From NCBI RefSeq assembly GCF_900182905.1, contig NZ_FXUF01000008.1, forward strand, positions 62,001 through 126,000: a stretch of DNA of 64,000 nucleotides, read 5' to 3'. The translations under genes were made by a program, and so were the position numbers. The DNA comes from Anoxynatronum buryatiense (GTDB lineage Bacteria > Bacillota > Clostridia > Peptostreptococcales > Tindalliaceae). Position 1 is the first letter of the stretch; every line of letters begins with the position of its first letter. The notes under the pieces were generated by a model, which was not told where the DNA came from, searched no databases, and worked only from the letters and a program-made list of their open reading frames with translations. Positions 1 to 64,000 of this stretch are shown piece after piece.

Positions 1-702
1 AATCCCCGGGCTTCCCGCACCGTTCCCATTCTCAGCAAGATCACCGGTGTTCCCATGGTGAAGCTGGCAGTGGAGGCCATGCTGGGGAAAAAACTGAGCC
101 AGATGGGCTGGGGAACAGGCATTCTTCCGGTGAAACACTATCATGCGGTGAAGGTGCCCGTGTTCTCCGCAGAAAAGCTGACAGATGTGGATATGGCTCT
201 GGGGCCTGAAATGAAATCCACCGGTGAGGTGCTGGGCCTCGATCCCGTCTATGAAATTGCTTTGCTGAAAGGATTTCTGGCGTCGGGCATTCGCATGCAG
301 GAGACCGGCGGAATCTATTTCTCTCTGAGCCAGCGGGAAAAAGAAGACGGCATGAAGCTGGCCCGCAGCTGGCAGGCCATGGGATTCACCTGCTATGGTT
401 CCAATGGAACCGCGGCCTATCTTCAGTCCCAGGGAATCCACTGCACCCCCCTGCCGGAAGAAGAACTGCTGGGTGCCATTCAGGATGAAACCATTCAGAT
501 GATCATCAACACCCCCACCCAGGGGCAGATGGCCGGCAGCCGGGGGTTCCAGGTGCGCAAGCTGGGTATCCTGTACAAGCTGCCCACCTTCACTTCACTG
601 GATACAGCGGCGGCCTACCTGCAGGCCATGAAGGTCTACCACAGGCTGCCCACCCTGCAGTACCGGCGCCTCAACGAGTATCTGGAAATGAAACCGGTTT
701 GA
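1..702 (+). CDS. carB: Carbamoyl-phosphate synthase large subunit, C-terminal part
   Basis: The frame is open from base 1, so this is the 3' end of a longer gene; 233 residues are visible of a protein usually near 1070. It begins with NPRASRTVP, the conserved end of the second ATP-grasp half, and runs into the methylglyoxal-synthase-like C-terminal domain (INTPTQG, then GFQVRKLGILYKLP) where allosteric effectors bind in this family. The full enzyme makes carbamoyl phosphate from bicarbonate, ammonia and ATP for pyrimidine and arginine synthesis. carA would be expected upstream, outside the window. A strong intrinsic terminator follows. Confidence 0.95.
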   Translation, partial: NPRASRTVPILSKITGVPMVKLAVEAMLGKKLSQMGWGTGILPVKHYHAVKVPVFSAEKLTDVDMALGPEMKSTGEVLGLDPVYEIALLKGFLASGIRMQETGGIYFSLSQREKEDGMKLARSWQAMGFTCYGSNGTAAYLQSQGIHCTPLPEEELLGAIQDETIQMIINTPTQGQMAGSRGFQVRKLGILYKLPTFTSLDTAAAYLQAMKVYHRLPTLQYRRLNEYLEMKPV

Positions 703-758
703 AGCGCATAGCCTCATGAACAGGACTCCTGCTCGTCACGTTGTTTCTCATCATCTCT

Positions 759-797
759 CACCGCCTGCCGGCGATTCCGGCGGGCGGTGGTTTTTTT
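759..797 (+). terminator. Rho-independent terminator after carB
   Basis: A GC-rich hairpin (arms ACCGCCTGCCGG and CCGGCGGGCGGT around a 5-nt loop) is followed by seven T residues, and so separates carB from the next unit. Confidence 0.9.
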
Positions 798-881
798 GTG
801 ACTGTTGTTGTACAATAAGAGGAATGAATACACAGTGAGCTGCCAGTGAAGCAGTCAACCGTGAAACGGGAGGCAACCCCC

Positions 882-2069
882 TTGTCCAAAGTCATTGCCG
901 TAGGTTGTGGCCGTTACGACCTGGCCGCCGTCACCATTAAACTGGAAGCTGCCCTGGAAGCCCTTGGCGGCATCCATCACCTGATTCCCCGGGGAAGCCG
1001 TGTTTTTCTGAAGGTGAATCTTCTCACAGGGCGTCCGCCGGAAGAAGCGGTGACCACCCACCCGGTGGTGGTACAGGCGGTGGCGGCCCTGCTGAAAGAC
1101 GCGGGCATGGAAGTGGTCATTGGTGACAGTCCTGCCGGCCCTTTTACAGCTGCCCGCATGAAACAGATTTACCGGGTGACGGGAATGGAAGCGGCGGCCG
1201 CCGCTGCAGGCGTGTCTCTCAATGAGAACCTGGAAGCGGCCATGATTTCTCATCCTCAGGCCCATCGCTTAAAGCAGTTTGAAATGATGACTGCGGTGCA
1301 GGAAGCCGACACCGTGATATCCCTGTGCAAAATGAAAACCCACAGCATGACTTTGATGACCGGAGCAGTGAAAAATCTCTTTGGAGTGATGCCTGGTTTA
1401 ACAAAGGCGGCTCTGCATTTTCGCTTTCCCCAGCTGGCAGATTTTGCCCATGCCATGGTGGATATTTGCGAGAAAGTCAATCCGGTGCTTTCCATCATGG
1501 ACGGCATTGAAGGAATGGAAGGGGCCGGCCCCTCAGCGGGAACGGTTACCCCGGCAGGCGTGCTGCTTCTTTCCACCAACCCCCACCAGCTTGACCTGGC
1601 CGCCGCCAGGTGGATGGGCATTTCCCCCGACCAGGTACCGCTGCTGGCGGCTGCACGGGAACGGGGTCTCTATCACCCCGGTGATGCAGCATCTGTTCCT
1701 CCCGGTGGCGCGATGACAACCCAGTGGGTGAGCCTGACACCGGAAGCAGCGGCGGTGAAACCCTTTCAGACCCCTGTTATCCATGAGCCGGACTTTCTGC
1801 GGCGGTATCAGCAGGTGCCCCTGTTGGGGCCGGGGCTGGCGGCCGTCAGCAACCGGTGGCTGCGCCCCAGACCCGTTGTCATCCCTGAAAAATGCATCAG
1901 TTGCAGTGAATGCAAGATTATTTGTCCGGCAGCGGCCATCACCATGGTTAACCGCCGGCCTGAATTCGATCTGACCAAATGTATTCGATGCTTCTGCTGT
2001 CAGGAAATTTGTCCTGCAAAAGCCATTGAAATCTACCGGTCAGCTTTGCTGAAGAAGATGGCCCCCTGA
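882..2069 (+). CDS. DUF362 protein with C-terminal 2x[4Fe-4S] ferredoxin domain
   Basis: The protein has about 395 residues. The first 300 or so match the DUF362 family; the C-terminus carries two [4Fe-4S] motifs, CISCSECKIICP and CIRCFCCQEICP. Function is unknown; such proteins are common in anaerobes and are presumed soluble redox proteins. I chose the TTG at 882 because GGGAGG lies 8 nt upstream; a GTG at 846 is in frame but has no good ribosome site. The gene lies just upstream of ispE with 23 nt between them, so the two are probably co-transcribed. Confidence 0.85.
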   Translation: MSKVIAVGCGRYDLAAVTIKLEAALEALGGIHHLIPRGSRVFLKVNLLTGRPPEEAVTTHPVVVQAVAALLKDAGMEVVIGDSPAGPFTAARMKQIYRVTGMEAAAAAAGVSLNENLEAAMISHPQAHRLKQFEMMTAVQEADTVISLCKMKTHSMTLMTGAVKNLFGVMPGLTKAALHFRFPQLADFAHAMVDICEKVNPVLSIMDGIEGMEGAGPSAGTVTPAGVLLLSTNPHQLDLAAARWMGISPDQVPLLAAARERGLYHPGDAASVPPGGAMTTQWVSLTPEAAAVKPFQTPVIHEPDFLRRYQQVPLLGPGLAAVSNRWLRPRPVVIPEKCISCSECKIICPAAAITMVNRRPEFDLTKCIRCFCCQEICPAKAIEIYRSALLKKMAP

Positions 2070-2092
2070 CCAACTACCCAAGGAGAACCGCC

Positions 2093-2986
2093 ATGACAAA
2101 CGAATCACACGGCCCGACACTCACCCTGCAGGCCCATGCTAAAATCAACCTTTCGCTGGACGTCCTTCATAAACGGCGTGATGGATACCATCACCTGTGC
2201 ATGATCATGCAGGAAATCAGCCTCCATGATGAAGTGCACCTGAGGCTGACACCTGAGCCGGGAATCCGGCTGACCACCAACGCCGGTTTTCTGCCCGTTG
2301 ATCAGGGCAACATTGCCTGGAAGGCGGCGGAAAGACTGGCCCGGGGAGCCGGTGTATCACTGGAAAGCCAAGGAGTGGCCATCCACATCGACAAACAGAT
2401 ACCGGTCGCTGCGGGACTGGCCGGCGGCAGCGCCGATGCCGCGGCAGTGTTGAAAGGGCTGAATGCCCTCTGGCGGCTGGGACTCAGCCTGGAAGAACTG
2501 CAACTGATCAGCCTGCCTCTGGGGGCAGACATTCCCTACTGCCTCATGGGTGGCACGGCCCTGGCCGAAGGCATCGGTGAACGGCTGACACCCCTCACCC
2601 TGGCAAAACCTTTTTGGGTGGTGCTGGTGAAACCACCGGTGTCTGTTTCTACCCGGGAAGTTTATGAAGCCCTGAAACTGGATGAAATTGAAGAGCGGCC
2701 AGACACCCTGGCCCTTATTGAAGCCCTGGCCCAGGCGGACAGCCTGACCATGGCGGGTGCCATGGCCAATGTACTGGAAACAGTCACCATTCCCCAGGTG
2801 CCGGAAATCGGCGAGTTAAAACGCCGGCTGCTGGCCTTGAACGCCACAGCCAGTCTTATGAGCGGCAGCGGGCCCACTGTTTTTGGACTTTTCAAAGATC
2901 AGGAAAAGGCCCGGTCTGCCGGGGAAAAGCTGAAACGACTGTACCGGGAAGTGCATGTGGTGCATACTCTCAGGCGGTCACAATGA
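2093..2986 (+). CDS. ispE: 4-diphosphocytidyl-2-C-methyl-D-erythritol kinase
   Basis: The protein has 297 residues, normal for IspE, a GHMP-family kinase that phosphorylates CDP-methylerythritol in the MEP isoprenoid pathway. The N-terminal AKINLSLDVLHKRRDGYH and the glycine-rich ATP loop PVAAGLAGGSADAAA (about residues 103-117) are diagnostic, as is the late GSGPTVFGLF. AAGGAG precedes the ATG. The neighbouring ddl suggests a cell-envelope precursor unit, since IspE ultimately feeds undecaprenyl phosphate synthesis. Confidence 0.96.
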   Translation: MTNESHGPTLTLQAHAKINLSLDVLHKRRDGYHHLCMIMQEISLHDEVHLRLTPEPGIRLTTNAGFLPVDQGNIAWKAAERLARGAGVSLESQGVAIHIDKQIPVAAGLAGGSADAAAVLKGLNALWRLGLSLEELQLISLPLGADIPYCLMGGTALAEGIGERLTPLTLAKPFWVVLVKPPVSVSTREVYEALKLDEIEERPDTLALIEALAQADSLTMAGAMANVLETVTIPQVPEIGELKRRLLALNATASLMSGSGPTVFGLFKDQEKARSAGEKLKRLYREVHVVHTLRRSQ

Positions 2987-3021
2987 ACAGGGCCACAGGA
3001 TCATGGCCAGGGGAGGTAACC

Positions 3022-4158
3022 ATGACAAAAAAACACATTCTCGTTCTCTTCGGCGGTGCTTCTTCCGAGCATGAAGTGTCGCTGATGTCGGCGGCTTCAG
3101 TGCTGCGGGCCATGGATCGCAGCCGCTATGAAGTGCTGGCGGCGGGCATTACCCCGGAAGGCTTGTTTGAGCTTTATGAAGATCAGGCAGGTATCAATAC
3201 GAATCACTGGGAAGGATTTCCCTACCGGCGTTTTGTGCACGATCCCCGGCGGCCCCGGTTGCTCTTTTCTCCGGGAGACGGCGGTGTTTATCTGCAAAAT
3301 GAAGGGCGCGTCCAGCCGCTGACGGTGGATGTGATATTTCCTGTTCTCCACGGCCCCTTCGGCGAAGACGGCCGGTTACAGGGCCTGCTGGAAATGTGCG
3401 GTATTCCCTATGTGGGCGCCGGCGTGTTGTCGTCGGCAGTGGCCATGGATAAAGGCATCGCCAAACGCCTCTTTCATCAGGCGGGGATCCCCCAGACACC
3501 CCATGTGGAAATACGCCTTGACCCCCGGCAGCCGGCGATTCATGAGGCAGTGAACATGGTGGAAAGTCGACTGGATTATCCGGTTTTTGTGAAGCCGGCC
3601 AACCTGGGTTCCAGTGTGGGCATCAGCAAGGCAGTCTCCCGGGATGAACTGGAGAATGCCCTGCGACTGGCAGCTGCCTATGACCCCAAGGTGCTGGTGG
3701 AACAGGCGGTGGACGCCCGGGAAATCGAGTGCGCCGTGCTGGGCAGTCGGAATCCGGTGGTCTCTGTACCGGCAGAAGTATTGCCCTCCCATGATTTTTA
3801 TGATTACGAAGATAAATATTTTTCCGGCACCAGCCAGACCCAGGTACCGGCAAACCTGACACGGGAGATGACGGAGCGGGTGCAGCAGATGGCACTGCAG
3901 GTTTATCAGCTGCTGGAATGCGAAGGCCTGGCCAGGGTAGACCTGTTTCTGGAGCGGAACACTGACAGACTGCTGGTGAATGAGATCAACACCATGCCCG
4001 GATTCACCCACATCAGCCTTTACCCCAAAATGTGCGAAGCTTCCGGCATCCCCTACTCCCAGTTGATACACCGCCTCATTGAAGACGCTCTGGAAAAAGA
4101 GAGTGCTGTGGCGGTCAGTCCAATAGGCTGTCATCCAGCAGCAACGCCAACGAACTGA
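3022..4158 (+). CDS. ddl: D-alanine--D-alanine ligase
   Basis: An ATP-grasp ligase of about 378 residues that makes D-Ala-D-Ala for peptidoglycan. Seen: N-terminal LFGGASSEHEVSL, VKPANLGSSVGISK in the ATP-grasp domain, and the C-terminal metal-binding NEINTMPGFT. An in-frame ATG at 2983 overlaps the end of ispE, but GGGAGGTAAC sits directly before the ATG at 3022 and the family's N-terminus begins there, so 3022 is preferred. The last 20 residues are a poorly conserved tail. Confidence 0.96.
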   Translation: MTKKHILVLFGGASSEHEVSLMSAASVLRAMDRSRYEVLAAGITPEGLFELYEDQAGINTNHWEGFPYRRFVHDPRRPRLLFSPGDGGVYLQNEGRVQPLTVDVIFPVLHGPFGEDGRLQGLLEMCGIPYVGAGVLSSAVAMDKGIAKRLFHQAGIPQTPHVEIRLDPRQPAIHEAVNMVESRLDYPVFVKPANLGSSVGISKAVSRDELENALRLAAAYDPKVLVEQAVDAREIECAVLGSRNPVVSVPAEVLPSHDFYDYEDKYFSGTSQTQVPANLTREMTERVQQMALQVYQLLECEGLARVDLFLERNTDRLLVNEINTMPGFTHISLYPKMCEASGIPYSQLIHRLIEDALEKESAVAVSPIGCHPAATPTN

Positions 4159-4237
4159 AGTCCGGTGGTGGCAGCAGCGATACGCTCCGGGTATCGTTCT
4201 GGTATGCACTATTAATTTTTTGACTGGAGGACATTCT

Positions 4238-5149
4238 ATGACCGACCGAAAAAAAGTGATTCTATCCGATGTGTCCCTGCTGCTGGTGGCGGCCATGTGG
4301 GGCGGCGGTTTTTCCTTTACCAAAAATATTCTTCAGTACCTCACGCCGCTGTACTTTCTGTCGGCCCGTTTCACGCTGGCAGCACTGGTACTGGCGGTAA
4401 TCTTTTTTCCAAAAGTGAAACAGGCCACCCGGCAGGATGTGAAAAACAGCCTTTTTGTAGGGGTTTTCCTCACAGTTGCCTTTGTGGCCCAGACGGTGGG
4501 ACTGCTCTTTACCACCCCGGGCAAGCAGGCCTTCATTACCAGTGCCTATGTGGTGATGGTGCCTTTTCTCAGCTACCTGGTAAGCCGGCGCAAACCCCTT
4601 CGAAAGGAACTGGCAGGTGCTTTTCTCTGCATGGTGGGTCTGGCCATGCTCTCCCTCACCCGGGACATGCAGGTGAACCTGGGAGATGTGCTGACACTCA
4701 TTTCGGCAGTGGGCTTTGCCGGTCATATCGTGGTCATTGGTGTGTTTGCCAACCGGGTGGATACCGTTGTGATGAACGTGTATCAGTTTCTTTTGGCAGG
4801 AATCAGCTGTCTGGTGCTGGCATTGGTACTGGAGCCCTTTCCCACCAGCTTTGGATTCCCGGCCCTGTATTCACTGGCCTATCTGGTACTCTTCTCCAGC
4901 ATCGGTGCCTTTATGATTCAGGTGACAGCCCAGAAATACACGTATCCCACCCATGCCGGCATTATTCTCAGCATGGAAGCCGTTTTTGGCGCCCTCTTTG
5001 CGTTCATTTTCTGGCAGGAAATCTTCACACCGGTGATGCTGGCCGGGTGTGCCGTGATCATGATCGCCATCTTGATTACTGAAGTGGATCTGAAGAAAAA
5101 ACCGACCGAATTACCGACAGAAATGCCGGTGATGAAGGAAGGCGGGTGA
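4238..5149 (+). CDS. EamA/DMT-family transporter
   Basis: About 303 residues with ten predicted hydrophobic segments in two EamA repeats, typical of drug/metabolite exporters. The sequence LVAAMWGGGFSFTKN in the first helix is characteristic. Substrate is not inferable. CTGGAGG precedes the ATG at 4238; a TTG six codons upstream lies before that site and is rejected. Its stop overlaps the GTG start of lipB by four bases, so translation of the two is probably coupled although no lipoate-related role is implied. Confidence 0.88.
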   Translation: MTDRKKVILSDVSLLLVAAMWGGGFSFTKNILQYLTPLYFLSARFTLAALVLAVIFFPKVKQATRQDVKNSLFVGVFLTVAFVAQTVGLLFTTPGKQAFITSAYVVMVPFLSYLVSRRKPLRKELAGAFLCMVGLAMLSLTRDMQVNLGDVLTLISAVGFAGHIVVIGVFANRVDTVVMNVYQFLLAGISCLVLALVLEPFPTSFGFPALYSLAYLVLFSSIGAFMIQVTAQKYTYPTHAGIILSMEAVFGALFAFIFWQEIFTPVMLAGCAVIMIAILITEVDLKKKPTELPTEMPVMKEGG

Positions 5150-5847
5150 TTCCGGTGAAATCAGTGAGTTACGTAAATCTGGGAACCATGTCTTATCAGC
5201 CGGCCTTTGAACTCCAGGGAGCTGTCAACCGCTACCTGCAGGCCCATCCCGAAGAAACCGGGTTCCTCTTTATGGTGGAGCATCCTCCAGTGTTTACCCT
5301 GGGGCGCAACGGCCAGACAGAAGACTTTCTTTTTCCCATCGCAATGGTCAAACAGCAGGGATTCGAAGTGGTGGAAAGTAACCGGGGCGGCAACGTCACC
5401 TACCACGGGCCCGGCCAGCTGGTGGGCTACCTGCTCATCAATCTGGAGCAGTTTAAAAAAGATGTCCAGTGGTATGTCTGGTCCCTTGAAGAATGGGTGA
5501 TTCAGACTCTGGCCCGCCTGGGAATTGCGGCGGATCGGAAGCCGGCCTACCGGGGCGTCTGGGTGGGTGATGAAAAAATATGTGCCCTGGGAGTGGCCAT
5601 CAAGCGATGGCGTACCATGCATGGCTTTGCCCTGAACCATAAGACCAACATGGATCACTTTGCACTAATTAACCCCTGCGGAATCACCGAGTATGGCGTG
5701 ACATCCCTTGATAAACAGGGAATTGTCATCGACCGGGAACAACTGGTGCAGGAGATGCTGCAGATTTTCGAAGATCTTTTCCAGTGCACCCTGGAAAACA
5801 CAACCCTTGAAGAGGTGAAAGCCCGTGTCAACATTACGGAAGCCTGA
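5146..5847 (+). CDS. lipB: Octanoyl-[acyl-carrier-protein]:protein octanoyltransferase
   Basis: About 233 residues. LipB moves octanoyl groups from ACP to lipoyl domains such as that of GcvH. The signature GGNVTYHGPGQLVGYLLINL region, the catalytic lysine context EKICALGVAIKRW and the catalytic cysteine in INPCGITEYGVTSL are all present. It starts at a GTG overlapping the upstream stop; a second in-frame GTG at 5155 is possible. lipA follows with a 23-base overlap. Confidence 0.95.
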   Translation: MIPVKSVSYVNLGTMSYQPAFELQGAVNRYLQAHPEETGFLFMVEHPPVFTLGRNGQTEDFLFPIAMVKQQGFEVVESNRGGNVTYHGPGQLVGYLLINLEQFKKDVQWYVWSLEEWVIQTLARLGIAADRKPAYRGVWVGDEKICALGVAIKRWRTMHGFALNHKTNMDHFALINPCGITEYGVTSLDKQGIVIDREQLVQEMLQIFEDLFQCTLENTTLEEVKARVNITEA

Positions 5848-6706
5848 ATGGCTGAAGAAAAAAATGCCCAATAAAAAAAGCCTGGACAGCATGCAGGAAA
5901 TGGTGCGTCATCTGCGCCTTCACACTGTTTGCGAAGAGGCCAACTGCCCCAATGTGGGAGAATGTTTTGGCAACAAAACCGCCACCTTTATGATTCTGGG
6001 AGAAACCTGCACCCGGGGATGCCGCTTTTGTGCCGTTGGCAAAGGGGCAGTACTGCCCCCCGACCCGGAAGAGCCCCGCCATCTGGCGGAAGCTGTGAAA
6101 GAGCTGGGGCTGAAACATGCAGTGATCACTTCCGTCACCCGGGATGACTTGCCCGACGGTGGCGCGGCCCACTTTGCCGCAGCCATTGAGGAGGTGCGCC
6201 GCCTGAACCCCCACACCACCATTGAAGTCCTCATTCCCGATCTTCAGGGAGATGAAAAAGCCCTGCAGGTGGTGCTGGATGCCAAGCCGGAGATTCTTAA
6301 CCACAACATTGAAACTGTCCCGTCGCTCTATGCCAAGGTGCGGCCGGAAGCCAGCTTTGACCGGTCGGTGGAACTGCTGCGAAGGGTGAAGGCTTACAAC
6401 CCTGCCATTTTGTCCAAAACCGGTATCATGGTGGGGCTGGGAGAAACGCCGGCAGAAATGACCACTGTCATGGAACGTTTGGTGGCCGTGGGCTGTGATA
6501 TTTTCACCATCGGCCAGTACCTGCAGCCTTCCAAGGAACATTTACCGGTGGAAGCATATGTGACACCGGAACAGTTTGAAGCCTACAAAGAGGAAGGCCT
6601 GGCCCTGGGCCTGGCTTTCGTGGAAAGCGGCCCCTTTATTCGCAGCTCCTACAACGCCGTTCGGGCGCTGGATGCCGTCAGGCAAAAAACCTCCCAACTA
6701 AAATGA
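5825..6706 (+). CDS. lipA: Lipoyl synthase (radical SAM)
   Basis: The protein has 293 residues. It inserts two sulfurs into protein-bound octanoyl groups. Both cluster motifs are intact: the auxiliary cluster C36-x4-C41-x5-C47 and the radical-SAM C62-x3-C66-x2-C69 (CTRGCRFC). It starts at GTG 5825 inside the lipB end, with GAGGTG 8 nt upstream, giving the usual N-terminus LRKPEWLKKK. With lipB it supplies lipoate, needed by the gcvH product near the other end of the window. Confidence 0.96.
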   Translation: MSTLRKPEWLKKKMPNKKSLDSMQEMVRHLRLHTVCEEANCPNVGECFGNKTATFMILGETCTRGCRFCAVGKGAVLPPDPEEPRHLAEAVKELGLKHAVITSVTRDDLPDGGAAHFAAAIEEVRRLNPHTTIEVLIPDLQGDEKALQVVLDAKPEILNHNIETVPSLYAKVRPEASFDRSVELLRRVKAYNPAILSKTGIMVGLGETPAEMTTVMERLVAVGCDIFTIGQYLQPSKEHLPVEAYVTPEQFEAYKEEGLALGLAFVESGPFIRSSYNAVRALDAVRQKTSQLK

Positions 6707-6720
6707 AGCACGTCACAATC

Positions 6721-6760
6721 AAAAAGTGCCTCTCCATTAAAATCAGGAGAGGCACTTTTT
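6721..6760. terminator. Bidirectional intrinsic terminator
   Basis: A perfect hairpin with arms AAAAAGTGCCTCTCC and GGAGAGGCACTTTTT lies between convergent lipA (+) and the ytfJ-like gene (-). T runs on both strands suit termination in both directions. Confidence 0.92.
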
Positions 6761-6768
6761 AATATTGG

Positions 6769-7167
6769 TTATTCAGCGGTTTCTTCGGTATCAGCAGCCG
6801 CTTCTTTGTGAGTGCCGCAGCAGCCGGAAAAATCCATTTTTTCCAGAATGTCCGGCACCAGGTCCACCAGCTTTTCCAGGCCGCCCCGGTTGTTGATGGG
6901 GAGCACTTCCACCTGGCCGTCACGAATGACCAGTACAGCGGTGGGAATGGCCCGGGCGCCGACGCCGCTTCCGCCGCCGGTTCCTTTGTTGCCTTTTTCA
7001 TCGGTGCCGTCGCCGCCGCCCAGGCCCAGGCCGAAGGAGATGTTCAGCAGGGGAATAAGGGTGACACTGCCCACTTGCATGGGTTCGCCCACAACAGTCT
7101 TGGAGGTGAAGAATTTCTCCAGCTTTTCAAAAAGAACAGATGCATTTTCACTTAAATTAATGGACAT
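6769..7167 (-). CDS. ytfJ: GerW/YtfJ-family sporulation protein
   Basis: About 132 residues. The central GLGLGGGDG stretch, the glycine-rich GTGGGSGVGARAIPTAVLVI and the late VDLVPDILEKM match the spore YtfJ (GerW) family, which is linked to spore germination in Bacillus. The ATG at 7167 follows AAAGGAGG; the longer frame upstream is low-complexity and rejected. It is the last gene of an operon behind an ECF sigma factor, anti-sigma factor and a YtfI-like gene. The ytfI-ytfJ pairing is conserved in sporulating Firmicutes. Confidence 0.85.
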   Translation of the reverse strand: MSINLSENASVLFEKLEKFFTSKTVVGEPMQVGSVTLIPLLNISFGLGLGGGDGTDEKGNKGTGGGSGVGARAIPTAVLVIRDGQVEVLPINNRGGLEKLVDLVPDILEKMDFSGCCGTHKEAAADTEETAE

Positions 7168-7256
7168 GGGTGTTCCTCCTTTTTCTTGGTGGTTCATTTT
7201 GGTAGTTGGTAGTTGGTTAGTGGTTGTTGTTGACGGGTGATGGTGACTGTCTTGCA

Positions 7257-8042
7257 CTATGATGATGAAGCTCCATGTGATGCGGCGGAGGCTTCTGATG
7301 TCCTGGAACCGGACTTGTTGCGGTGTTTTCTCAGCAGCGGCCACCAGATCCGGCGTACCGGTTTCGCCAGAATCAACTGCAGGGCGGCGGCGAGAAAGGC
7401 GATGGGAACCAGAGAACCCTTGATGTTGCCGGATACATCCACCAGGCTGTCATGAAAGACAGGTTGCAGTTGAAGGGTCTGGTGGGGCCAGACGGCAAAG
7501 AGGGCCATGAGAAAGTTGTTGATCACGGCGGTCTGGTAGGGGTCGGGAAGTCCATACACCACTTTGATGCGAAAGATCTGGGGTCGCAGGGCTTTCCAGA
7601 TTTTTTGAAGAAAGCGCCGGATGGCGGCAAACAGGTCCCGGGTGAGGGCCTCCCGCAGGTGATCCAGTGCCTCTGAAAAGCTGAGGGCAGGTTTCTTCCG
7701 GGGCGATTCTGAGGACACGGATGGTGCACCTGTTGCCCCGGTGGCTGTCTGGTTGTTGGTGCCATCTTTCGGTGCTTTCTCTTTTTTGGCAGCCGTCATG
7801 GATATTTTTTTAGAAATACCGGCAACTGTCACAGTTGTCTCAAGGTGCCTGAAATCATTGGTGAAAACCTTCAGACGAAGCAGTCCCCAGAAAAGGGAAA
7901 CCTGCCCCTTGCCTTCCTTCGTATCCTCAGCATATCGGCCTGACGCCTGGTAGCCAATGGGAGCCACCAGCACCAGCAGGATCAAGGCCAGTACAATCAA
8001 TAACAGCCATAACAGTATTTTCAGTAAAATCATCAGCATCAC
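7257..8042 (-). CDS. DUF2953 (YtfI-like) membrane protein
   Basis: About 261 residues with one strong N-terminal hydrophobic helix (residues 2-30) and a soluble remainder. YtfI-like DUF2953 proteins neighbour ytfJ in many spore formers; the biochemical role is unknown. The GTG at 8042 overlaps the stop of the anti-sigma gene by four bases (an ATG at 8039 is an alternative), implying coupled translation. A low-complexity stretch rich in K, T and S near residues 85-110 probably links two parts of the protein. Confidence 0.75.
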   Translation of the reverse strand: MMLMILLKILLWLLLIVLALILLVLVAPIGYQASGRYAEDTKEGKGQVSLFWGLLRLKVFTNDFRHLETTVTVAGISKKISMTAAKKEKAPKDGTNNQTATGATGAPSVSSESPRKKPALSFSEALDHLREALTRDLFAAIRRFLQKIWKALRPQIFRIKVVYGLPDPYQTAVINNFLMALFAVWPHQTLQLQPVFHDSLVDVSGNIKGSLVPIAFLAAALQLILAKPVRRIWWPLLRKHRNKSGSRTSEASAASHGASSS

Positions 8043-8488
8043 CTGGCCAGGAGGGCCTTCCCTTTCTGGCGGAGAAACCGGCCGGTTTTTTGTTTGATCT
8101 GGTTCACCATAAAGCGGGTGGTCTTTTCAGTGATTTTCGCTCCCAGTGACAGACCAGGGAGCCACTGCACATATCGGGTGGTGTTACGGGCAATGTGTTT
8201 TTGAAGTTTTAACAGGGTGCCGGGAGTCAGGGTGCTGTTCCCGCTTTTCAGGTAATCTGTCAGCCACTGCTCCTGGAGTAACATCAGGGCCGGAGGAATC
8301 GCCGGAGGTTCATCGCTGCTCAGGGCCGTGAAAAGATGACGAAAGACAGTGACGGCGGCGCGGCAGTGAGGGCACTGTTCCAGATGACCTTCATAAAGAA
8401 GTTGCTCCGCGGGAGAGAGGGCTTCATCCAGATAACTTTGTGCCCAACGTTCCTGCAAACGGCAGCATGCGTGGGGTGATGGTTTCAT
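8039..8488 (-). CDS. Anti-sigma factor with N-terminal zinc finger
   Basis: 149 residues. The N-terminal part contains H-x3-C-x2-C (GHLEQCPHC), the zinc-binding anti-sigma motif. No clear transmembrane helix is visible, so it may be cytoplasmic. It begins at an ATG overlapping the sigma factor stop (ATGA), with AAAGGAGGGAGCAGG upstream. This pairing is the standard arrangement in which the second protein sequesters the ECF sigma factor until a signal releases it. Confidence 0.8.
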   Translation of the reverse strand: MKPSPHACCRLQERWAQSYLDEALSPAEQLLYEGHLEQCPHCRAAVTVFRHLFTALSSDEPPAIPPALMLLQEQWLTDYLKSGNSTLTPGTLLKLQKHIARNTTRYVQWLPGLSLGAKITEKTTRFMVNQIKQKTGRFLRQKGKALLAR

Positions 8489-9084
8489 CCTGCTCCCTCC
8501 TTTGGATTGTAGTGAGTTCCTTTGTCATTTTCCTGCTGCTGCAGAGCGGCCCGCAGTGCCTGTCTTCCCCGGTGGAGGTAGGTTTTTACCGTTCCCAGAG
8601 GTTCCTGCATCTCCTGGGCAATGGCTTCATAGCTGAACCCTTCTCCGTGGCGCAGATGTATGGCGGTGCGCATCTTTTCCGGCAATTGAAGGAGGGTGTG
8701 GCGCAGCAGCTGGCGGGTTTCTTTTAGAAGGATCTGGTCTTCCACCTGTTGGGGATCAGGCAGCAAATCCTCCAGCGTGCTTTCGGTTTCATCGGTGACC
8801 CACTGCAGTGAAAGGGACGGGGCAGGCTTTTGCCGCAGGTACGAGACGCAGGTATTGGCAGCGATGCGGCGCAGCCAGGGGGCCAGGGGACGGCTGGCAT
8901 CAAAGGTGTGGATGCCACGAAAAACTTTCAGCCAGGTTTCCTGCATCAAATCCAGTGTATCTTCACGGGATTGGGTATAATAAAAGCAGGTACGATAAAC
9001 CAACGGGCCGTAAGAGTGCATCAGTGCCCGAAATCCTTCCGGATCATTGGCCTGGCATTTTTGTATCATCATGTGTTCAGTCAT
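8485..9084 (-). CDS. ECF-type RNA polymerase sigma factor
   Basis: About 199 residues. Region 2 is seen around DLMQETWLKVFRGIHTFD and APWLRRIAANTCVSYLR; region 4 around LPEKMRTAIHLRHGEGFSYEAIAQ with the helix-turn-helix EPLGTVKTYLHRGRQALR. The start is uncertain: the ATG at 9084 gives the usual short lead-in, while an in-frame GTG at 9120 would add 12 residues. It heads a four-gene minus-strand operon and has an ECF-like promoter upstream, which would fit autoregulation. Confidence 0.9.
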   Translation of the reverse strand: MTEHMMIQKCQANDPEGFRALMHSYGPLVYRTCFYYTQSREDTLDLMQETWLKVFRGIHTFDASRPLAPWLRRIAANTCVSYLRQKPAPSLSLQWVTDETESTLEDLLPDPQQVEDQILLKETRQLLRHTLLQLPEKMRTAIHLRHGEGFSYEAIAQEMQEPLGTVKTYLHRGRQALRAALQQQENDKGTHYNPKEGAG

Positions 9085-9148
9085 ACTCACGTGCAGCAGC
9101 CCCGCTTTCCCTGACGGCACCCGGGTGCGAAAGGTCCCTTTACCATCC

Positions 9149-9176
9149 TATACAAGGATGTGTCAAAAAAGTTTCG
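9149..9176 (-). promoter_or_regulatory. Candidate ECF-type promoter of the sigma factor operon
   Basis: On the minus strand CGAAAC is followed, 17 nt later, by GTATA. This resembles the AAC-containing -35 and CGTA-type -10 of extracytoplasmic sigma factors such as sigma-W. The match is by eye and the -10 is imperfect. Confidence 0.5.
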
Positions 9177-9241
9177 TTGATGATGGAAAAAAATAAAATT
9201 TATTTTGTCGATGAGTTGAAGTTTGAAGGAGGCCGGTTCAA

Positions 9242-10582
9242 ATGGGAAATGAAACACTGGTTGTTGCCGGTGGCGTTGCCGCCGGAATGAGTGCGGCGGC
9301 AAAAGCGAAACGGGAAAATCAGAATCTGACAGTCCGGGTGTATGAAAGAGGGCCCCATGTAGCCTATGGACAGTGTGGCCTGCCCTATTACCTGGCGGGG
9401 CATCTGGAAAGGGCAGAAGAGCTGGTGGTGAGACAGCCGGCAGTTTTTCGGGAACAGGGAGTGGCAGTTCACCTGTTTCACGAAGCACTGGAACTGGATA
9501 CAAAGAACCAGCGAATAGTGGTGGCCAATCGCATCAGCGGCAGGCAGGAAAAAGTGGCCTATGACCATCTGGTGATTGCCACGGGAGCAGACCCGGTGAT
9601 GCCCGCTATGCCGGGCACGCATCTGCCGGGTGTGCTGCCTCTGAAAACCATTCCCGATGCCGAGGCCATTCAACAATTCCTTTCAGACCCGCAGGTGAAG
9701 CAGGTGGTGCTGGTGGGGGGCGGGTACATCAATGTGGAGATGGCAGAGGCCGCCCTGGCAAGGGGGAAAAAAGTGCGCCTGATTCAGCGGCCGGGGCAGG
9801 TGCTGAACCATATGGATGAAGATTTTGGCAAGGCAGCGGGAGAAGTGCTGGAACGACACGGGGTTCGGCTGCATTTGAAGGAAACGGTGCAGGCACTGGA
9901 AGGGACTACCCGGGTGAGCCAGGTGGTGACTGATCAGGGTACCTACCCGGCTGATCTGGTGATCATTGCCCTGGGAGTGAGACCCAACACCCGCTGGCTG
10001 CCGGCAAATGAATTTCATCAGTTGTCCAACGGAGCCCTGGTGACAGATGCTTTCAGCCGCACCAACCGGGATCACCACTTTGCCGCCGGCGACTGTGCCG
10101 GTGTGTATCACCGGATTCGAAAAGAACAGGTTTACCTGCCGCTGGGAACCACCGCCAACAAGCAGGGGATGATCGCCGGTGCCTGTATTGCAGGTAAACC
10201 GCAGCCTTTTGGAGGAATACTGGGTACGGCCATTGTGAAAGTGATGGACCGAACATTTGGCAAAACCGGCATCTCGGAAAAAGAAGCCCGGGCATTACAC
10301 CTTCCTTTTGAAACAGTGACAGTTACTGGTGCCAGCCATGCCGGCTCTTACCCGGGAGCCGGGAAAATCACCATTAAACTGATCTACCATCAGCACTACC
10401 GAACACTTTTGGGAGCTCAGCTGAGAGGGCCGGTGGAAGGCGCCAAACGGTTGGATGTGCTGGCCGTAGCCCTGCAGCAGGAGATGACGGTGGAAGAACT
10501 GGCAATGACAGATCTGTCTTATGCACCTCCCTACGCCACCGTCTGGGATGTGGTGCAGGTGGCGGCAAGAGCGGCCAAATAG
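9242..10582 (+). CDS. CoA-disulfide reductase-like FAD/NAD(P) oxidoreductase
   Basis: 446 residues. An N-terminal FAD fold (VVAGGVAAGMSAAAKAKR), a central NAD(P)-binding loop (VVLVGGGYINVEMAEAA) and a dimerisation domain place it in the CoA-disulfide reductase / NADH oxidase group. A single redox cysteine lies in YGQCGLPYY (C45), the position of the CoA-disulfide reductase active cysteine. Likely role: thiol redox balance or NADH-dependent reduction of peroxide, oxygen or polysulfide; the exact substrate cannot be told. GAAGGAGG precedes the ATG. pcm follows 14 nt later. Confidence 0.87.
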   Translation: MGNETLVVAGGVAAGMSAAAKAKRENQNLTVRVYERGPHVAYGQCGLPYYLAGHLERAEELVVRQPAVFREQGVAVHLFHEALELDTKNQRIVVANRISGRQEKVAYDHLVIATGADPVMPAMPGTHLPGVLPLKTIPDAEAIQQFLSDPQVKQVVLVGGGYINVEMAEAALARGKKVRLIQRPGQVLNHMDEDFGKAAGEVLERHGVRLHLKETVQALEGTTRVSQVVTDQGTYPADLVIIALGVRPNTRWLPANEFHQLSNGALVTDAFSRTNRDHHFAAGDCAGVYHRIRKEQVYLPLGTTANKQGMIAGACIAGKPQPFGGILGTAIVKVMDRTFGKTGISEKEARALHLPFETVTVTGASHAGSYPGAGKITIKLIYHQHYRTLLGAQLRGPVEGAKRLDVLAVALQQEMTVEELAMTDLSYAPPYATVWDVVQVAARAAK

Positions 10583-10596
10583 AGGAGGCGGGACAG

Positions 10597-11235
10597 ATGG
10601 CAACCATTGAAACATTGATTCAGCGGATGAAAGACAGGGGCATTCTTCAGACCCCGGCACTGGAAGAAGCTTTCCGACAGGTGGACCGGTGTTCGTATGT
10701 ACCGGAGCATCTGAAGGCTCAGTGCTACGCCGACCACCCCCTGGCCATCGGCGTCGGGCAGACGATTTCTCAACCATCCACTGTGGCGCTCATGCTGGAA
10801 ATGCTCCAGGTGGAGCCAGGAAACCGGATTTTGGATGTGGGTTCCGGTTCCTGCTGGACAACGGCACTGCTGGCCTGCCTCACCGGTGCAGAAGGCCGGG
10901 TCATCGCCCTGGAACGGATTGGTGCCCTGGCGGATTTTGGGCGAAGAAACCTGGCAAAGGGTCACTGGCCCCAGGCGGTGGTGCATCATGCCAATGGATG
11001 GCACGGCTGGGAAGAAGAAGCCCCTTATCACCGCATTCTGGTGAGTGCGGCTGCTCCCCGGGTACCGGAGGCACTGATCCGGCAGCTGATGCCGGAAGGG
11101 ATACTGGTGATGCCCCTCAGTGACTGGGGAGGCAGCATGCTGCGGCTCATACGACAAAAGGACGGCACCCTGACCCGGGAAACCCAGGGAGGTTTTGCCT
11201 TCGTGCCCTTTGTGGAAACCGACGAAATCAACTAA
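10597..11235 (+). CDS. pcm: Protein-L-isoaspartate O-methyltransferase family protein
   Basis: 212 residues. N-terminal region DRCSYVPEHLKAQCYADHPLAIG and the SAM-binding ILDVGSGSCWTTALLA match PCMT, which methylates isoaspartyl residues in damaged proteins. The motif GQTISQPSTVALMLE (active-site loop) is intact. It follows the CoA-disulfide-reductase-like gene with a good GAGGAGG site and is followed closely by a nitroreductase, so the three may form one stress-related operon. Confidence 0.92.
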   Translation: MATIETLIQRMKDRGILQTPALEEAFRQVDRCSYVPEHLKAQCYADHPLAIGVGQTISQPSTVALMLEMLQVEPGNRILDVGSGSCWTTALLACLTGAEGRVIALERIGALADFGRRNLAKGHWPQAVVHHANGWHGWEEEAPYHRILVSAAAPRVPEALIRQLMPEGILVMPLSDWGGSMLRLIRQKDGTLTRETQGGFAFVPFVETDEIN

Positions 11236-11258
11236 TCAACTGTGTGAGGAGACTGATG

Positions 11259-12035
11259 ATGAACGAAACAACACTCTTTGAAACCATTGGCAAGCGGAAA
11301 TCTGTTCGAAAATACGACATGAATCCCCTGCCGGAGAATCTTCAACAGCAGATTCGGGATGCTGCAGGAGAGCTGTGCCCTCTTAACCCGGGGATCAAAA
11401 CAGAGATTCACTTTCTTTCAGAGGGAGCTGTGAAAGGCTTGCTAACCATCAAAGCCCCCCACTACCTTCTTTTTTTCTCGGAGGAATCACCGGAATCCCT
11501 CCTCAATGCCGGTTTCATGCTGCAGCAGATGGACCTGCATCTGTCATCCCTGGAGCTGGGAGCCTGCTGGCTGGGGATGGCAAAACCAACTAAAGGCTTT
11601 ACCGACGTTTCCGCCCTGCCCTTTGTCATTGCTTTGAGCGTGGGTATGCCAGCTGAACAGGTGCACCGCCAGCATCAAACAGATTTTCAGAGAAAACCGC
11701 TGGCAGACATGGTGACAGGCAGTGATCACGAGGCGCTGGTGGCGGCGGCCCGGCTGGCTCCTTCTGCGACCAACAGCCAACCCTGGCGGTTCCAGACCAC
11801 GCCGGATGCCATACATGTTTTCCGCATGAAACCGGGAATGATGAAAGCCTGGCTATATGATCGCATGAACCAGGTGGATATTGGAATCGCTTTGTGTCAT
11901 CTGTGGTTGGCGGCAAAGGCAGAGGGATACCAGCCCCGGTTGGTGAATGAAGATGATATGGCTATACCGGAAGGACAGCTGTATGTGAAAACAGTGAAGT
12001 TGGAAGCGGTTGATTCTCCTGTGTTGAATGTATAG
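11259..12035 (+). CDS. Nitroreductase-family protein
   Basis: About 258 residues, with the N-terminal LFETIGKRKSVRKYDMNPLP typical of FMN-dependent nitroreductases and LVAAARLAPSATNSQPWRF in the second half. The length and two-part layout resemble the TM1586-like group rather than classical 200-residue NfsB. It probably reduces nitro or quinone compounds with NAD(P)H, but the substrate is unknown. TGAGGAG favours the ATG at 11259 (an adjacent ATG lies at 11256). Confidence 0.83.
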   Translation: MNETTLFETIGKRKSVRKYDMNPLPENLQQQIRDAAGELCPLNPGIKTEIHFLSEGAVKGLLTIKAPHYLLFFSEESPESLLNAGFMLQQMDLHLSSLELGACWLGMAKPTKGFTDVSALPFVIALSVGMPAEQVHRQHQTDFQRKPLADMVTGSDHEALVAAARLAPSATNSQPWRFQTTPDAIHVFRMKPGMMKAWLYDRMNQVDIGIALCHLWLAAKAEGYQPRLVNEDDMAIPEGQLYVKTVKLEAVDSPVLNV

Positions 12036-12223
12036 CCTGCGGACAGGCAGCGAAAACGGCAGGCAGATGCCAATGGGAACAATGACAGATTCTGATTCCT
12101 GGTGCTGTTGCAAAGAAGCGGTCGATGAGTTGCCCGGGATTCTGCAGTCAACCAGCTGGTGAAGGCAACCGCACAAACGTTGGAAATGCAATCCTTTTCC
12201 TCAAATTATAGCTGTTTGAACGA

Positions 12224-12252
12224 TTGTCAGAGACGCTGGGGTCTGTTAAAAT
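12224..12252 (+). promoter_or_regulatory. Candidate sigma-A promoter of the AEC transporter
   Basis: TTGTCA, a 17-nt spacer and TAAAAT lie 35 bases before the transporter start. The rest of the gap between 12036 and 12286 shows nothing recognisable. Confidence 0.55.
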
Positions 12253-12286
12253 GAGTTCATGACTCAAAAAGAAGGGCGTCCTGCAC

Positions 12287-13219
12287 ATGAACCAAGTGAT
12301 TACTCAAATGATTCCCGTTATTCTGCTCATGGCCATTGGAAAATGGATGGGAACAAGAAATCTTTTTTCCACAAAGGCCATTGAAGATCTGAAAGGCTTT
12401 GTCATGAATGTGACACTGCCCGCAGTACTGTTTCTTTCCTTTTTAAAGTTGGAATTTCGCCGGGAGTACCTGTTGCTGATTCTCCTGATGATTGGCATAC
12501 AATTTTTGTTTTTTGCCGCAGGACATGGGGCTGCGCGCCTTCCTGGAGTGTCTCATCCCCTCATTCCCTTTTTATCCAGTGGTGCCGCTTTTGGATTTAT
12601 TGGCATTCCTTTTTTTCTGGCAGTGTACGGTATTGAAGAGCTGGGAAAATACTCGATTTTGGGAGTGGGACACGAACTGTTCATTTGGTTCTTTCTCTTT
12701 CCATGGATGCGGATGCAGGCAGGGGCCAAGGGTTTTACTCCCAAAGAAATTTTACAGGTGGCCAAATCGCCCACCATTCTCAGCATTGTGGTGGGTATTC
12801 TGATGAACCAGCTGCAGCTGGCGCGCTGGGCCGAAAGCAGCAGCCTGCTGTCGGGGATGCTGCTGACCATTGATTATCTGGCGGGGCTCACCACTCCTCT
12901 GATTATGTTGATGGTGGGATACAGCATCACCTTTCACGGGTACCTTATGAAAGACAGCCTTAAACTGGTACTGGTGCGCATGGGAATTATCTTCGCCATA
13001 GGCTATGGCGTGAAGTGGTTACTGATCGACAGGTTTATTCCGGCAGATCCGGTGTTTGACCATGCTTACTTCACCTTTTTAGTGTTGCCGCCACCTCTGG
13101 TGGTGCCCATGTTTATAGATCTTTTTGGCAATAAACGGCACACGGAGATTGTCAGCAACACACTGATGCTCCATATTGTCGCCAGTGTAGGCGTGTATTT
13201 GCTGGTGGTGCTGCTGTAA
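12287..13219 (+). CDS. AEC-family permease
   Basis: 310 residues with about ten hydrophobic segments. The start (QMIPVILLMAIGKWMGTRNLFS), FVMNVTLPAVLFLSFLKLEF and the late DHAYFTFLVLPPPLVVPMF fit the auxin-efflux-carrier superfamily, whose bacterial members often carry dicarboxylates or amino-acid derivatives. Substrate unknown. It stands alone with its own promoter. Confidence 0.85.
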   Translation: MNQVITQMIPVILLMAIGKWMGTRNLFSTKAIEDLKGFVMNVTLPAVLFLSFLKLEFRREYLLLILLMIGIQFLFFAAGHGAARLPGVSHPLIPFLSSGAAFGFIGIPFFLAVYGIEELGKYSILGVGHELFIWFFLFPWMRMQAGAKGFTPKEILQVAKSPTILSIVVGILMNQLQLARWAESSSLLSGMLLTIDYLAGLTTPLIMLMVGYSITFHGYLMKDSLKLVLVRMGIIFAIGYGVKWLLIDRFIPADPVFDHAYFTFLVLPPPLVVPMFIDLFGNKRHTEIVSNTLMLHIVASVGVYLLVVLL

Positions 13220-13238
13220 GTAGCAATTATACAGAAAA

Positions 13239-13254
13239 GCCGTTGTCAGACGGC
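13239..13254 (+). other. Small hairpin after the AEC gene
   Basis: GCCGT and ACGGC pair around a 6-nt loop, with no T tract. It resembles the stem of the true terminator 100 bases further on. Confidence 0.4.
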
Positions 13255-13346
13255 CTTGGGGTTGAAAACAAAGGGCTTTGGCCAGGGCAACTGACTCCAA
13301 TCCTTTACCAAATTCCTTGCCGCCATCGTATTTTGTCTTCAGTCTG

Positions 13347-13374
13347 AAAGCCGTCGCTAGGCGGCTTTTTTTGT
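13347..13374 (+). terminator. Intrinsic terminator
   Basis: The arms AAAGCCG and CGGCTTT enclose an 8-nt loop and run into TTTTTTTG. The 587-base gap 13220-13806 holds this terminator, the small hairpin before it, a TATAAT box at 13509-13514 with a poor -35, and a GCGATA triplet repeat near 13603-13620. No convincing gene is visible in it. Confidence 0.75.
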
Positions 13375-13806
13375 TTGAAATTAGCAACGAAGAAGGACAT
13401 TCACTTGGCAAAGAATTGTGCAATTATATCAACGAATTCAGAAAAAACTTTTATTTAAACGAGATCATAAAATTTGTCAATATTACGTTTGAACAATTAC
13501 AAAAATGGTATAATAGTACTAGTTAAATCACTCAAATAAAGAAAGTCGAAATAAAGCACGGAGGAGGTGGCTGCATCTGTCAACGGCAAGGGGCTATTGA
13601 TGAGATAGCGATAGCGATAGTGAATTGAAGGAAGAGAGAACCATAGATAAAGAACACTTTTGCGACGGAAGCGGATTTGTTGAGATTATCAGTGGCAGTT
13701 CACTCACCAGTCAACCCTCTCGCAGTAACAGCAGAGAAGAAGCAATCGACACATGCCAAATCATATCAAATCAAATCAAATGACAAACGTCGCAGGAGGA
13801 AAAAAA

Positions 13807-15819
13807 TTGAAATCAATTAAAAGCAGACTAATCTTATCATTTGCAGCAATCATTTTAGTCATCTCAACCACCATGGGACTCATCGCTATTCGCATCACAT
13901 CGGAGACGGTTATACAAGATGCCTATGATACACTGATGAACACCGCAAGACAGGAAGCAAAGTATATCGAAGCCGTCCGGGACGGGGAGCTTCAGTATAT
14001 TGCCGGACTTGCCCAGAATTCCATCATTACGGATGAAACTGTTTCTGAAGCAGACCGGGTGGCCTTTATGGTAAGTGAAGCCCATCGGGCCGGATACATC
14101 TCTTTCGCATTGACTGACCGGCAGGGGGGAAGTGTCTCCCTTGACGGATCCGGAGCCACGACCGATGTGGGTGACCGTGACTATTTTAAGGGAGCGATGC
14201 AGGGAACACCGACGGCTTCAGACATCTTGATCAGCCGTGTGACCAACTCGCCCATTGTCATTTTCGCCGCACCTATTCACAGGAACGGTGAGCAGATTGG
14301 TGTTTTTTTTGGGGCTAAAGATGCCATGTTCATGAGTGAACTGGCCAAGGCGATTTCTTTTGGAGAGACCGGGTACGGTTACATGGTTAATGATCAGGGA
14401 ACCATTGTGGCCCACTCCAACATTGAGTACGTGCTTAATCAGGAAAACTTCATTGAAAGAGCTAAAACTGAACCCGAATTGAAAGAGATAGCAGATGTGC
14501 TGGGAGGCAAAGTGATTAACCGTATTCCCGGTAATGGCGAATACGACCTTGACGGAATAGGGCGAAGAGTTGGATTCTTCCCGGTGGAAGGAAGCCCGTG
14601 GAATGTCGTTGTAGGAGTGGAAACCGACGAAATCTTAGCTGAAGTCAACGCATTGCGAAATATCTTGGTCATCGTGGTGCTGGCAGCACTGCTCATCGGT
14701 GTTGCGGTGGTGTATGTGGTCAGCAACAATATCGCCAAGCCCATTCTGGCAGTGACAGGCACCATACAAAAACAGGAACAGCTGGATTTTCGGATTGACG
14801 AACATTCTCCCACCATGCGTTACCTGGAGCGGGCCGATGAAATCGGAATCATCACCAGGGCCATCAAAGCCATGGAGGATAATGTGCGCAGTTTCATTGT
14901 CAAAACGGCAGGTGCTGCAGAGCAGGTGGCGGCATCATCGGAAGAGCTTTCGGCCACCTCCGCCCAGTCGGCAACAGCTTCTGATGAAGTGGCCAAAACC
15001 ATCGAAGAGATCGCCCGTGGGGCCAGTGAACAGGCAAAAGACACAGAGATTTCAGCGGAGAATGTGGATAAAATGGGACGTATGCTGGACCAGAATCAGC
15101 AACTGATGCTGGAGCTGAATCAGGCAGTGGGAGAAATTGAAAAAAATAAGGAAGAAGGATTTATCATTCTGAAAGATCTTGTGGCCAAAACAGCCCAAAG
15201 CAACGAAGCCAACGAGACAGTGGCTGACATTATCAACAGTAACCATCAGAGTGCAGAGCGAATTGAACAGGCCAGTGCCATGATTCAGAGCATCTCTGAT
15301 CAGACAAACCTGCTGGCATTGAATGCAGCCATTGAAGCGGCACGGGCCGGCGAAGCCGGCCGGGGATTTGCGGTGGTGGCCGATGAAATCCGTAAACTGG
15401 CAGAGCAATCCAAAAGCTTTAATGATGAAATCAAAATGGTGATCGATGAGCTGCGAAATAAGTCCACCAATGCTGTCGGCACGATGCAGCAGGTGAAAGA
15501 AATCGTGTCATCTCAAACCAAGAGTGTTCATGAGACTGAAGTTCGTTTCAATACCATTGCCAGTTCCATTGACACCAGCCAACAGGTGATGGCAAAGCTG
15601 AATGAAACCACTGAAAACATGAATACCAGTCTGGCTAAGCTGGTGCAGCTGATGCAAAACCTGTCGGCCATTGCCGAAGAAAATGCGGCAGGCACCGAAG
15701 AAGCATCGGCTTCGGTGGAAGAACAGTCTGCGTCTATGGCAGAAATTGCCAATGCCAGTGATGGACTAACCCAGATTGCCGAAGAACTTCAGGAAATCAT
15801 CAGCAAGTTCCAGGTCTAA
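13807..15819 (+). CDS. Methyl-accepting chemotaxis protein
   Basis: About 670 residues. Order: N-terminal membrane helix ([21 protein letters not shown]), a large extracellular Cache-type sensor, a second helix ([21 protein letters not shown]), HAMP linker, and the coiled-coil signalling domain with its hairpin tip [21 protein letters not shown] prefer the TTG at 13807 because CAGGAGG lies before it; an in-frame ATG at 13753 would add 18 non-typical residues. The ligand is unknown. No other chemotaxis genes are nearby, so it is a lone receptor. Confidence 0.93.
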
Positions 15820-15852
15820 ACACACCTTCTGGGTGGTGTGTATTAGCCGAAG

Positions 15853-15889
15853 AAAAAGAAGCCGCCAGTTGTTGGGGGCTTCTTTTTTC
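15853..15889 (+). terminator. Intrinsic terminator after the chemotaxis receptor
   Basis: AAGAAGCC and GGCTTCTT form a stem around a 12-nt loop, followed by T residues. A second small hairpin (ACACACC/GGTGTGT) sits just upstream near 15820-15842. Confidence 0.75.
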
Positions 15890-16014
15890 AAATGGGGACA
15901 GGCCCCTTGTTTCAAAGACTTCAAGGGTTTTGCAAACCCGCAAATATTTGCAAAATCTCACTTCTTGATTTATAATGAAAAAAATCCCGAAAAAATGAAT
16001 AAGGAGTTGGTTTT

Positions 16015-16560
16015 TTGTATTTAGAAGAAGCATCGAAGCTACCCCGAAAAGTGGTTGAAAATCTGGACGGTGATATTGGAAATCTGAAAGTTTATTTGGT
16101 TCAGGATTACAATGTTAACTTGCTGAAACGCATGGTCAATTTTGGCTTGGATATATTTGGCGATTTGGGAATGGATGAATGGGGGCTGGTACCGCAAATT
16201 CGTCACGGAAACGTTTTTGTGTTGCGTGAAGAAGACAAGAAGCGGATCATCGGGCTGGCCATTCTTATGCGTGATTGGGAAGACCTTCAAAAATGTTACC
16301 TGTTTGATTATGCCATTTCGGAAGAGTTACAGGGCCAGGGATTGGGATACCATTTTCTCGCGGCCATTATTCGCAATCTGGAAGACCAGGGCTTCTCCAA
16401 AATGGGCCTGACAGTGGACGTGGAGAATGCACCGGCCATTCGCCTTTATAAAGAAAAGATCGGATTTGAAATTACCGGTGAAAATGAGGATGAGTATGGC
16501 GAAGGCCATCACCGCTATATCATGGAACTGCATTTTGACAAGCTGCTGCCGCCCAAATAG
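16015..16560 (+). CDS. GNAT-family N-acetyltransferase
   Basis: About 181 residues starting at TTG, chosen because AAGGAG sits 8 nt upstream. The acetyl-CoA binding region is seen in EELQGQGLGYHFLAAIIRNL, with a GNAT C-terminal strand LTVDVENAPAIRLYKEKIGF. Acceptor substrate unknown. It is monocistronic and convergent with the ArsR-family gene. Confidence 0.8.
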   Translation: MYLEEASKLPRKVVENLDGDIGNLKVYLVQDYNVNLLKRMVNFGLDIFGDLGMDEWGLVPQIRHGNVFVLREEDKKRIIGLAILMRDWEDLQKCYLFDYAISEELQGQGLGYHFLAAIIRNLEDQGFSKMGLTVDVENAPAIRLYKEKIGFEITGENEDEYGEGHHRYIMELHFDKLLPPK

Positions 16561-16574
16561 AACACAGAAATACG

Positions 16575-16598
16575 AAACGGCCTCCCGAAAGGGAGGTC
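16575..16598. terminator. Hairpin between convergent genes
   Basis: ACGGCCTCCC and GGGAGGTCGT pair (one G-T mismatch) around a GAAA tetraloop. T tracts on both sides are short, so it may be a weak bidirectional terminator. Confidence 0.5.
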
Positions 16599-16619
16599 GT
16601 TTGAGTGTCGGCGATATCA

Positions 16620-16973
16620 TTATGCGTTTTTACAGATGGCAATACTGGGGTCATCAGCAATGGCTGCAATACGGTTAACTTCCGGCTGGTATTCCGGCAG
16701 GGTTTCCAGAGGCTGACGAAGAAAATCGGTAAAACCGGTGATCCAGGCTTCAAAAACCGCTTCTTTCAGAGAGTAAACCGCCCGCTGGCCCTCCTTCTGC
16801 ATGTTCAACAGCCCTGCCTGTTTTAGGATGCGCAGATGCTGAGAAATTCTGGGCTGACTCATTTCAAGCACTGACTCCAGTTCGCAGACATACATAGGTT
16901 TGATGGAAAGCAGTTTGACGATTTTAATCCGGGTGCCTTCCCCCAGTGCTTTAAAAATGGTTTCATAATCCAA
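16620..16973 (-). CDS. ArsR-family winged-helix regulator
   Basis: About 117 residues. The DNA-binding helix-turn-helix is VCELESVLEMSQPRISQHLR, followed by the wing GLLNMQKEGQRAVYSL. The usual ArsR metal site ELCVCDL is replaced by YVCELES with a single cysteine, and one more cysteine sits near the C-terminus. The ligand is therefore unclear. The TTG at 16973 follows AAGGAGG and is preferred to an ATG at 17009. It lies 160 bases downstream of trpB2 on the same strand and could share its transcript. Confidence 0.8.
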   Translation of the reverse strand: MDYETIFKALGEGTRIKIVKLLSIKPMYVCELESVLEMSQPRISQHLRILKQAGLLNMQKEGQRAVYSLKEAVFEAWITGFTDFLRQPLETLPEYQPEVNRIAAIADDPSIAICKNA

Positions 16974-17135
16974 AGAAAACGCCTCCTTGCCGGTGGTTAG
17001 TATTCCCATTATACCACATTGAAAAACAAGAGTTCCACTGGGAGATAACAGGATGGCCGACAGAATCCTGGAGACAAAATGGTGTGATGTTCATCGACGC
17101 GATGCAACCACTGACAGGGCCGCAGCAGAAAAAGA

Positions 17136-18539
17136 TTAACAGCAGCCAGCGGCATCCCGTAGAGTTGAATCCACTTGCGGAAGGCCGTCGAAGCCTTGTT
17201 GAAGATCCTCATCCGAAGGGATGTAGTCGGTCATGGTGCCCTCGTTATATTGCTGATAAGCCTTCATGTCAAAATAGCCGGTGCCGGTGAGGCCAAAAAG
17301 AATGGTTTTGGCTTCGCCGCTTTCTTTGCAGGCCAGTGCTTCCTGAATAGCTCCGTAAATGGCGTGAGCTGATTCGGGTGCCGGGAGAATCTGCTCGGTG
17401 CGGGCAAAAAGAACAGCGGCTTCAAAGGCTTTGGTCTGTGTCACAGAGACCGCTTCCATTTCCCCGTCATGATACAGCTTAGAAAGCACGGGCGACATAC
17501 CATGGTACCGCAGGCCGCCGGCATGATTGGGGGCAGGCATGAAATCGCTGCCCAGGGTATACATTTTGGCAAGGGGTGTGATGCGGCCGGTGTCGCAGAA
17601 ATCGTAGGCATAACGTCCCCGGGTAAGGGAGGGGCAGGAAGCTGGCTCCACTGCCACAAAACGGGTGAGGGACTTGCCTTCCAGCCGCTCTTTCATGTAT
17701 GGCGTAATCAGACCGCCCAGGTTGGAGCCGCCGCCGGCGCAGCCCACCACCACGTCCGGGTATTCTTCCAGCTGGTCCATGGCCAGCTTGGTTTCCAGCC
17801 CGATGATGGACTGGTGCAAAAGCACCTGGTTCAGCACGGAACCAAGGGCATAACGGCTCTGGTCACTGCGCATGGAGGCTTCGATGGCTTCGGAAATGGC
17901 GCAGCCCAGGCTGCCGTTGGTGTCGGGGGTTTTGGCCAAAATGGCCTGCCCCACCTGGGTGGTGGTGGAGGGGCTGGGAGTAATGCCGGCACCGAAGGTT
18001 TCCATGACTGCTTTGCGGAAAGGCTTTTGCTCATAGGAAATCTTCACCATGTACACATCCAGGTTTAATCCGAAATGGGCGCAGGCGGTGGAAAGAGCGG
18101 TGCCCCACTGGCCGGCCCCGGTTTCTGTGGTGAGGGAGGTCAGCCCCTGGGCTTTGGCGTAATAAGCCATGGCAGCAGCGGCGTTTAGCTTGTGACTGCC
18201 GGAGGTATTGTTGCCCTCAAACTTAAAGTAGATTTTGGCCGGGGTTCCCAGCTTCTTTTCCAGTTCGTAGGCCCGAACCAAAGGAGAGGGCCGGTACATG
18301 CGGTAAAAAGCCTGTACCGGTTCGGGAATATCCACCATGAGGGTGGTGGTATCCAGTTCCTGACGGCATAGTTCCTCGCAGAACACGGGTGTCAGATCTT
18401 CAAGTCCCAGGGGTTGCAGGGTTCCCGGATGAAGAAAGGGATCATGCTGTTCCTTCATGGCGGCTCGCAGGTTCATCCATTGGGAAGGCATCTGGTCTTC
18501 AGTGAGGTAAGTTTTGTAGGGGATGTGTTTGCTTGTCAT
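17136..18539 (-). CDS. trpB: TrpB2-type tryptophan synthase beta-like PLP enzyme
   Basis: 467 residues, longer than classical TrpB (about 400) as is usual for the TrpB2 group. The PLP lysine lies in GNNTSGSHKLNAA (K117), followed by ETGAGQWG and the phosphate loop GCAGGGSNLGG. TrpB2 enzymes make tryptophan from indole and serine and can act without TrpA; no trpA is nearby. The ATG at 18539 follows AAAGGAGC. A T-box leader with a tryptophan specifier codon precedes it, which independently supports a tryptophan-related role. Confidence 0.92.
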   Translation of the reverse strand: MTSKHIPYKTYLTEDQMPSQWMNLRAAMKEQHDPFLHPGTLQPLGLEDLTPVFCEELCRQELDTTTLMVDIPEPVQAFYRMYRPSPLVRAYELEKKLGTPAKIYFKFEGNNTSGSHKLNAAAAMAYYAKAQGLTSLTTETGAGQWGTALSTACAHFGLNLDVYMVKISYEQKPFRKAVMETFGAGITPSPSTTTQVGQAILAKTPDTNGSLGCAISEAIEASMRSDQSRYALGSVLNQVLLHQSIIGLETKLAMDQLEEYPDVVVGCAGGGSNLGGLITPYMKERLEGKSLTRFVAVEPASCPSLTRGRYAYDFCDTGRITPLAKMYTLGSDFMPAPNHAGGLRYHGMSPVLSKLYHDGEMEAVSVTQTKAFEAAVLFARTEQILPAPESAHAIYGAIQEALACKESGEAKTILFGLTGTGYFDMKAYQQYNEGTMTDYIPSDEDLQQGFDGLPQVDSTLRDAAGCC

Positions 18540-18660
18540 GGAAAAGCTCCTTTCGGTGGCCGTCATTTTACCGGCCGGTTCGTGGGTTTATGAGGGGGTT
18601 CACATAACTGGGAACGACTCAGATACTGGACGTGACAGAGGTTTTTTCCGTTGGCGGGCA

Positions 18661-18963
18661 TACAAAAAGCCCCTTGTCCCTATTCTGGGACAAGAGGCCT
18701 GATCAGCTTCCTGCGGTACCACCCGGATTGGTCTTTTAAAAAAGACCCGCTCGGTTCACGCACCATCATGCGTGCTCCCTGGATAACGGGCGGAGATCCC
18801 GTCGGCCGCTACTGCAATATCATCCTTAGGGGAGATACTGGTTGGCGCCCGCCCTCACCGGTCCATTCATCCTGTCTTTAACCTGCTGCAATTTCACCGT
18901 CTGCAGCTCTCTGGGAAGTTCAGTGATCAGGGTTACTTCTCCGGTTCATCGGTTTCATATGTT
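18661..18963 (-). promoter_or_regulatory. T-box riboswitch with UGG (Trp) specifier
   Basis: The minus strand carries the T-box core GGGTGGTACCGC (18712-18723) that pairs with the uncharged tRNA acceptor end, followed by a strong terminator (CTCTTGTCCC / GGGACAAG then T run, 18661-18695). Upstream, Stem I has the AGTA loop-E element and, opposite it, GAATGGACC; the closing ACCGG/CCGGT helix frames a specifier loop whose codon is TGG (18863-18865). Uncharged tRNA-Trp would thus allow read-through into trpB2. Confidence 0.9.
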
Positions 18964-18969
18964 CTGTCA

Positions 18970-18998
18970 ATCATACGCGCAGTGGTCAAAATTGTCAA
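18970..18998 (-). promoter_or_regulatory. Sigma-A promoter of the T-box/trpB2 unit
   Basis: On the minus strand TTGACA and TATGAT are spaced by exactly 17 nt, a few bases before the T-box leader begins. Confidence 0.85.
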
Positions 18999-19087
18999 TA
19001 CCTTTTGCAACTTAGCCAAAAAAGTGGCTGCATGATGCGATTTTTAGAAAAGGATTATCCTGGACAGATCCGGCCCTTTCGCTGCAA

Positions 19088-19128
19088 CCGGTGGGGACCC
19101 GGCCGAAGCAACCGGGTAAAATCCCCCG
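19088..19128 (+). other. Structured element upstream of the membrane protein gene
   Basis: GTGGGGA and CCCGG pair with CCGGG and TCCCCC to form a two-part stem with an A-rich internal loop (AAAA). It lies about 90 bases before the next gene. It does not match a riboswitch class that I can name with confidence. Together with the T-box, its promoter and a small AGCCA/TGGCT hairpin (19013-19030), this accounts for the 677-base gap 18540-19216. Confidence 0.4.
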
Positions 19129-19216
19129 CAAGTACAGCAAGATGTGGAAAGCGTGTCGTGCAAACATGAACTACAATGATTGTAAGAGCTGTACTTTCTT
19201 TAAAGGGGGGATTTTT

Positions 19217-19882
19217 ATGAAACGCGAAGAACAAGGGTCATTCAAGATCACCAATGATACCATGTATCATCTGTCAGGCTTTTTACTCATGATTTCGGGA
19301 GCTATTTACATGATTGTTCAATTGATTCATCCTGATGGTCAATTGGAAAACGCAGGAACGCGCATGTGGTTCACGGTTGCATTGTTATCAATGGTCATGT
19401 CACTTTTTATTTTTATAGGATTAGTTGGGATTTACGTCAGACAAGTAAAAGAATCTGGTGTGTTGGGGCTGCTGGGAATACTGCTAACCGGACTATTCTG
19501 GCTGTTGTCCATGACATTTGCATTTATTGAAGCCTTTGTATTGCCGCTGATAGCATCCAGTTCACCGGAGTTTGTCAGTGGCATGATGGGGTTATTTGAT
19601 GCAACTCCAGATGAAACAAACCTGGGGGTATTTCCTTTCATTGTGGGGATAGCAGGTTTTTTATATGTGTTCGGTGGATTTGCTTTTGGTTTCGCAACAG
19701 CTCGCGCAAGGGTGTTTCCCAAAGCACCCGCCATGACCTTTGCTTTTGCTGCATTGTTTACCGTTTTCGCTTCATTTGTACCCTATCCGGTTAACAGAAT
19801 CTTTGCAGTCCCCATGGCTTTTGCCTTATGCTGGCTTGGCTGGGCTCAAGTATTCATGAAACCGGAGCAAAAGAAGAATTAA
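19217..19882 (+). CDS. Unrecognised multi-pass membrane protein
   Basis: About 221 residues with six likely transmembrane segments (LSGFLLMISGAIYMIVQL; a pair around residues 50-95; LLGILLTGLFWLLSMTFAFI; FPFIVGIAGFLYVFGGFAFG; a C-terminal pair). I do not recognise the family with certainty; the layout recalls DUF4386-type proteins. AAAGGGGGG precedes the ATG, so the in-frame upstream ATG at 19091 is unlikely. The gene stands alone between the trpB2 leader and a convergent AraC-family gene. Confidence 0.7.
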   Translation: MKREEQGSFKITNDTMYHLSGFLLMISGAIYMIVQLIHPDGQLENAGTRMWFTVALLSMVMSLFIFIGLVGIYVRQVKESGVLGLLGILLTGLFWLLSMTFAFIEAFVLPLIASSSPEFVSGMMGLFDATPDETNLGVFPFIVGIAGFLYVFGGFAFGFATARARVFPKAPAMTFAFAALFTVFASFVPYPVNRIFAVPMAFALCWLGWAQVFMKPEQKKN

Positions 19883-19959
19883 TCATCACTGCATCCATGC
19901 GATAACTAAGTGAGCTTGCCAAAACAGATAAAGTTTTCAAAGAGATTGACGGGCGGTGG

Positions 19960-20844
19960 TCATAAGGTGTCTTCCTTGATGGGAACCAGAATGTGGTAAT
20001 GATTCATGATATGGGCGATTGTCTCAAATTCCTGTATCAACTCGATATCAGTTTCAGGGATCTCTAATCTGGAAATACGAGCTGTTTTGGCAAAATCAGT
20101 TTTAAAGACATCGCCAATTTCCAAAAGATCACCGGCATAGACAAATCGTGCACAATACATGCGTGGAAGTTTCGCCGGGTGGATATTTGAAAACCGGCGC
20201 TTCAGTTGCTGGATCTGATCAGGGTTGAAGAGATCTATAGGAATACCAAAGAGGACTCGAAACTTTGATGAATTGGGTTGACAATTTGAATACACAAGAT
20301 AGCTTTTTGTGGTTATCGGCATGCTGGTTGCGTGGATAAGTTCCTTGACATAACTGCGTATCTTTGTTTTATAATCATCGGATGACAAGTCGATTTCAAA
20401 CGCGAGTCCCAGAAGTGAAATACCTTCAAATGCAGCAATGTTGAACTCGGTGATGAGGGTTCCGTTTAAATTCTTGAAAGGTCGCCGGATAATTTGGGGG
20501 ATATCCATGGGTTGAAAACTAATGGATTTAAGCCTGGCGTGACTTGGCGGGTATCCATAATACCTTTTAAACGCTCTTGTAAAAGAGGCCTGGGTCCCAA
20601 AGCCCAGTGCATAGGCGATATCAGTAAGTGAATCATTTTCTTTGAGGATCATTTGAAGAGATGCGTTCAGTCTTCTCGAAAGGATGTAGTGATTGAGAGA
20701 AGTCCCCATAACGGCAGAAAAAATTCTGTGGAAATAAAACCTGGATACATTAAGTTTGTTTGAAACAGATTCCAGATCCAGCGGTTTGTCCAGGTTTTCT
20801 TCGATATAGGATAATGAGTCTTCGACTAAATCGTAATAGTCCAT
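19960..20844 (-). CDS. AraC-family regulator with GyrI-like effector domain
   Basis: About 294 residues. Two helix-turn-helix motifs lie at the N-terminus (LESVSNKLNVSRFYFHRIFS and LTDIAYALGFGTQASFTRAF), which is the order seen in Rob/SoxS-like regulators with a C-terminal small-molecule-binding domain. The rest resembles a GyrI/BmrR-type ligand domain. CTGGAGG before the ATG at 20844 decides the start over a longer frame to 20922. Ligand and targets are unknown. Confidence 0.85.
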   Translation of the reverse strand: MDYYDLVEDSLSYIEENLDKPLDLESVSNKLNVSRFYFHRIFSAVMGTSLNHYILSRRLNASLQMILKENDSLTDIAYALGFGTQASFTRAFKRYYGYPPSHARLKSISFQPMDIPQIIRRPFKNLNGTLITEFNIAAFEGISLLGLAFEIDLSSDDYKTKIRSYVKELIHATSMPITTKSYLVYSNCQPNSSKFRVLFGIPIDLFNPDQIQQLKRRFSNIHPAKLPRMYCARFVYAGDLLEIGDVFKTDFAKTARISRLEIPETDIELIQEFETIAHIMNHYHILVPIKEDTL

Positions 20845-20997
20845 GATATCCTCCAGTTTCTGGATTGCCAGTGTTTTTTTCATGAGTAAATATACCCGTG
20901 AAATTGATGAAGCAACAATCATTCCTGATCCATGCTTACATGCGTGTTAATTCTCCGGCGGCCCTTCACCATATTCCTTGTTTTCACCGTGCTTTGT

Positions 20998-21049
20998 CAA
21001 CAGGCAAACAGCTTCTCCTCAATGACGTGGAGAAGCTGTTTGCCTGTTG
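20998..21049. repeat. Perfect 21-bp inverted repeat
   Basis: CAACAGGCAAACAGCTTCTCC and its exact complement flank a 10-nt loop. There is no T tract, so it is not an ordinary terminator. On the minus strand it abuts a TTGACA box (20995-21000) that may be the -35 of the AraC-family gene. The rest of the gap 20845-21331 holds only the remnant frame listed next. Confidence 0.8.
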
Positions 21050-21112
21050 GAGATCGAAATGAACTTATCGAAACGGCTGCTTATGCGTCAATTAATTTGC
21101 CCGGGAACCGAC

Positions 21113-21331
21113 TCATATTCTGGAAAAATCGGCGGGGCGGGAACGGCCTTCCACCAAACGGGCCAATCGAATGACCAACCGGTCTTCAGCCATTGGAATG
21201 CAGGCCCAGGCCAATTTCATTGCAACAACGGACTCACTCCCCTTCTGGTAGATGCGAGCAAAGGCGTTTTTTGATATCCCAATTCTTCTGAAGCCCCTAT
21301 TAAATAATGGTTTATCAATCGTGTTGTGGCT
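21113..21331 (-). pseudogene. Possible gene remnant after the Crp/Fnr gene
   Basis: Immediately after the Crp/Fnr stop codon the same frame stays open for 72 codons, including GISKNAFARIYQKGSESVV and RLVIRLARLVEGRSR, then ends in TGA. There is no start codon or ribosome site at its beginning. I do not recognise the family. It may be a decayed gene end or chance. Confidence 0.25.
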
Positions 21332-21997
21332 TCAACTCATCACCTCAGCAAGCGCTTCAAGGGCCTCTCTATCAAACGCAAAGCCCTTTTTTTCTTTTTT
21401 AATCAACCCTTCTGCTTTCATTTGAGAGAGGGTATGGAGAAAATGCCTATAACTCACTGCAAGGTACTCCGCGCTTTGTGTATGTTTTTCATTGTAAATG
21501 CCATCGCACTCACAAAGCAAAATGTATGCGGCCAAACGGTATTTCAGCTCATAATGCTGTTGTTTCGCATTAAACCAAGTACGCTCAATTAACTTTGTAC
21601 CAATATAACGGCTCATGTCAAGCATAAACTGAGCATCTTTAATCAGCGTTGACTTCGCAACGTCCATTGGAACCGATAAACATAGGGAGGTTCCTATTGA
21701 AATAACATCTTTTGGACGATCCTCTATGTCTATTAACGAAAGTTCGCCAATCAGTTCATTGGGTTTTACGAAATAAACAATAGAGCTGCCGCCGTCTTCA
21801 TGAGTAACTGAAATTTTAGCTTTTCCTTTCATCAATAAATAGAGCCTTGGAACAAGCCTATTTGCATAAATGATATGGTCTTTATTTTCAAAAACATTAA
21901 CCTGTACGTATTCAGAAATAGACCAAAATAATCTCATATGTGGCGTTGCATCAAAACCAAGCTCGGATTCCGCTTCATCCAGTGTAAAATTTTTCAT
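21332..21997 (-). CDS. Crp/Fnr-family regulator (YeiL-like)
   Basis: 221 residues: an N-terminal cyclic-nucleotide-binding-like beta barrel (RLYLLMKGKAKISVTHEDGG, NELIGELSLID), a dimerisation helix, and a C-terminal winged helix (AEYLAVSYRHFLHTLSQMKAEGL). It has cysteines but not the N-terminal four-cysteine cluster of Fnr. Its closest resemblance is to YeiL-type regulators. AAGGAGC precedes the ATG. A palindrome in its own promoter region and the truncated divergent gene suggest it controlled both itself and the adjacent membrane protein before the IS inserted. Confidence 0.85.
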   Translation of the reverse strand: MKNFTLDEAESELGFDATPHMRLFWSISEYVQVNVFENKDHIIYANRLVPRLYLLMKGKAKISVTHEDGGSSIVYFVKPNELIGELSLIDIEDRPKDVISIGTSLCLSVPMDVAKSTLIKDAQFMLDMSRYIGTKLIERTWFNAKQQHYELKYRLAAYILLCECDGIYNEKHTQSAEYLAVSYRHFLHTLSQMKAEGLIKKEKKGFAFDREALEALAEVMS

Positions 21998-22010
21998 AAC
22001 TGCTCCTTGG

Positions 22011-22026
22011 TGTGAGATATCTCATA
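22011..22026. promoter_or_regulatory. Crp/Fnr-like operator
   Basis: TGTGAGATATCTCATA contains the perfect palindrome TGAGATATCTCA and has the TGTGA-N6-TCA form of Crp-family sites. It lies between the regulator start and its -10 box, a position suited to autorepression, and upstream of the plus-strand start that the IS now interrupts. Confidence 0.55.
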
Positions 22027-22035
22027 TTTTATGCC

Positions 22036-22065
22036 ATTATACATCATTTATACTATTTTTAACAA
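22036..22065 (-). promoter_or_regulatory. Promoter of the Crp/Fnr-family gene
   Basis: On the minus strand TTGTTA, an 18-nt spacer and a consensus TATAAT precede the Crp-like operator. Confidence 0.6.
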
Positions 22066-22228
22066 GGAGGCGTTCTATTGGGTATTCTTTCGCGAAAGAT
22101 CCACCAGTGTGACGAATTAGAGCCACGTTGTGCATGAAACAGAGCCAGCCTGGTCATCGTTGAGAGCCACCAGGGTATATTGATGAGAAGCACTCAATAG
22201 TGCTAATTATCAATAGGAGGTCGATCAC

Positions 22229-23764
22229 ATGACCAAGTACACAGAAATCCTTCGGCTTCACAGCCAAGGTGTGAGTGGACGCGGCATTGCTGCAAGTTGT
22301 AGCTGCTCACGCAACACTGTCAGTAACGTACTGGAAAGAGCCAAACATCATGAAATACACTGGCCTTTCGAGAAAGATCTGACAGATCAAGACCTGGAAG
22401 ACCTTCTTTTTCCAGAGAAAAAGCTTAAGTCGAGCAGGAAAATACCGGACTCAGAGTACATCCACAAAGAACTGGCAAAAAGCGGCGTCACCCTCAGCTT
22501 GTTATGGAATGAGTACTGCGAAAAGACAAGACTGAGTGGCGAAATCCCATTAATGTACAGCCAGTTTTGCCGGTATTACCGGGAGTATGCCCACAAAACC
22601 AAAGCCACCATGCGGATCAAACGCAAACCTGGAGAACTCATGGAAGTGGACTGGGCAGGCGATCCTGCTTACCTGAAAGATTACCTGACTGGTGAAGCTA
22701 TTCCTGTTCCTGTCTTTGTGGCTGTACTTGCCTGTAGTCAATACGCTTATGTGGAAGCCTGTAGGGATATGAAGATGGAAAGCTGGATCAACGCCCATGT
22801 GAATGCGTTCAATTACTTTGGTGGTGTCGCCCGGATTCTGGTGCCGGATAACTTAAAGACAGGTGTTGACAACGCTCACCGCACGGAACTGAAAATCAAC
22901 CGCACCTACCATGAACTGGCAGAACATTATGGTACCGCTGTCATACCTGCCAGGGTGAAGAAACCCCGGGACAAGCCGTTAGCGGAGGGCACTGTAGGGA
23001 TCATCTCCACCTGGATTGTTGCTTCTTTACGTCATCAACAATTTTTCAGCCTCCAGGAGCTGAACGAAGCCATCCGAAAAAAGTTGGCAGAGTTTAACGA
23101 AAAACCCTTTCAAAAGAAACCGGGAAGCAGGATGAGTGCCTTTCATCAAGAAGAAAAAGCACATTTACTACCATTACCCACTTCCCCATACGAACTTGCC
23201 ACCTGGTCGGATGAGCTCGTACAGGTTAATTATCACATAAACGTGGACAAAAATCATTATTCAGTCCCTTACGAGTACATTCGGCAACTTGTGAATGTGC
23301 GCCTCACCAGCCGGATGGTGGAAATCTTCTACCACCATCACCGAATTGCATCACACCGAAGAGTGCGTGGGATGGAAGGCGAATGGGTCACCCTGTCAGA
23401 ACACATGCCGGAAAATCATCGCCAGTACCTGACCCAGAACAGTGACTACTTCAGAAAATGGGCAGTTGATGTGGGGCCAAGCACCGCCATCGTAGTGGAA
23501 GGTTTGCTGGGTAACCATAAAGTTGAGAAACAAGGCTATCGTGCCTGTACATCCCTGATGAAGTTAGGTGACAAGTACTCCCTGGTTCGCTTGGAACAGG
23601 CCTGTCAAAGGGGTTTAAGTTACACACCCAGTCCCAGTGTCAAAAGCATCCAAACCATTTTAACCACAGGCCAAGACAAGGTGCCATCTGATAAGCCGCC
23701 AAAGCCTATGTCGTCCCAAGGTTTTGTCCGGGGAGCAGCCTACTTTGGAGGTGATGATCAATGA
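22229..23764 (+). CDS. istA: IS21-family transposase IstA
   Basis: 511 residues. An N-terminal helix-turn-helix (GVSGRGIAASCSCSRNTVSN) is followed by the DDE integrase core: EVDWAGD (D141), LVPDNLKTGV (D207) and KPLAEGTVGI (E253). The C-terminal Mu-type region (NHYSVPYEYIRQLVNVRLT) is intact, so the gene looks functional. AATAGGAGGTCG precedes the ATG. It overlaps istB by four bases, the standard IS21 arrangement. Confidence 0.96.
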   Translation: MTKYTEILRLHSQGVSGRGIAASCSCSRNTVSNVLERAKHHEIHWPFEKDLTDQDLEDLLFPEKKLKSSRKIPDSEYIHKELAKSGVTLSLLWNEYCEKTRLSGEIPLMYSQFCRYYREYAHKTKATMRIKRKPGELMEVDWAGDPAYLKDYLTGEAIPVPVFVAVLACSQYAYVEACRDMKMESWINAHVNAFNYFGGVARILVPDNLKTGVDNAHRTELKINRTYHELAEHYGTAVIPARVKKPRDKPLAEGTVGIISTWIVASLRHQQFFSLQELNEAIRKKLAEFNEKPFQKKPGSRMSAFHQEEKAHLLPLPTSPYELATWSDELVQVNYHINVDKNHYSVPYEYIRQLVNVRLTSRMVEIFYHHHRIASHRRVRGMEGEWVTLSEHMPENHRQYLTQNSDYFRKWAVDVGPSTAIVVEGLLGNHKVEKQGYRACTSLMKLGDKYSLVRLEQACQRGLSYTPSPSVKSIQTILTTGQDKVPSDKPPKPMSSQGFVRGAAYFGGDDQ

Positions 23765-24525
23765 ATCACACCACCATTGAAAAACTGATCCAGATGCGCC
23801 TGACAAAGATGGCAGAATCCTTTCGCCATCAGATAACAGATCCCCAGTTTCAGGAACTTTCCTTTGAAGACAGGTTTGGCCTATTGGTGGATCACGAATG
23901 GTCAAGAAGGCGGCACAACAAGCTGGATCGCTTAATCATAAGCGCTAAATTCAGGTATCCCCAGGCTTGCATTGAAGACATTGACTATCACGGGGACAGA
24001 AAACTGGATAAAGATCAAATTCACAGGTTGGCGAGCTGTAGTTACATTGAAGAGCGGCACAACCTGATCATCATGGGGGCAGCCGGTAACGGCAAATCTT
24101 ACCTGGGATGTGCCTTCGGCATGGCAGCTTGCAGAAATTACTATTCGGTCAGGTACATCCGGTTACCCGAACTGTTGGACGACCTGGCCATTGCCCGAGG
24201 TGAAGGGGTTTACAAAAAAGTGATGCGACAATACAAGAAAATCCGACTTTTGATCCTGGATGAATGGTTGCTTTCTCCCCTAACAGATACCCAGGCAAGG
24301 GAACTACTGGAACTCATTGAAGCCAGGTATCAAAATGCCTCCACTGTCTTTTGCAGTCAGTTTCCGCCCAAAGAATGGTATGACCGTATTGGCGAGATGA
24401 CCTTGGCAGATGCAATTCTGGATAGGATTGTACATGACTCCCATACCATTTTCATCGATGGTCAGGTTTCCATGCGGGAACGGCTGGGGATCGGCAAGAA
24501 AAAGGTTAAAACCGCGGGCTTTTAA
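23761..24525 (+). CDS. istB: IS21-family ATPase helper IstB
   Basis: 254 residues of the DnaC-like AAA+ IstB family, which assembles on target DNA and stimulates IstA. Walker A GAAGNGKSYLG (residues 106-116) and Walker B LLILDEWLL are intact, followed by the sensor region TVFCSQFPPKEWYDRIGE. The ATGA overlap with istA implies translational coupling. Confidence 0.96.
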   Translation: MNHTTIEKLIQMRLTKMAESFRHQITDPQFQELSFEDRFGLLVDHEWSRRRHNKLDRLIISAKFRYPQACIEDIDYHGDRKLDKDQIHRLASCSYIEERHNLIIMGAAGNGKSYLGCAFGMAACRNYYSVRYIRLPELLDDLAIARGEGVYKKVMRQYKKIRLLILDEWLLSPLTDTQARELLELIEARYQNASTVFCSQFPPKEWYDRIGEMTLADAILDRIVHDSHTIFIDGQVSMRERLGIGKKKVKTAGF

Positions 24526-24638
24526 GGGCGCGATGTAGGTGAAGTGGTTGTTCAGGCTGCTGTGTCCGCGAAAGGCCTTTCAGCTAAATCGAACTGCTGC
24601 AAAAGGCGGGCAACGGCCCCAAAGTGCGGGGCCTCTAT

Positions 24639-24695
24639 GCGAGCCGGGTGCCTTGTAAAGGCAAAGCAAAGTGCGCTTTGCCGGCACCCTCTCGC
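24639..24695 (+). other. Long hairpin in the right non-coding part of the IS
   Basis: Nested stems GCGAG/CTCGC, GGGTGCC/GGCACCC and GGCAAAGC/GCTTTGCC form one long hairpin, preceded by GGCCCC/GGGGCC at 24615-24633. No T tract follows. It lies between istB and the right end repeats. Confidence 0.6.
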
Positions 24696-24805
24696 ATTTG
24701 GCCATTTGAAAGTGGCTCCCATCATCACCAGGGTGGCTCTTATTCATGCACAAGGTGGCTCAAAAACATCGTTTTGCTGGCTCTTTTTGATCGCTGTAAG
24801 CATCT

Positions 24806-25429
24806 ATGAATCTATATAAAAAACTCATAAAATCATATATCTTTTACATGGTTTCTGCATTCGGCATTGGCATCACCATAAAAGCAGCCATAGGTGTAAG
24901 TAGTTTTAACGCCATGAATATCGCATTTGCAAATGCATTTGACATTAAAGTAGGCACCATCACCATGGCAATCAACGTTTTATTCCTCTACATCTACATC
25001 TACATGACACGATTTAAGCTTAAGAAAAAATACCTTCTCCAATTTTTCTCTGTGGTATTGTTCGGTTTTTTCATTAACTTTTTTACTTATACGATTTTAG
25101 GAGGATGGGTTATTGAGCGCTATTTGGTACGTGTAATTGCTTTAATCGTTGGAACACTAATTGGGGGATCGGCAGTTGGAATGATCGTCAGTTTAAACGC
25201 TATCACGTTTCCTATTGAAAGCGTCTGCCTGCTGCTCTCAGAAAAAACACGGTACAGCTTTACTCAACTGCGCTATGCGGTAGATGTGTTTTCTGTAGCC
25301 GTTTCGCTCTCAATTTCATTTGTGTTTGTGCTACCACTATACGTTAGAGAAGGAACGCTCCTGAGCTTGATGCTCTTTTCATTTACCATGGGCGAAGTAA
25401 AAAAACGTTACTCCAGACACTTATTGTAA
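24806..25429 (+). CDS. YczE/YitT-like (DUF6198-type) membrane protein, 5' end displaced by the IS
   Basis: 207 residues, five or six membrane segments; the start MVSAFGIGITIKAAIGVSSFNAMN resembles the N-terminus of YczE-like proteins. No ribosome site precedes the ATG, because the IS right end lies directly against it. On the other side of the IS, AAGGAGG (22064-22070) and TTG 22078 begin ten codons (MGILSRKIHQ) that are likely the original start. The gene is thus probably truncated by a few residues and poorly expressed unless the IS drives it. Codon use is more AT-rich than that of its neighbours. Confidence 0.7.
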   Translation: MNLYKKLIKSYIFYMVSAFGIGITIKAAIGVSSFNAMNIAFANAFDIKVGTITMAINVLFLYIYIYMTRFKLKKKYLLQFFSVVLFGFFINFFTYTILGGWVIERYLVRVIALIVGTLIGGSAVGMIVSLNAITFPIESVCLLLSEKTRYSFTQLRYAVDVFSVAVSLSISFVFVLPLYVREGTLLSLMLFSFTMGEVKKRYSRHLL

Positions 25430-25562
25430 AAAGCCTATGAAAGGGAAAGCATTTTTGATCAAATTTGAGACAGAAGACACAGTGACAAGATTTCCAAGGC
25501 TGTTCTTCGTCAGAGTAATTGTTCTTATCGCATCATGTCGACAGTTTGAGACTGTCATGCAG

Positions 25563-25605
25563 CAGCCTGTTGGTACAAAAATGGTACCGGCAGGCTGTTT
25601 GTGTT
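25563..25605 (+). terminator. Terminator-like hairpin
   Basis: CAGCCTG-GGTAC pairs with GTACC-CAGGCTG, followed by TTTGTGTTG. It closes the membrane gene and, with the promoter below, is the only content seen in the gap 25430-25772. Confidence 0.6.
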
Positions 25606-25648
25606 GTGGTGGAGGTGGCGCCACTTAAAGCATTGAAACATTTATAGA

Positions 25649-25677
25649 TTGACATACGAATAGATTGCCGATAAAAT
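25649..25677 (+). promoter_or_regulatory. Sigma-A promoter of the marR-MATE unit
   Basis: TTGACA, a 17-nt spacer and TAAAAT lie about 95 bases before the MarR-family start. Confidence 0.75.
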
Positions 25678-25772
25678 GATTTTAATATAAAATAATTTGA
25701 AAATAAACTTAAACAACCGAGAGAAGAAGGTTCTGGCGGAGAAACTCAAGGGGAACATCAAGGAGGATACCG

Positions 25773-26315
25773 ATGGAAGATATGAAAAACAGGGATCAAG
25801 ATATTTCACTGGACAGCCAGGGTGAAGGTGCCCGGCAGCAGATTGAGCCGTCTACCCGTACCAGTGCTGAAGGTGAAGGGCAGGCTAGAAGGCTCATGAC
25901 CTTGTTGAGTACCCTGTCACTCTTCACCAGAAAAACACTTTTGGAATGGCTGCCGCTTTTATCATCTGAAATGGGCATCACTGAAGAACGTTTCATGGTG
26001 ATGTATGAGCTGGACCTGCAACCAAGTATCAGCCTGAAGGAACTGGCCACCAGCCTGGTGGTGTCATCCTCCAGCATGTCCATTATGGTGAACTCGCTGG
26101 TGGAGCAGGGCGTGGTGGACAGGGTGCAGGATACTGGTGACCGCCGCAGAGTCGTGCTGCGGCTGACAAAAGAAGGAGAAAAGCAGCTTCGATTGGCGGA
26201 AAAAAGCCTGCTGAAAAACTTTGAAGCATACTTGGACACCTTGCCGGAAACAGACCGTCAAGCGCTGGATGACGCAACGGGTAGCTTACTATCAGTGATG
26301 GCTCGCCTGTTATAA
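25773..26315 (+). CDS. MarR-family regulator
   Basis: 180 residues. The winged-helix core is seen in LKELATSLVVSSSSMSIMVNSLVEQG and the wing DTGDRRRVVLRLTKEG. The first 40 residues are a polar, probably disordered extension that is longer than usual. AAGGAGG precedes the ATG. It lies upstream of a MATE efflux gene on the same strand, so it likely represses that pump and itself in response to a toxic ligand. Confidence 0.88.
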   Translation: MEDMKNRDQDISLDSQGEGARQQIEPSTRTSAEGEGQARRLMTLLSTLSLFTRKTLLEWLPLLSSEMGITEERFMVMYELDLQPSISLKELATSLVVSSSSMSIMVNSLVEQGVVDRVQDTGDRRRVVLRLTKEGEKQLRLAEKSLLKNFEAYLDTLPETDRQALDDATGSLLSVMARLL

Positions 26316-26482
26316 CGCTGCACACCATGCCAATATCCTTGGACCCTTGAGGCTGAGCACTTGAAAAGACCTGTGCTGGGGTTGGCTTATGGGTGTTGAA
26401 GTGATGGAAGATAAGCGGTGAAAGAGAATCAGAAACGGTGACAGTGAAAGTGACAGTGAAGGAATCTTGAAAAGGAGTTAGA

Positions 26483-27925
26483 ATGATGCAGGAAAAAGCA
26501 ACAGTAAACGTGACTAAGAATAATAGCGAAGGAAAACAGATGAGTAGCGAAGAGCAGGGATTTTTGACGGCTCCTCTGGGAAAGCTGATTGCCAGGAATG
26601 CAACACCGGCAGTGGCATCCATGTTGTTCATGGCCTTTTACCAGATTGTGGATGGTATGATGGTAGGGCGCCGATTGGGGCCTGAAGCGCTGGCCTCGGT
26701 CAATGTGCTGTACCCCATATTGGCACTGCTGGTGGGTTTTGGCGTTATGATTGGGGTGGGCGGCAATGCCCGAATCGCGGTGCTTTTGGGCGGGAGCCAA
26801 AACCGGGAGGCCGGAAGGGTGCTGGGCCTGGTGGTGCTGCTGGCAGTGGGAATTGGCCTGGTGGGTACCGTTGCGGTGCTGCTGCTGATGCCTGTGATTC
26901 TAACCATGCTGGGCACCTCCGGCTCCTTGGGCCTTTATGCCGCCGACTACCTGAAAGGGATGCTGCCCTTTTTCGTTTTTCTCATCCTGTTTTTTGTCCT
27001 GGAGCAGTCGCTGCGAAACGACGGACAGGCCAATCTGGCAAGTGGTGTCATGGCTTTTTGCTCTGTGCTGAACATTGCTCTGGACTACCTTTTCTTATAC
27101 GTGCTAAACTTGGGCATTATGGGAGCCTCTTTGGCATCAGGAATGTCACAAACTCTGGGTGTCTTCATTTTTGTGGGATATTTTGTTCAAAAGCACTTTC
27201 GCAACAAGGGGGGCTTGCGCATTCGAAAGCCCGGGTTTCAATTGAGCACTGTGGGGGCAATCGCTGTCAATGGATCTTCGGAAATGCTCAACAGCCTGGC
27301 CATGGGGATTACCACTTTCTTTCTGAACCGGGCATTGCTGTCACATATCGGTTCACTGGGAGTGGCGGCGTTCACGCTGGTACAGTATCTGCTGATGCTG
27401 GGAGGAATGGTGATCATGGGAATCGGCAACGGTACCCAGCCTATTTTAAGCTATAATTACGGGGCGGGGCAGGATGATCGTGTGCAAGGCACCTTTTGGC
27501 GGGTGATGGGGATGTCATTGTTGATGGGCGGCGTGTTTTTCGGGATCATGACCCGGGGAATGGCAACACTCACCATGTGGTTTGTCGATGGTCACCGGGA
27601 GACGCTGGCACTCACCCTGGAGGCGTCTCAGACCATGCGGTGGTCACTGCTGCTGAAGCCTGTGGCCATGATGGCTTCCATCTATTTTACAGCGTTGGAA
27701 CAGGCCCGGTGGTCTCTGGTCATTGCTTTGTGCCATAGCCTGATGCTTCCCCTGATGGGGCTGGCCCTGTTTCCCCGTTGGTGGGGGGCCTCGGGAATCT
27801 GGACAGCCCTGGTATTTGCCGATGGCATGGCAGTGCTGGTGGCTGCCGGTTGTCTGGCTGTCTGGTGGAGACGAACTGAGACAGAAAAAGTGACCAGGCT
27901 GGAACAACTGAGATCGCCTTCATAA
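26483..27925 (+). CDS. MATE-family multidrug efflux transporter
   Basis: 480 residues with twelve predicted membrane segments in two homologous halves. Seen: PLGKLIARNATPAVASMLFMAFYQIVDG at the start and GNGTQPILSYNYGAGQ in the second half, both typical of MATE pumps driven by Na+ or H+. AAAGGAGTT precedes the ATG. The 167-base gap to marR shows no terminator, only a short GTGACAGTGAA duplication, so one transcript is likely. Confidence 0.9.
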   Translation: MMQEKATVNVTKNNSEGKQMSSEEQGFLTAPLGKLIARNATPAVASMLFMAFYQIVDGMMVGRRLGPEALASVNVLYPILALLVGFGVMIGVGGNARIAVLLGGSQNREAGRVLGLVVLLAVGIGLVGTVAVLLLMPVILTMLGTSGSLGLYAADYLKGMLPFFVFLILFFVLEQSLRNDGQANLASGVMAFCSVLNIALDYLFLYVLNLGIMGASLASGMSQTLGVFIFVGYFVQKHFRNKGGLRIRKPGFQLSTVGAIAVNGSSEMLNSLAMGITTFFLNRALLSHIGSLGVAAFTLVQYLLMLGGMVIMGIGNGTQPILSYNYGAGQDDRVQGTFWRVMGMSLLMGGVFFGIMTRGMATLTMWFVDGHRETLALTLEASQTMRWSLLLKPVAMMASIYFTALEQARWSLVIALCHSLMLPLMGLALFPRWWGASGIWTALVFADGMAVLVAAGCLAVWWRRTETEKVTRLEQLRSPS

Positions 27926-27986
27926 ATCATCAAAAAAGCACCGGCAATCATCAAAAAAGCACGGCAATCATCAAAAAAGCACCGTC
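27925..27986 (+). repeat. Three tandem copies of a 20-21-bp unit
   Basis: AATCATCAAAAAAGCACCGGC occurs three times with small changes. The third copy is the left arm of the following terminator, so the array looks like duplication of a terminator arm. Confidence 0.85.
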
Positions 27987-28027
27987 AGGTATGCTTGGCG
28001 CATGTCTGACGGTGCTTTTGCGGTTTT
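27975..28027. terminator. Bidirectional intrinsic terminator
   Basis: AAAAGCACCGTCAG and CTGACGGTGCTTTT form a perfect 14-bp stem with T-rich flanks, between the convergent MATE and superoxide reductase genes. Confidence 0.9.
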
Positions 28028-28029
28028 TT

Positions 28030-28404
28030 TTATGCCACGGTGATGTCCTGGCTGTTTTCCCAGACGCCGTGGATATTACAGTAACTTTGGGCATACAATG
28101 TGCCGGATTTACTCAGCTTGACAGTGGTAAGACCGGTGGGCTCAGTGAAGTTTTCGCCTTCTCCATGGGCGGCAAAGGTGAAGGTGGCCAGTTCAACGGG
28201 GAACTTTTCACCGTCGCCATGGAAGAACACCTTAAACCAGGTAATGTGATGTTCCAGAGTGTTGGGATGACCAATGGCATCGCCGATGGAAATCTTCAGG
28301 TCAAAGGCTTCGCCTGCTTTCACTGTTTCAGGGGCATGAATCACGGGAACGTGTTTTTCGCCCTTCCAGTCACCGGTTTGCAAAAATTGTCCAAAACTTT
28401 TCAT
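28030..28404 (-). CDS. Superoxide reductase (neelaredoxin/desulfoferrodoxin family)
   Basis: 124 residues, the one-domain (1Fe) type without the N-terminal desulforedoxin centre. The ligands are all visible: E16-K17-H18 (GEKHVPVI), H46 and H52 (GHPNTLEHH), C109 and H112 (CNIHG). It reduces superoxide to peroxide without making oxygen, a typical defence of anaerobes. AAGGAGGCG precedes the ATG at 28404. It is followed upstream on the same strand by an aminotransferase and lies close to the encapsulin pair. Confidence 0.95.
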   Translation of the reverse strand: MKSFGQFLQTGDWKGEKHVPVIHAPETVKAGEAFDLKISIGDAIGHPNTLEHHITWFKVFFHGDGEKFPVELATFTFAAHGEGENFTEPTGLTTVKLSKSGTLYAQSYCNIHGVWENSQDITVA

Positions 28405-28496
28405 ATAAACGCCTCCTTGGATCATGTGAATGGGTTGACAATCATTCTGATACATAGATAACCCAAATCATGAAGGCTTAAACAGTTACGTTGGAA

Positions 28497-29630
28497 TCAG
28501 GAGGACAACAGCGCCTCCCGGTGTTGTTTCACATAGGTTTCCAGCTGGGTGACACACTCCGGCAGATTCTGTCGGCCGAAGCCAATACGAAAATGACTGT
28601 CGCCATGGTGGAAGTAGACGCTGGGAATCAGCAGAACCCCTTGCTTTTCCACCAGATCCACGCAAAACTGTTCTGCACCGGCAGTTCCCAGAAAACGGGG
28701 GAAGGCAATGGAGCCGGCCCGGGGAGCCTGCCATTCAAACAAGTCTGGATACTCTTTGAAAAATTGGTCCAGTACTGTCAGGTTCGTTTCAACAATGGCC
28801 AAGTTTCTGTCAATGAGTTGCTGCTGGTTACGAAGCCCGATGAGGGCCAGGTATTCACTGGGAGCACTGTTGCAAATGGAGGTGTAGTCTTTAAAAGTGG
28901 CCATTTCCCTGAAAATGGTTTTGTTTCTGGTGGCGATCCAGCCAATGCGCAGACCGGCCAGTCCGTAGGTTTTCGACATGACACCCAGTGAAACGGCATT
29001 TTCATAAAGATCGCAGGCGGCTGGAAGCCGCAGGGCCGGGTCGTGCTCCAGGCAGCGGTACACTTCGTCAGAGAAAAGAAGCAGGTCCCGTTCCTTCAGC
29101 ATCCAAATAAGCTGGGCCTGCTCTTCACGGCTCATCAAATACCCGGTGGGGTTATGGGGCTGGTTGATGATAACCGCCTTTGTATTGGGTTTGATGAGAT
29201 CTTTCAGTGTCTCCAGGTTCCAGTGCCAGTCGGGCTGGTTTTCCGGAAACCAGCGGGTCACCTGGCAGCCCAGGTCACTGGCAATCTGAAAGAGAGACTG
29301 GTAGCAGGGGGACTGGACCACCACATGATCTCCCGGCTGCAGCATCACATTCATAAAAATGAAGATCGCCTCTTCGGCGCCGCTGTGAACCAGCACTTCA
29401 TCAGCACTGCATTCACTGTAAAGATGGGCGATTTCTTCCCGCAGCAAAGGGTGCCCCATGGATTCGGTGTATCCCAGCCAGCATTTTTGGAAGCCCTTTT
29501 CACTGCCGGGTTCAAGGGCCAGCAGGTCTTCAATGTTCATGGCTTCGCAATCTGAGCTTCCCAACAGGTAAGGTGCCGAGAACTCATACTTGGCAAAAAA
29601 ACGTTCCAGTTCAAAAGCATTGATACGCAT
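28497..29630 (-). CDS. Class I/II PLP-dependent aminotransferase
   Basis: About 377 residues. The PLP lysine is in VMSKTYGLAGLRIGW, with NQPHNPTGYLMS and FSDEVYRCLE around the cofactor, and a C-terminal arginine in HFRIGFGR. It looks like a MalY/alanine-type aminotransferase or a capreomycidine synthase-like relative; the substrate cannot be assigned. The second of two close ATGs (29630) has better spacing from GGGAGG than the one at 29636. Confidence 0.85.
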   Translation of the reverse strand: MRINAFELERFFAKYEFSAPYLLGSSDCEAMNIEDLLALEPGSEKGFQKCWLGYTESMGHPLLREEIAHLYSECSADEVLVHSGAEEAIFIFMNVMLQPGDHVVVQSPCYQSLFQIASDLGCQVTRWFPENQPDWHWNLETLKDLIKPNTKAVIINQPHNPTGYLMSREEQAQLIWMLKERDLLLFSDEVYRCLEHDPALRLPAACDLYENAVSLGVMSKTYGLAGLRIGWIATRNKTIFREMATFKDYTSICNSAPSEYLALIGLRNQQQLIDRNLAIVETNLTVLDQFFKEYPDLFEWQAPRAGSIAFPRFLGTAGAEQFCVDLVEKQGVLLIPSVYFHHGDSHFRIGFGRQNLPECVTQLETYVKQHREALLSS

Positions 29631-29693
29631 GTGCATACCTCCCAGAGAGATTAATGGTTTAACCTCAGTATATCATGGAAGCGGTGTGGCGTG

Positions 29694-29734
29694 GTCGAAG
29701 AATTGATAGCATTCTGGAATGGAATTTCTTCGAC
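29694..29734. promoter_or_regulatory. Inverted repeat upstream of the encapsulin operon
   Basis: GTCGAAGAATT and AATTTCTTCGAC are inverted copies (one extra T) separated by 18 bases, between the divergent aminotransferase and encapsulated ferritin genes. It could be an operator for either; no known consensus was recognised. Confidence 0.45.
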
Positions 29735-29842
29735 ACAAATGTTTAAAATACGTTTTGGCCGGGTAGGTAATTACTTGCGAATATGAATAGTGCTGATGAG
29801 TCAGTACTGATTAATCACCCCACACTGAAGGAGGCGGATTGC

Positions 29843-30193
29843 ATGTCAAACTATCATGAGCCCATGGAGCTGCTGGATGAAAAGACCCGAAATATCTCCA
29901 GAGCTCTGAACAGCCTGAAAGAAGAAATTGAAGCTGTCGACTGGTATAATCAGAGGGTCGTTGCTTCAGCTGACCCAGAGCTGGCTAAAATCATGGCCCA
30001 TAACCGGGATGAAGAGATTGAACATGCCTGCATGACCCTGGAATGGCTGCGGCGTAATATGGATGGCTGGGACGAAGAGTTGCGCACCTATCTTTTCACC
30101 GAAGGTGACCTCACTTCTCTGGAAGAGGGCGATGCTGAAGGCGGCGGAAAGCTCGACGGCAGCGGCAGCCTGAAAATTGGTGATCTGAAGTAA
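29843..30193 (+). CDS. Encapsulated ferritin-like cargo protein (EncFtn)
   Basis: 116 residues. The helix pair EAVDWYNQRVV and IMAHNRDEEIEHACMTLEWLRR matches EncFtn, whose iron ligands correspond here to E28, E58 and H61. An acidic-glycine linker leads to the C-terminal tail SLKIGDLK (109-116), the encapsulin-targeting peptide. EncFtn forms a ring-shaped ferroxidase that needs the shell to store iron. GAAGGAGGCGG favours the ATG at 29843 over an in-frame ATG at 29783. The shell gene follows. Confidence 0.95.
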   Translation: MSNYHEPMELLDEKTRNISRALNSLKEEIEAVDWYNQRVVASADPELAKIMAHNRDEEIEHACMTLEWLRRNMDGWDEELRTYLFTEGDLTSLEEGDAEGGGKLDGSGSLKIGDLK

Positions 30194-30206
30194 CGGCTAA
30201 AAAAAC

Positions 30207-30248
30207 GACTGACGATTAATGACTGACGATTAATGACTGACGATTATT
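30207..30248 (+). repeat. Three 14-bp direct repeats
   Basis: GACTGACGATTAAT occurs twice and GACTGACGATTATT once, in tandem, between the cargo and shell genes. Confidence 0.9.
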
Positions 30249-30297
30249 GGAAGAACTGACCACGCCAATGGCATGTTGACTAAAGGAGGAATCGATC

Positions 30298-31092
30298 ATG
30301 GATCTGTTGAAACGTGAGCTGGCACCCCTGGCCCAGGAAACCTGGCAGGAAATTGATGAACGGGCAGTGGATGTTCTGAAAACCCATTTGTCAGCCCGCA
30401 AGGTGGTTCGAGTGCAAGGACCCAAGGGTTGGAACTACACGTCCATTCCCGAAGGGCGTCTGACCATTCTGGATGGTGATAAAAACGGAGTCAAATCCGG
30501 GCAATATAAAGTGAAACCCCTGGTGGAAACCCGCATCTCCTTTACGCTGAGCCGCTGGGAAATGGATGACATCATTCGCGGTGCCCGGGATGTGAAGCTG
30601 GATGCCCTTGAGGAAGCCATGGAAAAAATGGCTGTGTTTGAAGAGGATGCCGTCTACAACGGATATGAACCCGGTGGCATTCAAGGACTTTTTGGAAGCG
30701 CTGAGCAGGAACACCGTCCCTTTGGTGAAAAGGGCAGCGAGATCATGGATTCCCTTTCAAAGGCAGTGTTACTTATGAAAGAAGCTTACCAGGAAGCTCC
30801 CTTCACCCTGGTGGTGGGAGAAGAAGGCTGGAAGCGTGTGAACACAGAAGTTCAGGGATATCCTCTGATCAAACGCATCAAGGATATCATCGGCGGCGAT
30901 GTGGTGTTCAGCCGTGTGGTGGAGGGGGCCCTGCTGGTGCCTTATGACCATGAAGATCTGGAGCTGGTCATCGGCGGCGATTTCTCCATCGGATACGAAT
31001 CGCACGATGCAGAAAATGTAAATCTTTTTGTGGCAGAGTCTTTCACCTTCCGTGTGTTGGATCCAGCTATCATCGTGCCCTTTAAACTGTAA
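30298..31092 (+). CDS. Encapsulin shell protein (family 1)
   Basis: 264 residues, the usual size. The N-terminal LKRELAPLAQETWQEIDERA helix, KPLVETRISFTLSRWEMDDIIRGARD in the E-loop/P-domain region and the late FSIGYESHDAENVNLFVAESFTFRV are characteristic of the HK97-fold shell protein. It self-assembles into an icosahedral compartment that here should package the ferritin-like protein encoded just upstream. AAAGGAGG precedes the ATG. A terminator follows. Confidence 0.96.
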   Translation: MDLLKRELAPLAQETWQEIDERAVDVLKTHLSARKVVRVQGPKGWNYTSIPEGRLTILDGDKNGVKSGQYKVKPLVETRISFTLSRWEMDDIIRGARDVKLDALEEAMEKMAVFEEDAVYNGYEPGGIQGLFGSAEQEHRPFGEKGSEIMDSLSKAVLLMKEAYQEAPFTLVVGEEGWKRVNTEVQGYPLIKRIKDIIGGDVVFSRVVEGALLVPYDHEDLELVIGGDFSIGYESHDAENVNLFVAESFTFRVLDPAIIVPFKL

Positions 31093-31144
31093 AGGACAGG
31101 CTGAAGCATGCTGGTGCTCAGCTTGTCGGATAAACAGATACAGC

Positions 31145-31193
31145 AAATCCCCGTTGGAAGAGAAGTTGCTTTCTCTCCTTCGGGGTTTTTTGG
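31145..31193 (+). terminator. Terminator after the encapsulin gene
   Basis: AATCCCCG and CGGGGTTTTTT enclose an inner AGAGAAG/CTTTCTCT stem. The rest of the gap 31093-31415 contains only a TATAAT box (31285-31290) that may serve comFB. Confidence 0.8.
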
Positions 31194-31415
31194 TTTTGCT
31201 AAAAGATTCATGGTATTACGGAGAATTCTCAGATAAAGAGGCAACAATCAAAAGACAGTCATGGTAAATTCAAAGACTGCCGGGTATAATAGAATCATTA
31301 AGACAATGAAAAGAGAAGGGATTTTTTCTTTGCTCAAAGGTACTGAGAGTGAATGTAAGCGGCAGATGAGAGAAGGGGACGGCTGTAAAGCCAAAGAGAA
31401 AGAGAGGCGTGAACC

Positions 31416-31679
31416 ATGCTGGAAAACTATACGGAAAAGCTGGTGCGTGAAGTACTGAAGGAATACAAGTCCAAGGATCCTGTGTGTGATTGCGATAACT
31501 GTGAAGATGATGTGGTGGCAACGGTGCTGAATCAGATGCCGCCCAAATATTTTTTATCGGATGCCCCCCAGGGTGAACGGGTGGCGTATGTGCTGAGTAA
31601 AAAACTGCGGTTTGATGCGCTGATTAAAATATCAGAGGCGGTTCCTCAAGTTCTGAAACAAAATCATCCGGAAGCATAA
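31416..31679 (+). CDS. ComFB-family protein
   Basis: 87 residues. The cysteine cluster CDCDNCEDDVVATVLNQMPPKY (C24, C26, C29) is the ComFB domain signature. The Bacillus member is encoded in the competence operon; related domains have been reported to bind cyclic dinucleotides. Here it is detached from comF genes, so its role is open. It lies 26 bases upstream of a membrane phosphoesterase and probably shares a transcript. Confidence 0.88.
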   Translation: MLENYTEKLVREVLKEYKSKDPVCDCDNCEDDVVATVLNQMPPKYFLSDAPQGERVAYVLSKKLRFDALIKISEAVPQVLKQNHPEA

Positions 31680-31705
31680 GCCGCCAAAAGGAGCAGAACT
31701 GACCC

Positions 31706-32887
31706 ATGAAATGGAGCATGATTCCACTGGTGGCATTGTTGCTGGCCATCTATACTGCCTTAAACTATTACATTGGCCTTCGGGGGGTCCAGGCCTTTGG
31801 CCATTTACTGGGACCCCGGGGCCTGCGGATGGCATGGACCCTCTACTGGCTGGTAGTTTATCTGTACATGGCCGTCCGGCTGTTGGGAGACAGGCTTCCT
31901 TCACCGGTGAAGCGCCGTCTGATTCATGCCGGCGCCTACTGGATGGCCGCCATGGTTTACTTGTTGATGTTCTTGATTCTCATTGATCTGATCCGGGTGG
32001 CCGCCGCCTTCATTCCGCTGACTTTTAACCAGCCAGCACTACTGCGGTACCATGTGGGACTTTTGGTGGTGGGACTGGTGCTGGGAATCCTGGTCTACGG
32101 CACATGGAATGCCCGGAATCCCCGGCAGGTGGGCTATCAGGTGGCATTTTTTAATCCACCGGCACAGGAGGCTGCTACCGCCACTGATGGGGAGATTCAA
32201 TCTTCGCTCCGGGTGGCCCTGGTATCAGACATCCATCTGGGAACCATTGTGGGAAGCAGGCGCCTGGAAAAACTGGTTGATCAGTTGAATGAAATGGACC
32301 CTGACATGATTCTTTTCGCCGGAGACATCATCGATGAAAATGTGAATCACTTCATCGATGACCGAATGGATGAAATCTTCAGCCGTCTGAACCCTCCCCT
32401 GGGAGCCTATGCGGTGCTGGGAAACCATGAATATTACGGCGGCCATCTGGAAGATATCGTGCACCATTTACAGGCCGCAGGCATTCGGGTGCTACGTGAC
32501 GAGGGGCTCCACATTGAAGGCAGTTTCTATCTTGTCGGGCGTGAAGATTTGGCATCAGAACGCTTAACCGGGAAACCGCGAAAACCGTTGAGAGATATTC
32601 TGGACGGAATTGACTCGGATACAACACCGGTGCTGCTCATGGACCATCAGCCCAAAGACTGGCAGGAAGCCAAGGCAGCAGGCGTTCGGCTGCAGGTATC
32701 CGGTCATACCCATCGGGGGCAGCTGTTCCCCTTTGGGTTCATAACCGAACGTTTGTTTGATGAAGACTGGGGAAAACTGGAGGAAGGGGATCAAACCCTC
32801 ATTGTTTCTTCTGGTTACGGTACATGGGGGCCGCCAATACGCACCGGCAACCGGCCTGAAATCGTCATGATCACTCTTGTTGAGTGA
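31706..32887 (+). CDS. Membrane-anchored metallophosphoesterase
   Basis: 393 residues. Four N-terminal membrane helices (to about residue 135) precede a calcineurin-like phosphoesterase domain with VSDIHLG (D175, H177), FAGDIID, LGNHEYY and SGHTHRGQ. The layout is that of YkuE/YaeI-type enzymes, which have been linked to lipid or envelope substrates. Its stop overlaps an upstream portion of the next frame, but the real start of the next gene is 29 bases downstream. Confidence 0.9.
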   Translation: MKWSMIPLVALLLAIYTALNYYIGLRGVQAFGHLLGPRGLRMAWTLYWLVVYLYMAVRLLGDRLPSPVKRRLIHAGAYWMAAMVYLLMFLILIDLIRVAAAFIPLTFNQPALLRYHVGLLVVGLVLGILVYGTWNARNPRQVGYQVAFFNPPAQEAATATDGEIQSSLRVALVSDIHLGTIVGSRRLEKLVDQLNEMDPDMILFAGDIIDENVNHFIDDRMDEIFSRLNPPLGAYAVLGNHEYYGGHLEDIVHHLQAAGIRVLRDEGLHIEGSFYLVGREDLASERLTGKPRKPLRDILDGIDSDTTPVLLMDHQPKDWQEAKAAGVRLQVSGHTHRGQLFPFGFITERLFDEDWGKLEEGDQTLIVSSGYGTWGPPIRTGNRPEIVMITLVE

Positions 32888-32916
32888 CGCTGTTTCGGCA
32901 GAAGGGAGGCGACCAT

Positions 32917-33699
32917 ATGGATCGAATCGAGACCGGCACCATTCTTCGGCGTTTGGAGGATGGCACGGAAGAAAAAACCTATGAGATGATCTTTTTGGAT
33001 CATTCCCATCTTGATCAGGTGATGGCATTGCAACAGGAGATTTATGACACCATCGACAACCAGGAGAAATTTGTGCCGGACCCCCGGGAATTTTACGATG
33101 AAATTGCTCTGACGGAAGGCCGGGGAAAGATGATTGGCGTTTTTGTGGAAGGGGAAATGGTTGCCGCAAGAAGCATCAGCTTTCCCGGGCTTTCCTATGA
33201 GAATCTGGCGTGGGATCTGAATCTGCCGGAGGAAGAAATGCTTCGGGTCTGCCATTTGGAGGCTTCTATGGTGCGGCCGGACTACCGGGGCAACCGGCTT
33301 CAGGCACTAATGATGCGGCCATCGTTGAATTACGCCAGACACAGAGGCTGCGGCATGGTGTTGTGCACCGTTTCGCCCTTCAACTATCCCAGCCTGAAAA
33401 ATGTGATGGAAGCAGGCCTTTTGGTGAGGGATGTGAAGGTGCGGGAAGGGGTTTACGGAGGCAAACTGCGTTTTCTGCTGGCTATGAACTTGCGGCGACA
33501 GGTGGAACCGGCTTTCCTTGAGAACTGCTTGGTGATGAACACGGCCATCGAAGTGCAAAAAGGCCTGTTGGAAGCAGGCTATGCAGGCTACCGGTTGGAG
33601 AAGCTGCCGGGGGAGCCTCCCTATTTTGCATTGCGGTATGGCAAACCTTATCCTGCACTGGTGGGACGGTTGGATGCCACGCTGCTCTCCACCAGTTGA
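32917..33699 (+). CDS. GNAT-family acetyltransferase-like protein
   Basis: About 260 residues. A GNAT core is suggested by GVFVEGEMVAARSISFPG, LEASMVRPDYRGNRLQALMM (acetyl-CoA loop) and GCGMVLCTVSPFNYPSLKN. Substrate unknown. The ATG at 32917 follows GAAGGGAGGCG. Its last 52 bases overlap, in opposite orientation, the end of the downstream ABC exporter gene. Confidence 0.75.
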   Translation: MDRIETGTILRRLEDGTEEKTYEMIFLDHSHLDQVMALQQEIYDTIDNQEKFVPDPREFYDEIALTEGRGKMIGVFVEGEMVAARSISFPGLSYENLAWDLNLPEEEMLRVCHLEASMVRPDYRGNRLQALMMRPSLNYARHRGCGMVLCTVSPFNYPSLKNVMEAGLLVRDVKVREGVYGGKLRFLLAMNLRRQVEPAFLENCLVMNTAIEVQKGLLEAGYAGYRLEKLPGEPPYFALRYGKPYPALVGRLDATLLSTS

Positions 33700-35465
33700 C
33701 GATAATAGAGGTTGGTTTTCATCAGGGAAGCATGGTCGCCGCAGGCGGACAGCTTCCCTTTTTCGAGCACACAGATACGATCCAGCTGTTTCAGAGTGCT
33801 GAGGCGGTGGGCAATGATCAATGCCGACCGGTTTTCCAGCAGTTTTGAAAGAGAAGCCTGCACCTGGCTTTCCAGGGTAACATCCATGCTGGCAGTGGCT
33901 TCATCCAATACAAGCAGAGGCGCATCCTTCAGCAGTGCCCGGGCAAAGGCGATGAGCTGTCGCTGGCCGCCGGAAAGACCGGCTCCCTCTTCTCCCAGCC
34001 GGGTGTCATACCCTTCCGGCAGGCTCATGATCATGTCGTGGGCCATGGCTTGCCGGGCAGCGGTCTCAACCGCCTCCTGTGAAGCACCGGGACGGCCAAA
34101 AGCAATGTTTTCAGCTACGGTGGCAGAGAAAAGAAATACCTGCTGTGGCACCACCGCCATGAACCGGTGAAGCTGTTCCGGTGGAATCTGAGGCAGGGGG
34201 ACGCCGTCCAGGGTGATGCTTCCGGTGTCGGGGTCCCGCAGGCGCATCAGAAGGGCGGCTAAAGTGCTTTTCCCCGCACCGGTGGCCCCGGCGATGCCCA
34301 CCCGCTCACCGGGACGCAGTACCAGTGACAGGTTATCCAGCACGTTGGCCTGATTTTCATCGTAGGCAAAAGACACCTGATGAAAGATCACTTCTCCCCG
34401 AAGGGGTTCCGGGAGAGGGGGGAGGGTGTCTTTGACAGCCAGGGGATTGGGCGTTTCAAGCACAGACATGATTCTGTCCAGGGAAGCCAGTGCTGCCAGA
34501 TAGGTATTGTACAGATCGCTCAGATTGCGCAGGGGTTGATAGACTTTTCGAAGATAGGTCAGAAAGGCCACAAAAATTCCCAGTGTTATGGTTTCTGTCA
34601 TCACCTGTACTCCGCCGTACCACAGTAGCAGAGCAGTACCGGTTCCTGTGGTCAGGGAGGTGAGGGGGAAAACCAGTGCCAGCAGCACCATGGCTTTCAA
34701 CCCTGCCTGAAGATTCCCCTCGCTCACATCCAGAAAATCCTGTTCCTGTTGTTGCTGAACACCCAGGGACTGGACAACCCGAATGCCGGCAAAATTTTCT
34801 TCCACCTGGGTATTCAGTGCCGCCATCTTTTCCCGTACTTCCCGGAAGGCCTGGCGAATATGCCGCCCCAGCAGCGCCATGGCCAGCAGCACCACCGGCA
34901 GGGTGGCCAGCAGCCACAGGGTCAGGCCGGGGTGAAGGCGGTACATGATCCAGATCATGAGCAGCAGTGTGGCAGTATCACTGATGAACCCCACAATGCC
35001 GTCGGTAACGGCAGCGGAAAGGGCGCCCACATCGTTCATCACCAGCGATGTGAGGGCGCCTTTTTGCTGTTTTTCATGGAAAGCCATGGGTAGATGGAGC
35101 AGTTTGTGAAAAAGCTGCTGACGCACGTCGGCAACGGCCCGCTGCCCGATGGTCTGGGTCATCAGGCGCTGATGATAGGCAAAAAACCAGGCGCCGCCCT
35201 GAAGCAGGAAAAACAGGATTGCCCACCACAGCATGCCCTCCCGGATTCCCGGCAGAATGTGATGATCAATCATCTGCTGGGCCACCAGGGGCGGCATTAA
35301 TCCCATAATGGTGTGTAAGAGCGTGACCACCAGTGCAATGGCCAGGGCTTTTCGCTGGGAAATCACCAGTTGGGCATAAAAATGAAGATTTTTGCGAGTC
35401 AGCAACGAAGACTGCCAGGCGCCTTCATGCTCCCGGCTGAACTTGCTGTAAAAGCCGCCCCTCAT
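33648..35465 (-). CDS. ABC exporter, fused permease-ATPase (second of pair)
   Basis: About 605 residues: six membrane helices, then an ATPase domain with Walker A GATGAGKSTL, signature LSGGQRQ, Walker B LLVLDEATASMD and switch histidine in IIAHRLS. The catalytic glutamate is present. It starts at an ATG four bases after the upstream gene's stop. The pair likely forms a heterodimeric lipid or drug exporter such as YheI/YheH or BmrCD. It ends inside the convergent GNAT gene. Confidence 0.92.
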   Translation of the reverse strand: MRGGFYSKFSREHEGAWQSSLLTRKNLHFYAQLVISQRKALAIALVVTLLHTIMGLMPPLVAQQMIDHHILPGIREGMLWWAILFFLLQGGAWFFAYHQRLMTQTIGQRAVADVRQQLFHKLLHLPMAFHEKQQKGALTSLVMNDVGALSAAVTDGIVGFISDTATLLLMIWIMYRLHPGLTLWLLATLPVVLLAMALLGRHIRQAFREVREKMAALNTQVEENFAGIRVVQSLGVQQQQEQDFLDVSEGNLQAGLKAMVLLALVFPLTSLTTGTGTALLLWYGGVQVMTETITLGIFVAFLTYLRKVYQPLRNLSDLYNTYLAALASLDRIMSVLETPNPLAVKDTLPPLPEPLRGEVIFHQVSFAYDENQANVLDNLSLVLRPGERVGIAGATGAGKSTLAALLMRLRDPDTGSITLDGVPLPQIPPEQLHRFMAVVPQQVFLFSATVAENIAFGRPGASQEAVETAARQAMAHDMIMSLPEGYDTRLGEEGAGLSGGQRQLIAFARALLKDAPLLVLDEATASMDVTLESQVQASLSKLLENRSALIIAHRLSTLKQLDRICVLEKGKLSACGDHASLMKTNLYYRQLVESSVASNRPTSAG

Positions 35466-35466
35466 G

Positions 35467-37194
35467 CTACACACCTCCCCTGCCGGCTATGTCGCCGGAT
35501 GCTTCAATAAACCCACGGTAGCCGGCGTGGCTGGTCACCAGTTCATGGTGTGTCCCCAAACCGGTGATGCGGCCGTCTTCCAGAAAGAGAATCCGATGAG
35601 CGCTGCGCAGTGTGGCCAGCCGGTGGGCAATCACCAGCAGGGTTTTGCCTGCCATGAGAGATGATACAGATTCCATGATATGGGCATCGGTGAGATGGTC
35701 CACGCTGGCGGTGGGCTCATCCAGCACCAGAATTTCCGGCTGACGCAGCAAAACCCGGGCCAGGGCCAGGCGCTGGGCCTGGCCGCCAGAGAGGCGCACG
35801 CCCCGTTCGCCGATGGGCGTGTCGTATCCCTGGGGCAGGGCTTTGATAAAGGAGTCCAGGCTGGCCAGTCTGGCGGCCTGCTGAATATCGGCCAAAGTGG
35901 CATCGGGGGTTCCCAGGGCGATGTTGTCCCGCAGAGTGCCGTCAAACAGAAAGGGATGCTGCATCACCAACCCAATCTTCTCCCGCAGACTCTCCACCGT
36001 GTACCTTTCAATGGGACGGTCATCCAGCAAAATTTCACCTGCCGAAGGCGCGTAAAAGCGCAGCAGCAAGTGTACCAGGGTGGTTTTGCCGGCACCGCTG
36101 GGGCCTACGATGGCAAGGGTTTCGCCTGCCTTGATCTTAAACGTGACATGTTGCAGCACCGGTTGAGCATCATAGGCAAAGGAGACGCCCTGCATGGAGA
36201 GGGAATCGGTGAGACGGGTGAAGGGCTGGGCACCGGGATGATTTTGAATGGCACTTTCCTGGTCCAACAGGTGGTGGATGCGTTCGGCCGCTGTGTCAGC
36301 CTGTTGAAAAAGGCTGAGAAGAAAACCGGTCTGCCGGATGGGGCGGTTCAGCAGGTTGACATAGGCCATGAAACCCACCAGAGATCCGGCGGTGATTCGC
36401 CCGGTGGTCACCAGCCAGCCGCCGGCCAGGAGCACCAGACCGGCAAAAAAACCCAACAGAACTTCTGAATAGGGAAGCCAGAACGCTCCCAGGCGGGCAG
36501 CCTCCACCTGGTACTGAAGATATTCCTGGTTTTCCTGTTGAAACTGATTTTCCTCATGGGTTTCATTGCCAAAAAGCTTGATCACTTCAATGCCCGCCAG
36601 ACGCTCCCGTGTGAAGGAGGTGAGGCGGCCGGTGGTTTGACGGATGCGGCGGAAGGCGGGACGCACCCGAAAGCTGTAAGTCCACATGGCATGAACCATA
36701 AAGGGAATCATGAGCAAAAACAGGAAGCCCATCCAGGGACTCCACATCATCAGGCTGACGAAAATCCAGAGCAGCACCAGCCCGTTGGTAACCACCTTCA
36801 GCAAACCGAAGGCGATGAACCGCTTCAGGGTGTCTGTGTCAGAGACCACCCGGGAAATGAGATCGCCCACCTGGGTGCGGTCGAAAAAAGAAAAGGAAAG
36901 CTGATTCAGATGATGAAACAACTGATTTCGTATCTGAAAAATAACCCGTTGACTGACCCACTCACTCAGTACCTGCTGGGTAAAGCTGAAAAGGCCTTCC
37001 ATTAAAGACAGCAGCAAAATACCGCCCCCCAGCCAGAGCAGCCAGGTGGTGTCGCCAGTGGGGAACACCTCATCAATGGCATATTGAATCAGCCACGGGG
37101 GCAGGGTGGTGAGCAGGGCAATGAGCATTAACAGAATCCCCACCAGCATGAACCACCATCGGTAAGGTTTGAGAAAGGGGAGCAGCCGTAACAT
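35467..37194 (-). CDS. ABC exporter, fused permease-ATPase (first of pair)
   Basis: 575 residues with six N-terminal helices and an ATPase domain: Walker A GPSGAGKTTL, signature LSGGQAQRLALARVLL, Walker B ILVLDEPTASVD, switch IAHRLATL. Unlike many heterodimeric exporters, neither partner shows a degenerate catalytic glutamate. AAAGGAGTGAA precedes the ATG. Substrate unknown. Confidence 0.92.
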   Translation of the reverse strand: MLRLLPFLKPYRWWFMLVGILLMLIALLTTLPPWLIQYAIDEVFPTGDTTWLLWLGGGILLLSLMEGLFSFTQQVLSEWVSQRVIFQIRNQLFHHLNQLSFSFFDRTQVGDLISRVVSDTDTLKRFIAFGLLKVVTNGLVLLWIFVSLMMWSPWMGFLFLLMIPFMVHAMWTYSFRVRPAFRRIRQTTGRLTSFTRERLAGIEVIKLFGNETHEENQFQQENQEYLQYQVEAARLGAFWLPYSEVLLGFFAGLVLLAGGWLVTTGRITAGSLVGFMAYVNLLNRPIRQTGFLLSLFQQADTAAERIHHLLDQESAIQNHPGAQPFTRLTDSLSMQGVSFAYDAQPVLQHVTFKIKAGETLAIVGPSGAGKTTLVHLLLRFYAPSAGEILLDDRPIERYTVESLREKIGLVMQHPFLFDGTLRDNIALGTPDATLADIQQAARLASLDSFIKALPQGYDTPIGERGVRLSGGQAQRLALARVLLRQPEILVLDEPTASVDHLTDAHIMESVSSLMAGKTLLVIAHRLATLRSAHRILFLEDGRITGLGTHHELVTSHAGYRGFIEASGDIAGRGGV

Positions 37195-37371
37195 GGGTTC
37201 ACTCCTTTGCGAACATCAATCTGTCAGTCTCTCCCATTATACCCGAAAACAGCAGTATTTTTCATGAAAGCCTGGTGAAAAGAAACGGTGGGTGGTCAAA
37301 AAAGGATAAAGTGGCTCAAGATGAGAATAATCAGAATCGACGGTTTTTTTTGTTTTTTTGCCTGTTTTTTA

Positions 37372-37400
37372 TTGACACAGGAAAATGATTCCAGTATGAT
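37372..37400 (+). promoter_or_regulatory. Sigma-A promoter of the panB-like unit
   Basis: TTGACA and TATGAT are spaced by exactly 17 nt, 310 bases before the first gene. Six bases after the -10 lies the palindrome AGAAC-GGT-GTTCT (37406-37418), well placed for a repressor. Confidence 0.75.
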
Positions 37401-37601
37401 TAAACAGAACGGTGTTCTAATATTTTGATTTAACCGACCGTTGCTGGAAAAAACCAGGTGTCATTTCGGGAGATATTGCCGATAAAACAATGCCTGAGTG
37501 CAACAAAAGACCCCAAATCAACCGAATATCTTCTTCGGAGATGGATGCAACTGCTAAAAAAGCAATAATATTGGAAAGGTGTTCTGTAATTCGGAGGCAG
37601 G

Positions 37602-37646
37602 TGTGATAGGTGTGATAGGTGTGATAGGTGTGATAGGTGTGATAGG
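37602..37646 (+). repeat. Five tandem copies of TGTGATAGG
   Basis: A perfect 9-bp unit is repeated five times about 65 bases before the panB-like start codon. The long leader 37401-37710 has no gene; it holds only this array, the palindrome after the promoter and a second GGTGTTCT motif near 37579. Confidence 0.95.
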
Positions 37647-37710
37647 TGTTAAAGTGTCGAAGTGTTAATCAAAGTATTCAGGTGAAGAACGAGAAAAGGA
37701 GGAAAAGGAA

Positions 37711-38559
37711 ATGGCAAAGAAGAAAAGCATTCTGGATCTGATGAAAATGAAAAAAGAAGGGGAACAGGTGGCTTGGGTAACGGCATATGATTTTCCCACG
37801 GCCATGTTTGTGGAGCAGGCCGGAATGGATATGATTCTCGTGGGTGATTCACTGGGAATGGTGACGCTGGGATACAAAGGCACCATACCGGTCACCATGG
37901 AAGACTGTATCTCCCATTGCCAGGCAGTGCGCAGAGGGGCTCCCAACACCTGGATCATCGGCGACATGCCTTTTGGCTCTTACCAGTCTTCCGACGAACA
38001 GGCAGTGGACAATGCGGTGCGGTTTATGAAAGAGGCAGATGTGGACTGCATTAAGCTGGAAGGCGGCGTTCGGGTAAAAACCAGGATCAAAGCTATTTCT
38101 GACGCCGGCATTCCTGTCATCGGCCACATTGGGCTGACACCCCAGAGTTCCGGTCAGCTGGGTGGATTCAAAGCCCAGGGGCGAGACGTGAAGAATGCCC
38201 GGGGGGTCATTGAAGATGCCCTGGCAGTGCAGGAATCCGGCGCTTTTGCCATTCTGGTGGAAGCTGTTCCACCAGAACTGACAGCCTTCATCACCCAAAA
38301 ATTGGATATTCCCGTTTATTCCATCGGAGCCGGTGCCTGCGACGGCCAACTGCTGATCAGCAGTGACATGCTGGGCAAATTCCAAGCCTTTACTCCCAAA
38401 TTCGTCAAAGTCTATGCCAATGTGGCAGAGGTGGAAATCAATGCCTTCAAGGAATATGTGAAAGATGTGAAAGAAGGCGTATTCCCATCCGACGATTATG
38501 TGTATCACATCACTGACCCCATTGAAGAATTTGAAAAACTCTTTAAAGAGTACGCATAA
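37711..38559 (+). CDS. panB: PanB-like ketopantoate hydroxymethyltransferase family protein
   Basis: 282 residues. VAWVTAYDFPTAMFVEQAGMD, VGDSLGMVTLGY and GDMPFGSYQ match PanB, the Mg-dependent TIM-barrel enzyme that uses 5,10-methylene-THF to hydroxymethylate 2-ketoisovalerate. However panC and panD are absent and the neighbours are an unknown barrel protein and an amino-acid dehydrogenase, so a catabolic or salvage role, perhaps in the reverse direction, is as likely as pantothenate synthesis. AAAAGGAGG precedes the ATG. Confidence 0.82.
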   Translation: MAKKKSILDLMKMKKEGEQVAWVTAYDFPTAMFVEQAGMDMILVGDSLGMVTLGYKGTIPVTMEDCISHCQAVRRGAPNTWIIGDMPFGSYQSSDEQAVDNAVRFMKEADVDCIKLEGGVRVKTRIKAISDAGIPVIGHIGLTPQSSGQLGGFKAQGRDVKNARGVIEDALAVQESGAFAILVEAVPPELTAFITQKLDIPVYSIGAGACDGQLLISSDMLGKFQAFTPKFVKVYANVAEVEINAFKEYVKDVKEGVFPSDDYVYHITDPIEEFEKLFKEYA

Positions 38560-38587
38560 ACCATAGAATCAAAGGAGGAAACCACCC

Positions 38588-39526
38588 ATGTCCATGAAAG
38601 AAATTGAGAAGTTCATCACAGAAAAAACCAGCTTTCCGCTGAAAGATCGCCACGATCTGCCTTCTTCCACCACCACTTTTGAAGGCGGTGCTCATTATCG
38701 GATGGAAGTGCCTGGCATTGAAAATGCCGCCAACTTTGAAACACTGGTGAAAGAGGCTGAAAAACAGCAAGTGCCCATTCACCGGGTGATTGGAACCGTG
38801 GGAGGATCAGCTTATCTGGATAAGGCAGAACTGAAATACTATGCCCAGATTGGTGCCGACGCCAAAATGGAAACCCTGGTGAATCCCATGGCCACCAGGG
38901 GATGGGACACGGGTCGGCAATATTTGACACCGGAAGGTTATGTATCCGGCATGCGTGTCAGAGGACAGGACAACCTGTATCTGTGGCTGAAAGAAGTCAA
39001 CCGGTGCATTGAGGCTGGTATTCGTGGATTCCTGATTCCTGACGAAGGCTTACTGTATATTGCCAGCAAAATGCGGGCAGAAGGCGTGCTGCCGGCAGAC
39101 GTGAAGTTTAAGGTTTCTGTCTTTGCAGGTCACGGCAATGCAGTGGGAGCCAAAATGCTGGAAGAACTGGGAGCCGACAGCTTCAATCCCCTGGCCGATC
39201 TTTCGCTGGCCATGTTTGCAGCCATCAGGAGCGTCACCAATATTCCCATGGACGTATACATGAGTATCGTTGATTCCATGGGTGGCAACCAGCGTCACGT
39301 GGAAGCTGATGAAATCGCCCGCATCTGTGCACCGGTGTACTTCAAGTTTGAGCCGGGCAAAAATGAATGTGATCTGTACAACTCCTGGCATGACGATGCT
39401 CACCTGAACCATCTGGTGAAAGTGAAGGTGCGCATGGCGAAGGTCTGTAAAGAATGGTGCGATGAAAGTGACACCAAGCTGGTTTTCAATGACTACACAG
39501 ACGATTTGGCTGTCCCAAAGCCATGA
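38588..39526 (+). CDS. Unrecognised barrel-like protein
   Basis: 312 residues, soluble. Repeated patterns of hydrophobic strands followed by G/D turns (HRVIGTVGGSAYLDKAEL, GIRGFLIPDEGLLY, KVSVFAGHGNAVGAKMLEEL, IPMDVYMSIVDSMGG) suggest a TIM barrel, with at most a weak resemblance to peptidase-U32-type proteins. I cannot assign a function. AAAGGAGG precedes the ATG, and it lies 28 bases after the PanB-like gene and 42 before the dehydrogenase, so a shared pathway is likely. Confidence 0.7.
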   Translation: MSMKEIEKFITEKTSFPLKDRHDLPSSTTTFEGGAHYRMEVPGIENAANFETLVKEAEKQQVPIHRVIGTVGGSAYLDKAELKYYAQIGADAKMETLVNPMATRGWDTGRQYLTPEGYVSGMRVRGQDNLYLWLKEVNRCIEAGIRGFLIPDEGLLYIASKMRAEGVLPADVKFKVSVFAGHGNAVGAKMLEELGADSFNPLADLSLAMFAAIRSVTNIPMDVYMSIVDSMGGNQRHVEADEIARICAPVYFKFEPGKNECDLYNSWHDDAHLNHLVKVKVRMAKVCKEWCDESDTKLVFNDYTDDLAVPKP

Positions 39527-39568
39527 CACAAAGCGACGTGAAGACAGAGAAAAGACGGGAGGAGTTTG

Positions 39569-40804
39569 ATGAGTAAGAATCCTTTTGAAACAGCCCTGGC
39601 AACCCTGGCTGAAGCCAGTGAACTGGCAGGGATTGAACCAAATGTTGTCAAGATGCTCAGTCAGCCCAAACGGGTTTTCGAATTTGCCATCCCCATGAAA
39701 ATGGATAATGGGGAACTGGAAATTTTCACGGCTTACCGGGTACATTATAACGATGCCCTGGGGCAGGTGAAGAATGGCCTGCGGTTTGTCCCCAATCTGG
39801 ATTTGGATACAGTGAAAGCCCTGGGTTTCTGGATGACCATTAAACATGCAGTGGGAGGCATTCCTGCCGGCGGCGGTAAAGGTGGCGTGCGGGTGGACCC
39901 CTCCAAGCTAAGCGAAGGTGAACTGGAACGACTTTCCAGGGCTTACATCCGCAAACTCCCCATGAAGGGGGCCTGGGTGGATGTACCGGGAGCCGACATT
40001 GGCACCAGTGCCAAAACCATGGCCTGGATGCTGGATGAGTACGAAGAAATCAACGGATTCCACAGCCCGGCAGCCATCAACGACAAGCCGGCGGAAACCA
40101 GCGGTACGGTGGGCAGTATGGAAGCCACCGGCACCGGGGCCTTCTTTGTCACCATGGAAGTGATTAAAGATCTGGGAATTCCCAAGGGAGCCACCGTTGC
40201 CCTTCAGGGGTACGGGAATGTGGGGCGCATTGCAGCCCGGCTCCTGCATCAGGAAGGCTACAAAATCATCGCCGTGGCAGATATTCATGGCGGCATTCAT
40301 AATCCTGAGGGACTGGACATGCCTGAGCTGGAAGCCTATGTGGATGAAACCCGTTCAGTCGTTGATTTTCCAGGCACCACTCCCATTACCAATGAAGCTC
40401 TTTTTGCCCTTGAGTGTGATATTTTGATGCCTGCAGCCGTCCAGAGTGTGATTCATGAAGACAACGCCCGTCAGGTGAAGGCCAGGGTGATCATGGAGTG
40501 CGCCAATGGGCCGGTGACTCCGGAAGGTGAAAAAATACTGCAGGAAAAACAGGTGCATATTGTCCCCGACGTCCTGACAAACTGTGGCAGTGCCATTGTG
40601 TGTGCTTTTGAGCGCACCCAGGGTCTGACAGACTCTTACTGGGATCTGGAAACAGTCAATGCCAGGTTAAAGGAACGCATTGTGAAGGCCTATCGTGAAA
40701 CAAAGGCAACGGCAGAGGCGAAACACACATCGCTGCGCAATGCTGCCTGGATCAATGCGCTGACAAAAGTCAGCAAATCCATGAAAGCGCGGGGCTGGAT
40801 CTAA
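39569..40804 (+). CDS. Glu/Leu/Phe/Val-family amino-acid dehydrogenase
   Basis: 411 residues. Substrate lysine in MTIKHAVGG (K92) and catalytic lysine in PAGGGKGGVRVDP (K104) are intact, and the Rossmann loop is LQGYGNVGRIAAR. These enzymes interconvert an amino acid with its 2-keto acid using NAD(P). Glutamate is the default guess; valine or another amino acid is possible given the PanB-like enzyme, whose usual substrate is the keto acid of valine. GGGAGGAG supports the ATG at 39569. Confidence 0.9.
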   Translation: MSKNPFETALATLAEASELAGIEPNVVKMLSQPKRVFEFAIPMKMDNGELEIFTAYRVHYNDALGQVKNGLRFVPNLDLDTVKALGFWMTIKHAVGGIPAGGGKGGVRVDPSKLSEGELERLSRAYIRKLPMKGAWVDVPGADIGTSAKTMAWMLDEYEEINGFHSPAAINDKPAETSGTVGSMEATGTGAFFVTMEVIKDLGIPKGATVALQGYGNVGRIAARLLHQEGYKIIAVADIHGGIHNPEGLDMPELEAYVDETRSVVDFPGTTPITNEALFALECDILMPAAVQSVIHEDNARQVKARVIMECANGPVTPEGEKILQEKQVHIVPDVLTNCGSAIVCAFERTQGLTDSYWDLETVNARLKERIVKAYRETKATAEAKHTSLRNAAWINALTKVSKSMKARGWI

Positions 40805-40811
40805 TCTCTGG

Positions 40812-40846
40812 TGGGTTTTCCGGTCTTAATGGAAAACCCATTTTCC
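40812..40846 (+). terminator. Intrinsic terminator
   Basis: TGGGTTTTCC and GGAAAACCCA form a 10-bp stem followed by TTTTCCCT. It separates the PanB-like unit from the IclR-led operon. Confidence 0.82.
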
Positions 40847-40929
40847 CTCACTTGTTTCCCTTCCGGTATGAATTGTTCCCATCTGTCTGCTATACTGGGA
40901 AGAAAAAGTGAAAGTCAGGTGTATCAATC

Positions 40930-41742
40930 ATGGAAAAAACAGAAAAAACCACTCAGTCGAAAGAAGTCAAAATTCCCAAATACCCGGTGCAAACCGTTGA
41001 AAAAGCATTGGAAGTCTTTGATTTGCTTTCCGGAGACAACTATCGGGAAGGGATCAGCATCAGTGAGCTGAGCAAAGAAATGAAGCTGGGAAAAAGCACG
41101 GTGCATCGCATCATGGAAACCATGGTTGCCAAAAACTACATCGAGCAAAATGAAGAAAGCAAGCGTTACCAGCTGGGCTGGAAGCTCTTTGAGGTGGGGA
41201 ATGTGATTCCCCGTCAGCGCAATCTTTATAACGTTGACAAGCAGATTCTTCAGGAGCTCTGCGACCGCTGTGAGGAAACGGTGAACCTGGGGGTTCGGGT
41301 GAAGGACAGCGTGGTGACCATTTCCAAAATAAGTCCCAAAACCTCCCTGATAGCCAATTTGCAGATTGGCGCCCGGGAATCCCTTCATGCCACTGCCATG
41401 GGAAAAGTACTGCTTTCGGAAATGACCCGGGAAGAAGTGATCCTCATTTTTGGAGATACACCCTTTGAAGCTTACACCTCCAACACCCTCACCAACATGG
41501 ACGATCTGATGACCGAGCTGGAGAAAATCAGACACCAGGGCTACAGTATTGACGATGAAGAATTCTGCGCGGGGCTTACCTGTGTGGCCATGCCGGTGAG
41601 AGACTACAAGAACGAAATTGTGGCGGCCGTGAGTGTCAGCGGTGCCAGTATTCGCATGACTTTCAACAAAATCAGCCAGATTCAGGCAGGGCTGAAGGAT
41701 GCCACCAACAGACTGTCAGTCTTTCTGGGCTGGCAGGGATAA
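40930..41742 (+). CDS. IclR-family regulator
   Basis: 270 residues. N-terminal winged helix (GISISELSKEMKLGKSTVHRIMETM) and the C-terminal effector domain (HATAMGKVLLSEMTREEV, CVAMPVRDY, AAVSVSGASIRM). It heads the catabolic operon and is the obvious candidate to sense the substrate or an intermediate. Known ectoine regulators such as EnuR belong to another family (MocR/GntR type), so this would be a different control. Confidence 0.92.
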   Translation: MEKTEKTTQSKEVKIPKYPVQTVEKALEVFDLLSGDNYREGISISELSKEMKLGKSTVHRIMETMVAKNYIEQNEESKRYQLGWKLFEVGNVIPRQRNLYNVDKQILQELCDRCEETVNLGVRVKDSVVTISKISPKTSLIANLQIGARESLHATAMGKVLLSEMTREEVILIFGDTPFEAYTSNTLTNMDDLMTELEKIRHQGYSIDDEEFCAGLTCVAMPVRDYKNEIVAAVSVSGASIRMTFNKISQIQAGLKDATNRLSVFLGWQG

Positions 41743-41761
41743 AGGAGGGGATCAATGCCTC

Positions 41762-42940
41762 ATGGATGCCATTCGGCAACAGATTGAAGAACTGGAAGAG
41801 GAACTCATTGCCCTGCGCCGGGATTTTCATGCCCATCCGGAAGTGGGGTTTGAAGAACACCGAACAGCGGCAGCGGTGGAAGCCTACCTGGGGCAACTGG
41901 GAATTGCCACCTGTCGCATGACTGGAACCGGTGTGGTGGGCATTATACAAGGAACACAACTGGAGCCGGTGCTGATGCTGCGGGCCGACATGGACGCCCT
42001 GCCGGTGCAGGAAGAAACCGGCCTTCCCTACCAATCACAAAACGAAGGCGTCATGCATGCCTGTGCCCACGATGCCCATACGGCCATACTGCTGGTGGCA
42101 GCCAAGGTACTGATGCAACACCGGGAACAACTGAAGGGGACCATCAAGCTGGTGTTTCAGCCCAATGAAGAGAATGCAGGGGCACTCCCCATGATTGATG
42201 ATGGCGTGCTGGAAAACCCAAAAGTGAACGCGGCGCTGGGCCTGCATGTCTGGACGCCTCTGAAAAGCGGTACTGTAGGGTTGTCTTCAGGCGGTGTCAT
42301 GGCAGGCCTGGATATCTTCAGGATCACCATCAGGGGTGCCGGCGGACATACCGGCTACCCGGAAACCGCCAGAGATCCGGTGATAGCTGCTGCCGACCTG
42401 ATTCAAACGGCCCAGCGCATTCAAACCCGGGAAATCAGTCTGATGAAGCCCACGGTGATCATGTTCGGCAAAATCAGCGGCGGCACCAAAGCCAATATCA
42501 TTCCCGACACAATGACCCTGGAAGGCTCCATACGCACGCTGTATGATGACCGGGAGGACAGGCCGGTGGAACGGCTGCGCCGTCTGGCGGAACAGGTGGC
42601 CGCCACCCATGGCTGCACCTGTGAAATGACGTGGTTTCGGGAGAACATTCCCCTCATCAATCACCCGGCAATGACCCGCTTAATGACAGAAACGGCAGCC
42701 CGTGTGATGGGAGACGACGCGTGCATCCTGCCTTATGCCAGCATGGCCAGTGAAGATTTTTCGGAGTTCACTGCCCGGGTGCCCGGTGCTTTCGCTTTTC
42801 TGGGAGCCGGGGATGAAGAGAAGAAAACCCATTACCCCCACCATCACCCCAAGTTCGACATAGATGAATCGGTGCTGGTGAAAGGTGTGGAGCTGTTGGT
42901 GAAGGCGGCAACAGCTTACTTTGAAGCACCCGAGGGATAG
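41762..42940 (+). CDS. M20-family amidohydrolase
   Basis: 392 residues. It has the two-domain M20D layout with metal-binding motifs RADMDALPVQEETGLPY, HACAHDAHTA and FQPNEENAG. Members hydrolyse N-acyl amino acids, hippurate or related amides. In this operon it is the best candidate for removing the acetyl group from N-acetyl-diaminobutyrate, the step normally done by DoeB/EutE of another family; this is inference. AAAGGAGGGG lies 11 bases upstream of the ATG; an earlier out-of-frame ATG at 41755 encodes only ten codons. Confidence 0.88.
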   Translation: MDAIRQQIEELEEELIALRRDFHAHPEVGFEEHRTAAAVEAYLGQLGIATCRMTGTGVVGIIQGTQLEPVLMLRADMDALPVQEETGLPYQSQNEGVMHACAHDAHTAILLVAAKVLMQHREQLKGTIKLVFQPNEENAGALPMIDDGVLENPKVNAALGLHVWTPLKSGTVGLSSGGVMAGLDIFRITIRGAGGHTGYPETARDPVIAAADLIQTAQRIQTREISLMKPTVIMFGKISGGTKANIIPDTMTLEGSIRTLYDDREDRPVERLRRLAEQVAATHGCTCEMTWFRENIPLINHPAMTRLMTETAARVMGDDACILPYASMASEDFSEFTARVPGAFAFLGAGDEEKKTHYPHHHPKFDIDESVLVKGVELLVKAATAYFEAPEG

Positions 42941-43110
42941 CCGTTCAACTGGCAGGAACCGGGGATCGTTGCCGGATCTATTTACTGATTATTCGAAAGA
43001 TTGCCAAGGATATACCAATCCCGCCTGTGCTGAAACCTGGAAGCAATGCAGCCAATAAGCGCAGAAAGGGATGGTTAATCGAACATCGAGCCATAAAAGG
43101 AGGAGAAATA

Positions 43111-44271
43111 ATGAAAAAAAGCACGGCGACCATGAAGAAACTGACGGTGTTACTGCTGCTGATCACACTGGTGGGCACCCTGGCACTGGCAGGCTGCGGC
43201 AGTCCGGCCCCGGCTCCCGCAGAACCTGCTGAACCGGCTGAACCGGCAGCGTCATCTGAACCTGCAGCTCCGGGAGAAGCACCCGGTGGATTGGTACTGG
43301 ACCGTCAACTGGAGCCGAAATTTGCCTCTGAAGAAATTGAAGGCGACTTCATGACCGTGTGGGCTGAGCATTATGCCGATCACATGCGGGAAGTCACCGA
43401 TGGCATGTATGATGTCACTGTCTACCCTTATGGAACCCTGGGAGACACCCGCGATATCAATGAACTGGCTCAGTTGGGAGTGGTGGAGTACGTGTTCACC
43501 GACTTTGCCTGGATCAGTGCCTTTGTTCCTGAAGCCCAGGTACTGGCCCTGCATTATCTGTGGCCTGATGAGCGGATTGGGGAAGCCATGGACTGGGTGG
43601 TGCGCAACGGTGATTTCATGGACGTTCTTGAAGAAGCCTTCCGCCGTAACGGGCTGGTTCCTTTGAGTCTCATGTACGAAGGCTGGCAGACCATCACCTC
43701 CAATCGTCCTATTCAGACGGTGGATGACATGCGTGGACTGAAAGTGCGGGTCATGGGTTCAGCTTTGTTGGTGGAAGACTATCTGGCTTACAGCGCAGCT
43801 CCCACACCAATGAACTACGGAGAAATTTATGGCGGCCTGCAGACCAACCTCATTGACGGACAGGTGAATCCCATCTTTGCCATCCGCAGCATGAACTTCT
43901 ATGAAGTGCAGGACTACCTCACTGAAATATATGCAGAACCCTTCACCGGGATTCCCACGGTGAACATGCAGTTCTTTGATTCACTGCCGCCGGAAGTGCA
44001 GCAGGAAATGCGAGACTGGTGGATTGATGCCATTATTCCGGCAGCCGAATGGATTGAAGCCCGCCATGAAGAGGATCTGGCGGCCATGATGGCTGAGCGG
44101 CCTGAAATTGTGTATCACGAAATCAGAGGCGAAGAGCAGGAAGCTTTTAGAGAACTGGCCATGCCTGTCTACGACAAGTTCCTGGAAATCGGCGGACCAC
44201 AGGCAGAAGAAATTCTGGAAGCCCTGCTCAATGACATCGAAAATGCCAAGGCAGCCCTGGGAATTGACTAA
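43111..44271 (+). CDS. dctP: TRAP transporter substrate-binding lipoprotein (DctP family)
   Basis: About 386 residues. A signal peptide ends in the lipobox LALAGC (C29), followed by a Pro/Ala/Glu-rich linker and the DctP domain (DDMRGLKVRVMGS, PMNYGEIYGGLQTNLIDGQ). It should be anchored outside the membrane and deliver a carboxylate-bearing solute to the DctQM permease. The ligand-binding arginine region KVRVMG is intact. AGGAGGAGAAATA precedes the ATG at 43111. Confidence 0.93.
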   Translation: MKKSTATMKKLTVLLLLITLVGTLALAGCGSPAPAPAEPAEPAEPAASSEPAAPGEAPGGLVLDRQLEPKFASEEIEGDFMTVWAEHYADHMREVTDGMYDVTVYPYGTLGDTRDINELAQLGVVEYVFTDFAWISAFVPEAQVLALHYLWPDERIGEAMDWVVRNGDFMDVLEEAFRRNGLVPLSLMYEGWQTITSNRPIQTVDDMRGLKVRVMGSALLVEDYLAYSAAPTPMNYGEIYGGLQTNLIDGQVNPIFAIRSMNFYEVQDYLTEIYAEPFTGIPTVNMQFFDSLPPEVQQEMRDWWIDAIIPAAEWIEARHEEDLAAMMAERPEIVYHEIRGEEQEAFRELAMPVYDKFLEIGGPQAEEILEALLNDIENAKAALGID

Positions 44272-44290
44272 CCACTAATACAGCTACTTT

Positions 44291-44323
44291 TCTCCGGCAA
44301 ACCGATGGATGGTTTGCCGGAGA
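44291..44323 (+). other. Intercistronic hairpin between dctP and dctQ
   Basis: TCTCCGGCAAACC and GGTTTGCCGGAGA form a perfect 13-bp stem with a 7-nt loop and no T tract. Hairpins at this position commonly protect the abundant binding-protein message. Confidence 0.7.
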
Positions 44324-44343
44324 ACTCTGAAAGGAGCGTCGCC

Positions 44344-45003
44344 ATGGAAGCAGAAAATAAGATGAGTTTCTCCTTTCTCTTTAAAGTTTTCGGTCGTGCT
44401 TTTGACTGGTTTGAGGTGATTGTCCTGTCGCTGGGTGTTTTTTGCCTGGCCACGCTGGTGATTGTCAATGTGTTTGCCAGGACCTTTTTTATCAGCATCT
44501 ATTTTGTGGAAGAACTGACAGAACTGCTGGTGGTCCTCATCACCTTTGTGGGGGTCAGCTACGGCGTCCGAAAAGCGCGGCACATTCGAATGGGTGCGTT
44601 TTTTGACGCTATGAACCCCAAAATGCAAAAAGTGATGATCATTATCATCTGCACTATCAGTGCCGTGGTCATGTTTCTGCTGTCCAGCTATGCCTTTAGC
44701 TACATGAGCACTGCCCGAACCATGTCCCACCGCACGCCGGCTTTGCGGCTGCCCTACTGGACTTTTCTGGCCATTATCCCCCTGGGCTTCTTCTCTGCCG
44801 GGGTTCAGTATGTGCGAACCATCATTAAAAATCTGTCGGTGCCTGAGGTGTGGCTGTCTCCGGAACAACAGGGTGAATATGAGGCGGAGGAACTGCAGCA
44901 GCTGGCAGAAAAGTTTGAAGATATGGCGGAGGAAATGGTGGAGGAAATGAAGGAACACGAGGAAAATGCCGACAAATCAAGCCAGCATCCGCCCATGGCT
45001 TAA
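44344..45003 (+). CDS. dctQ: TRAP transporter small permease (DctQ)
   Basis: About 219 residues with four membrane helices (around VIVLSLGVFCLATLVIVNVFA, VEELTELLVVLITFVGVSYGV, IIIICTISAVVMFLLSSYAF, LPYWTFLAIIPLGFFSAGVQY) and a long acidic, glutamate-rich C-terminal tail unlike most DctQ proteins. AAAGGAGCG precedes the ATG at 44344. Confidence 0.92.
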   Translation: MEAENKMSFSFLFKVFGRAFDWFEVIVLSLGVFCLATLVIVNVFARTFFISIYFVEELTELLVVLITFVGVSYGVRKARHIRMGAFFDAMNPKMQKVMIIIICTISAVVMFLLSSYAFSYMSTARTMSHRTPALRLPYWTFLAIIPLGFFSAGVQYVRTIIKNLSVPEVWLSPEQQGEYEAEELQQLAEKFEDMAEEMVEEMKEHEENADKSSQHPPMA

Positions 45004-45018
45004 GAGAGAGGTGAGAAC

Positions 45019-46296
45019 ATGCTATTACTGGTAGGTACCATGATTACCAAACTGCTGTTGGGATTTCCCTTCATGGTTGTTTTGCTGGGATCTCTCATTC
45101 TCTATATTTACGTCAACATGCCCACTTTCAACATGAACGTCATCATTCAGCAGGTGGTCACCGGAATGATTCCGCCGTCACTGGTGGCGGTGCCCATGTT
45201 TATTCTGGCGGCCAATATCATTACAGCAGGACAGGCAGCCAAACGGCTGATTCGCATGGTGAAAGCTTTTTTGGGGCATATTCCCGGTGGGCTGGCCATT
45301 ACCACCAATGCCGCCTGCACCCTCTTTGGAGCCGTATCCGGATCAACCCAGGCCACTGTGGCAGCCATCGGCGGCACCATGCGGCCCATGCTGCTGGAAG
45401 CTGGTTACTCCAGTCCCTTCACTCTGGGACTCATCATCAATTCCAGTGATATTGCCTTCCTGATTCCCCCCAGCATAGGATTTATTGTCTACGGAGTTGT
45501 CACAGGCACCTCGGTGGGCAAATTGTTTCTGGCGGGAGTGGGGCCAGGACTGCTGATCTTTTTCATGTTTTCCATTTACTGTGTCTATTACTCCAAGAAA
45601 AACAACATCGGCGGTATTCCCAAGGCCGATCTCAAAGAGCGAAAGGATGCAGTGAAGGGCGGCATTCTGGTCATGGGATTTCCGGTGATTATCATTGGCG
45701 GTATCTATGGCGGCTTTTTCAGCCCCACAGAAGCGGCGGCTGTTTCGGTGCTGTACGCACTGATCCTTGAGGGAATCATCTACCGCACCATTCGTTTTGG
45801 AGATCTCATCGATCATTTTCTGCAAACGGGTGTGGTCACAGGAGTGGTGTTCATCCTGGTGGGGGCCGGCAGTGCCTTTTCATGGCTTCTCAGTTTTCTG
45901 CGTATCCCTCAAACATACCTGCCCCTGCTTTTTGGTGAAGATCCCTCATACCTCTACGTGATCTTCATTGTGGTGGCGGCCTACTTCATTGCCTGCATGT
46001 TTGTGGATCCCATTGTGGCCATTTATGTGCTGAGCCCCATCTTTGCACCTTATGTTATTCAGACCGGGGTCGATCCCATTCTGCTGGGAGTGCTGGTGGT
46101 ACTGCAGTGTGCCATTGGTTCGGCAACGCCCCCCTTTGGGTGCGATATTTTCACCGCTCAGCTGATTTTCAGAAGACCCTATTTGGAAATTATTCGCAAC
46201 ACACCACCGTTTATTGCCATTCTCATGCTGGCAACAGTCCTTTTGGTGCTTTTTCCTCAAATTGCCCTGTTCCTGCCCAACTCGGCACTCTTTTAA
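45019..46296 (+). CDS. dctM: TRAP transporter large permease (DctM)
   Basis: 425 residues, about twelve membrane helices. IPPSLVAVPMFILAANII, GAVSGSTQATVAAIGGTM and FLIPPSIGFIVYGVVTG are DctM hallmarks. With DctP and DctQ it forms a sodium-driven high-affinity importer. AGAGAGGTGAG precedes the ATG, 15 bases after dctQ. Confidence 0.95.
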   Translation: MLLLVGTMITKLLLGFPFMVVLLGSLILYIYVNMPTFNMNVIIQQVVTGMIPPSLVAVPMFILAANIITAGQAAKRLIRMVKAFLGHIPGGLAITTNAACTLFGAVSGSTQATVAAIGGTMRPMLLEAGYSSPFTLGLIINSSDIAFLIPPSIGFIVYGVVTGTSVGKLFLAGVGPGLLIFFMFSIYCVYYSKKNNIGGIPKADLKERKDAVKGGILVMGFPVIIIGGIYGGFFSPTEAAAVSVLYALILEGIIYRTIRFGDLIDHFLQTGVVTGVVFILVGAGSAFSWLLSFLRIPQTYLPLLFGEDPSYLYVIFIVVAAYFIACMFVDPIVAIYVLSPIFAPYVIQTGVDPILLGVLVVLQCAIGSATPPFGCDIFTAQLIFRRPYLEIIRNTPPFIAILMLATVLLVLFPQIALFLPNSALF

Positions 46297-46314
46297 GCGG
46301 CGGGAGGCGATGAG

Positions 46315-47046
46315 ATGATCTATCGAAAAAAACCGGGTCAGGTGAGCTACGGCGAAGCCATTGGCATTTTATTACTGGACAGTGAAGCCCCTTTCATTCC
46401 CGGAGATGTGGCCAATGCCACCACCTATCCTTTTCCCGTTCGCTTTCAACGGGTGCCGGGATTAACGGTGAAGCGCATTTTAAGCCATGATCTCTCGGCA
46501 CTTGATGAGGTGATGGCAGCAGCCAGAGAGCTGAAACGGGAAGGGGTGAGGGCGATTACCAGCGACTGCGGGTTCATGGCCCTCTACCAGCAGGCGTTGC
46601 GGGAAGAGCTGGATCTGCCGGTCTTTCTCTCCAGCCTGCTGCAGGTTCCCTTTCTGGCACACCTGATTCCGGACCAACATAAAATTGGTATTTTAACGGT
46701 TGACTCCAATGCGTTAACCTCGGCAGTGCTGGCTCTTTGCGGTGCCAACCTGGGTGAACGCATCTGTATGAAAGGCTTACAGCAGGCGCCTGCTTTTTCA
46801 TCGGCCTTCATTGAAGAAACCGGTTTGCTGGATGTCAAGCGGGTGGAAGAAGAGGTGGCGGCGGCTGCTGTGGCGCTGGTGAAAGAAGACCCGGCAGTGA
46901 AAATAATTCTCCTGGAATGCAGCGTACTGCCCCCCTATGCACCGGCGGTGCAGCGGGCGGTGGGACTGCCGGTTTTCGATTTTGTCACCATGATTCACTA
47001 CGTTTTTTCGGCAGTGGTACGTGAAGCAGACGGCAGATTTTTGTAG
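46315..47046 (+). CDS. Asp/Glu racemase-superfamily protein (EutA-like position)
   Basis: 243 residues. The two half-site cysteines expected of this superfamily lie in ITSDCGFMAL and LLECSVLPPY. The superfamily includes amino-acid and hydantoin racemases, maleate isomerase and arylmalonate decarboxylase. In known hydroxyectoine operons EutA is a member of this group and lies beside EutB, as here, so a EutA-like role is inferred; the sequence alone does not prove it. CGGGAGGCG precedes the ATG. Confidence 0.78.
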   Translation: MIYRKKPGQVSYGEAIGILLLDSEAPFIPGDVANATTYPFPVRFQRVPGLTVKRILSHDLSALDEVMAAARELKREGVRAITSDCGFMALYQQALREELDLPVFLSSLLQVPFLAHLIPDQHKIGILTVDSNALTSAVLALCGANLGERICMKGLQQAPAFSSAFIEETGLLDVKRVEEEVAAAAVALVKEDPAVKIILLECSVLPPYAPAVQRAVGLPVFDFVTMIHYVFSAVVREADGRFL

Positions 47047-47088
47047 AAAAGCGGATGGCAGTGACTACCAATAAGGAGGGAACAGAGG

Positions 47089-48264
47089 ATGGCGGTTTTT
47101 TCAAAAGAGGAGTATATGGAACGGGTGCGCCGGACCAAGGAAAAAATGAACGAATGGGGTATCGACCTGTTGTTCATTTCTCAGCCGGCCAATATGAACT
47201 ATCTGTCAGGATACGACGGTTGGAGCTTCTATGTGCACCAATGCCTGTTGGTTTCCCTGGAACAGGAGGAGCCGGTGTGGATCGGCCGGGGCATGGATGC
47301 CAATGCGGCGCGGCTCAACAGTATCCTGTCCCATGACAACATTCTGGAGTATGCAGATGATTATGTCCAGTCCACGGTGAAGCATCCCATGCATTACATG
47401 GCAGATGTGATTAAAAAGCGGGGCTGGGACAAAGGGCGCATCGGGGTGGAAATGGACCAGTTTTATTTCACCCACCGGGCCTATGTGGAGCTGGAAAAAT
47501 CCCTTCCCGACGCCACCTTTAAAGATGCCAATACCCTGGTGAACTGGGTGCGGGTGATCAAATCGGATGCAGAGATCGGGTTTATGAAAATTGCCGGTGA
47601 AATTGCCCACAATGTGATGACCGCCGCCCAGGAAGTCATCGCACCCGGTGTGCGGGAATGTGATGCCGCTTCGGCCATTGCAGCCGTTCAGTATCGGGGC
47701 ACCGCACAGCACAGCGGCGATTACCCGGCCATCGTGCCGCTGATGATGGCAGGAGAAGGAACCAAAACCCCCCACCTCACCTGGACAGAAAAACGATACG
47801 AGAATGAAGAAGCAGTGTTGCTGGAACTCTGCGGTGTTTACAAGCACTATCATGTTCCCATTGCCCGCACCATGTATCTGGGCCAGGAACCTCCGGCCCT
47901 GATGCGGGATACGGGAAAGACCGTGCTGGAAGGGCTGAGTGCTGCCCTGGACATGATTAAGCCTGGCGTAACCGCCGAAGAAATCGAAGCCACCTGGCGC
48001 AGGACCATCGAGAAAACAGGTCTGGTGAAAGAATCCCGCATCGGCTATTCCATCGGAGTGAATTATCCGCCAGACTGGGGCGAGCAAACCATCAGTGTCA
48101 GACCCGGTGATAAAACCGTTGTGCAGAAAAACATGGCCCTGCACCTGATTCCCGGGATCTGGCTGGATGATGTGGGCTTTGAGGTGGATGCCTCTTTCTA
48201 TGTGACAGACACGGGCATTCAGCATTTCTTTGATTATCCCCTGGAAATCTGCGTGAAGCGGTGA
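47089..48264 (+). CDS. doeA: Ectoine hydrolase-like M24-family protein
   Basis: 391 residues: creatinase-type N-domain and pita-bread C-domain. NMNYLSGYDGWSFYVHQ, VWIGRGMDANAARL and GYSIGVNYPPDWGE closely recall DoeA/EutD as I remember it; these open the ectoine ring to N-acetyl-diaminobutyrate. In the usual metal-ligand segment the aspartates are replaced (LELCGVYKHYHVPIARTM), so it is not a metal-dependent Xaa-Pro peptidase. AAGGAGGGAAC precedes the ATG. An alignment is needed to settle the assignment. Confidence 0.82.
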   Translation: MAVFSKEEYMERVRRTKEKMNEWGIDLLFISQPANMNYLSGYDGWSFYVHQCLLVSLEQEEPVWIGRGMDANAARLNSILSHDNILEYADDYVQSTVKHPMHYMADVIKKRGWDKGRIGVEMDQFYFTHRAYVELEKSLPDATFKDANTLVNWVRVIKSDAEIGFMKIAGEIAHNVMTAAQEVIAPGVRECDAASAIAAVQYRGTAQHSGDYPAIVPLMMAGEGTKTPHLTWTEKRYENEEAVLLELCGVYKHYHVPIARTMYLGQEPPALMRDTGKTVLEGLSAALDMIKPGVTAEEIEATWRRTIEKTGLVKESRIGYSIGVNYPPDWGEQTISVRPGDKTVVQKNMALHLIPGIWLDDVGFEVDASFYVTDTGIQHFFDYPLEICVKR

Positions 48265-48268
48265 CGCC

Positions 48269-49282
48269 ATGACTGTGCTTAAAAATACCCTGTTAAACTG
48301 GCGGTCATTGGAGTTGCAGCATGTACTGGCGGCACAGCGGCGTATCAGGGGAATCGTGTGGCAGACACCCCTGATTCCTGCACCACAGCTGACACAATCA
48401 GTGGAAGCGTTATCCATCCACTTAAAACTGGAATCCCTGCAATACACCGGGGCTTTCAAGTTGCGGGGCGCTGCCAATAAAATCATGGGACTCACGGAGG
48501 CTGAAAAACAGCGGGGCGTAATTACCTTCTCCACGGGAAACCATGGCCGTGCAGTGGCTTATGCGGCCCGGGAAGCCGGGGTAAAGGCAGTGGTATGCCT
48601 TTCGGAACATGTGCCGAAAAACCGGGTGGCCCTGGTGGAACAGCTGGGGGCAGTTGCAGAAGTCATGGGAAAATCCCAGGATGAGGCTGAAACCCATTAT
48701 GAGCATCTGATCAGGGAAAGAGGCTATGTGGCGGTGCCTCCTTTTGACGATCCGGCAGTCATTGCCGGCCAGGGCACGGTGGCGCTGGAAATGCTGACAG
48801 AACAACCGGAGCTGGATACTCTTCTGGTACCCCTGTCCGGCGGCGGTTTACTGGCGGGAACAGCCCTGGCGGCAAAAGCCATTAATCCCCAGATTCACAT
48901 CGTCGGTGTTTCCATTGACCGGTCACCGGCCATGCTGAAAAGTCTGAAGGCAGAAAAGCCGGTGGCCATTGAAGAACAGGAAACCCTGGCCGGATCACTG
49001 TTGGGAGGCATCGGCAGAGAAAATCACTACACCCTGCCGCTGATCCGCAAACTGGTGGATCAGCATGTGGTGGTGAAGGAAGAAGCCATTGCCGCCGGCA
49101 TGCGGTTTGCCCTCGAACATCACAGCCTGGTGATTGAAGGGGCGGCGGCTGTGGGAGTGGCGGCATTGCAACAGGGCCAGGTGGAAACCGCCGGCAGACG
49201 CATTGGCATCATTCTCAGCGGCAGCTGTGTGGAGCCTGAACAATACCTGGCACTGATGAAAGAAAACTTCAAGAAAATTTAA
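48269..49282 (+). CDS. eutB: Threonine dehydratase-like PLP enzyme (EutB-like)
   Basis: 337 residues of fold type II. The PLP lysine is in YTGAFKLRGAANKI, with STGNHGRAVAYAAREAG and the phosphate loop PLSGGGLLAG. Related enzymes are threonine/serine dehydratases; in hydroxyectoine operons EutB, with EutA and EutC, removes the hydroxyl group. It lacks the ACT domain of biosynthetic IlvA. It starts four bases after the M24 gene, so the two are tightly coupled. ridA follows, fitting the release of reactive enamines by a dehydratase. Confidence 0.82.
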   Translation: MTVLKNTLLNWRSLELQHVLAAQRRIRGIVWQTPLIPAPQLTQSVEALSIHLKLESLQYTGAFKLRGAANKIMGLTEAEKQRGVITFSTGNHGRAVAYAAREAGVKAVVCLSEHVPKNRVALVEQLGAVAEVMGKSQDEAETHYEHLIRERGYVAVPPFDDPAVIAGQGTVALEMLTEQPELDTLLVPLSGGGLLAGTALAAKAINPQIHIVGVSIDRSPAMLKSLKAEKPVAIEEQETLAGSLLGGIGRENHYTLPLIRKLVDQHVVVKEEAIAAGMRFALEHHSLVIEGAAAVGVAALQQGQVETAGRRIGIILSGSCVEPEQYLALMKENFKKI

Positions 49283-49333
49283 AAGCATTTTCAGGACAAT
49301 TTAAAAGCATTTCATGTAAGAAAGGGGCTTTTC

Positions 49334-49717
49334 ATGAACAAAAAAGCGATTCATCCATCAACGGCACCCCTGCCGGCAGGACCATACAACCATGCCATCA
49401 TCGCCAACGGCTTTGTGTTTGTCAGCGGTCAGACACCGGAATATCCGGGAACTGATGAAGTGGTGCCCGGCGGCATCAAAGAGCAGACCCATCAGGTAAT
49501 GAAAAATATTCAGGCCATTCTTGAGGCGGCCGGCAGCACCATGGCCGACATCGTAAAAGTCGATGTGCATTTGAAAGATCTGGCTGATTTTACGGAGTTC
49601 AACCAAGTCTACGGCCAGTACGTCTCTGAGCCCTATCCGGCCCGAATCACCGTGCAGAGCGTTCTTTTTGAAGATGTGCTGCTGGAGGTCAGTGTGACCG
49701 CTCTGGCCGGCGAATGA
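49334..49717 (+). CDS. ridA: RidA-family enamine/imine deaminase
   Basis: 127 residues. GPYNHAIIANGFVFVSGQTPEYP at the start and the catalytic arginine in YPARITVQ are typical of active RidA, which hydrolyses enamines formed by PLP dehydratases. It stands directly after the EutB-like gene. AAAGGGGC precedes the ATG. Confidence 0.93.
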   Translation: MNKKAIHPSTAPLPAGPYNHAIIANGFVFVSGQTPEYPGTDEVVPGGIKEQTHQVMKNIQAILEAAGSTMADIVKVDVHLKDLADFTEFNQVYGQYVSEPYPARITVQSVLFEDVLLEVSVTALAGE

Positions 49718-49723
49718 TTTCAC

Positions 49724-49749
49724 CTCCCCGGAAATCTCTTTCCGGGGAG
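49724..49749 (+). terminator. Hairpin at the end of the catabolic operon
   Basis: CTCCCCGGAAA and TTTCCGGGGAG form a perfect 11-bp stem with a 4-nt loop. There is no T tract, so it may be a processing or attenuating structure rather than a full terminator. Confidence 0.55.
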
Positions 49750-49777
49750 TACCCTTCTCTGGGAACGGGGATGAACA

Positions 49778-50695
49778 ATGATGCTGTCTGAAGAAAATAA
49801 AGGGTATCTGATGGTGGCGGCTGCCAGTGTGTTGTGGGGCACCATGGGAGTCAATGCCCAGTTTTTGTATGACAGAGGACTGGCAGCCAGCCACATCGTC
49901 TTTTGGAAGCTGGCCTTCGCCTTTCTCATCACAGCCGTCTGGATGATCTTCCGGCAGCCGGGTCTTATGGTCATCAGCCGCCGGGGACTGCTCATCACCA
50001 TGTTTATGGGATTTTACGGCCAGGCATGTTATAATGTCTTTATTTTCAACGCCATCGAATACACCGGCGTGGCCACGGCCACCATTCTGCTGTATACTTC
50101 TCCTGCATTTGTCATTCTCATGTCCCGGCTGCTGTTCAAAGAACTGCTGACCCCCCTGAAGCTGACGGCCCTGGTTCTCTGCACTGTCGGCACGGTGGTC
50201 ACCGTGACAGAGGGGCGGCTGGATCTTCTTGAAATCAACCGATACGGTGTTATGATGGGATTACTGGCAGGCTTCACTTTTGCCGTTAACACGGTGGCGG
50301 TGAAACACCTCACCCGCCGGTACAACCGCTGGACCCTGGGACTTTACTTTTTTGGATTCGGGGCGCTCTTTGCCATTCCTTTGTCTGACCCCCTGGGGGT
50401 GTTTGCCGTCAATCCGGAACCGGTGGTCTGGCTGGGATTGTTTCTTCAGGGTTTGCTTCCCACAGCCATGGGGTATGGGCTTTATATCCGCGCCTTTTCC
50501 CACGGTATTGAGGCCTCCAGGGCAGGGATCCTCACCACCCTTGAAATCATTGTGGCCGTAGGTGCGGCAGCGCTGCTGCTGGGTGACCGCCTGGGAGGCA
50601 TGAAGCTTCTGGGAATTATAATGGTGTTTTCGTCAGTGGTGATGGTACAGCCCAATCAGGCGCTTTGGAGTCGGTGGAAACGGCCGGCTGCCTGA
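49778..50695 (+). CDS. EamA/DMT-family transporter
   Basis: 305 residues with ten hydrophobic segments. MVAAASVLWGTMGVNAQFL and PTAMGYGLYIRAFSHGIEASRAGIL are typical of the family. It lies just beyond the hairpin that closes the catabolic operon; read-through could make it an exporter of an end product, but nothing in the sequence says so. The ribosome site (ACGGGGATG) is weak. Confidence 0.85.
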   Translation: MMLSEENKGYLMVAAASVLWGTMGVNAQFLYDRGLAASHIVFWKLAFAFLITAVWMIFRQPGLMVISRRGLLITMFMGFYGQACYNVFIFNAIEYTGVATATILLYTSPAFVILMSRLLFKELLTPLKLTALVLCTVGTVVTVTEGRLDLLEINRYGVMMGLLAGFTFAVNTVAVKHLTRRYNRWTLGLYFFGFGALFAIPLSDPLGVFAVNPEPVVWLGLFLQGLLPTAMGYGLYIRAFSHGIEASRAGILTTLEIIVAVGAAALLLGDRLGGMKLLGIIMVFSSVVMVQPNQALWSRWKRPAA

Positions 50696-50754
50696 AGTAT
50701 GCATGATGGATGGTTGACATGTGATGCACGGGAAGGGAAGGAGCGAAAAAATTT

Positions 50755-51297
50755 ATGACACAAGCAGTGGTGGAAAATCAACATATCCGCCTCAGACAAA
50801 CAGCGCCAGAAGACCTTGACTGGGTCATTGCAACAGAGCAGCACCCGGATAACCGGGAGTACGTGTATAACTGGCCACGAGAACGTCACCTGGCCGGCAT
50901 CGCCTCAGAGGATGAAAAACATTTCATGATCATGCGGGTGGAAGATGACTGCCCCGTTGGGTATGTCATTCTCTCGGGATTGGCCAGTGAGCATCAGGTG
51001 ATTTCCTTCGATCGAATTACCATTGCAGAAAAAGGCAGAGGTTATGGACGTCAAACCGTTCGACTGATTAAGCAGCTTTGCTTTGAAACCTACAAATGCC
51101 ACCGGTTGTGGTTGGATGTGTTTGATTTCAACCCCCGGGCCCGCCGGCTCTACGAATCGGAGGGATTTGTTTTTGAGGGAACCCTGCGGGAATGTAAGAA
51201 AAAAGGCGATGATTTTCTTTCCATGCACGTGTTGTCCATGTTGGAACGGGAGTATAGAGAATGGACACCTGTCGACGATTTTGCGACGGAGAGGTGA
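50755..51297 (+). CDS. RimJ/RimL-type GNAT acetyltransferase
   Basis: 180 residues. IRLRQTAPEDLDWVIATEQHPDN at the start, AEKGRGYGRQTVRLIKQLCF for acetyl-CoA binding and LDVFDFNPRARRLYESEGF near the end are GNAT hallmarks. The substrate is unknown. GGGAAGGAGCG precedes the ATG. Confidence 0.85.
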   Translation: MTQAVVENQHIRLRQTAPEDLDWVIATEQHPDNREYVYNWPRERHLAGIASEDEKHFMIMRVEDDCPVGYVILSGLASEHQVISFDRITIAEKGRGYGRQTVRLIKQLCFETYKCHRLWLDVFDFNPRARRLYESEGFVFEGTLRECKKKGDDFLSMHVLSMLEREYREWTPVDDFATER

Positions 51298-51387
51298 TAG
51301 GATCACTTTGGCCGACAAAAGCATGCTTCTGTCAAAAAAGCACAACGATTAAGATCGGGAAACATGAGACGTCGGCTGGCGAAAAAC

Positions 51388-51408
51388 GCGGGACGCTCTT
51401 GTTCCCGC
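51388..51408 (+). other. Small GC-rich hairpin
   Basis: GCGGGA and TCCCGC pair around a 9-nt loop with no T tract. It is the only structure seen between the GNAT gene and the fhs promoter. Confidence 0.35.
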
Positions 51409-51487
51409 CTGATGTCCGGAATGGATTGTGCTTTTTCTTTGGCAAAAGTGTCGAATTTTAAAAGTTTAGCTTGTGGCATTTTGACAA

Positions 51488-51516
51488 TTGACAAGGGACA
51501 ACGGGTATACTATGCT
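51488..51516 (+). promoter_or_regulatory. Sigma-A promoter of fhs
   Basis: TTGACA, 17 nt and TATGCT lie about 110 bases before fhs. A second TTGACA at 51481 pairs less well with TATACT (19 nt). GGTGTTCTGAATATT follows (51529-51543), similar to GGTGTTCTAATATT after the panB-like promoter. Confidence 0.65.
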
Positions 51517-51625
51517 AATGATTGAATTGGTGTTCTGAATATTATAAAAAAGCTTCTTCAGCCATTTTCACCAATAACCGCAGGCATGCGGATCATTGTA
51601 AAACGTTTACAAAAAAGGAGGATGT

Positions 51626-53305
51626 ATGATGAAAAGCGACATTCAGATTGCCCAGGAAGCAGTGCCAAAGGATATCCGGGAAATTGCGGGTAAACTGGGG
51701 TTGACGGAAGACCAGATTGACTTATACGGAAAGTACAAAGCCAAGGTGCACACTGATTTTCTGCAGGGTGAAACCAACGAAAAAAGCGCCAAGTTGATTT
51801 TAACCACTGCCATCAACCCCACACCGGCAGGTGAAGGTAAAACCACCACCACCATTGGGGTGGCTGATGCCTTGGCACGACTGGGCAAAAACACCATCGT
51901 CGCACTGAGAGAACCCTCACTGGGCCCTGTTTTCGGAGTTAAGGGCGGTGCCGCCGGCGGCGGATACGCTCAGGTGATTCCAATGGAAGACATCAACCTT
52001 CATTTCACCGGTGATCTTCATGCCATTGGTACAGCCAATAACCTGCTGGCTGCCATGATCGACAACCACATTCAGCAAGGCAATGCCCTGGGCATTGACA
52101 ACCGTAAAATCACCTGGAAACGGGCCATGGATATGAACGACCGGCAGCTGCGAAGCATGGTCAACGGCATGGGCGGCAAAGGAAACGGCGTGCCCCGTGA
52201 AGACGGCTTCGACATCACCGTTGCTTCTGAAGTCATGGCAGCCTTCTGCCTGGCCTCCACCCTCACAGACCTGAAAGAGCGCATCAGCCGTATGGTCATT
52301 GGTTATACCCGTGATGACAGACCCATCACTGCCGGCGACCTGAAAGCCGCAGGAGCCCTGACAGCCCTGCTGAAAGACGCCATCAAACCCAACCTGGTAC
52401 AAACCCTGGAAGGCACTCCCGCCTTCATTCATGGCGGCCCCTTCGCCAACATCGCCCACGGCTGCAACTCTCTGATGGCCACCCGTACCGCTATGCATTT
52501 TGCCGATTACGTGGTGACAGAAGCCGGTTTCGGAGCCGACCTGGGAGCTGAAAAATTCATTGATATCAAGTGCCGCATGGCCAATATCAAGCCAGACGCT
52601 GTCATCATCGTGGCCACCGTTCGTGCCCTGAAATCCCACGGCGGCGTGGCAAAGGCCGACCTGAACGAAGAAAATCTGGAAGCGCTTCAAAAAGGCCTGC
52701 CTAATCTGATGAAGCACGTGGAAAACATCACCCAGGTCTTTGGTCTGCCTGCCGTGGTAGCCATTAACCGGTTCCCCCTTGATACAGAAGCTGAGCTGGC
52801 AATGGTGCGGGAAGCCTGCAATGCTGCCGGCGTCAACGTGGCCCTTTCTGAAGTGTGGGCAAAAGGCGGCGAAGGCGGGGAAGAAGTAGCCAAAGAACTC
52901 CTCCGCCTCATGGAAGAAAATGATGGCAGCAACTTCAGCTATGCCTACGAAGTGGACCAGCCCATCATGAAAAAAATCGAAGCCATTGCCACCCGCGTTT
53001 ATGGTGCCAAAGACGTTGCCTTCTCAGGTGCTGCTGAAAAGGAAATTAAAAAACTGGAGAAACTGGGCTTCGGAAACCTGCCCATCTGCATGGCCAAAAC
53101 CCAGTACTCCCTGTCAGATGAACCCACCCTCATCGGCCGGCCGGAAGGCTTCACAGTCACCGTGCGCTCCATAAAAGTATCTGCCGGTGCCGGATTCCTG
53201 GTAGCCCTGACAGGCGATATCATGACCATGCCCGGACTGCCAAAGGTACCTTCTGCAGAGCATATCGATGTGGATGAAACCGGCAAAATTTCAGGCTTGT
53301 TCTAA
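51626..53305 (+). CDS. fhs: Formate--tetrahydrofolate ligase
   Basis: 559 residues, the normal length. The nucleotide loop [13 protein letters not shown] (residues 66-78) and [21 protein letters not shown] are diagnostic. It joins formate to THF with ATP, the first methyl-branch step in acetogens, or runs backwards to conserve energy in amino-acid and purine fermenters. AAAGGAGG precedes two adjacent ATGs (51626 and 51629); the second has the better spacing. folD follows after a terminator. Confidence 0.97.
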
Positions 53306-53325
53306 GCAATCGGAAATGAAAATGT

Positions 53326-53353
53326 AAAGCGGAGACACCAGTCTCCGCTTTTT
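53326..53353 (+). terminator. Intrinsic terminator between fhs and folD
   Basis: AAAGCGGAGAC and GTCTCCGCTTT enclose a 4-nt loop and run into T residues. It should reduce folD expression relative to fhs. Confidence 0.85.
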
Positions 53354-53407
53354 AACCATGAACAGGAAAATGCAAATGAACCGGAGGATGAAAAAAGGAG
53401 GATGACC

Positions 53408-54259
53408 ATGGCAACACGCTTGAAGGGAAAACCGGTGGCAGATGCCCTGTCCGCCGCCATTCGGGAAGAAGTGGATTATCTGAAACCCAAAGGGGTTCAA
53501 CCTGCCCTGACGCTGATTCGGGCTGGCGAAAAGCCGGATGATATGGCATACGAACGAGCCATTATCAAACGCTGCGAGTCGGTGGGCGTTAAGGTGAACA
53601 GCGAGGTGGTGCCGGAAAGCATCAGCCAGGCTGATTTTTTCAACCTGCTGGATACACATAATCAGGATCCGGCAGTTCATGGCATTCTGATCTTCCGGCC
53701 ACTGCCCAAACATCTGAAAGAAGAGGAAGTGCAGTACCGCATTGCACCGGAAAAAGACGTGGACGGTTTTCACCCGGTGAACGCCGGCAAGCTGCTGACG
53801 GGAGACCCCGCGGCTTTTGCCCCCTGCACCCCCATGGCAGTGATGGAAATTCTGAAGCACTATGAAGTGGCACTGTCCGGCAAACGGGCAGTGGTACTGG
53901 GGCGTTCCATGGTGGTGGGTAAGCCCGTGGCCCTGCTGCTGCTGGCAGAAAATGCCACGGTGACCATTGCCCATTCCCGCACTCAAGACCTGGAAAAAGT
54001 GACATCTGAAGCAGATCTACTGGTGGCTGCCATTGGGCGTTCAGAATTTGTGACAGCAACTCACATCAAAAAAGGTGCCGTGGTGGCAGATGTGGGCATC
54101 AACGTGGATGATGCCGGTAATTTGACTGGTGATGTGGCCGCCGCTGCTGCGGAAGAAATGGCTGAGGCGTACACACCTGTACCCGGCGGCGTGGGTTCGG
54201 TGACCACGGCTGTTTTGGCAAAACAGGTGATCAAAGCCTGCAAGCTGCAGTTGAAGTGA
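53408..54259 (+). CDS. folD: FolD-family methylene-THF dehydrogenase, probably without cyclohydrolase activity
   Basis: About 283 residues. PEKDVDGFHPVNAG, the NADP loop VLGRSMVVGKPVALLLL and PVPGGVGSVTTAVL identify FolD. Two active-site positions differ from bifunctional enzymes: after the tyrosine (Y48) the +4 position, normally the catalytic lysine, is I52 with lysine two residues later, and the QLPLP motif reads FRPLPKH, losing the glutamine. These changes suggest a dehydrogenase that needs a separate cyclohydrolase. GGAGG favours the ATG at 53408 over 53402. Confidence 0.93.
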   Translation: MATRLKGKPVADALSAAIREEVDYLKPKGVQPALTLIRAGEKPDDMAYERAIIKRCESVGVKVNSEVVPESISQADFFNLLDTHNQDPAVHGILIFRPLPKHLKEEEVQYRIAPEKDVDGFHPVNAGKLLTGDPAAFAPCTPMAVMEILKHYEVALSGKRAVVLGRSMVVGKPVALLLLAENATVTIAHSRTQDLEKVTSEADLLVAAIGRSEFVTATHIKKGAVVADVGINVDDAGNLTGDVAAAAAEEMAEAYTPVPGGVGSVTTAVLAKQVIKACKLQLK

Positions 54260-54301
54260 GAATTCGGCGACAGATCAGAAGTGAATGATGAAAGACAGGA
54301 T

Positions 54302-54334
54302 AAGAGCGGGTGATAAGTCCGCTCTTCTTTTGAT
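54302..54334 (+). terminator. Intrinsic terminator after folD
   Basis: AAGAGCGG and CCGCTCTT form a stem with a 9-nt loop followed by CTTTTG. Confidence 0.8.
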
Positions 54335-54467
54335 ATTTAAATGGCGCTTGTGTCGATAAAAGTCGCCGCTATAGCGACGAAAGTCAATCATTTTGCTTCA
54401 TCGAAAACTGAGTAGGGAATAAGAAAGTAAGCAGTAAAACTGCTACTAATAAAAAAGGAGGATAATC

Positions 54468-54755
54468 ATGCCTGAAGAAACAACAGTGCCAGAGATAAGA
54501 TTTGAGTTTGATAATGCGTTGATTCGGCAACTATTGACCATTGAAGCGCCAGAGGAACTGCAGGCCCTGTTCAAAGAAAGAGGCGTAGATGTAAGTCCGC
54601 AAGATGCAATTAAAGTGAAGCATGTAATCATGGAGGCTACATTCACTAAAGAAGGCGAAGACCTGGAAAGAGAACTATCAGAGAATGAGTTAGATCGAGT
54701 GGCGGCGGGCGGGATTGTATATATCAGACCACCTGTGATTTTCGTTGACCGGTAA
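54468..54755 (+). CDS. Putative RiPP precursor with double-glycine leader
   Basis: 95 residues. The layout is an acidic leader (residues 1-82) ending in LSENELDRVAAGG, the double-glycine pattern of Nif11- and NHLP-type leaders, then a short core IVYIRPPVIFVDR (83-95). The core has no Cys, Ser or Thr, so a lanthipeptide or thiazole product is unlikely. No modifying enzyme or peptidase-transporter is adjacent. AAAAGGAGG precedes the ATG. Alternatively it is a small regulatory protein whose end merely resembles such leaders. Confidence 0.65.
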   Translation: MPEETTVPEIRFEFDNALIRQLLTIEAPEELQALFKERGVDVSPQDAIKVKHVIMEATFTKEGEDLERELSENELDRVAAGGIVYIRPPVIFVDR

Positions 54756-54844
54756 CGCCACTATGGACAGGAGCAATAGGGAACCGGAACCCAGATAAAG
54801 GGGAGCAATCATCATTGACAAAACATACAAATAATGTTTATCGT

Positions 54845-54877
54845 GCTCATCCTTGTAACCGAGGATGGGCATTTTTA
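54845..54877 (+). terminator. Intrinsic terminator after the small precursor gene
   Basis: TGCTCATCC and GGATGGGCA pair (with one G-T) and are followed by TTTTT. Confidence 0.75.
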
Positions 54878-54949
54878 AGCATTAATTAAGAATAGCCGCT
54901 ACAGATAGAAAAAGCCAATGAAAAATGAAAAAAGCATTGAGCTAATTGA

Positions 54950-54980
54950 TTGGACGCGGCGTTTCAAGTGACAGTATAAT
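54950..54980 (+). promoter_or_regulatory. Candidate promoter of the ABC/double-cubane operon
   Basis: A consensus TATAAT follows TTGGAC with a 19-nt spacer, 49 bases before the lipoprotein gene. The -35 spacing is longer than ideal. Confidence 0.4.
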
Positions 54981-55028
54981 AACTGGTGGCACGTTAAATA
55001 AATAACCAACATTCAGAGGGGGAACACC

Positions 55029-56162
55029 ATGTTATTCAGATTAAAAGAAAAAAACATCAGGCTGGTACTGCTGCTACTGGTACTGACGCTGATGGTGGGC
55101 TGTTCAGGAAGTACTGAAGCAGATAATACCGAAATTCCGGATCTGAAAGTGGCGTATGTTTTCACCAATCACCAAACACCACTGATGGTGGCGGCCAGCA
55201 GGGCAGAAGCCTTTGAAGCAGACGGAACCTGGCTGAAAACAGTGATTGAACGGGAGCAATACGTACTGATGCAAGGCGATGAACCCATTGCCAATATTGA
55301 TTTGATTGTCAATAAAAATGGTTCTGAAACCATGACCATGATGACCCAGGGACATGTGGATCTGGCGCTGGCTTCCAGTGCCGCCTTTATCGCGGCGGTG
55401 GATAAAGGCGCAGAGCTGAAAATGTTGTGTCCGGTACACACTGAGGGGATTGGTCTTGTGATGGCCCAGGATGCTGACGTTGACAACTGGGAAGCCTTTG
55501 CTTCCATGACCCGTGAATCTGATGCACCTGTCATGGTGGGATACCATTCGCCAACCAGTGCGCCAGTGATTCTTTTTGCTGCGGCACTTGATGATGCCGG
55601 ACTCAGCTACACCAAAAATCCTGATGATGTGACAGCGGATATTTTACTGGTGGATCTCAAGGGTACCAATAATTTGCTGCCGGCATTGACCAGTCAGCAA
55701 GTGGAAGCCTGGGTGGGGCCGTCGCCTTATCCTGAGCTGGCCGTGACAGAAGGCGTTGGAAAAATGGTGCTGGATCTTCGGGAAATGCCGCCTGCAGGAA
55801 AATGGCATGATTTCCCCTGCTGTGTGGCCGGGGCGACACAAGCGGCCATTGAGAATCACGGCGAAGCGGTGGAAGCATTTACCAGACTGCTGACAGTGGC
55901 GGCAGACTATGCAGCCAATCATCCGGAGGAGGCTGCCCAAATTACCTCAGATTTTACAGGGGTGTCACTGGAAGCCGCCAGAATGTCTGAGATAAAATAC
56001 ACCACCAACCCCAGCGAAACATGGGTGACAAACCTGGGACTGGTGTATGATGTGCTGCATGAAAGTGATGGTTTGAATGAGCAGTTTGCAGATAAATCGT
56101 ATGTGGAAACCCATGATGAAATCTTTGATTTCAGCTTTATCCATTCAATTATGGGACAGTAG
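55029..56162 (+). CDS. ABC transporter substrate-binding lipoprotein (NMT1/SsuA-like)
   Basis: 377 residues. A signal peptide ends in LTLMVGC (C25 lipobox). The domain matches the NitT/TauT-type binding-protein fold, with VDLALASSAAFIAAVDKGAEL and VMVGYHSPTSAPVILFAAAL as recognisable stretches. Relatives bind sulfonates, thiamine precursors or other small organics. Here the permease and ATPase follow, then a double-cubane reductase and its activase, suggesting that the imported compound is reduced inside the cell. Confidence 0.88.
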   Translation: MLFRLKEKNIRLVLLLLVLTLMVGCSGSTEADNTEIPDLKVAYVFTNHQTPLMVAASRAEAFEADGTWLKTVIEREQYVLMQGDEPIANIDLIVNKNGSETMTMMTQGHVDLALASSAAFIAAVDKGAELKMLCPVHTEGIGLVMAQDADVDNWEAFASMTRESDAPVMVGYHSPTSAPVILFAAALDDAGLSYTKNPDDVTADILLVDLKGTNNLLPALTSQQVEAWVGPSPYPELAVTEGVGKMVLDLREMPPAGKWHDFPCCVAGATQAAIENHGEAVEAFTRLLTVAADYAANHPEEAAQITSDFTGVSLEAARMSEIKYTTNPSETWVTNLGLVYDVLHESDGLNEQFADKSYVETHDEIFDFSFIHSIMGQ

Positions 56163-56238
56163 ACAGGCATTAGCGGTAAACGATGCGTCGAGACACAATT
56201 ATTGTGGCATCAGACAGAAAACACACAGGGAGATACCC

Positions 56239-57081
56239 ATGAACAAACAATTTAAATGGACCAAATGGATGACACCGGTGATACTGCCGGTTTTCTTTTT
56301 AATCATATGGCAACTGGCGGCCGTTAAAATGGATAACCGGATGGTACTGCCCACAGTCAGTGCGGTATTGTCCATATTAGCAGAACCGACAGCTGAACTG
56401 GTCAGCATCGGTTCGCTGATTCGCAACACCTGGATCAGCCTGCTCCGGGTTGCACTGGGGTACCTGACAGCGGCGATGATTGCCATTCCGCTGGGCGTTT
56501 TCATCGGATATTCGAAAAGACTTGACCGACTGGTGATGCCCTTCCTGAGTCTTTTTCGCCCAATTGCTCCCCTGGCCTGGGTTCCCCTGGTGCTGGCCTG
56601 GTTTGGTGTCAGCAGCCTGGCCACCATGATGGGAATCAGAGGCGGTCAGTACTATTCGCTGTTGCACAATATTAAACTATCAATGATATTTATCATCTTT
56701 ATCGGAGCTTTTTTTCCAATTTTGACCAACAGCATCTATGGTGTGAAAAATGTAAAACAGACCCTTGTGGATTCAGCAAAAACCCTGGGAGCAACCAGAC
56801 GTGAAATTATGATGAAGGTTTTGTTGCCTGGGGCGCTTCCTTCAATGGTGACGGGACTACGCGTGGGACTTGGGGTTGCCTGGATGTGTCTGGTATCTGC
56901 GGAAATGCTGCCGGGAAGTCTGGCGGGAATCGGATATCTGATTACACACGCCTATACCCTCGCCCGCACAGATATTGTCATTGCCGGCATGATTTGTATT
57001 GGCCTTGTGGGCGGGTTGATGGATTTCCTGTTTTGCAAAATTGAGGATCGCTGGTTTCGCTGGCAAAAGCTTGAAAAATAG
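56239..57081 (+). CDS. ABC transporter permease (SsuC/TauC-like)
   Basis: About 280 residues with six membrane helices. The EAA-type cytoplasmic loop is DSAKTLGATRREIMMKVLLPGALPS. SLFRPIAPLAWVPLVLAWFG is typical of nitrate/sulfonate/taurine permeases. AGGGAGATACCC precedes the ATG at 56239; an overlapping earlier in-frame ATG at 56077 lies inside the lipoprotein gene and is rejected. Confidence 0.92.
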   Translation: MNKQFKWTKWMTPVILPVFFLIIWQLAAVKMDNRMVLPTVSAVLSILAEPTAELVSIGSLIRNTWISLLRVALGYLTAAMIAIPLGVFIGYSKRLDRLVMPFLSLFRPIAPLAWVPLVLAWFGVSSLATMMGIRGGQYYSLLHNIKLSMIFIIFIGAFFPILTNSIYGVKNVKQTLVDSAKTLGATRREIMMKVLLPGALPSMVTGLRVGLGVAWMCLVSAEMLPGSLAGIGYLITHAYTLARTDIVIAGMICIGLVGGLMDFLFCKIEDRWFRWQKLEK

Positions 57082-57110
57082 TGTGTTTGTGACGTTGGGA
57101 GGCTCGGTAA

Positions 57111-57863
57111 ATGATTGAAGTGCAGCGTGTATCAAAGGTCTTTCATACGGAAAAAGGACAGCGGGTATTGGCAGTCAATGATATTCAGCTGGAAATTGAT
57201 CATCAGGAGTTTGTCTGCCTGGTTGGGCCGAGCGGGTCAGGCAAATCAACACTGCTGCGGTTGATGGAAGGGTTGATTGAACCGACGGAGGGGCAGGTGC
57301 GCGTTCTTGGCGAACCGGTTCGTGGCCCCAGAAGTGACGCGGCCATGGTTTTTCAGGAGTATTCCCTGATGCCATGGAGAACTGTTCTTGATAACGTGAC
57401 CTTTGGGCTGGAATTGCGGCAAGTGAAGCGGGCGGAACAGAAAAAGCAAGCCATGGCACTTTTGCAGCGATTTGGGCTCCAAGATTTTTCTCAATGCCTT
57501 CCCTATGAACTGTCGGGTGGCATGAAGCAACGTGCGGCCATCGCCAGGGCGTTGGCTGTCTCTCCCAAAATTCTTTACATGGACGAACCCTTTGGAGCCC
57601 TTGATGCCTACACCCGTTATCAAATGCAGCAGGATTTGATTGATTACTGGGTGGCCGATAAACGGACCATTGTGTTTGTCACCCACAGTGTGGAAGAAGC
57701 GGTTTTTCTGGCCACGAGAGTCATTCTAATGAGCCCTCATCCCGGAGAAATTGTGGCTGACTACGCCATTGATCTCCCTTATCCCAGAAATCGCTGGTGC
57801 GATAAATTTGGGGCGCATTTCAAAGAGATTCTCCAGCGGTTGGATGAGGTGAGCCGTCAGTAG
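57111..57863 (+). CDS. ABC transporter ATP-binding protein (SsuB/TauB-like)
   Basis: 250 residues. Walker A GPSGSGKSTLL, Q-loop VFQEYSLMPWRTV, signature LSGGMKQRAAIARALA and Walker B ILYMDEPFGALD are intact. TGGGAGGCTCGG precedes the ATG. It energises the importer formed with the two preceding genes. Confidence 0.95.
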   Translation: MIEVQRVSKVFHTEKGQRVLAVNDIQLEIDHQEFVCLVGPSGSGKSTLLRLMEGLIEPTEGQVRVLGEPVRGPRSDAAMVFQEYSLMPWRTVLDNVTFGLELRQVKRAEQKKQAMALLQRFGLQDFSQCLPYELSGGMKQRAAIARALAVSPKILYMDEPFGALDAYTRYQMQQDLIDYWVADKRTIVFVTHSVEEAVFLATRVILMSPHPGEIVADYAIDLPYPRNRWCDKFGAHFKEILQRLDEVSRQ

Positions 57864-57938
57864 AGCGGAATCTGGCACCATTTCCATGAGAAATGGATAC
57901 AATCCATAAGAGGAAAATTTGGAAGGAGAGATGAATCA

Positions 57939-59096
57939 ATGAACAGACCGGCCATGATGGAAAAAATCGAAGAACTGCGGGGCATCAATTCAGTTAAAAT
58001 CAAGGAAGCCAGCGAAGCAGGGCGCAAGATAGTGGGGATGTACTGTGTGTTTTCGCCCCAGGAAATTGCCCTGGCGGCAGGGGCGATCCCTGTCAGCCTG
58101 TGCGGTACCAGCAATGACCCTGTAGAGGCGGCTGAAAAAGAGCTTCCCCGCAACCTCTGTCCCCTGATCAAGTCAAGCTACGGATTTGCCATCACCGATA
58201 AATGCCCGTACTTCTATTTCTCGGATATTTTGCTGGCAGAAACCACCTGTGATGGTAAGAAAAAAATGTACGAGCTCATGGGAAAATTAAAACCCATGCA
58301 TTTAATGAACCTTCCCCAGACTGCCGATGGAGAAGAAAACCTGGCCCTCTGGAAAAATGAGATGGTGCGCTTTAAAAGCTACCTGGAAGATACGCTCAAG
58401 GTGGACATTACCGAAGACAAACTGAAGGAAGCCATTAAACTGGTGAACCGGGAAAGAGAAGCCATGAAGCGGCTTCATCAGTTGAATGCTCACAAACCAG
58501 CGCCGCTGACAGGCATGGACATGATGAAAGCCCAGTGGATCAAAGGGTTTAATGTCGACAAAGAAGACGGCATTGAAATGGTGGAGCAGCTGATTCGTGA
58601 AGTGGAAGAAAATATGGATGCGCTTAAAACAGCCATGGGACAGGAAGGCCCGCGTATTCTCTTGACAGGCGTGCCGGTGGGTATTGGTTCTGACAAGGTG
58701 ATTCGTCTCATTGAAGAAGGTGGCGGCCGTGTGGTTGCACTGGAAAACTGTACCGGCTACAAAGGTTTGGATGTGTTGGTGGACGAAACCAAAGAGCCGC
58801 TGCAAGCCCTCGCCGAAAAATACCTGAGCACCCCCTGTTCATGTATGTATGATAACCAGGGACGACTGGATCTGATTGCCCGTATGGCAGCGGAGTATCA
58901 GGTTGACGGGGTGTTGGACCTCACCTGGCAGGCTTGTCACACCTACAATATCGAGTCATTCTTTGTCCGGGATTTTGTGCGTGAAGAGCTGGGTCTCCCT
59001 TTCATTCAAATTGAAACCGATTATTCAGAATCAGACGCAGGCCAGTTGAAGCTGCGTATTGACGCATTCCTTGAAACCATTGATACGAAGGCCTAA
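57939..59096 (+). CDS. Double-cubane-cluster-type anaerobic reductase (HgdB/YjiM family)
   Basis: 385 residues, a single-subunit relative of 2-hydroxyacyl-CoA dehydratases. Many conserved cysteines are visible: C36, C55, C74 (RNLCPLIKSS), C89 (ITDKCPYFYF), C104 (ETTCDGKKKM), C271, C300, C302 and C333. This pattern and length fit the proteins carrying a [8Fe-9S] double-cubane cluster, which reduce small molecules at low potential when energised by an ATP-dependent activase. It has no partner subunit, so a true dehydratase is less likely. GGAAGGAGAG precedes the ATG. Confidence 0.85.
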   Translation: MNRPAMMEKIEELRGINSVKIKEASEAGRKIVGMYCVFSPQEIALAAGAIPVSLCGTSNDPVEAAEKELPRNLCPLIKSSYGFAITDKCPYFYFSDILLAETTCDGKKKMYELMGKLKPMHLMNLPQTADGEENLALWKNEMVRFKSYLEDTLKVDITEDKLKEAIKLVNREREAMKRLHQLNAHKPAPLTGMDMMKAQWIKGFNVDKEDGIEMVEQLIREVEENMDALKTAMGQEGPRILLTGVPVGIGSDKVIRLIEEGGGRVVALENCTGYKGLDVLVDETKEPLQALAEKYLSTPCSCMYDNQGRLDLIARMAAEYQVDGVLDLTWQACHTYNIESFFVRDFVREELGLPFIQIETDYSESDAGQLKLRIDAFLETIDTKA

Positions 59097-59100
59097 CAGC

Positions 59101-59136
59101 AGCGATCAGGCACACTTAAGCGATCAGGCACACTTA
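59101..59136 (+). repeat. 18-bp tandem duplication
   Basis: AGCGATCAGGCACACTTA occurs twice in tandem between the reductase and activase genes. Confidence 0.95.
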
Positions 59137-59195
59137 AAAGAAGTGCCACAAGACAGGAACTAATGAAGAAAACATTTCAGAAAGAAGGGGTTGGC

Positions 59196-59984
59196 ATGTA
59201 CGCCGTTGGAATCGATATTGGCTCCACTGTCACAAAAGGCGTTCTCATGACAGATGGCATTGTGACAGGCACCCATCGCCTGCCCACCGGCTGGAGCCCC
59301 AGGGAGACTGGCCGACGCGTCCTTGCTGACCTGCTGGCACGGCATCAGGTTTGCCCGGGGGAGGTCCAGCAAATTGTGGCCACTGGCTATGGGCGTCAGA
59401 CAATGGAGGAGGCCCATCGAAAAATCACAGAAATTACCTGCCATGCCCGGGGAGCTTACCATATCAATGCAGCCGTGAGAACGGTCCTTGACATCGGCGG
59501 GCAGGACAGTAAAGTGGTTCGCCTGGGTGACCGGGGGCAGGTGGTGGACTTCATCATGAATGATAAGTGTGCGGCCGGCACAGGCCGGTTTTTACAGGTG
59601 ATGGCCACCCAGATGGAAGTGGATGTCAGCCAGCTGGAAGAACTGGCAGCAGAAGCAAAACCCGTACAACTGAACAACATGTGTACGGTTTTTGCCGAAT
59701 CAGAGGTGGTGGGGCTTTTAGCATCTGGAGCCTCCAAAGCCAGCATCGCCGCAGGGCTGCTCACCTCTGTCGCCAGTAAAATCTGCACCCAGGCCCAACG
59801 GGTGGGTGTGGTGGAAGACGTGTTTTTTTCGGGAGGCCTGGCAGAAATCGGCTACCTGAAAAAAGTCATCCAGGAGAAACTGGGAGTACCGGTTCATCAA
59901 TCACATTTGGCACAATATACAGGGGCCATCGGGGCTGCGCTGTCAGGAATGGCATCACTGGAACCGGCCGGCAAGGAGCAATGA
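59196..59984 (+). CDS. ATP-dependent activase of the double-cubane reductase (HgdC/YjiL family)
   Basis: About 262 residues of the ASKHA fold. VGIDIGSTVTKGVLM and VLDIGGQDSKVV are the nucleotide-binding elements; NDKCAAGTGRFLQ and NNMCTVFAESEVVGLL hold the two cysteines that bridge a [4Fe-4S] cluster across the dimer. It would drive ATP-dependent electron transfer to the preceding protein. AAGGGG fits the ATG at 59196; an in-frame ATG at 59163 is an alternative. Confidence 0.9.
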   Translation: MYAVGIDIGSTVTKGVLMTDGIVTGTHRLPTGWSPRETGRRVLADLLARHQVCPGEVQQIVATGYGRQTMEEAHRKITEITCHARGAYHINAAVRTVLDIGGQDSKVVRLGDRGQVVDFIMNDKCAAGTGRFLQVMATQMEVDVSQLEELAAEAKPVQLNNMCTVFAESEVVGLLASGASKASIAAGLLTSVASKICTQAQRVGVVEDVFFSGGLAEIGYLKKVIQEKLGVPVHQSHLAQYTGAIGAALSGMASLEPAGKEQ

Positions 59985-60040
59985 ATAACTTCCGGAAAAC
60001 GACGGCCTTCATCATAAGATTGTGGTCTTTTTAACAAATG

Positions 60041-60069
60041 TTGTCAAATTCTGAAAATTAGAGTACAAT
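60041..60069 (+). promoter_or_regulatory. Sigma-A promoter of the gcv operon
   Basis: TTGTCA, a 17-nt spacer and TACAAT precede the glycine riboswitch by about 30 bases. Confidence 0.7.
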
Positions 60070-60098
60070 AAAGGGGAAAAATGCATCACATAACCGAA

Positions 60099-60312
60099 TG
60101 AAGGTCACGGGAGATCTCTGAATGACAAGGAGAGCCGAAGAAGCAATATACCGGACTGGACCCCTGGTATAGAATCTTTCAGGCAACAGGATCGTGGCTG
60201 GACGGGACTCTGGAAAGTTCCCCGGGGAACGCCGAAGGGGCAAGGTGAAAACAGTGGCGAATGATGCCGAACACCGTTTTCTCAGAAACTCTCAGGCCTG
60301 ATAACAGAGGAC
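60099..60312 (+). promoter_or_regulatory. Tandem glycine riboswitch
   Basis: Two aptamer-like halves are visible. The first has GGGAGATCTCTG, GAGAGCCGAAGAAGCAA and TTTCAGGCAACAGGA; the second has GGGACTCTGG, CGCCGAAGGGGCAAG and AACTCTCAGGC-TGATAACAGAGGA. These are the conserved segments of gcvT-type aptamers. It sits between the promoter and gcvT and fills most of the gap 59985-60446. Glycine binding should control the terminator that follows. Confidence 0.92.
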
Positions 60313-60357
60313 ATGCTGACACCATCACCAAGTGATGGGTTTGTGTGTCCTTTTTTC
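60308..60357 (+). terminator. Riboswitch-controlled terminator
   Basis: AGGACA/TGTCCT and ACACCATCAC/GTGATGGGT form a long stem followed by TTTTTT. Its left arm begins at the end of the second glycine aptamer, so ligand binding can compete with it. Confidence 0.8.
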
Positions 60358-60446
60358 ATGCCGATTTGAGGGTTGTCTGTTTAATGATTCACATGAATGA
60401 GGCAGTGATTTACGGGGTATGGTAGGAAATAGAGAGGAGGCGCGTT

Positions 60447-61559
60447 ATGGAAGAATCAAGAAAGACACCGTTGACGGACTGGCACGCAGCCAATGGCGGT
60501 AAAATGGTGGTCTATGCCGGCTGGGAAATGCCGGTACAGTATGAGGGGCTCGTTGCTGAGCACAATGCCGTCCGTGAGCAGGCCGGCATGTTTGATGTGT
60601 CACACATGGGCGAGGTACTGGTGGAAGGACCGGAGGCACTGGCATATTTGCAAAAGCTGCTGACCAATGATTTTTCAGCCATGGTCAATGGCGAGATTCT
60701 CTACACCATGATGTGTTACCCCAACGGAACCGTGGTGGATGATCTGCTGGTGTACCGGTATGAGTCTGACCGGTACCTGCTGGTGATCAACGCCGGCAAT
60801 GTGGATAAAGATGTGGCCTGGATGCAGGAGCAGGCAGCCGGATACCAGGTGAGTCTCACCAACCAGTCTTCGGAGACAGGTGAACTGGCCCTTCAGGGGC
60901 CTCTGGCAGAGGAAGTTTTACAGTTGCTGACAGATACCGACCTTTCAGAAATCGGCTTCTTTCATTTCAGGGATCACGTGGCCATTGCAGGCGTGCAGTG
61001 CCTGGTTTCCCGCACCGGGTATACCGGTGAGGACGGGTTTGAGGTATACACCCCCTGGAATGAACTGGAGAAAGTATGGGTGGCCATTATGGAGGCCGGT
61101 GCATCCAAAGGAGTCAAACCGGCTGGCTTGGGGTGCCGTGACACCCTGCGCTTTGAAGCCGGGTTACCCCTGTACGGGCATGAAATCTCCGACAGCATCA
61201 CCCCGCTTGAAGCGGGACTGGGATACTTTGTCTCCCTGAAAAAAGAGGATTTCATCGGCCGGGAAGTGCTGGCTCAACAGAAGGAGCAAGGGCCGCCCCG
61301 AAAGCTGGTGGGCTTCGAACTCATTGAAAGGGGCATTGCCCGCAGTGACTATGAGGTGCTGCTTAATGGTGAAAAAATCGGCTTTGTCACCACGGGTTAT
61401 TTATCTCCCACACTGAATAAAAACGTGGGACAGGCCCTGGTGGACAGGCAAAAAGTGGCAGGTGCCGAAACGCTGGAAGTTCAGATTCGAAACAAACAGG
61501 TGAAGGCAAAAATCGTGAAACTGCCCCTCTATCGGAAGAGAACCAAGGCCCGGGGATAA
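60447..61559 (+). CDS. gcvT: Glycine cleavage system T protein (aminomethyltransferase)
   Basis: 370 residues. [38 protein letters not shown] and the folate-domain [13 protein letters not shown] are GcvT signatures. It transfers the methylene group from lipoyl-bound aminomethyl to THF, releasing ammonia. AGAGGAGGCG precedes the ATG. Confidence 0.97.
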
Positions 61560-61650
61560 CTCCCAGGTTCTATCAATAATCATCAACATCAATCAACATC
61601 AGGCACTACCAAAGAAAACCCCAAAAACATGAAAATGAGGAGGACTGAAC

Positions 61651-62034
61651 ATGAGAGTGATGAAAGACCTGCTGTTTACCAATGAGCACGAGTGGGTGGA
61701 TGTACAGGGAGAGGAAGCCTATGTGGGACTGACAGAGTTCGCATCAAAAGCGCTGGGAGACATTGTGTTTGTGGAACTGCCGGAAGTGGATGAAGAGTAC
61801 AGCGCCGGCGATTCCTTCGGAGTGGTGGAATCTGTAAAGGCTGCTGCAGACATGTACATGCCCCTGGACGGCGTTGTGACTGAAATCAACACTGAACTGG
61901 AAGATGACCCGGGTCAGATCAATCAGTCACCGCTGGAAAACTGGTTCCTGAAATTTAAAATCACCAACAAAAGCCAGCTGGATGAACTGATGACACCCGC
62001 TGATTATGAGCGTTTCTGTGAAGAGGAGGCATAA
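61651..62034 (+). CDS. gcvH: Glycine cleavage system H protein
   Basis: 127 residues. The lipoylation site is [10 protein letters not shown] (K63), flanked by the usual GVVESVKA. It carries the aminomethyl group between P, T and L proteins and depends on LipB/LipA, also in this window. GAGGAGG precedes the ATG at 61651. Confidence 0.97.
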
Positions 62035-62035
62035 T

Positions 62036-63382
62036 ATGTTTCCATATATTCCCCACACCGAAGAAGATGTGAAATACATGCTGGATACGCTGGGGATGAA
62101 AGAGCTGGAAGAACTGTTTGCCGACATCCCCAAAGAAGTGCGTCTTGGCCGGGAGCTGAACTTGGAGGCACCGAAGTCAGAGCTGGAAGTCCAGCGGCTG
62201 ATGAATGGCCTGGCAAACAAAAACAAGCCCACAGGCGAGCTTTTAAGCTTTCTGGGAGCCGGTGCCTATGACCATTACATTCCCACGGTGGTGAAACACA
62301 TCACCGGCCGGTCGGAATTCTACACCGCCTACACCCCTTACCAGGCTGAAATCAGCCAGGGAACCCTGCAGGCCATCTTTGAATTTCAGACCATGATTGC
62401 CAACCTCACCGGGATGGATCTTTCCAATGCCTCCATGTATGACGGCTCCACAGCCACGGCAGAGGCGGCAGCAATGGCGGGAGATGCCACCCGGCGCAAG
62501 GAGATTCTTATTTCAGAGACCGTGCATCCGGAAACCCGCCAGGTACTGAACACCTATGCTCATTTCAATGGACTGAAAGTGGAAACGGTGCCCGCAGCAG
62601 CAGGTGTCACCGATCTTGAAAAGCTCAAGACCATGATCAGCAAAGAAACAGCCGGTGTCATTCTTCAGACACCCAACTTCTTTGGGATTATCGAAGAAGT
62701 GGAAGAAGTCGAAAAAATGATTCACGAAGTCAAGGGTCTGCTCATTATGAATGTGGATCCCATTTCCCTGGGCATTCTGAAAGCACCGGGCGACCTGGGT
62801 GCCGACATTGTGGTGGGTGAAGGCCATGCCATGGGGAATCCCATGAGCTACGGCGGCCCCTACCTGGGATTCATGGCCGCCACCACCAAACTGATGCGCA
62901 AGATGCCCGGCCGCATTGCCGGCCAAACCACCGATATTGAAGGCAAAACGGGCTATGTGTTAACCCTGCAGACCCGGGAGCAGCACATCCGCCGTGAAAA
63001 GGCCACCTCCAACATCTGCTCCAACCAGGCGCTGAACGCCCTGGCAGCGTTGGTGTATATGTCGGTGCTGGGTAAAAAAGGCATTCAGGAAGTGGCGCGC
63101 CAATCTTACAAAAAAGCCCATCATGCCCTGACGGAAATTGAGAAGGTGACAGGCTTTAAAAGAACCTTTGACAAACCTTTCTTCAAAGAATTTGCAGTAC
63201 AGGTGCCCACATCACCGGCAGCTGTTAACGAAGCCCTTTTGAAAGAGGGAATTCTGGGCGGGTATGAACTGGGGAAACATTATCAGGATCAATCCAACAG
63301 CCTGCTTTTCTGCGTGACAGAAAAACGCACCCTGGATGACATCCAGCGGCTGGTGAAAGGTCTGGAGGTGGCAAAAGCATGA
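62036..63382 (+). CDS. gcvPA: Glycine dehydrogenase (decarboxylating) subunit 1
   Basis: 448 residues, the N-terminal half of the split P protein found in Firmicutes and other groups. [34 protein letters not shown] and [23 protein letters not shown] are characteristic. AAGAGGAGG sits at the gcvH end, and the ATG begins one base after its stop codon, so translation is coupled. Confidence 0.97.
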
Positions 63383-64000
63383 AAGAATACACCAAATTAC
63401 TGTGCGACATTACAAAACCCGGCAGAACCGGATACCGGCTGCCGCCAGATGAACTGAAAGACATGGAGGTGGAGAAGGGAATTCCCGCCGGCATGCTGCG
63501 GCAGGATGAACCCGCATTGCCTGAGGTGAGTGAAGTGGATGTGATTCGCCATTTTGTCAACCTCTCCCAAAAGAACTTCGCCATCGACAAAGGCTTCTAC
63601 CCCCTGGGTTCCTGCACCATGAAATACAATCCCAAAATCAATGAAGACATGGCGGCGCTGGCTGGCTTTGCCAATCTGCACCCTTATCAGCCGGAAGAAA
63701 CGGTTCAGGGAGCCCTTCAGCTGATGTATGAACTGGATGAAATGCTGGCGGAAATCACCGGAATGGAGCGGGTAACCCTTCAACCGGCAGCCGGTGCCCA
63801 CGGCGAAATGACCGGTCTGATGATCATGAAGGCTTATCATGAAAGCCGTGATGACCACAAACGAACCAAAATCATTGTGCCGGATTCAGCCCATGGCACC
63901 AATCCTTCCAGCGCTCAGGTGGTGGGTTTCGATGTGGTGGAAATCAAGTCCGACAAAAGCGGCAACGTTGACATTGAAAGCCTGAAGGCTGCCCTGAGTG
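63379..64000 (+). CDS. gcvPB: Glycine dehydrogenase (decarboxylating) subunit 2, 5' part
   Basis: The ATG overlaps the gcvPA stop (ATGA). The frame is open to the end of the window, showing about 207 residues of a protein normally near 480. [19 protein letters not shown] and [17 protein letters not shown] are typical of GcvPB. The PLP lysine lies beyond the window. The L protein gene is not seen. Confidence 0.96.

Follow-up and report, generated by a model that had tools for sequence, protein, structure and literature searches.

An ABC importer that recurs with a double-cubane-cluster reductase and with selenium genes, viewed from a five-gene module of Anoxynatronum buryatiense

The window, a 64,000-nucleotide stretch of the Anoxynatronum buryatiense genome, carries five consecutive genes on the plus strand between positions 55029 and 59984. 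Each has an open reading frame at the coordinates listed here:

55029–56162, plus strand: substrate-binding lipoprotein (SBP), 377 amino acids; NMT1/NrtA-type, in a subfamily that lies under every NCBIfam cut-off
56239–57081, plus strand: ABC permease, 280 amino acids; PF00528 (BPD_transp_1), best NCBIfam model SaoP at 160.4 bits (cut-off 295)
57111–57863, plus strand: ABC ATPase, 250 amino acids; PF00005 (ABC_tran), NCBIfam taurine-type model at 237.8 bits and SaoA at 234.5 bits, both below cut-off
57939–59096, plus strand: double-cubane-cluster reductase (DCCP), 385 amino acids, nine cysteines; assigned from NF040772, 6eno/7yyl, its cysteines and a tree
59163–59984, plus strand: activase (DCCP reductase), an HgdC-like ATPase of 273 amino acids; TIGR00241 and PF01869

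The initial annotation had named the same series (lipoprotein, permease, ATPase, HgdB-like protein and HgdC-like protein), and Pfam and NCBIfam models support each identity. Its remark that the HgdB-like protein lacks a partner agrees with the list of open reading frames, in which no second HgdA/B-type subunit adjoins. The permease reading frame begins mechanically at 56077; homology places the start at the ATG at 56239, and the protein is 46–72% identical to permeases of other importer loci.

Gaps of 76, 29, 75 and 66 nucleotides separate the genes in order, and none of the four contains a terminator-like site on the plus strand. Counts of promoter-like and terminator-like sites are close to those of shuffled sequence (11 versus 7.0 and 12 versus 6.8, respectively). 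The module is flanked by fhs-folD and by a glycine riboswitch-gcv set. A search of positions 48000–64000 with Rfam located the glycine riboswitch at 60094–60258, before gcvT, together with one weak sub-threshold match; no riboswitch was found upstream of the importer. The one-carbon genes fhs, folD and gcvT/H/P were considered as members of the module and rejected. They had no convincing match in 80 named DCCP loci, many of which are incomplete (the sole match was a GcvPA of 22% at L067), and among the loci mapped fhs lies near a DCCP only at L186.

The SBP matches NMT1_2 (PF13379) at 112.5 bits, well over the gathering score of 24.7, and reaches 70.5 bits against SsuA_fam (TIGR01728), which is under the cut-off of 163.5. 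Residues G24 and C25 of the lipobox, H48, C264 and C265 are invariant in 16 of 16 aligned sequences. The model of a putative selenate importer, TIGR04553, gave no match to the SBP at E values up to 0.01. A sequence search of the PDB returned nothing usable, and a profile search returned weak matches to 2x7p, 3un6 and NrtA. The AF2 model of the SBP (pLDDT 89.1) suggests a fold common to the NitT/TauT (NMT1) importers NrtA, CmpA, SsuA and TauA and to the zinc-bound Staphylococcus aureus protein 3un6, whereas sequence identity is only 13–17% in the top 15 fold alignments. The relatives nearest to this model would be a CmpC-type regulatory domain, the S. aureus protein, NrtA and CmpA (Z of 32.5 for 9uai, 31.6 for 3un6, 31.1 for 2g29 and 30.1 for 2i48), with SsuA and TauA further away at Z of about 27. 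Because the nearest folds are so mixed, fold alone names no ligand; the comparison with SsuA, TauA and NrtA advised in the initial annotation thus yielded relatives without a cargo. The adjacent cysteines likewise do not constitute a selenium signature, since the S. aureus protein also has such a pair. Selenocysteine in the SBP was discarded as a candidate, as no in-frame TGA was reported within the SBP matches.

The reductase scores 525.6 bits against NF040772 (double_cubane; cut-off 350) and 410.8 bits against HGD-D (PF06050). Over residues 10–381 it aligns at E values of 3e-80 to 4e-80 with the solved DCCP structures 6eno and 7yyl, which we take to be the DCCP of Carboxydothermus hydrogenoformans. 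The "at least nine conserved-looking cysteines" noted initially are exactly nine (36, 55, 74, 89, 104, 271, 300, 302 and 333). Eight are invariant in all 136 aligned homologues, nearly all of which are distinct at 98% identity, as well as in Escherichia coli YjiM, and align with the cysteines of 6eno and 7yyl; C302 is kept in 102 of the 136. The activase gene starts 66 nucleotides after the DCCP gene and its product reaches 255.6 bits against TIGR00241 (cut-off 125.4). With both proteins over curated cut-offs, the proposal of a reductase with its activase holds as a genuine double-cubane family pair. Judged by sequence, the reductase is a genuine member of this family and is predicted to carry an [8Fe-9S] cluster. 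C. hydrogenoformans DCCP with its DCCP reductase, and E. coli YjiM/YjiL, belong to the same family and likewise have the activase alongside; the module in the window differs from them in the addition of an ABC importer.

Passages of a 2025 structural paper (PMC11971306) report acetylene, hydrazine and azide as compounds reduced by DCCP and describe archetypical DCCPs as having no known biological function. Those activities, the predicted kinship of the SBP fold with NrtA, CmpA, SsuA and TauA, and the Mlp-type methyltransferases that adjoin some DCCPs and are linked to methyl-sulfur chemistry in passages of PMC10418091 would all be compatible with a module that imports a sulfur or nitrogen organic (a sulfonate, methylthio compound, nitrile or similar) for reduction by DCCP. 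We regard this cargo as unlikely in light of the genes that accompany the importer, described below.

To place the module, we searched 357 genomes, comprising 299 of the phylum and relatives (60 relatives were counted separately), using an SBP profile of 6 rows (A1) for the phylum genomes and one of 16 rows (A2) for the relatives. The SBP subfamily occurs in 23 of the 357 genomes, and 22 of these encode a DCCP over the cut-off, compared with 114 of 357 overall (p ~5e-11, a value that ignores relatedness). The phylum sample behaves similarly (SBP in 16 of 299; DCCP in 15 of the 16 versus 89 of 299; p 6e-8), as do the 60 relatives (DCCP in 8 of 8 SBP genomes versus 26 of 60). In the window's own family, three genomes have both proteins and four have neither (p 0.03). 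As a control, SsuA_fam was sought in 80 genomes, taken almost in numerical order from the start of each class and not at random. Over the cut-off it was present in 13 of 40 genomes with DCCP and 8 of 40 without (p 0.15); at a loose threshold (E 1e-20) the counts were 31 and 22 (p 0.03), or 29 and 22 (p 0.08) after removal of G056 and G077, in which the hits listed are window-type or Sao binding proteins. The window-type SBP was found in 7 of the 40 genomes with DCCP and in none of the 40 without.

The association is also local. In 12 of the 23 genomes the SBP gene is clustered with DCCP, in orders that include SBP-PERM-ATP-DCCP(-ACT), DCCP-ACT-SBP-PERM-ATP, divergent arrangements, and arrangements with Mlp or SAO genes; in another phylum the importer lies beside a second type of DCCP. 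The importer-DCCP coupling is therefore real, and because of the 22-of-23 co-occurrence, the 12 clusters and the recurrence of the pairing in a second phylum we consider it highly improbable that the five genes are neighbors by chance. Chance would be favored by the rarity of the exact order, seen among the mapped loci only in the window and at L036, a bin of Desulfoscipio geothermicus, and by the lack of an importer beside DCCP in the closest named DCCP relatives (Alkalithermobacter, Alkaliphilus and most Tissierella-type loci). The survey of gene order called for in the initial annotation thus recovered the pairing but seldom the order. The coupling it proposed is borne out by co-occurrence and clustering and is loosened by the importer lying elsewhere in 11 of the 23 genomes; the case it named as contrary, in which reductase and activase stay together with the importer apart, exists in G344 and G352.

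Named DCCP genomes give a similar picture. An SBP was found in 7 of the 50 searched (out of 80), and is contiguous with DCCP in three (L023, L036 and L201); these genomes may overlap in species with the numbered ones and were kept separate from the 357. A tree of 84 DCCPs, thinned from 146 rows and leaving out L201 and the partial DCCP of L143, requires 11 changes of the importer label, 7 of them forced by well-supported branches, with losses not separable from gains. Since most genomes with DCCP do not have the importer, it looks like an optional feeder of DCCP. That distribution, and the genomes in which the two lie apart, could also be read as independent selenium traits, with the importer alone feeding SelD and DCCP performing some other selenium or redox job (on a methylated or toxic by-product, for example) rather than acting on the cargo. 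We think this improbable: the importer occurs without an over-cut-off DCCP in a single genome of the 23, a 450-contig draft, and the physical pairing is repeated in different orders.

Selenium genes accompany both partners, by counts that ignore relatedness. All 23 importer genomes encode SelD, a gene that is generally common (198 of 299 genomes), and 22 of the 23 encode seleno-YedE (the exception is G322), compared with 146 of 357 overall. YedE is found in 77 of 114 DCCP genomes versus 69 of 243 others, leaving 37 DCCP genomes without it, and it lies within 10 kb of DCCP in 11 of the 60 genomes that hold both, where ~0.6 would be expected. An association of each partner with YedE is what independent selenium traits would produce as well. 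Selenium genes stand beside the importer-DCCP set itself at several loci: SelB (285.7 bits, cut-off 242.25) and YedE (496.9 bits, cut-off 200) at L113; YedF and a Sec-lyase-like gene at L145; and Mlp-like, YedE and short YedF-like genes at L144. Moorella thermoacetica DSM 21394 carries the series SBP-permease-Mlp-DCCP-YedE-YedF-like-DCCP2-activase. A type-2 DCCP at L167 has as its neighbor a putative importer of selenate (TIGR04553, 347.8 bits, cut-off 250). A lenient blastp screen found a selenium or Mlp marker in 21 of 86 DCCP loci; several of these are Mlp only, some rows are weak (SelD at 26% in L054, Sec-lyase at 26% in L048), and the Sec-lyase seed is also matched by cysteine desulfurases generally. 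The case for selenium consequently rests on the curated-model counts. No tRNA-Sec was found near DCCP in the 86 loci.

The module in the window has no selenium gene adjoining it, and no Mlp-like gene was noticed within it. The genome of A. buryatiense nevertheless contains the full selenocysteine gene set: SelA (600 bits, cut-off 267.9), SelB (390.1 bits, cut-off 242.25), tRNA-Sec and SelD lie together (L162), and YedE, short YedF-like and Sec-lyase-like genes occur elsewhere. Its SelD gene has one in-frame TGA and scores 365 bits (cut-off 125) from the part after the TGA. The small nitrogen- or sulfur-containing organic suggested initially as cargo finds no support here: the genes that neighbor the importer or co-occur with it indicate selenium metabolism and the SAO system instead. 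In the mapped importer clusters no gene of sulfonate, taurine, nitrile or nitrogenase-like type was recognized, a weak observation made mostly by eye or with limited seeds.

An importer of the SAO system (SaoX, SaoB, SaoP and SaoA) was reportedly described by Haft and Gwadz in 2023. SAO stands for selenocysteine-assisted organometallic; the system is cited in PMC13188914 and PMC10418091, and its genes have been interpreted as serving to handle organometals. SaoP is the nearest named model to the window permease and SaoA the second-nearest to the ATPase, and the SAO importer, like that of the window, is found beside DCCP. However, the window SBP, permease and ATPase score 31.8, 160.4 and 234.5 bits against SaoX, SaoP and SaoA, respectively, under cut-offs of 300, 295 and 360, and no SaoX was found in the window's own genome at E 1e-60. 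Two genomes of the window's family carry both importers side by side, which indicates that they are distinct. In G301 the collinear series DCCP-SaoA-SaoT-SaoE-SaoC-SaoX-SaoB-SaoP, in which each of the seven Sao proteins reaches its cut-off, is followed by window-type SBP-PERM-ATP; the layout is shared by G302, where SaoX was confirmed.

This proximity underlies the main rival to a selenium cargo, namely that the importer, a compact relative of its SAO counterpart, brings in a thiophilic organometal or metalloid compound (organomercury or organoarsenic, for example) that DCCP reduces, the selenium genes being explained by SAO-type selenoproteins. Besides G301 and G302, it draws on the 6 SaoX genomes among the 299, all of which have DCCP, on L034, where SelD-DCCP2-DCCP1-activase is followed by a full SAO set that includes a MerB-like SaoL, and on the Cys-Cys of the window SBP, which is matched at the same place in 3 of 5 aligned SaoX or SaoX-like proteins. 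Against it stand the sub-cut-off scores, the lack of SaoX in the window's genome and in 14 of 16 importer genomes from the phylum sample, and the YedE link, which is wider than the SAO link. On balance we judge an organometal cargo rather unlikely.

Reading these data together, we tentatively favor, ahead of the alternatives and with confidence short of even, a role for the module in the uptake of a small selenium compound and the reductive release of its selenium. In this sequence-derived model the five genes would act as one module. The cargo of the ABC importer would be a small molecule containing a soft element, with selenium the likeliest candidate, in organic or oxidized form; the activase would spend ATP to supply the [8Fe-9S] cluster of DCCP with electrons at low potential; and DCCP would reduce or cleave the compound to selenide, which the products of the YedE, YedF, Sec-lyase-like and SelD genes could convert to selenophosphate for selenocysteine. 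We infer that DCCP acts on the cargo of the importer, that this cargo is a selenium compound and that its selenium is released reductively. It is tempting to speculate further that this is a dedicated, high-affinity importer of organic selenium, the first such importer, and that DCCP works at nitrogenase-like potential to break the bond of selenium to carbon (or to a heteroatom), which would give a role to at least one DCCP branch; this stronger version is possible but doubtful. Passages of the literature state that any dedicated selenium importer is unknown. A recurring, unnamed importer with DCCP and selenium genes makes both DCCP function and selenium import testable with a single binding protein and an enzyme of two proteins. 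It may mark a way for anaerobes to import a small molecule and liberate selenium, or some other soft element, from it. Were the cargo an organometal, the module would still assign DCCP a defined substrate class.

Titles and abstract openings of papers gave no description of an importer beside DCCP; the DCCP-structure papers or those of Haft might mention one. Passages of PMC10418091 on type 1 mlp gene clusters mention methionine transporters once and no importer of the window kind. The clusters resemble DCCP loci in one respect, as Mlp-like genes adjoin DCCP in L144, L067, L053 and L115.

Five consecutive genes, called from open reading frames and Pfam/NCBIfam matches, encode a substrate-binding lipoprotein (SBP), a permease (PERM), an ABC ATPase (ATP), a double-cubane-cluster protein (DCCP), and an activase (ACT), with intergenic gaps of 76, 29, 75, and 66 nt.

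55029-59984, +: five-gene set SBP-PERM-ATP-DCCP-ACT
First gene, +: lipoprotein, 377 aa, NMT1_2 family
Second gene, + (homologous start 56239, mechanical ORF start 56077): ABC permease, family match
Third gene, +: ABC ATPase, family match
Fourth gene, +: HGD-D protein, 385 aa, NF040772
Fifth gene, +: activase, 273 aa, BcrAD_BadFG ATPase

No terminator-like site was found on the + strand in the four gaps, and the DCCP-activase gap contains an 18-bp sequence directly duplicated at 59102-59137 (+). The interval between folD and the importer holds a 95-aa ORF (54468-54755, +) whose match to a Nif11-like leader peptide is weak (22.0 bits; cut-off 32.3). A glycine riboswitch (RF03166; 60094-60258, +; 70.9 bits, below gathering 110; E 2.7e-13) precedes gcvT-gcvH-gcvPA.

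The HGD-D protein matches the NF040772 model, "double-cubane-cluster-containing anaerobic reductase", with 525.6 bits (cut-off 350), and over residues 10-381 it aligns to DCCP of known structure (6eno/7yyl; E about 3e-80). Eight of its nine cysteines (36, 55, 74, 89, 104, 271, 300, 302, and 333) are invariant in an alignment of 136 homologues and E. coli YjiM; C302 is present in 77 of the 108 close rows and in 25 of the 28 distant ones. The cysteine positions are consistent with the double-cubane family, as the initial annotation had proposed. Because the homologues were collected by similarity to the window reductase itself, this conservation confirms the family and adds little further. By these tests, the window DCCP and activase are members of a known family. 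A second DCCP type (DCCP2; about 424-450 aa, sharing 36-40% identity with the window DCCP) lies inside selenium clusters at L166, L167, L144, and L201 and sometimes adjoins the first type (DCCP1); the same eight cysteines are kept in all 28 distant DCCP rows (alignment without L201).

The distribution of the importer was surveyed with a profile made from an alignment of six importer-linked binding proteins (phylum sample of 299 genomes, E 1e-20). The SBP subfamily occurs in 16 of these genomes, representing ten family codes, and over-cut-off DCCP in 89; the two coincide in 15 of the 16 importer genomes (Fisher p 6e-8; kinship ignored). The remaining genome, G083, is a 450-contig draft whose importer lies on a 3.4-kb contig. 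Among 60 relatives of the window genome, 8 carry the importer and all 8 carry DCCP, versus 26 of the 60 overall (p 6e-4; kinship ignored); within the window's own family, both are present in three genomes and both absent in four. Pooling gave 357 genomes, 23 with importer and 22 of those with DCCP (p 5e-11; kinship ignored), which upholds the earlier claim that this importer goes with the reductase. As a control, SsuA_fam, an importer family from that fold group, was over cut-off in 13/40 genomes with DCCP versus 8/40 without (p 0.15). A loose count gave 31/40 versus 22/40 (p 0.03), or 29 versus 22 (p 0.08) once two genomes whose listed matches are the window-type or Sao binding protein were dropped.

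One cluster holds importer and DCCP in 12 of the 23 importer genomes: G000 (window), G043, G228, G113, G132, G263, G102, G354, G301, G302 and, with incomplete genes, G077 (DCCP partial) and G261 (both genes fragments). The importer lies away from DCCP in the other 11 (G042, G056, G063, G083, G134, G198, G239, G322, G337, G344, and G352), on short contigs in G083, G042, and G198. The physical coupling proposed initially extends to the first group and not to the second, and the five-gene order recurs at L036 while other pairings differ in order.

Gene orders at loci with importer and DCCP
SBP-PERM-ATP-DCCP-ACT: window; L036 (Desulfoscipio geothermicus bin)
SBP-PERM-ATP-DCCP: L112, L113, L183
DCCP-ACT-SBP-PERM-ATP: L023, L142, L143; L145 with transposase inserted
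Divergent importer/DCCP: L146
SBP-PERM-Mlp-DCCP-YedE-YedF-like-DCCP2-ACT: L144, Moorella thermoacetica
DCCP-SaoATECXBP-SBP-PERM-ATP: L184, L185

At L144, no ATPase of the window importer type is adjacent. An IS110 transposase (L145, 11407-12720; 227.5 bits > 140) splits permease from ATPase, and in a Desulfobacteraceae MAG from a second phylum (L201) a type-2 DCCP, 38% identical, is followed directly by SBP-PERM-ATP. A tree of 84 DCCPs has the 12 importer-linked rows spread across it, requiring 11 changes, of which starred branches force 7, and comparison with shuffles shows no clustering; the pairing has therefore been made or lost many times. Since the importer almost never occurs without DCCP, whereas DCCP usually occurs without importer, the importer seems to serve DCCP as an optional feeder rather than as a fixed partner. 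In G261 (L147, 7744-8940), where YedE and a YedF-like match lie close by, SBP and adjacent DCCP are kept as fragments only and may represent a pair in decay. At L188 (6515-14126) and L192 (6205-13818), two DCCPs flank a different ABC importer, presumably resembling the nucleoside/BMP type, that comprises a 382-aa lipoprotein-like protein, two permease-like proteins, and a 528-537-aa ATPase.

Selenium-metabolism genes accompany the pair. Beside importer-DCCP sets lie SelB (285.7 bits > 242.25) and YedE (496.9 > 200) at L113; at L145, following the set, YedF (213.3 > 110) and then a cysteine desulfurase of the Sec-lyase-like kind (TIGR01977, 510.4 > 377); and a Sec-lyase-like gene broken by the contig end (TIGR01977, 394.1 > 377) at L112. 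L144 contains YedE (491.8 > 200), a short YedF-like gene (43.6 < 110), and, with scores short of the cut-offs, an MtaA/MtgC-type methyltransferase-corrinoid protein. Seleno-YedE is over cut-off in 22/23 importer genomes versus 146/357 overall; SelD is present in 23/23 and is common regardless of importer (198/299 phylum sample, 52/60 relatives). YedE is also associated with DCCP, occurring in 77/114 DCCP genomes versus 69/243 others (p 2.5e-12). Of the 60 phylum-sample genomes with both, 11 have YedE within 10 kb of DCCP, where a crude estimate from genome length would give about 0.6. L166 reads YedE-YedF-DCCP-ACT-DCCP2-SecLyase-SelD-YedF (blastp). A putative selenate ABC importer (L167, 4255-6729; TIGR04553, 347.8 > 250) adjoins DCCP2-ACT-SecLyase-YedE, with YedF also there, and a polar-amino-acid-type importer (L165, 7043-9453; cystine- and lysine-type matches below cut-off) lies within a selenium cluster between YedE and a YedF-like gene, DCCP, and SelD. 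The window's own genome encodes tRNA-Sec, SelB, SelA, and SelD (in-frame TGA in SelD) on contig C3 and Sec-lyase-like, YedE, and short YedF-like genes on contig C1. A passage of a preprint (PMC10418091) provisionally ties DCCP to selenium metabolism within mlp clusters, and an excerpt of a 2015 survey (PMC5322559) places a "2-hydroxyglutaryl-CoA dehydratase subunit" and a "CoA-substrate-specific enzyme activase" among selenium-associated genes of Slackia heliotrinireducens; these hints fit the selenium association of DCCP.

The window importer is of NMT1/NrtA type and reaches no curated subfamily, being neither Sao nor SsuA. The folds closest to an SBP model (AlphaFold on 16 sequences, pLDDT 89.1) are a CmpC-type regulatory domain (Z 32.5) and zinc-bound S. 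aureus 3un6 (31.6), followed by NrtA (31.1), CmpA (30.1), and SsuA and TauA (about 27), with rows <1 Z apart counted as tied. Residues invariant in 16/16 sequences include H48, W259, C264, and C265, which may form a soft-ligand site; 3un6, too, has a Cys pair at the place of the Cys-Cys. We propose that SBP would capture a small soft-element compound, which the ABC importer, judging from its family, would bring into the cell. The activase, by homology, would use ATP to drive electron transfer into the double-cubane cluster, a step reported in passages on the C. hydrogenoformans pair (PMC11971306, PMC7306483). DCCP would then reduce the cargo, freeing selenide that would join the SelD route, whose genes are present. 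No description of this module was found in the literature searched, the main DCCP and SAO papers lying outside that search. The module ties together two stated unknowns and opens a direct test, while not itself proving the substrate.

The cargo may instead be an organometal, handled as in the selenocysteine-assisted organometallic (SAO) system. In G301, DCCP is followed by SaoA (407.7 bits), SaoT (135.2), SaoE (489.7), SaoC (145.0), SaoX (431.3), SaoB (316.1), and SaoP (295.5), all over cut-off, and then by a window-type importer, which fails the Sao cut-offs that its neighbours pass. G302 has the same ORF layout (SaoX, the one protein scored, 437.9 > 300), and at L034 a full SAO set including MerB-like SaoL follows SelD-DCCP2-DCCP1-ACT. 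Six of the 299 phylum-sample genomes contain SaoX, all with DCCP (p 6e-4), but SaoX was not found in the window's own genome. Passages of a 2026 review (PMC13188914) name Sec-containing SaoX, SaoB, SaoP, and SaoC and implicate most such transporter selenoproteins in metal or metalloid resistance. Given this role and the SAO-DCCP neighbourhoods, organometal cargo is the strongest rival to a selenide-yielding compound. In a 12-sequence alignment, three of five SaoX/SaoX-like proteins share the SBP Cys-Cys position, a fourth keeps a single Cys, and the G301 SaoX lacks both; a Cys near the position of H48 is common to all five. One stretch of a Desulfotomaculaceae MAG (L034, 4683-18786) holds YedF-like, YedE, SelD, two DCCPs, activase, and the complete SAO set.
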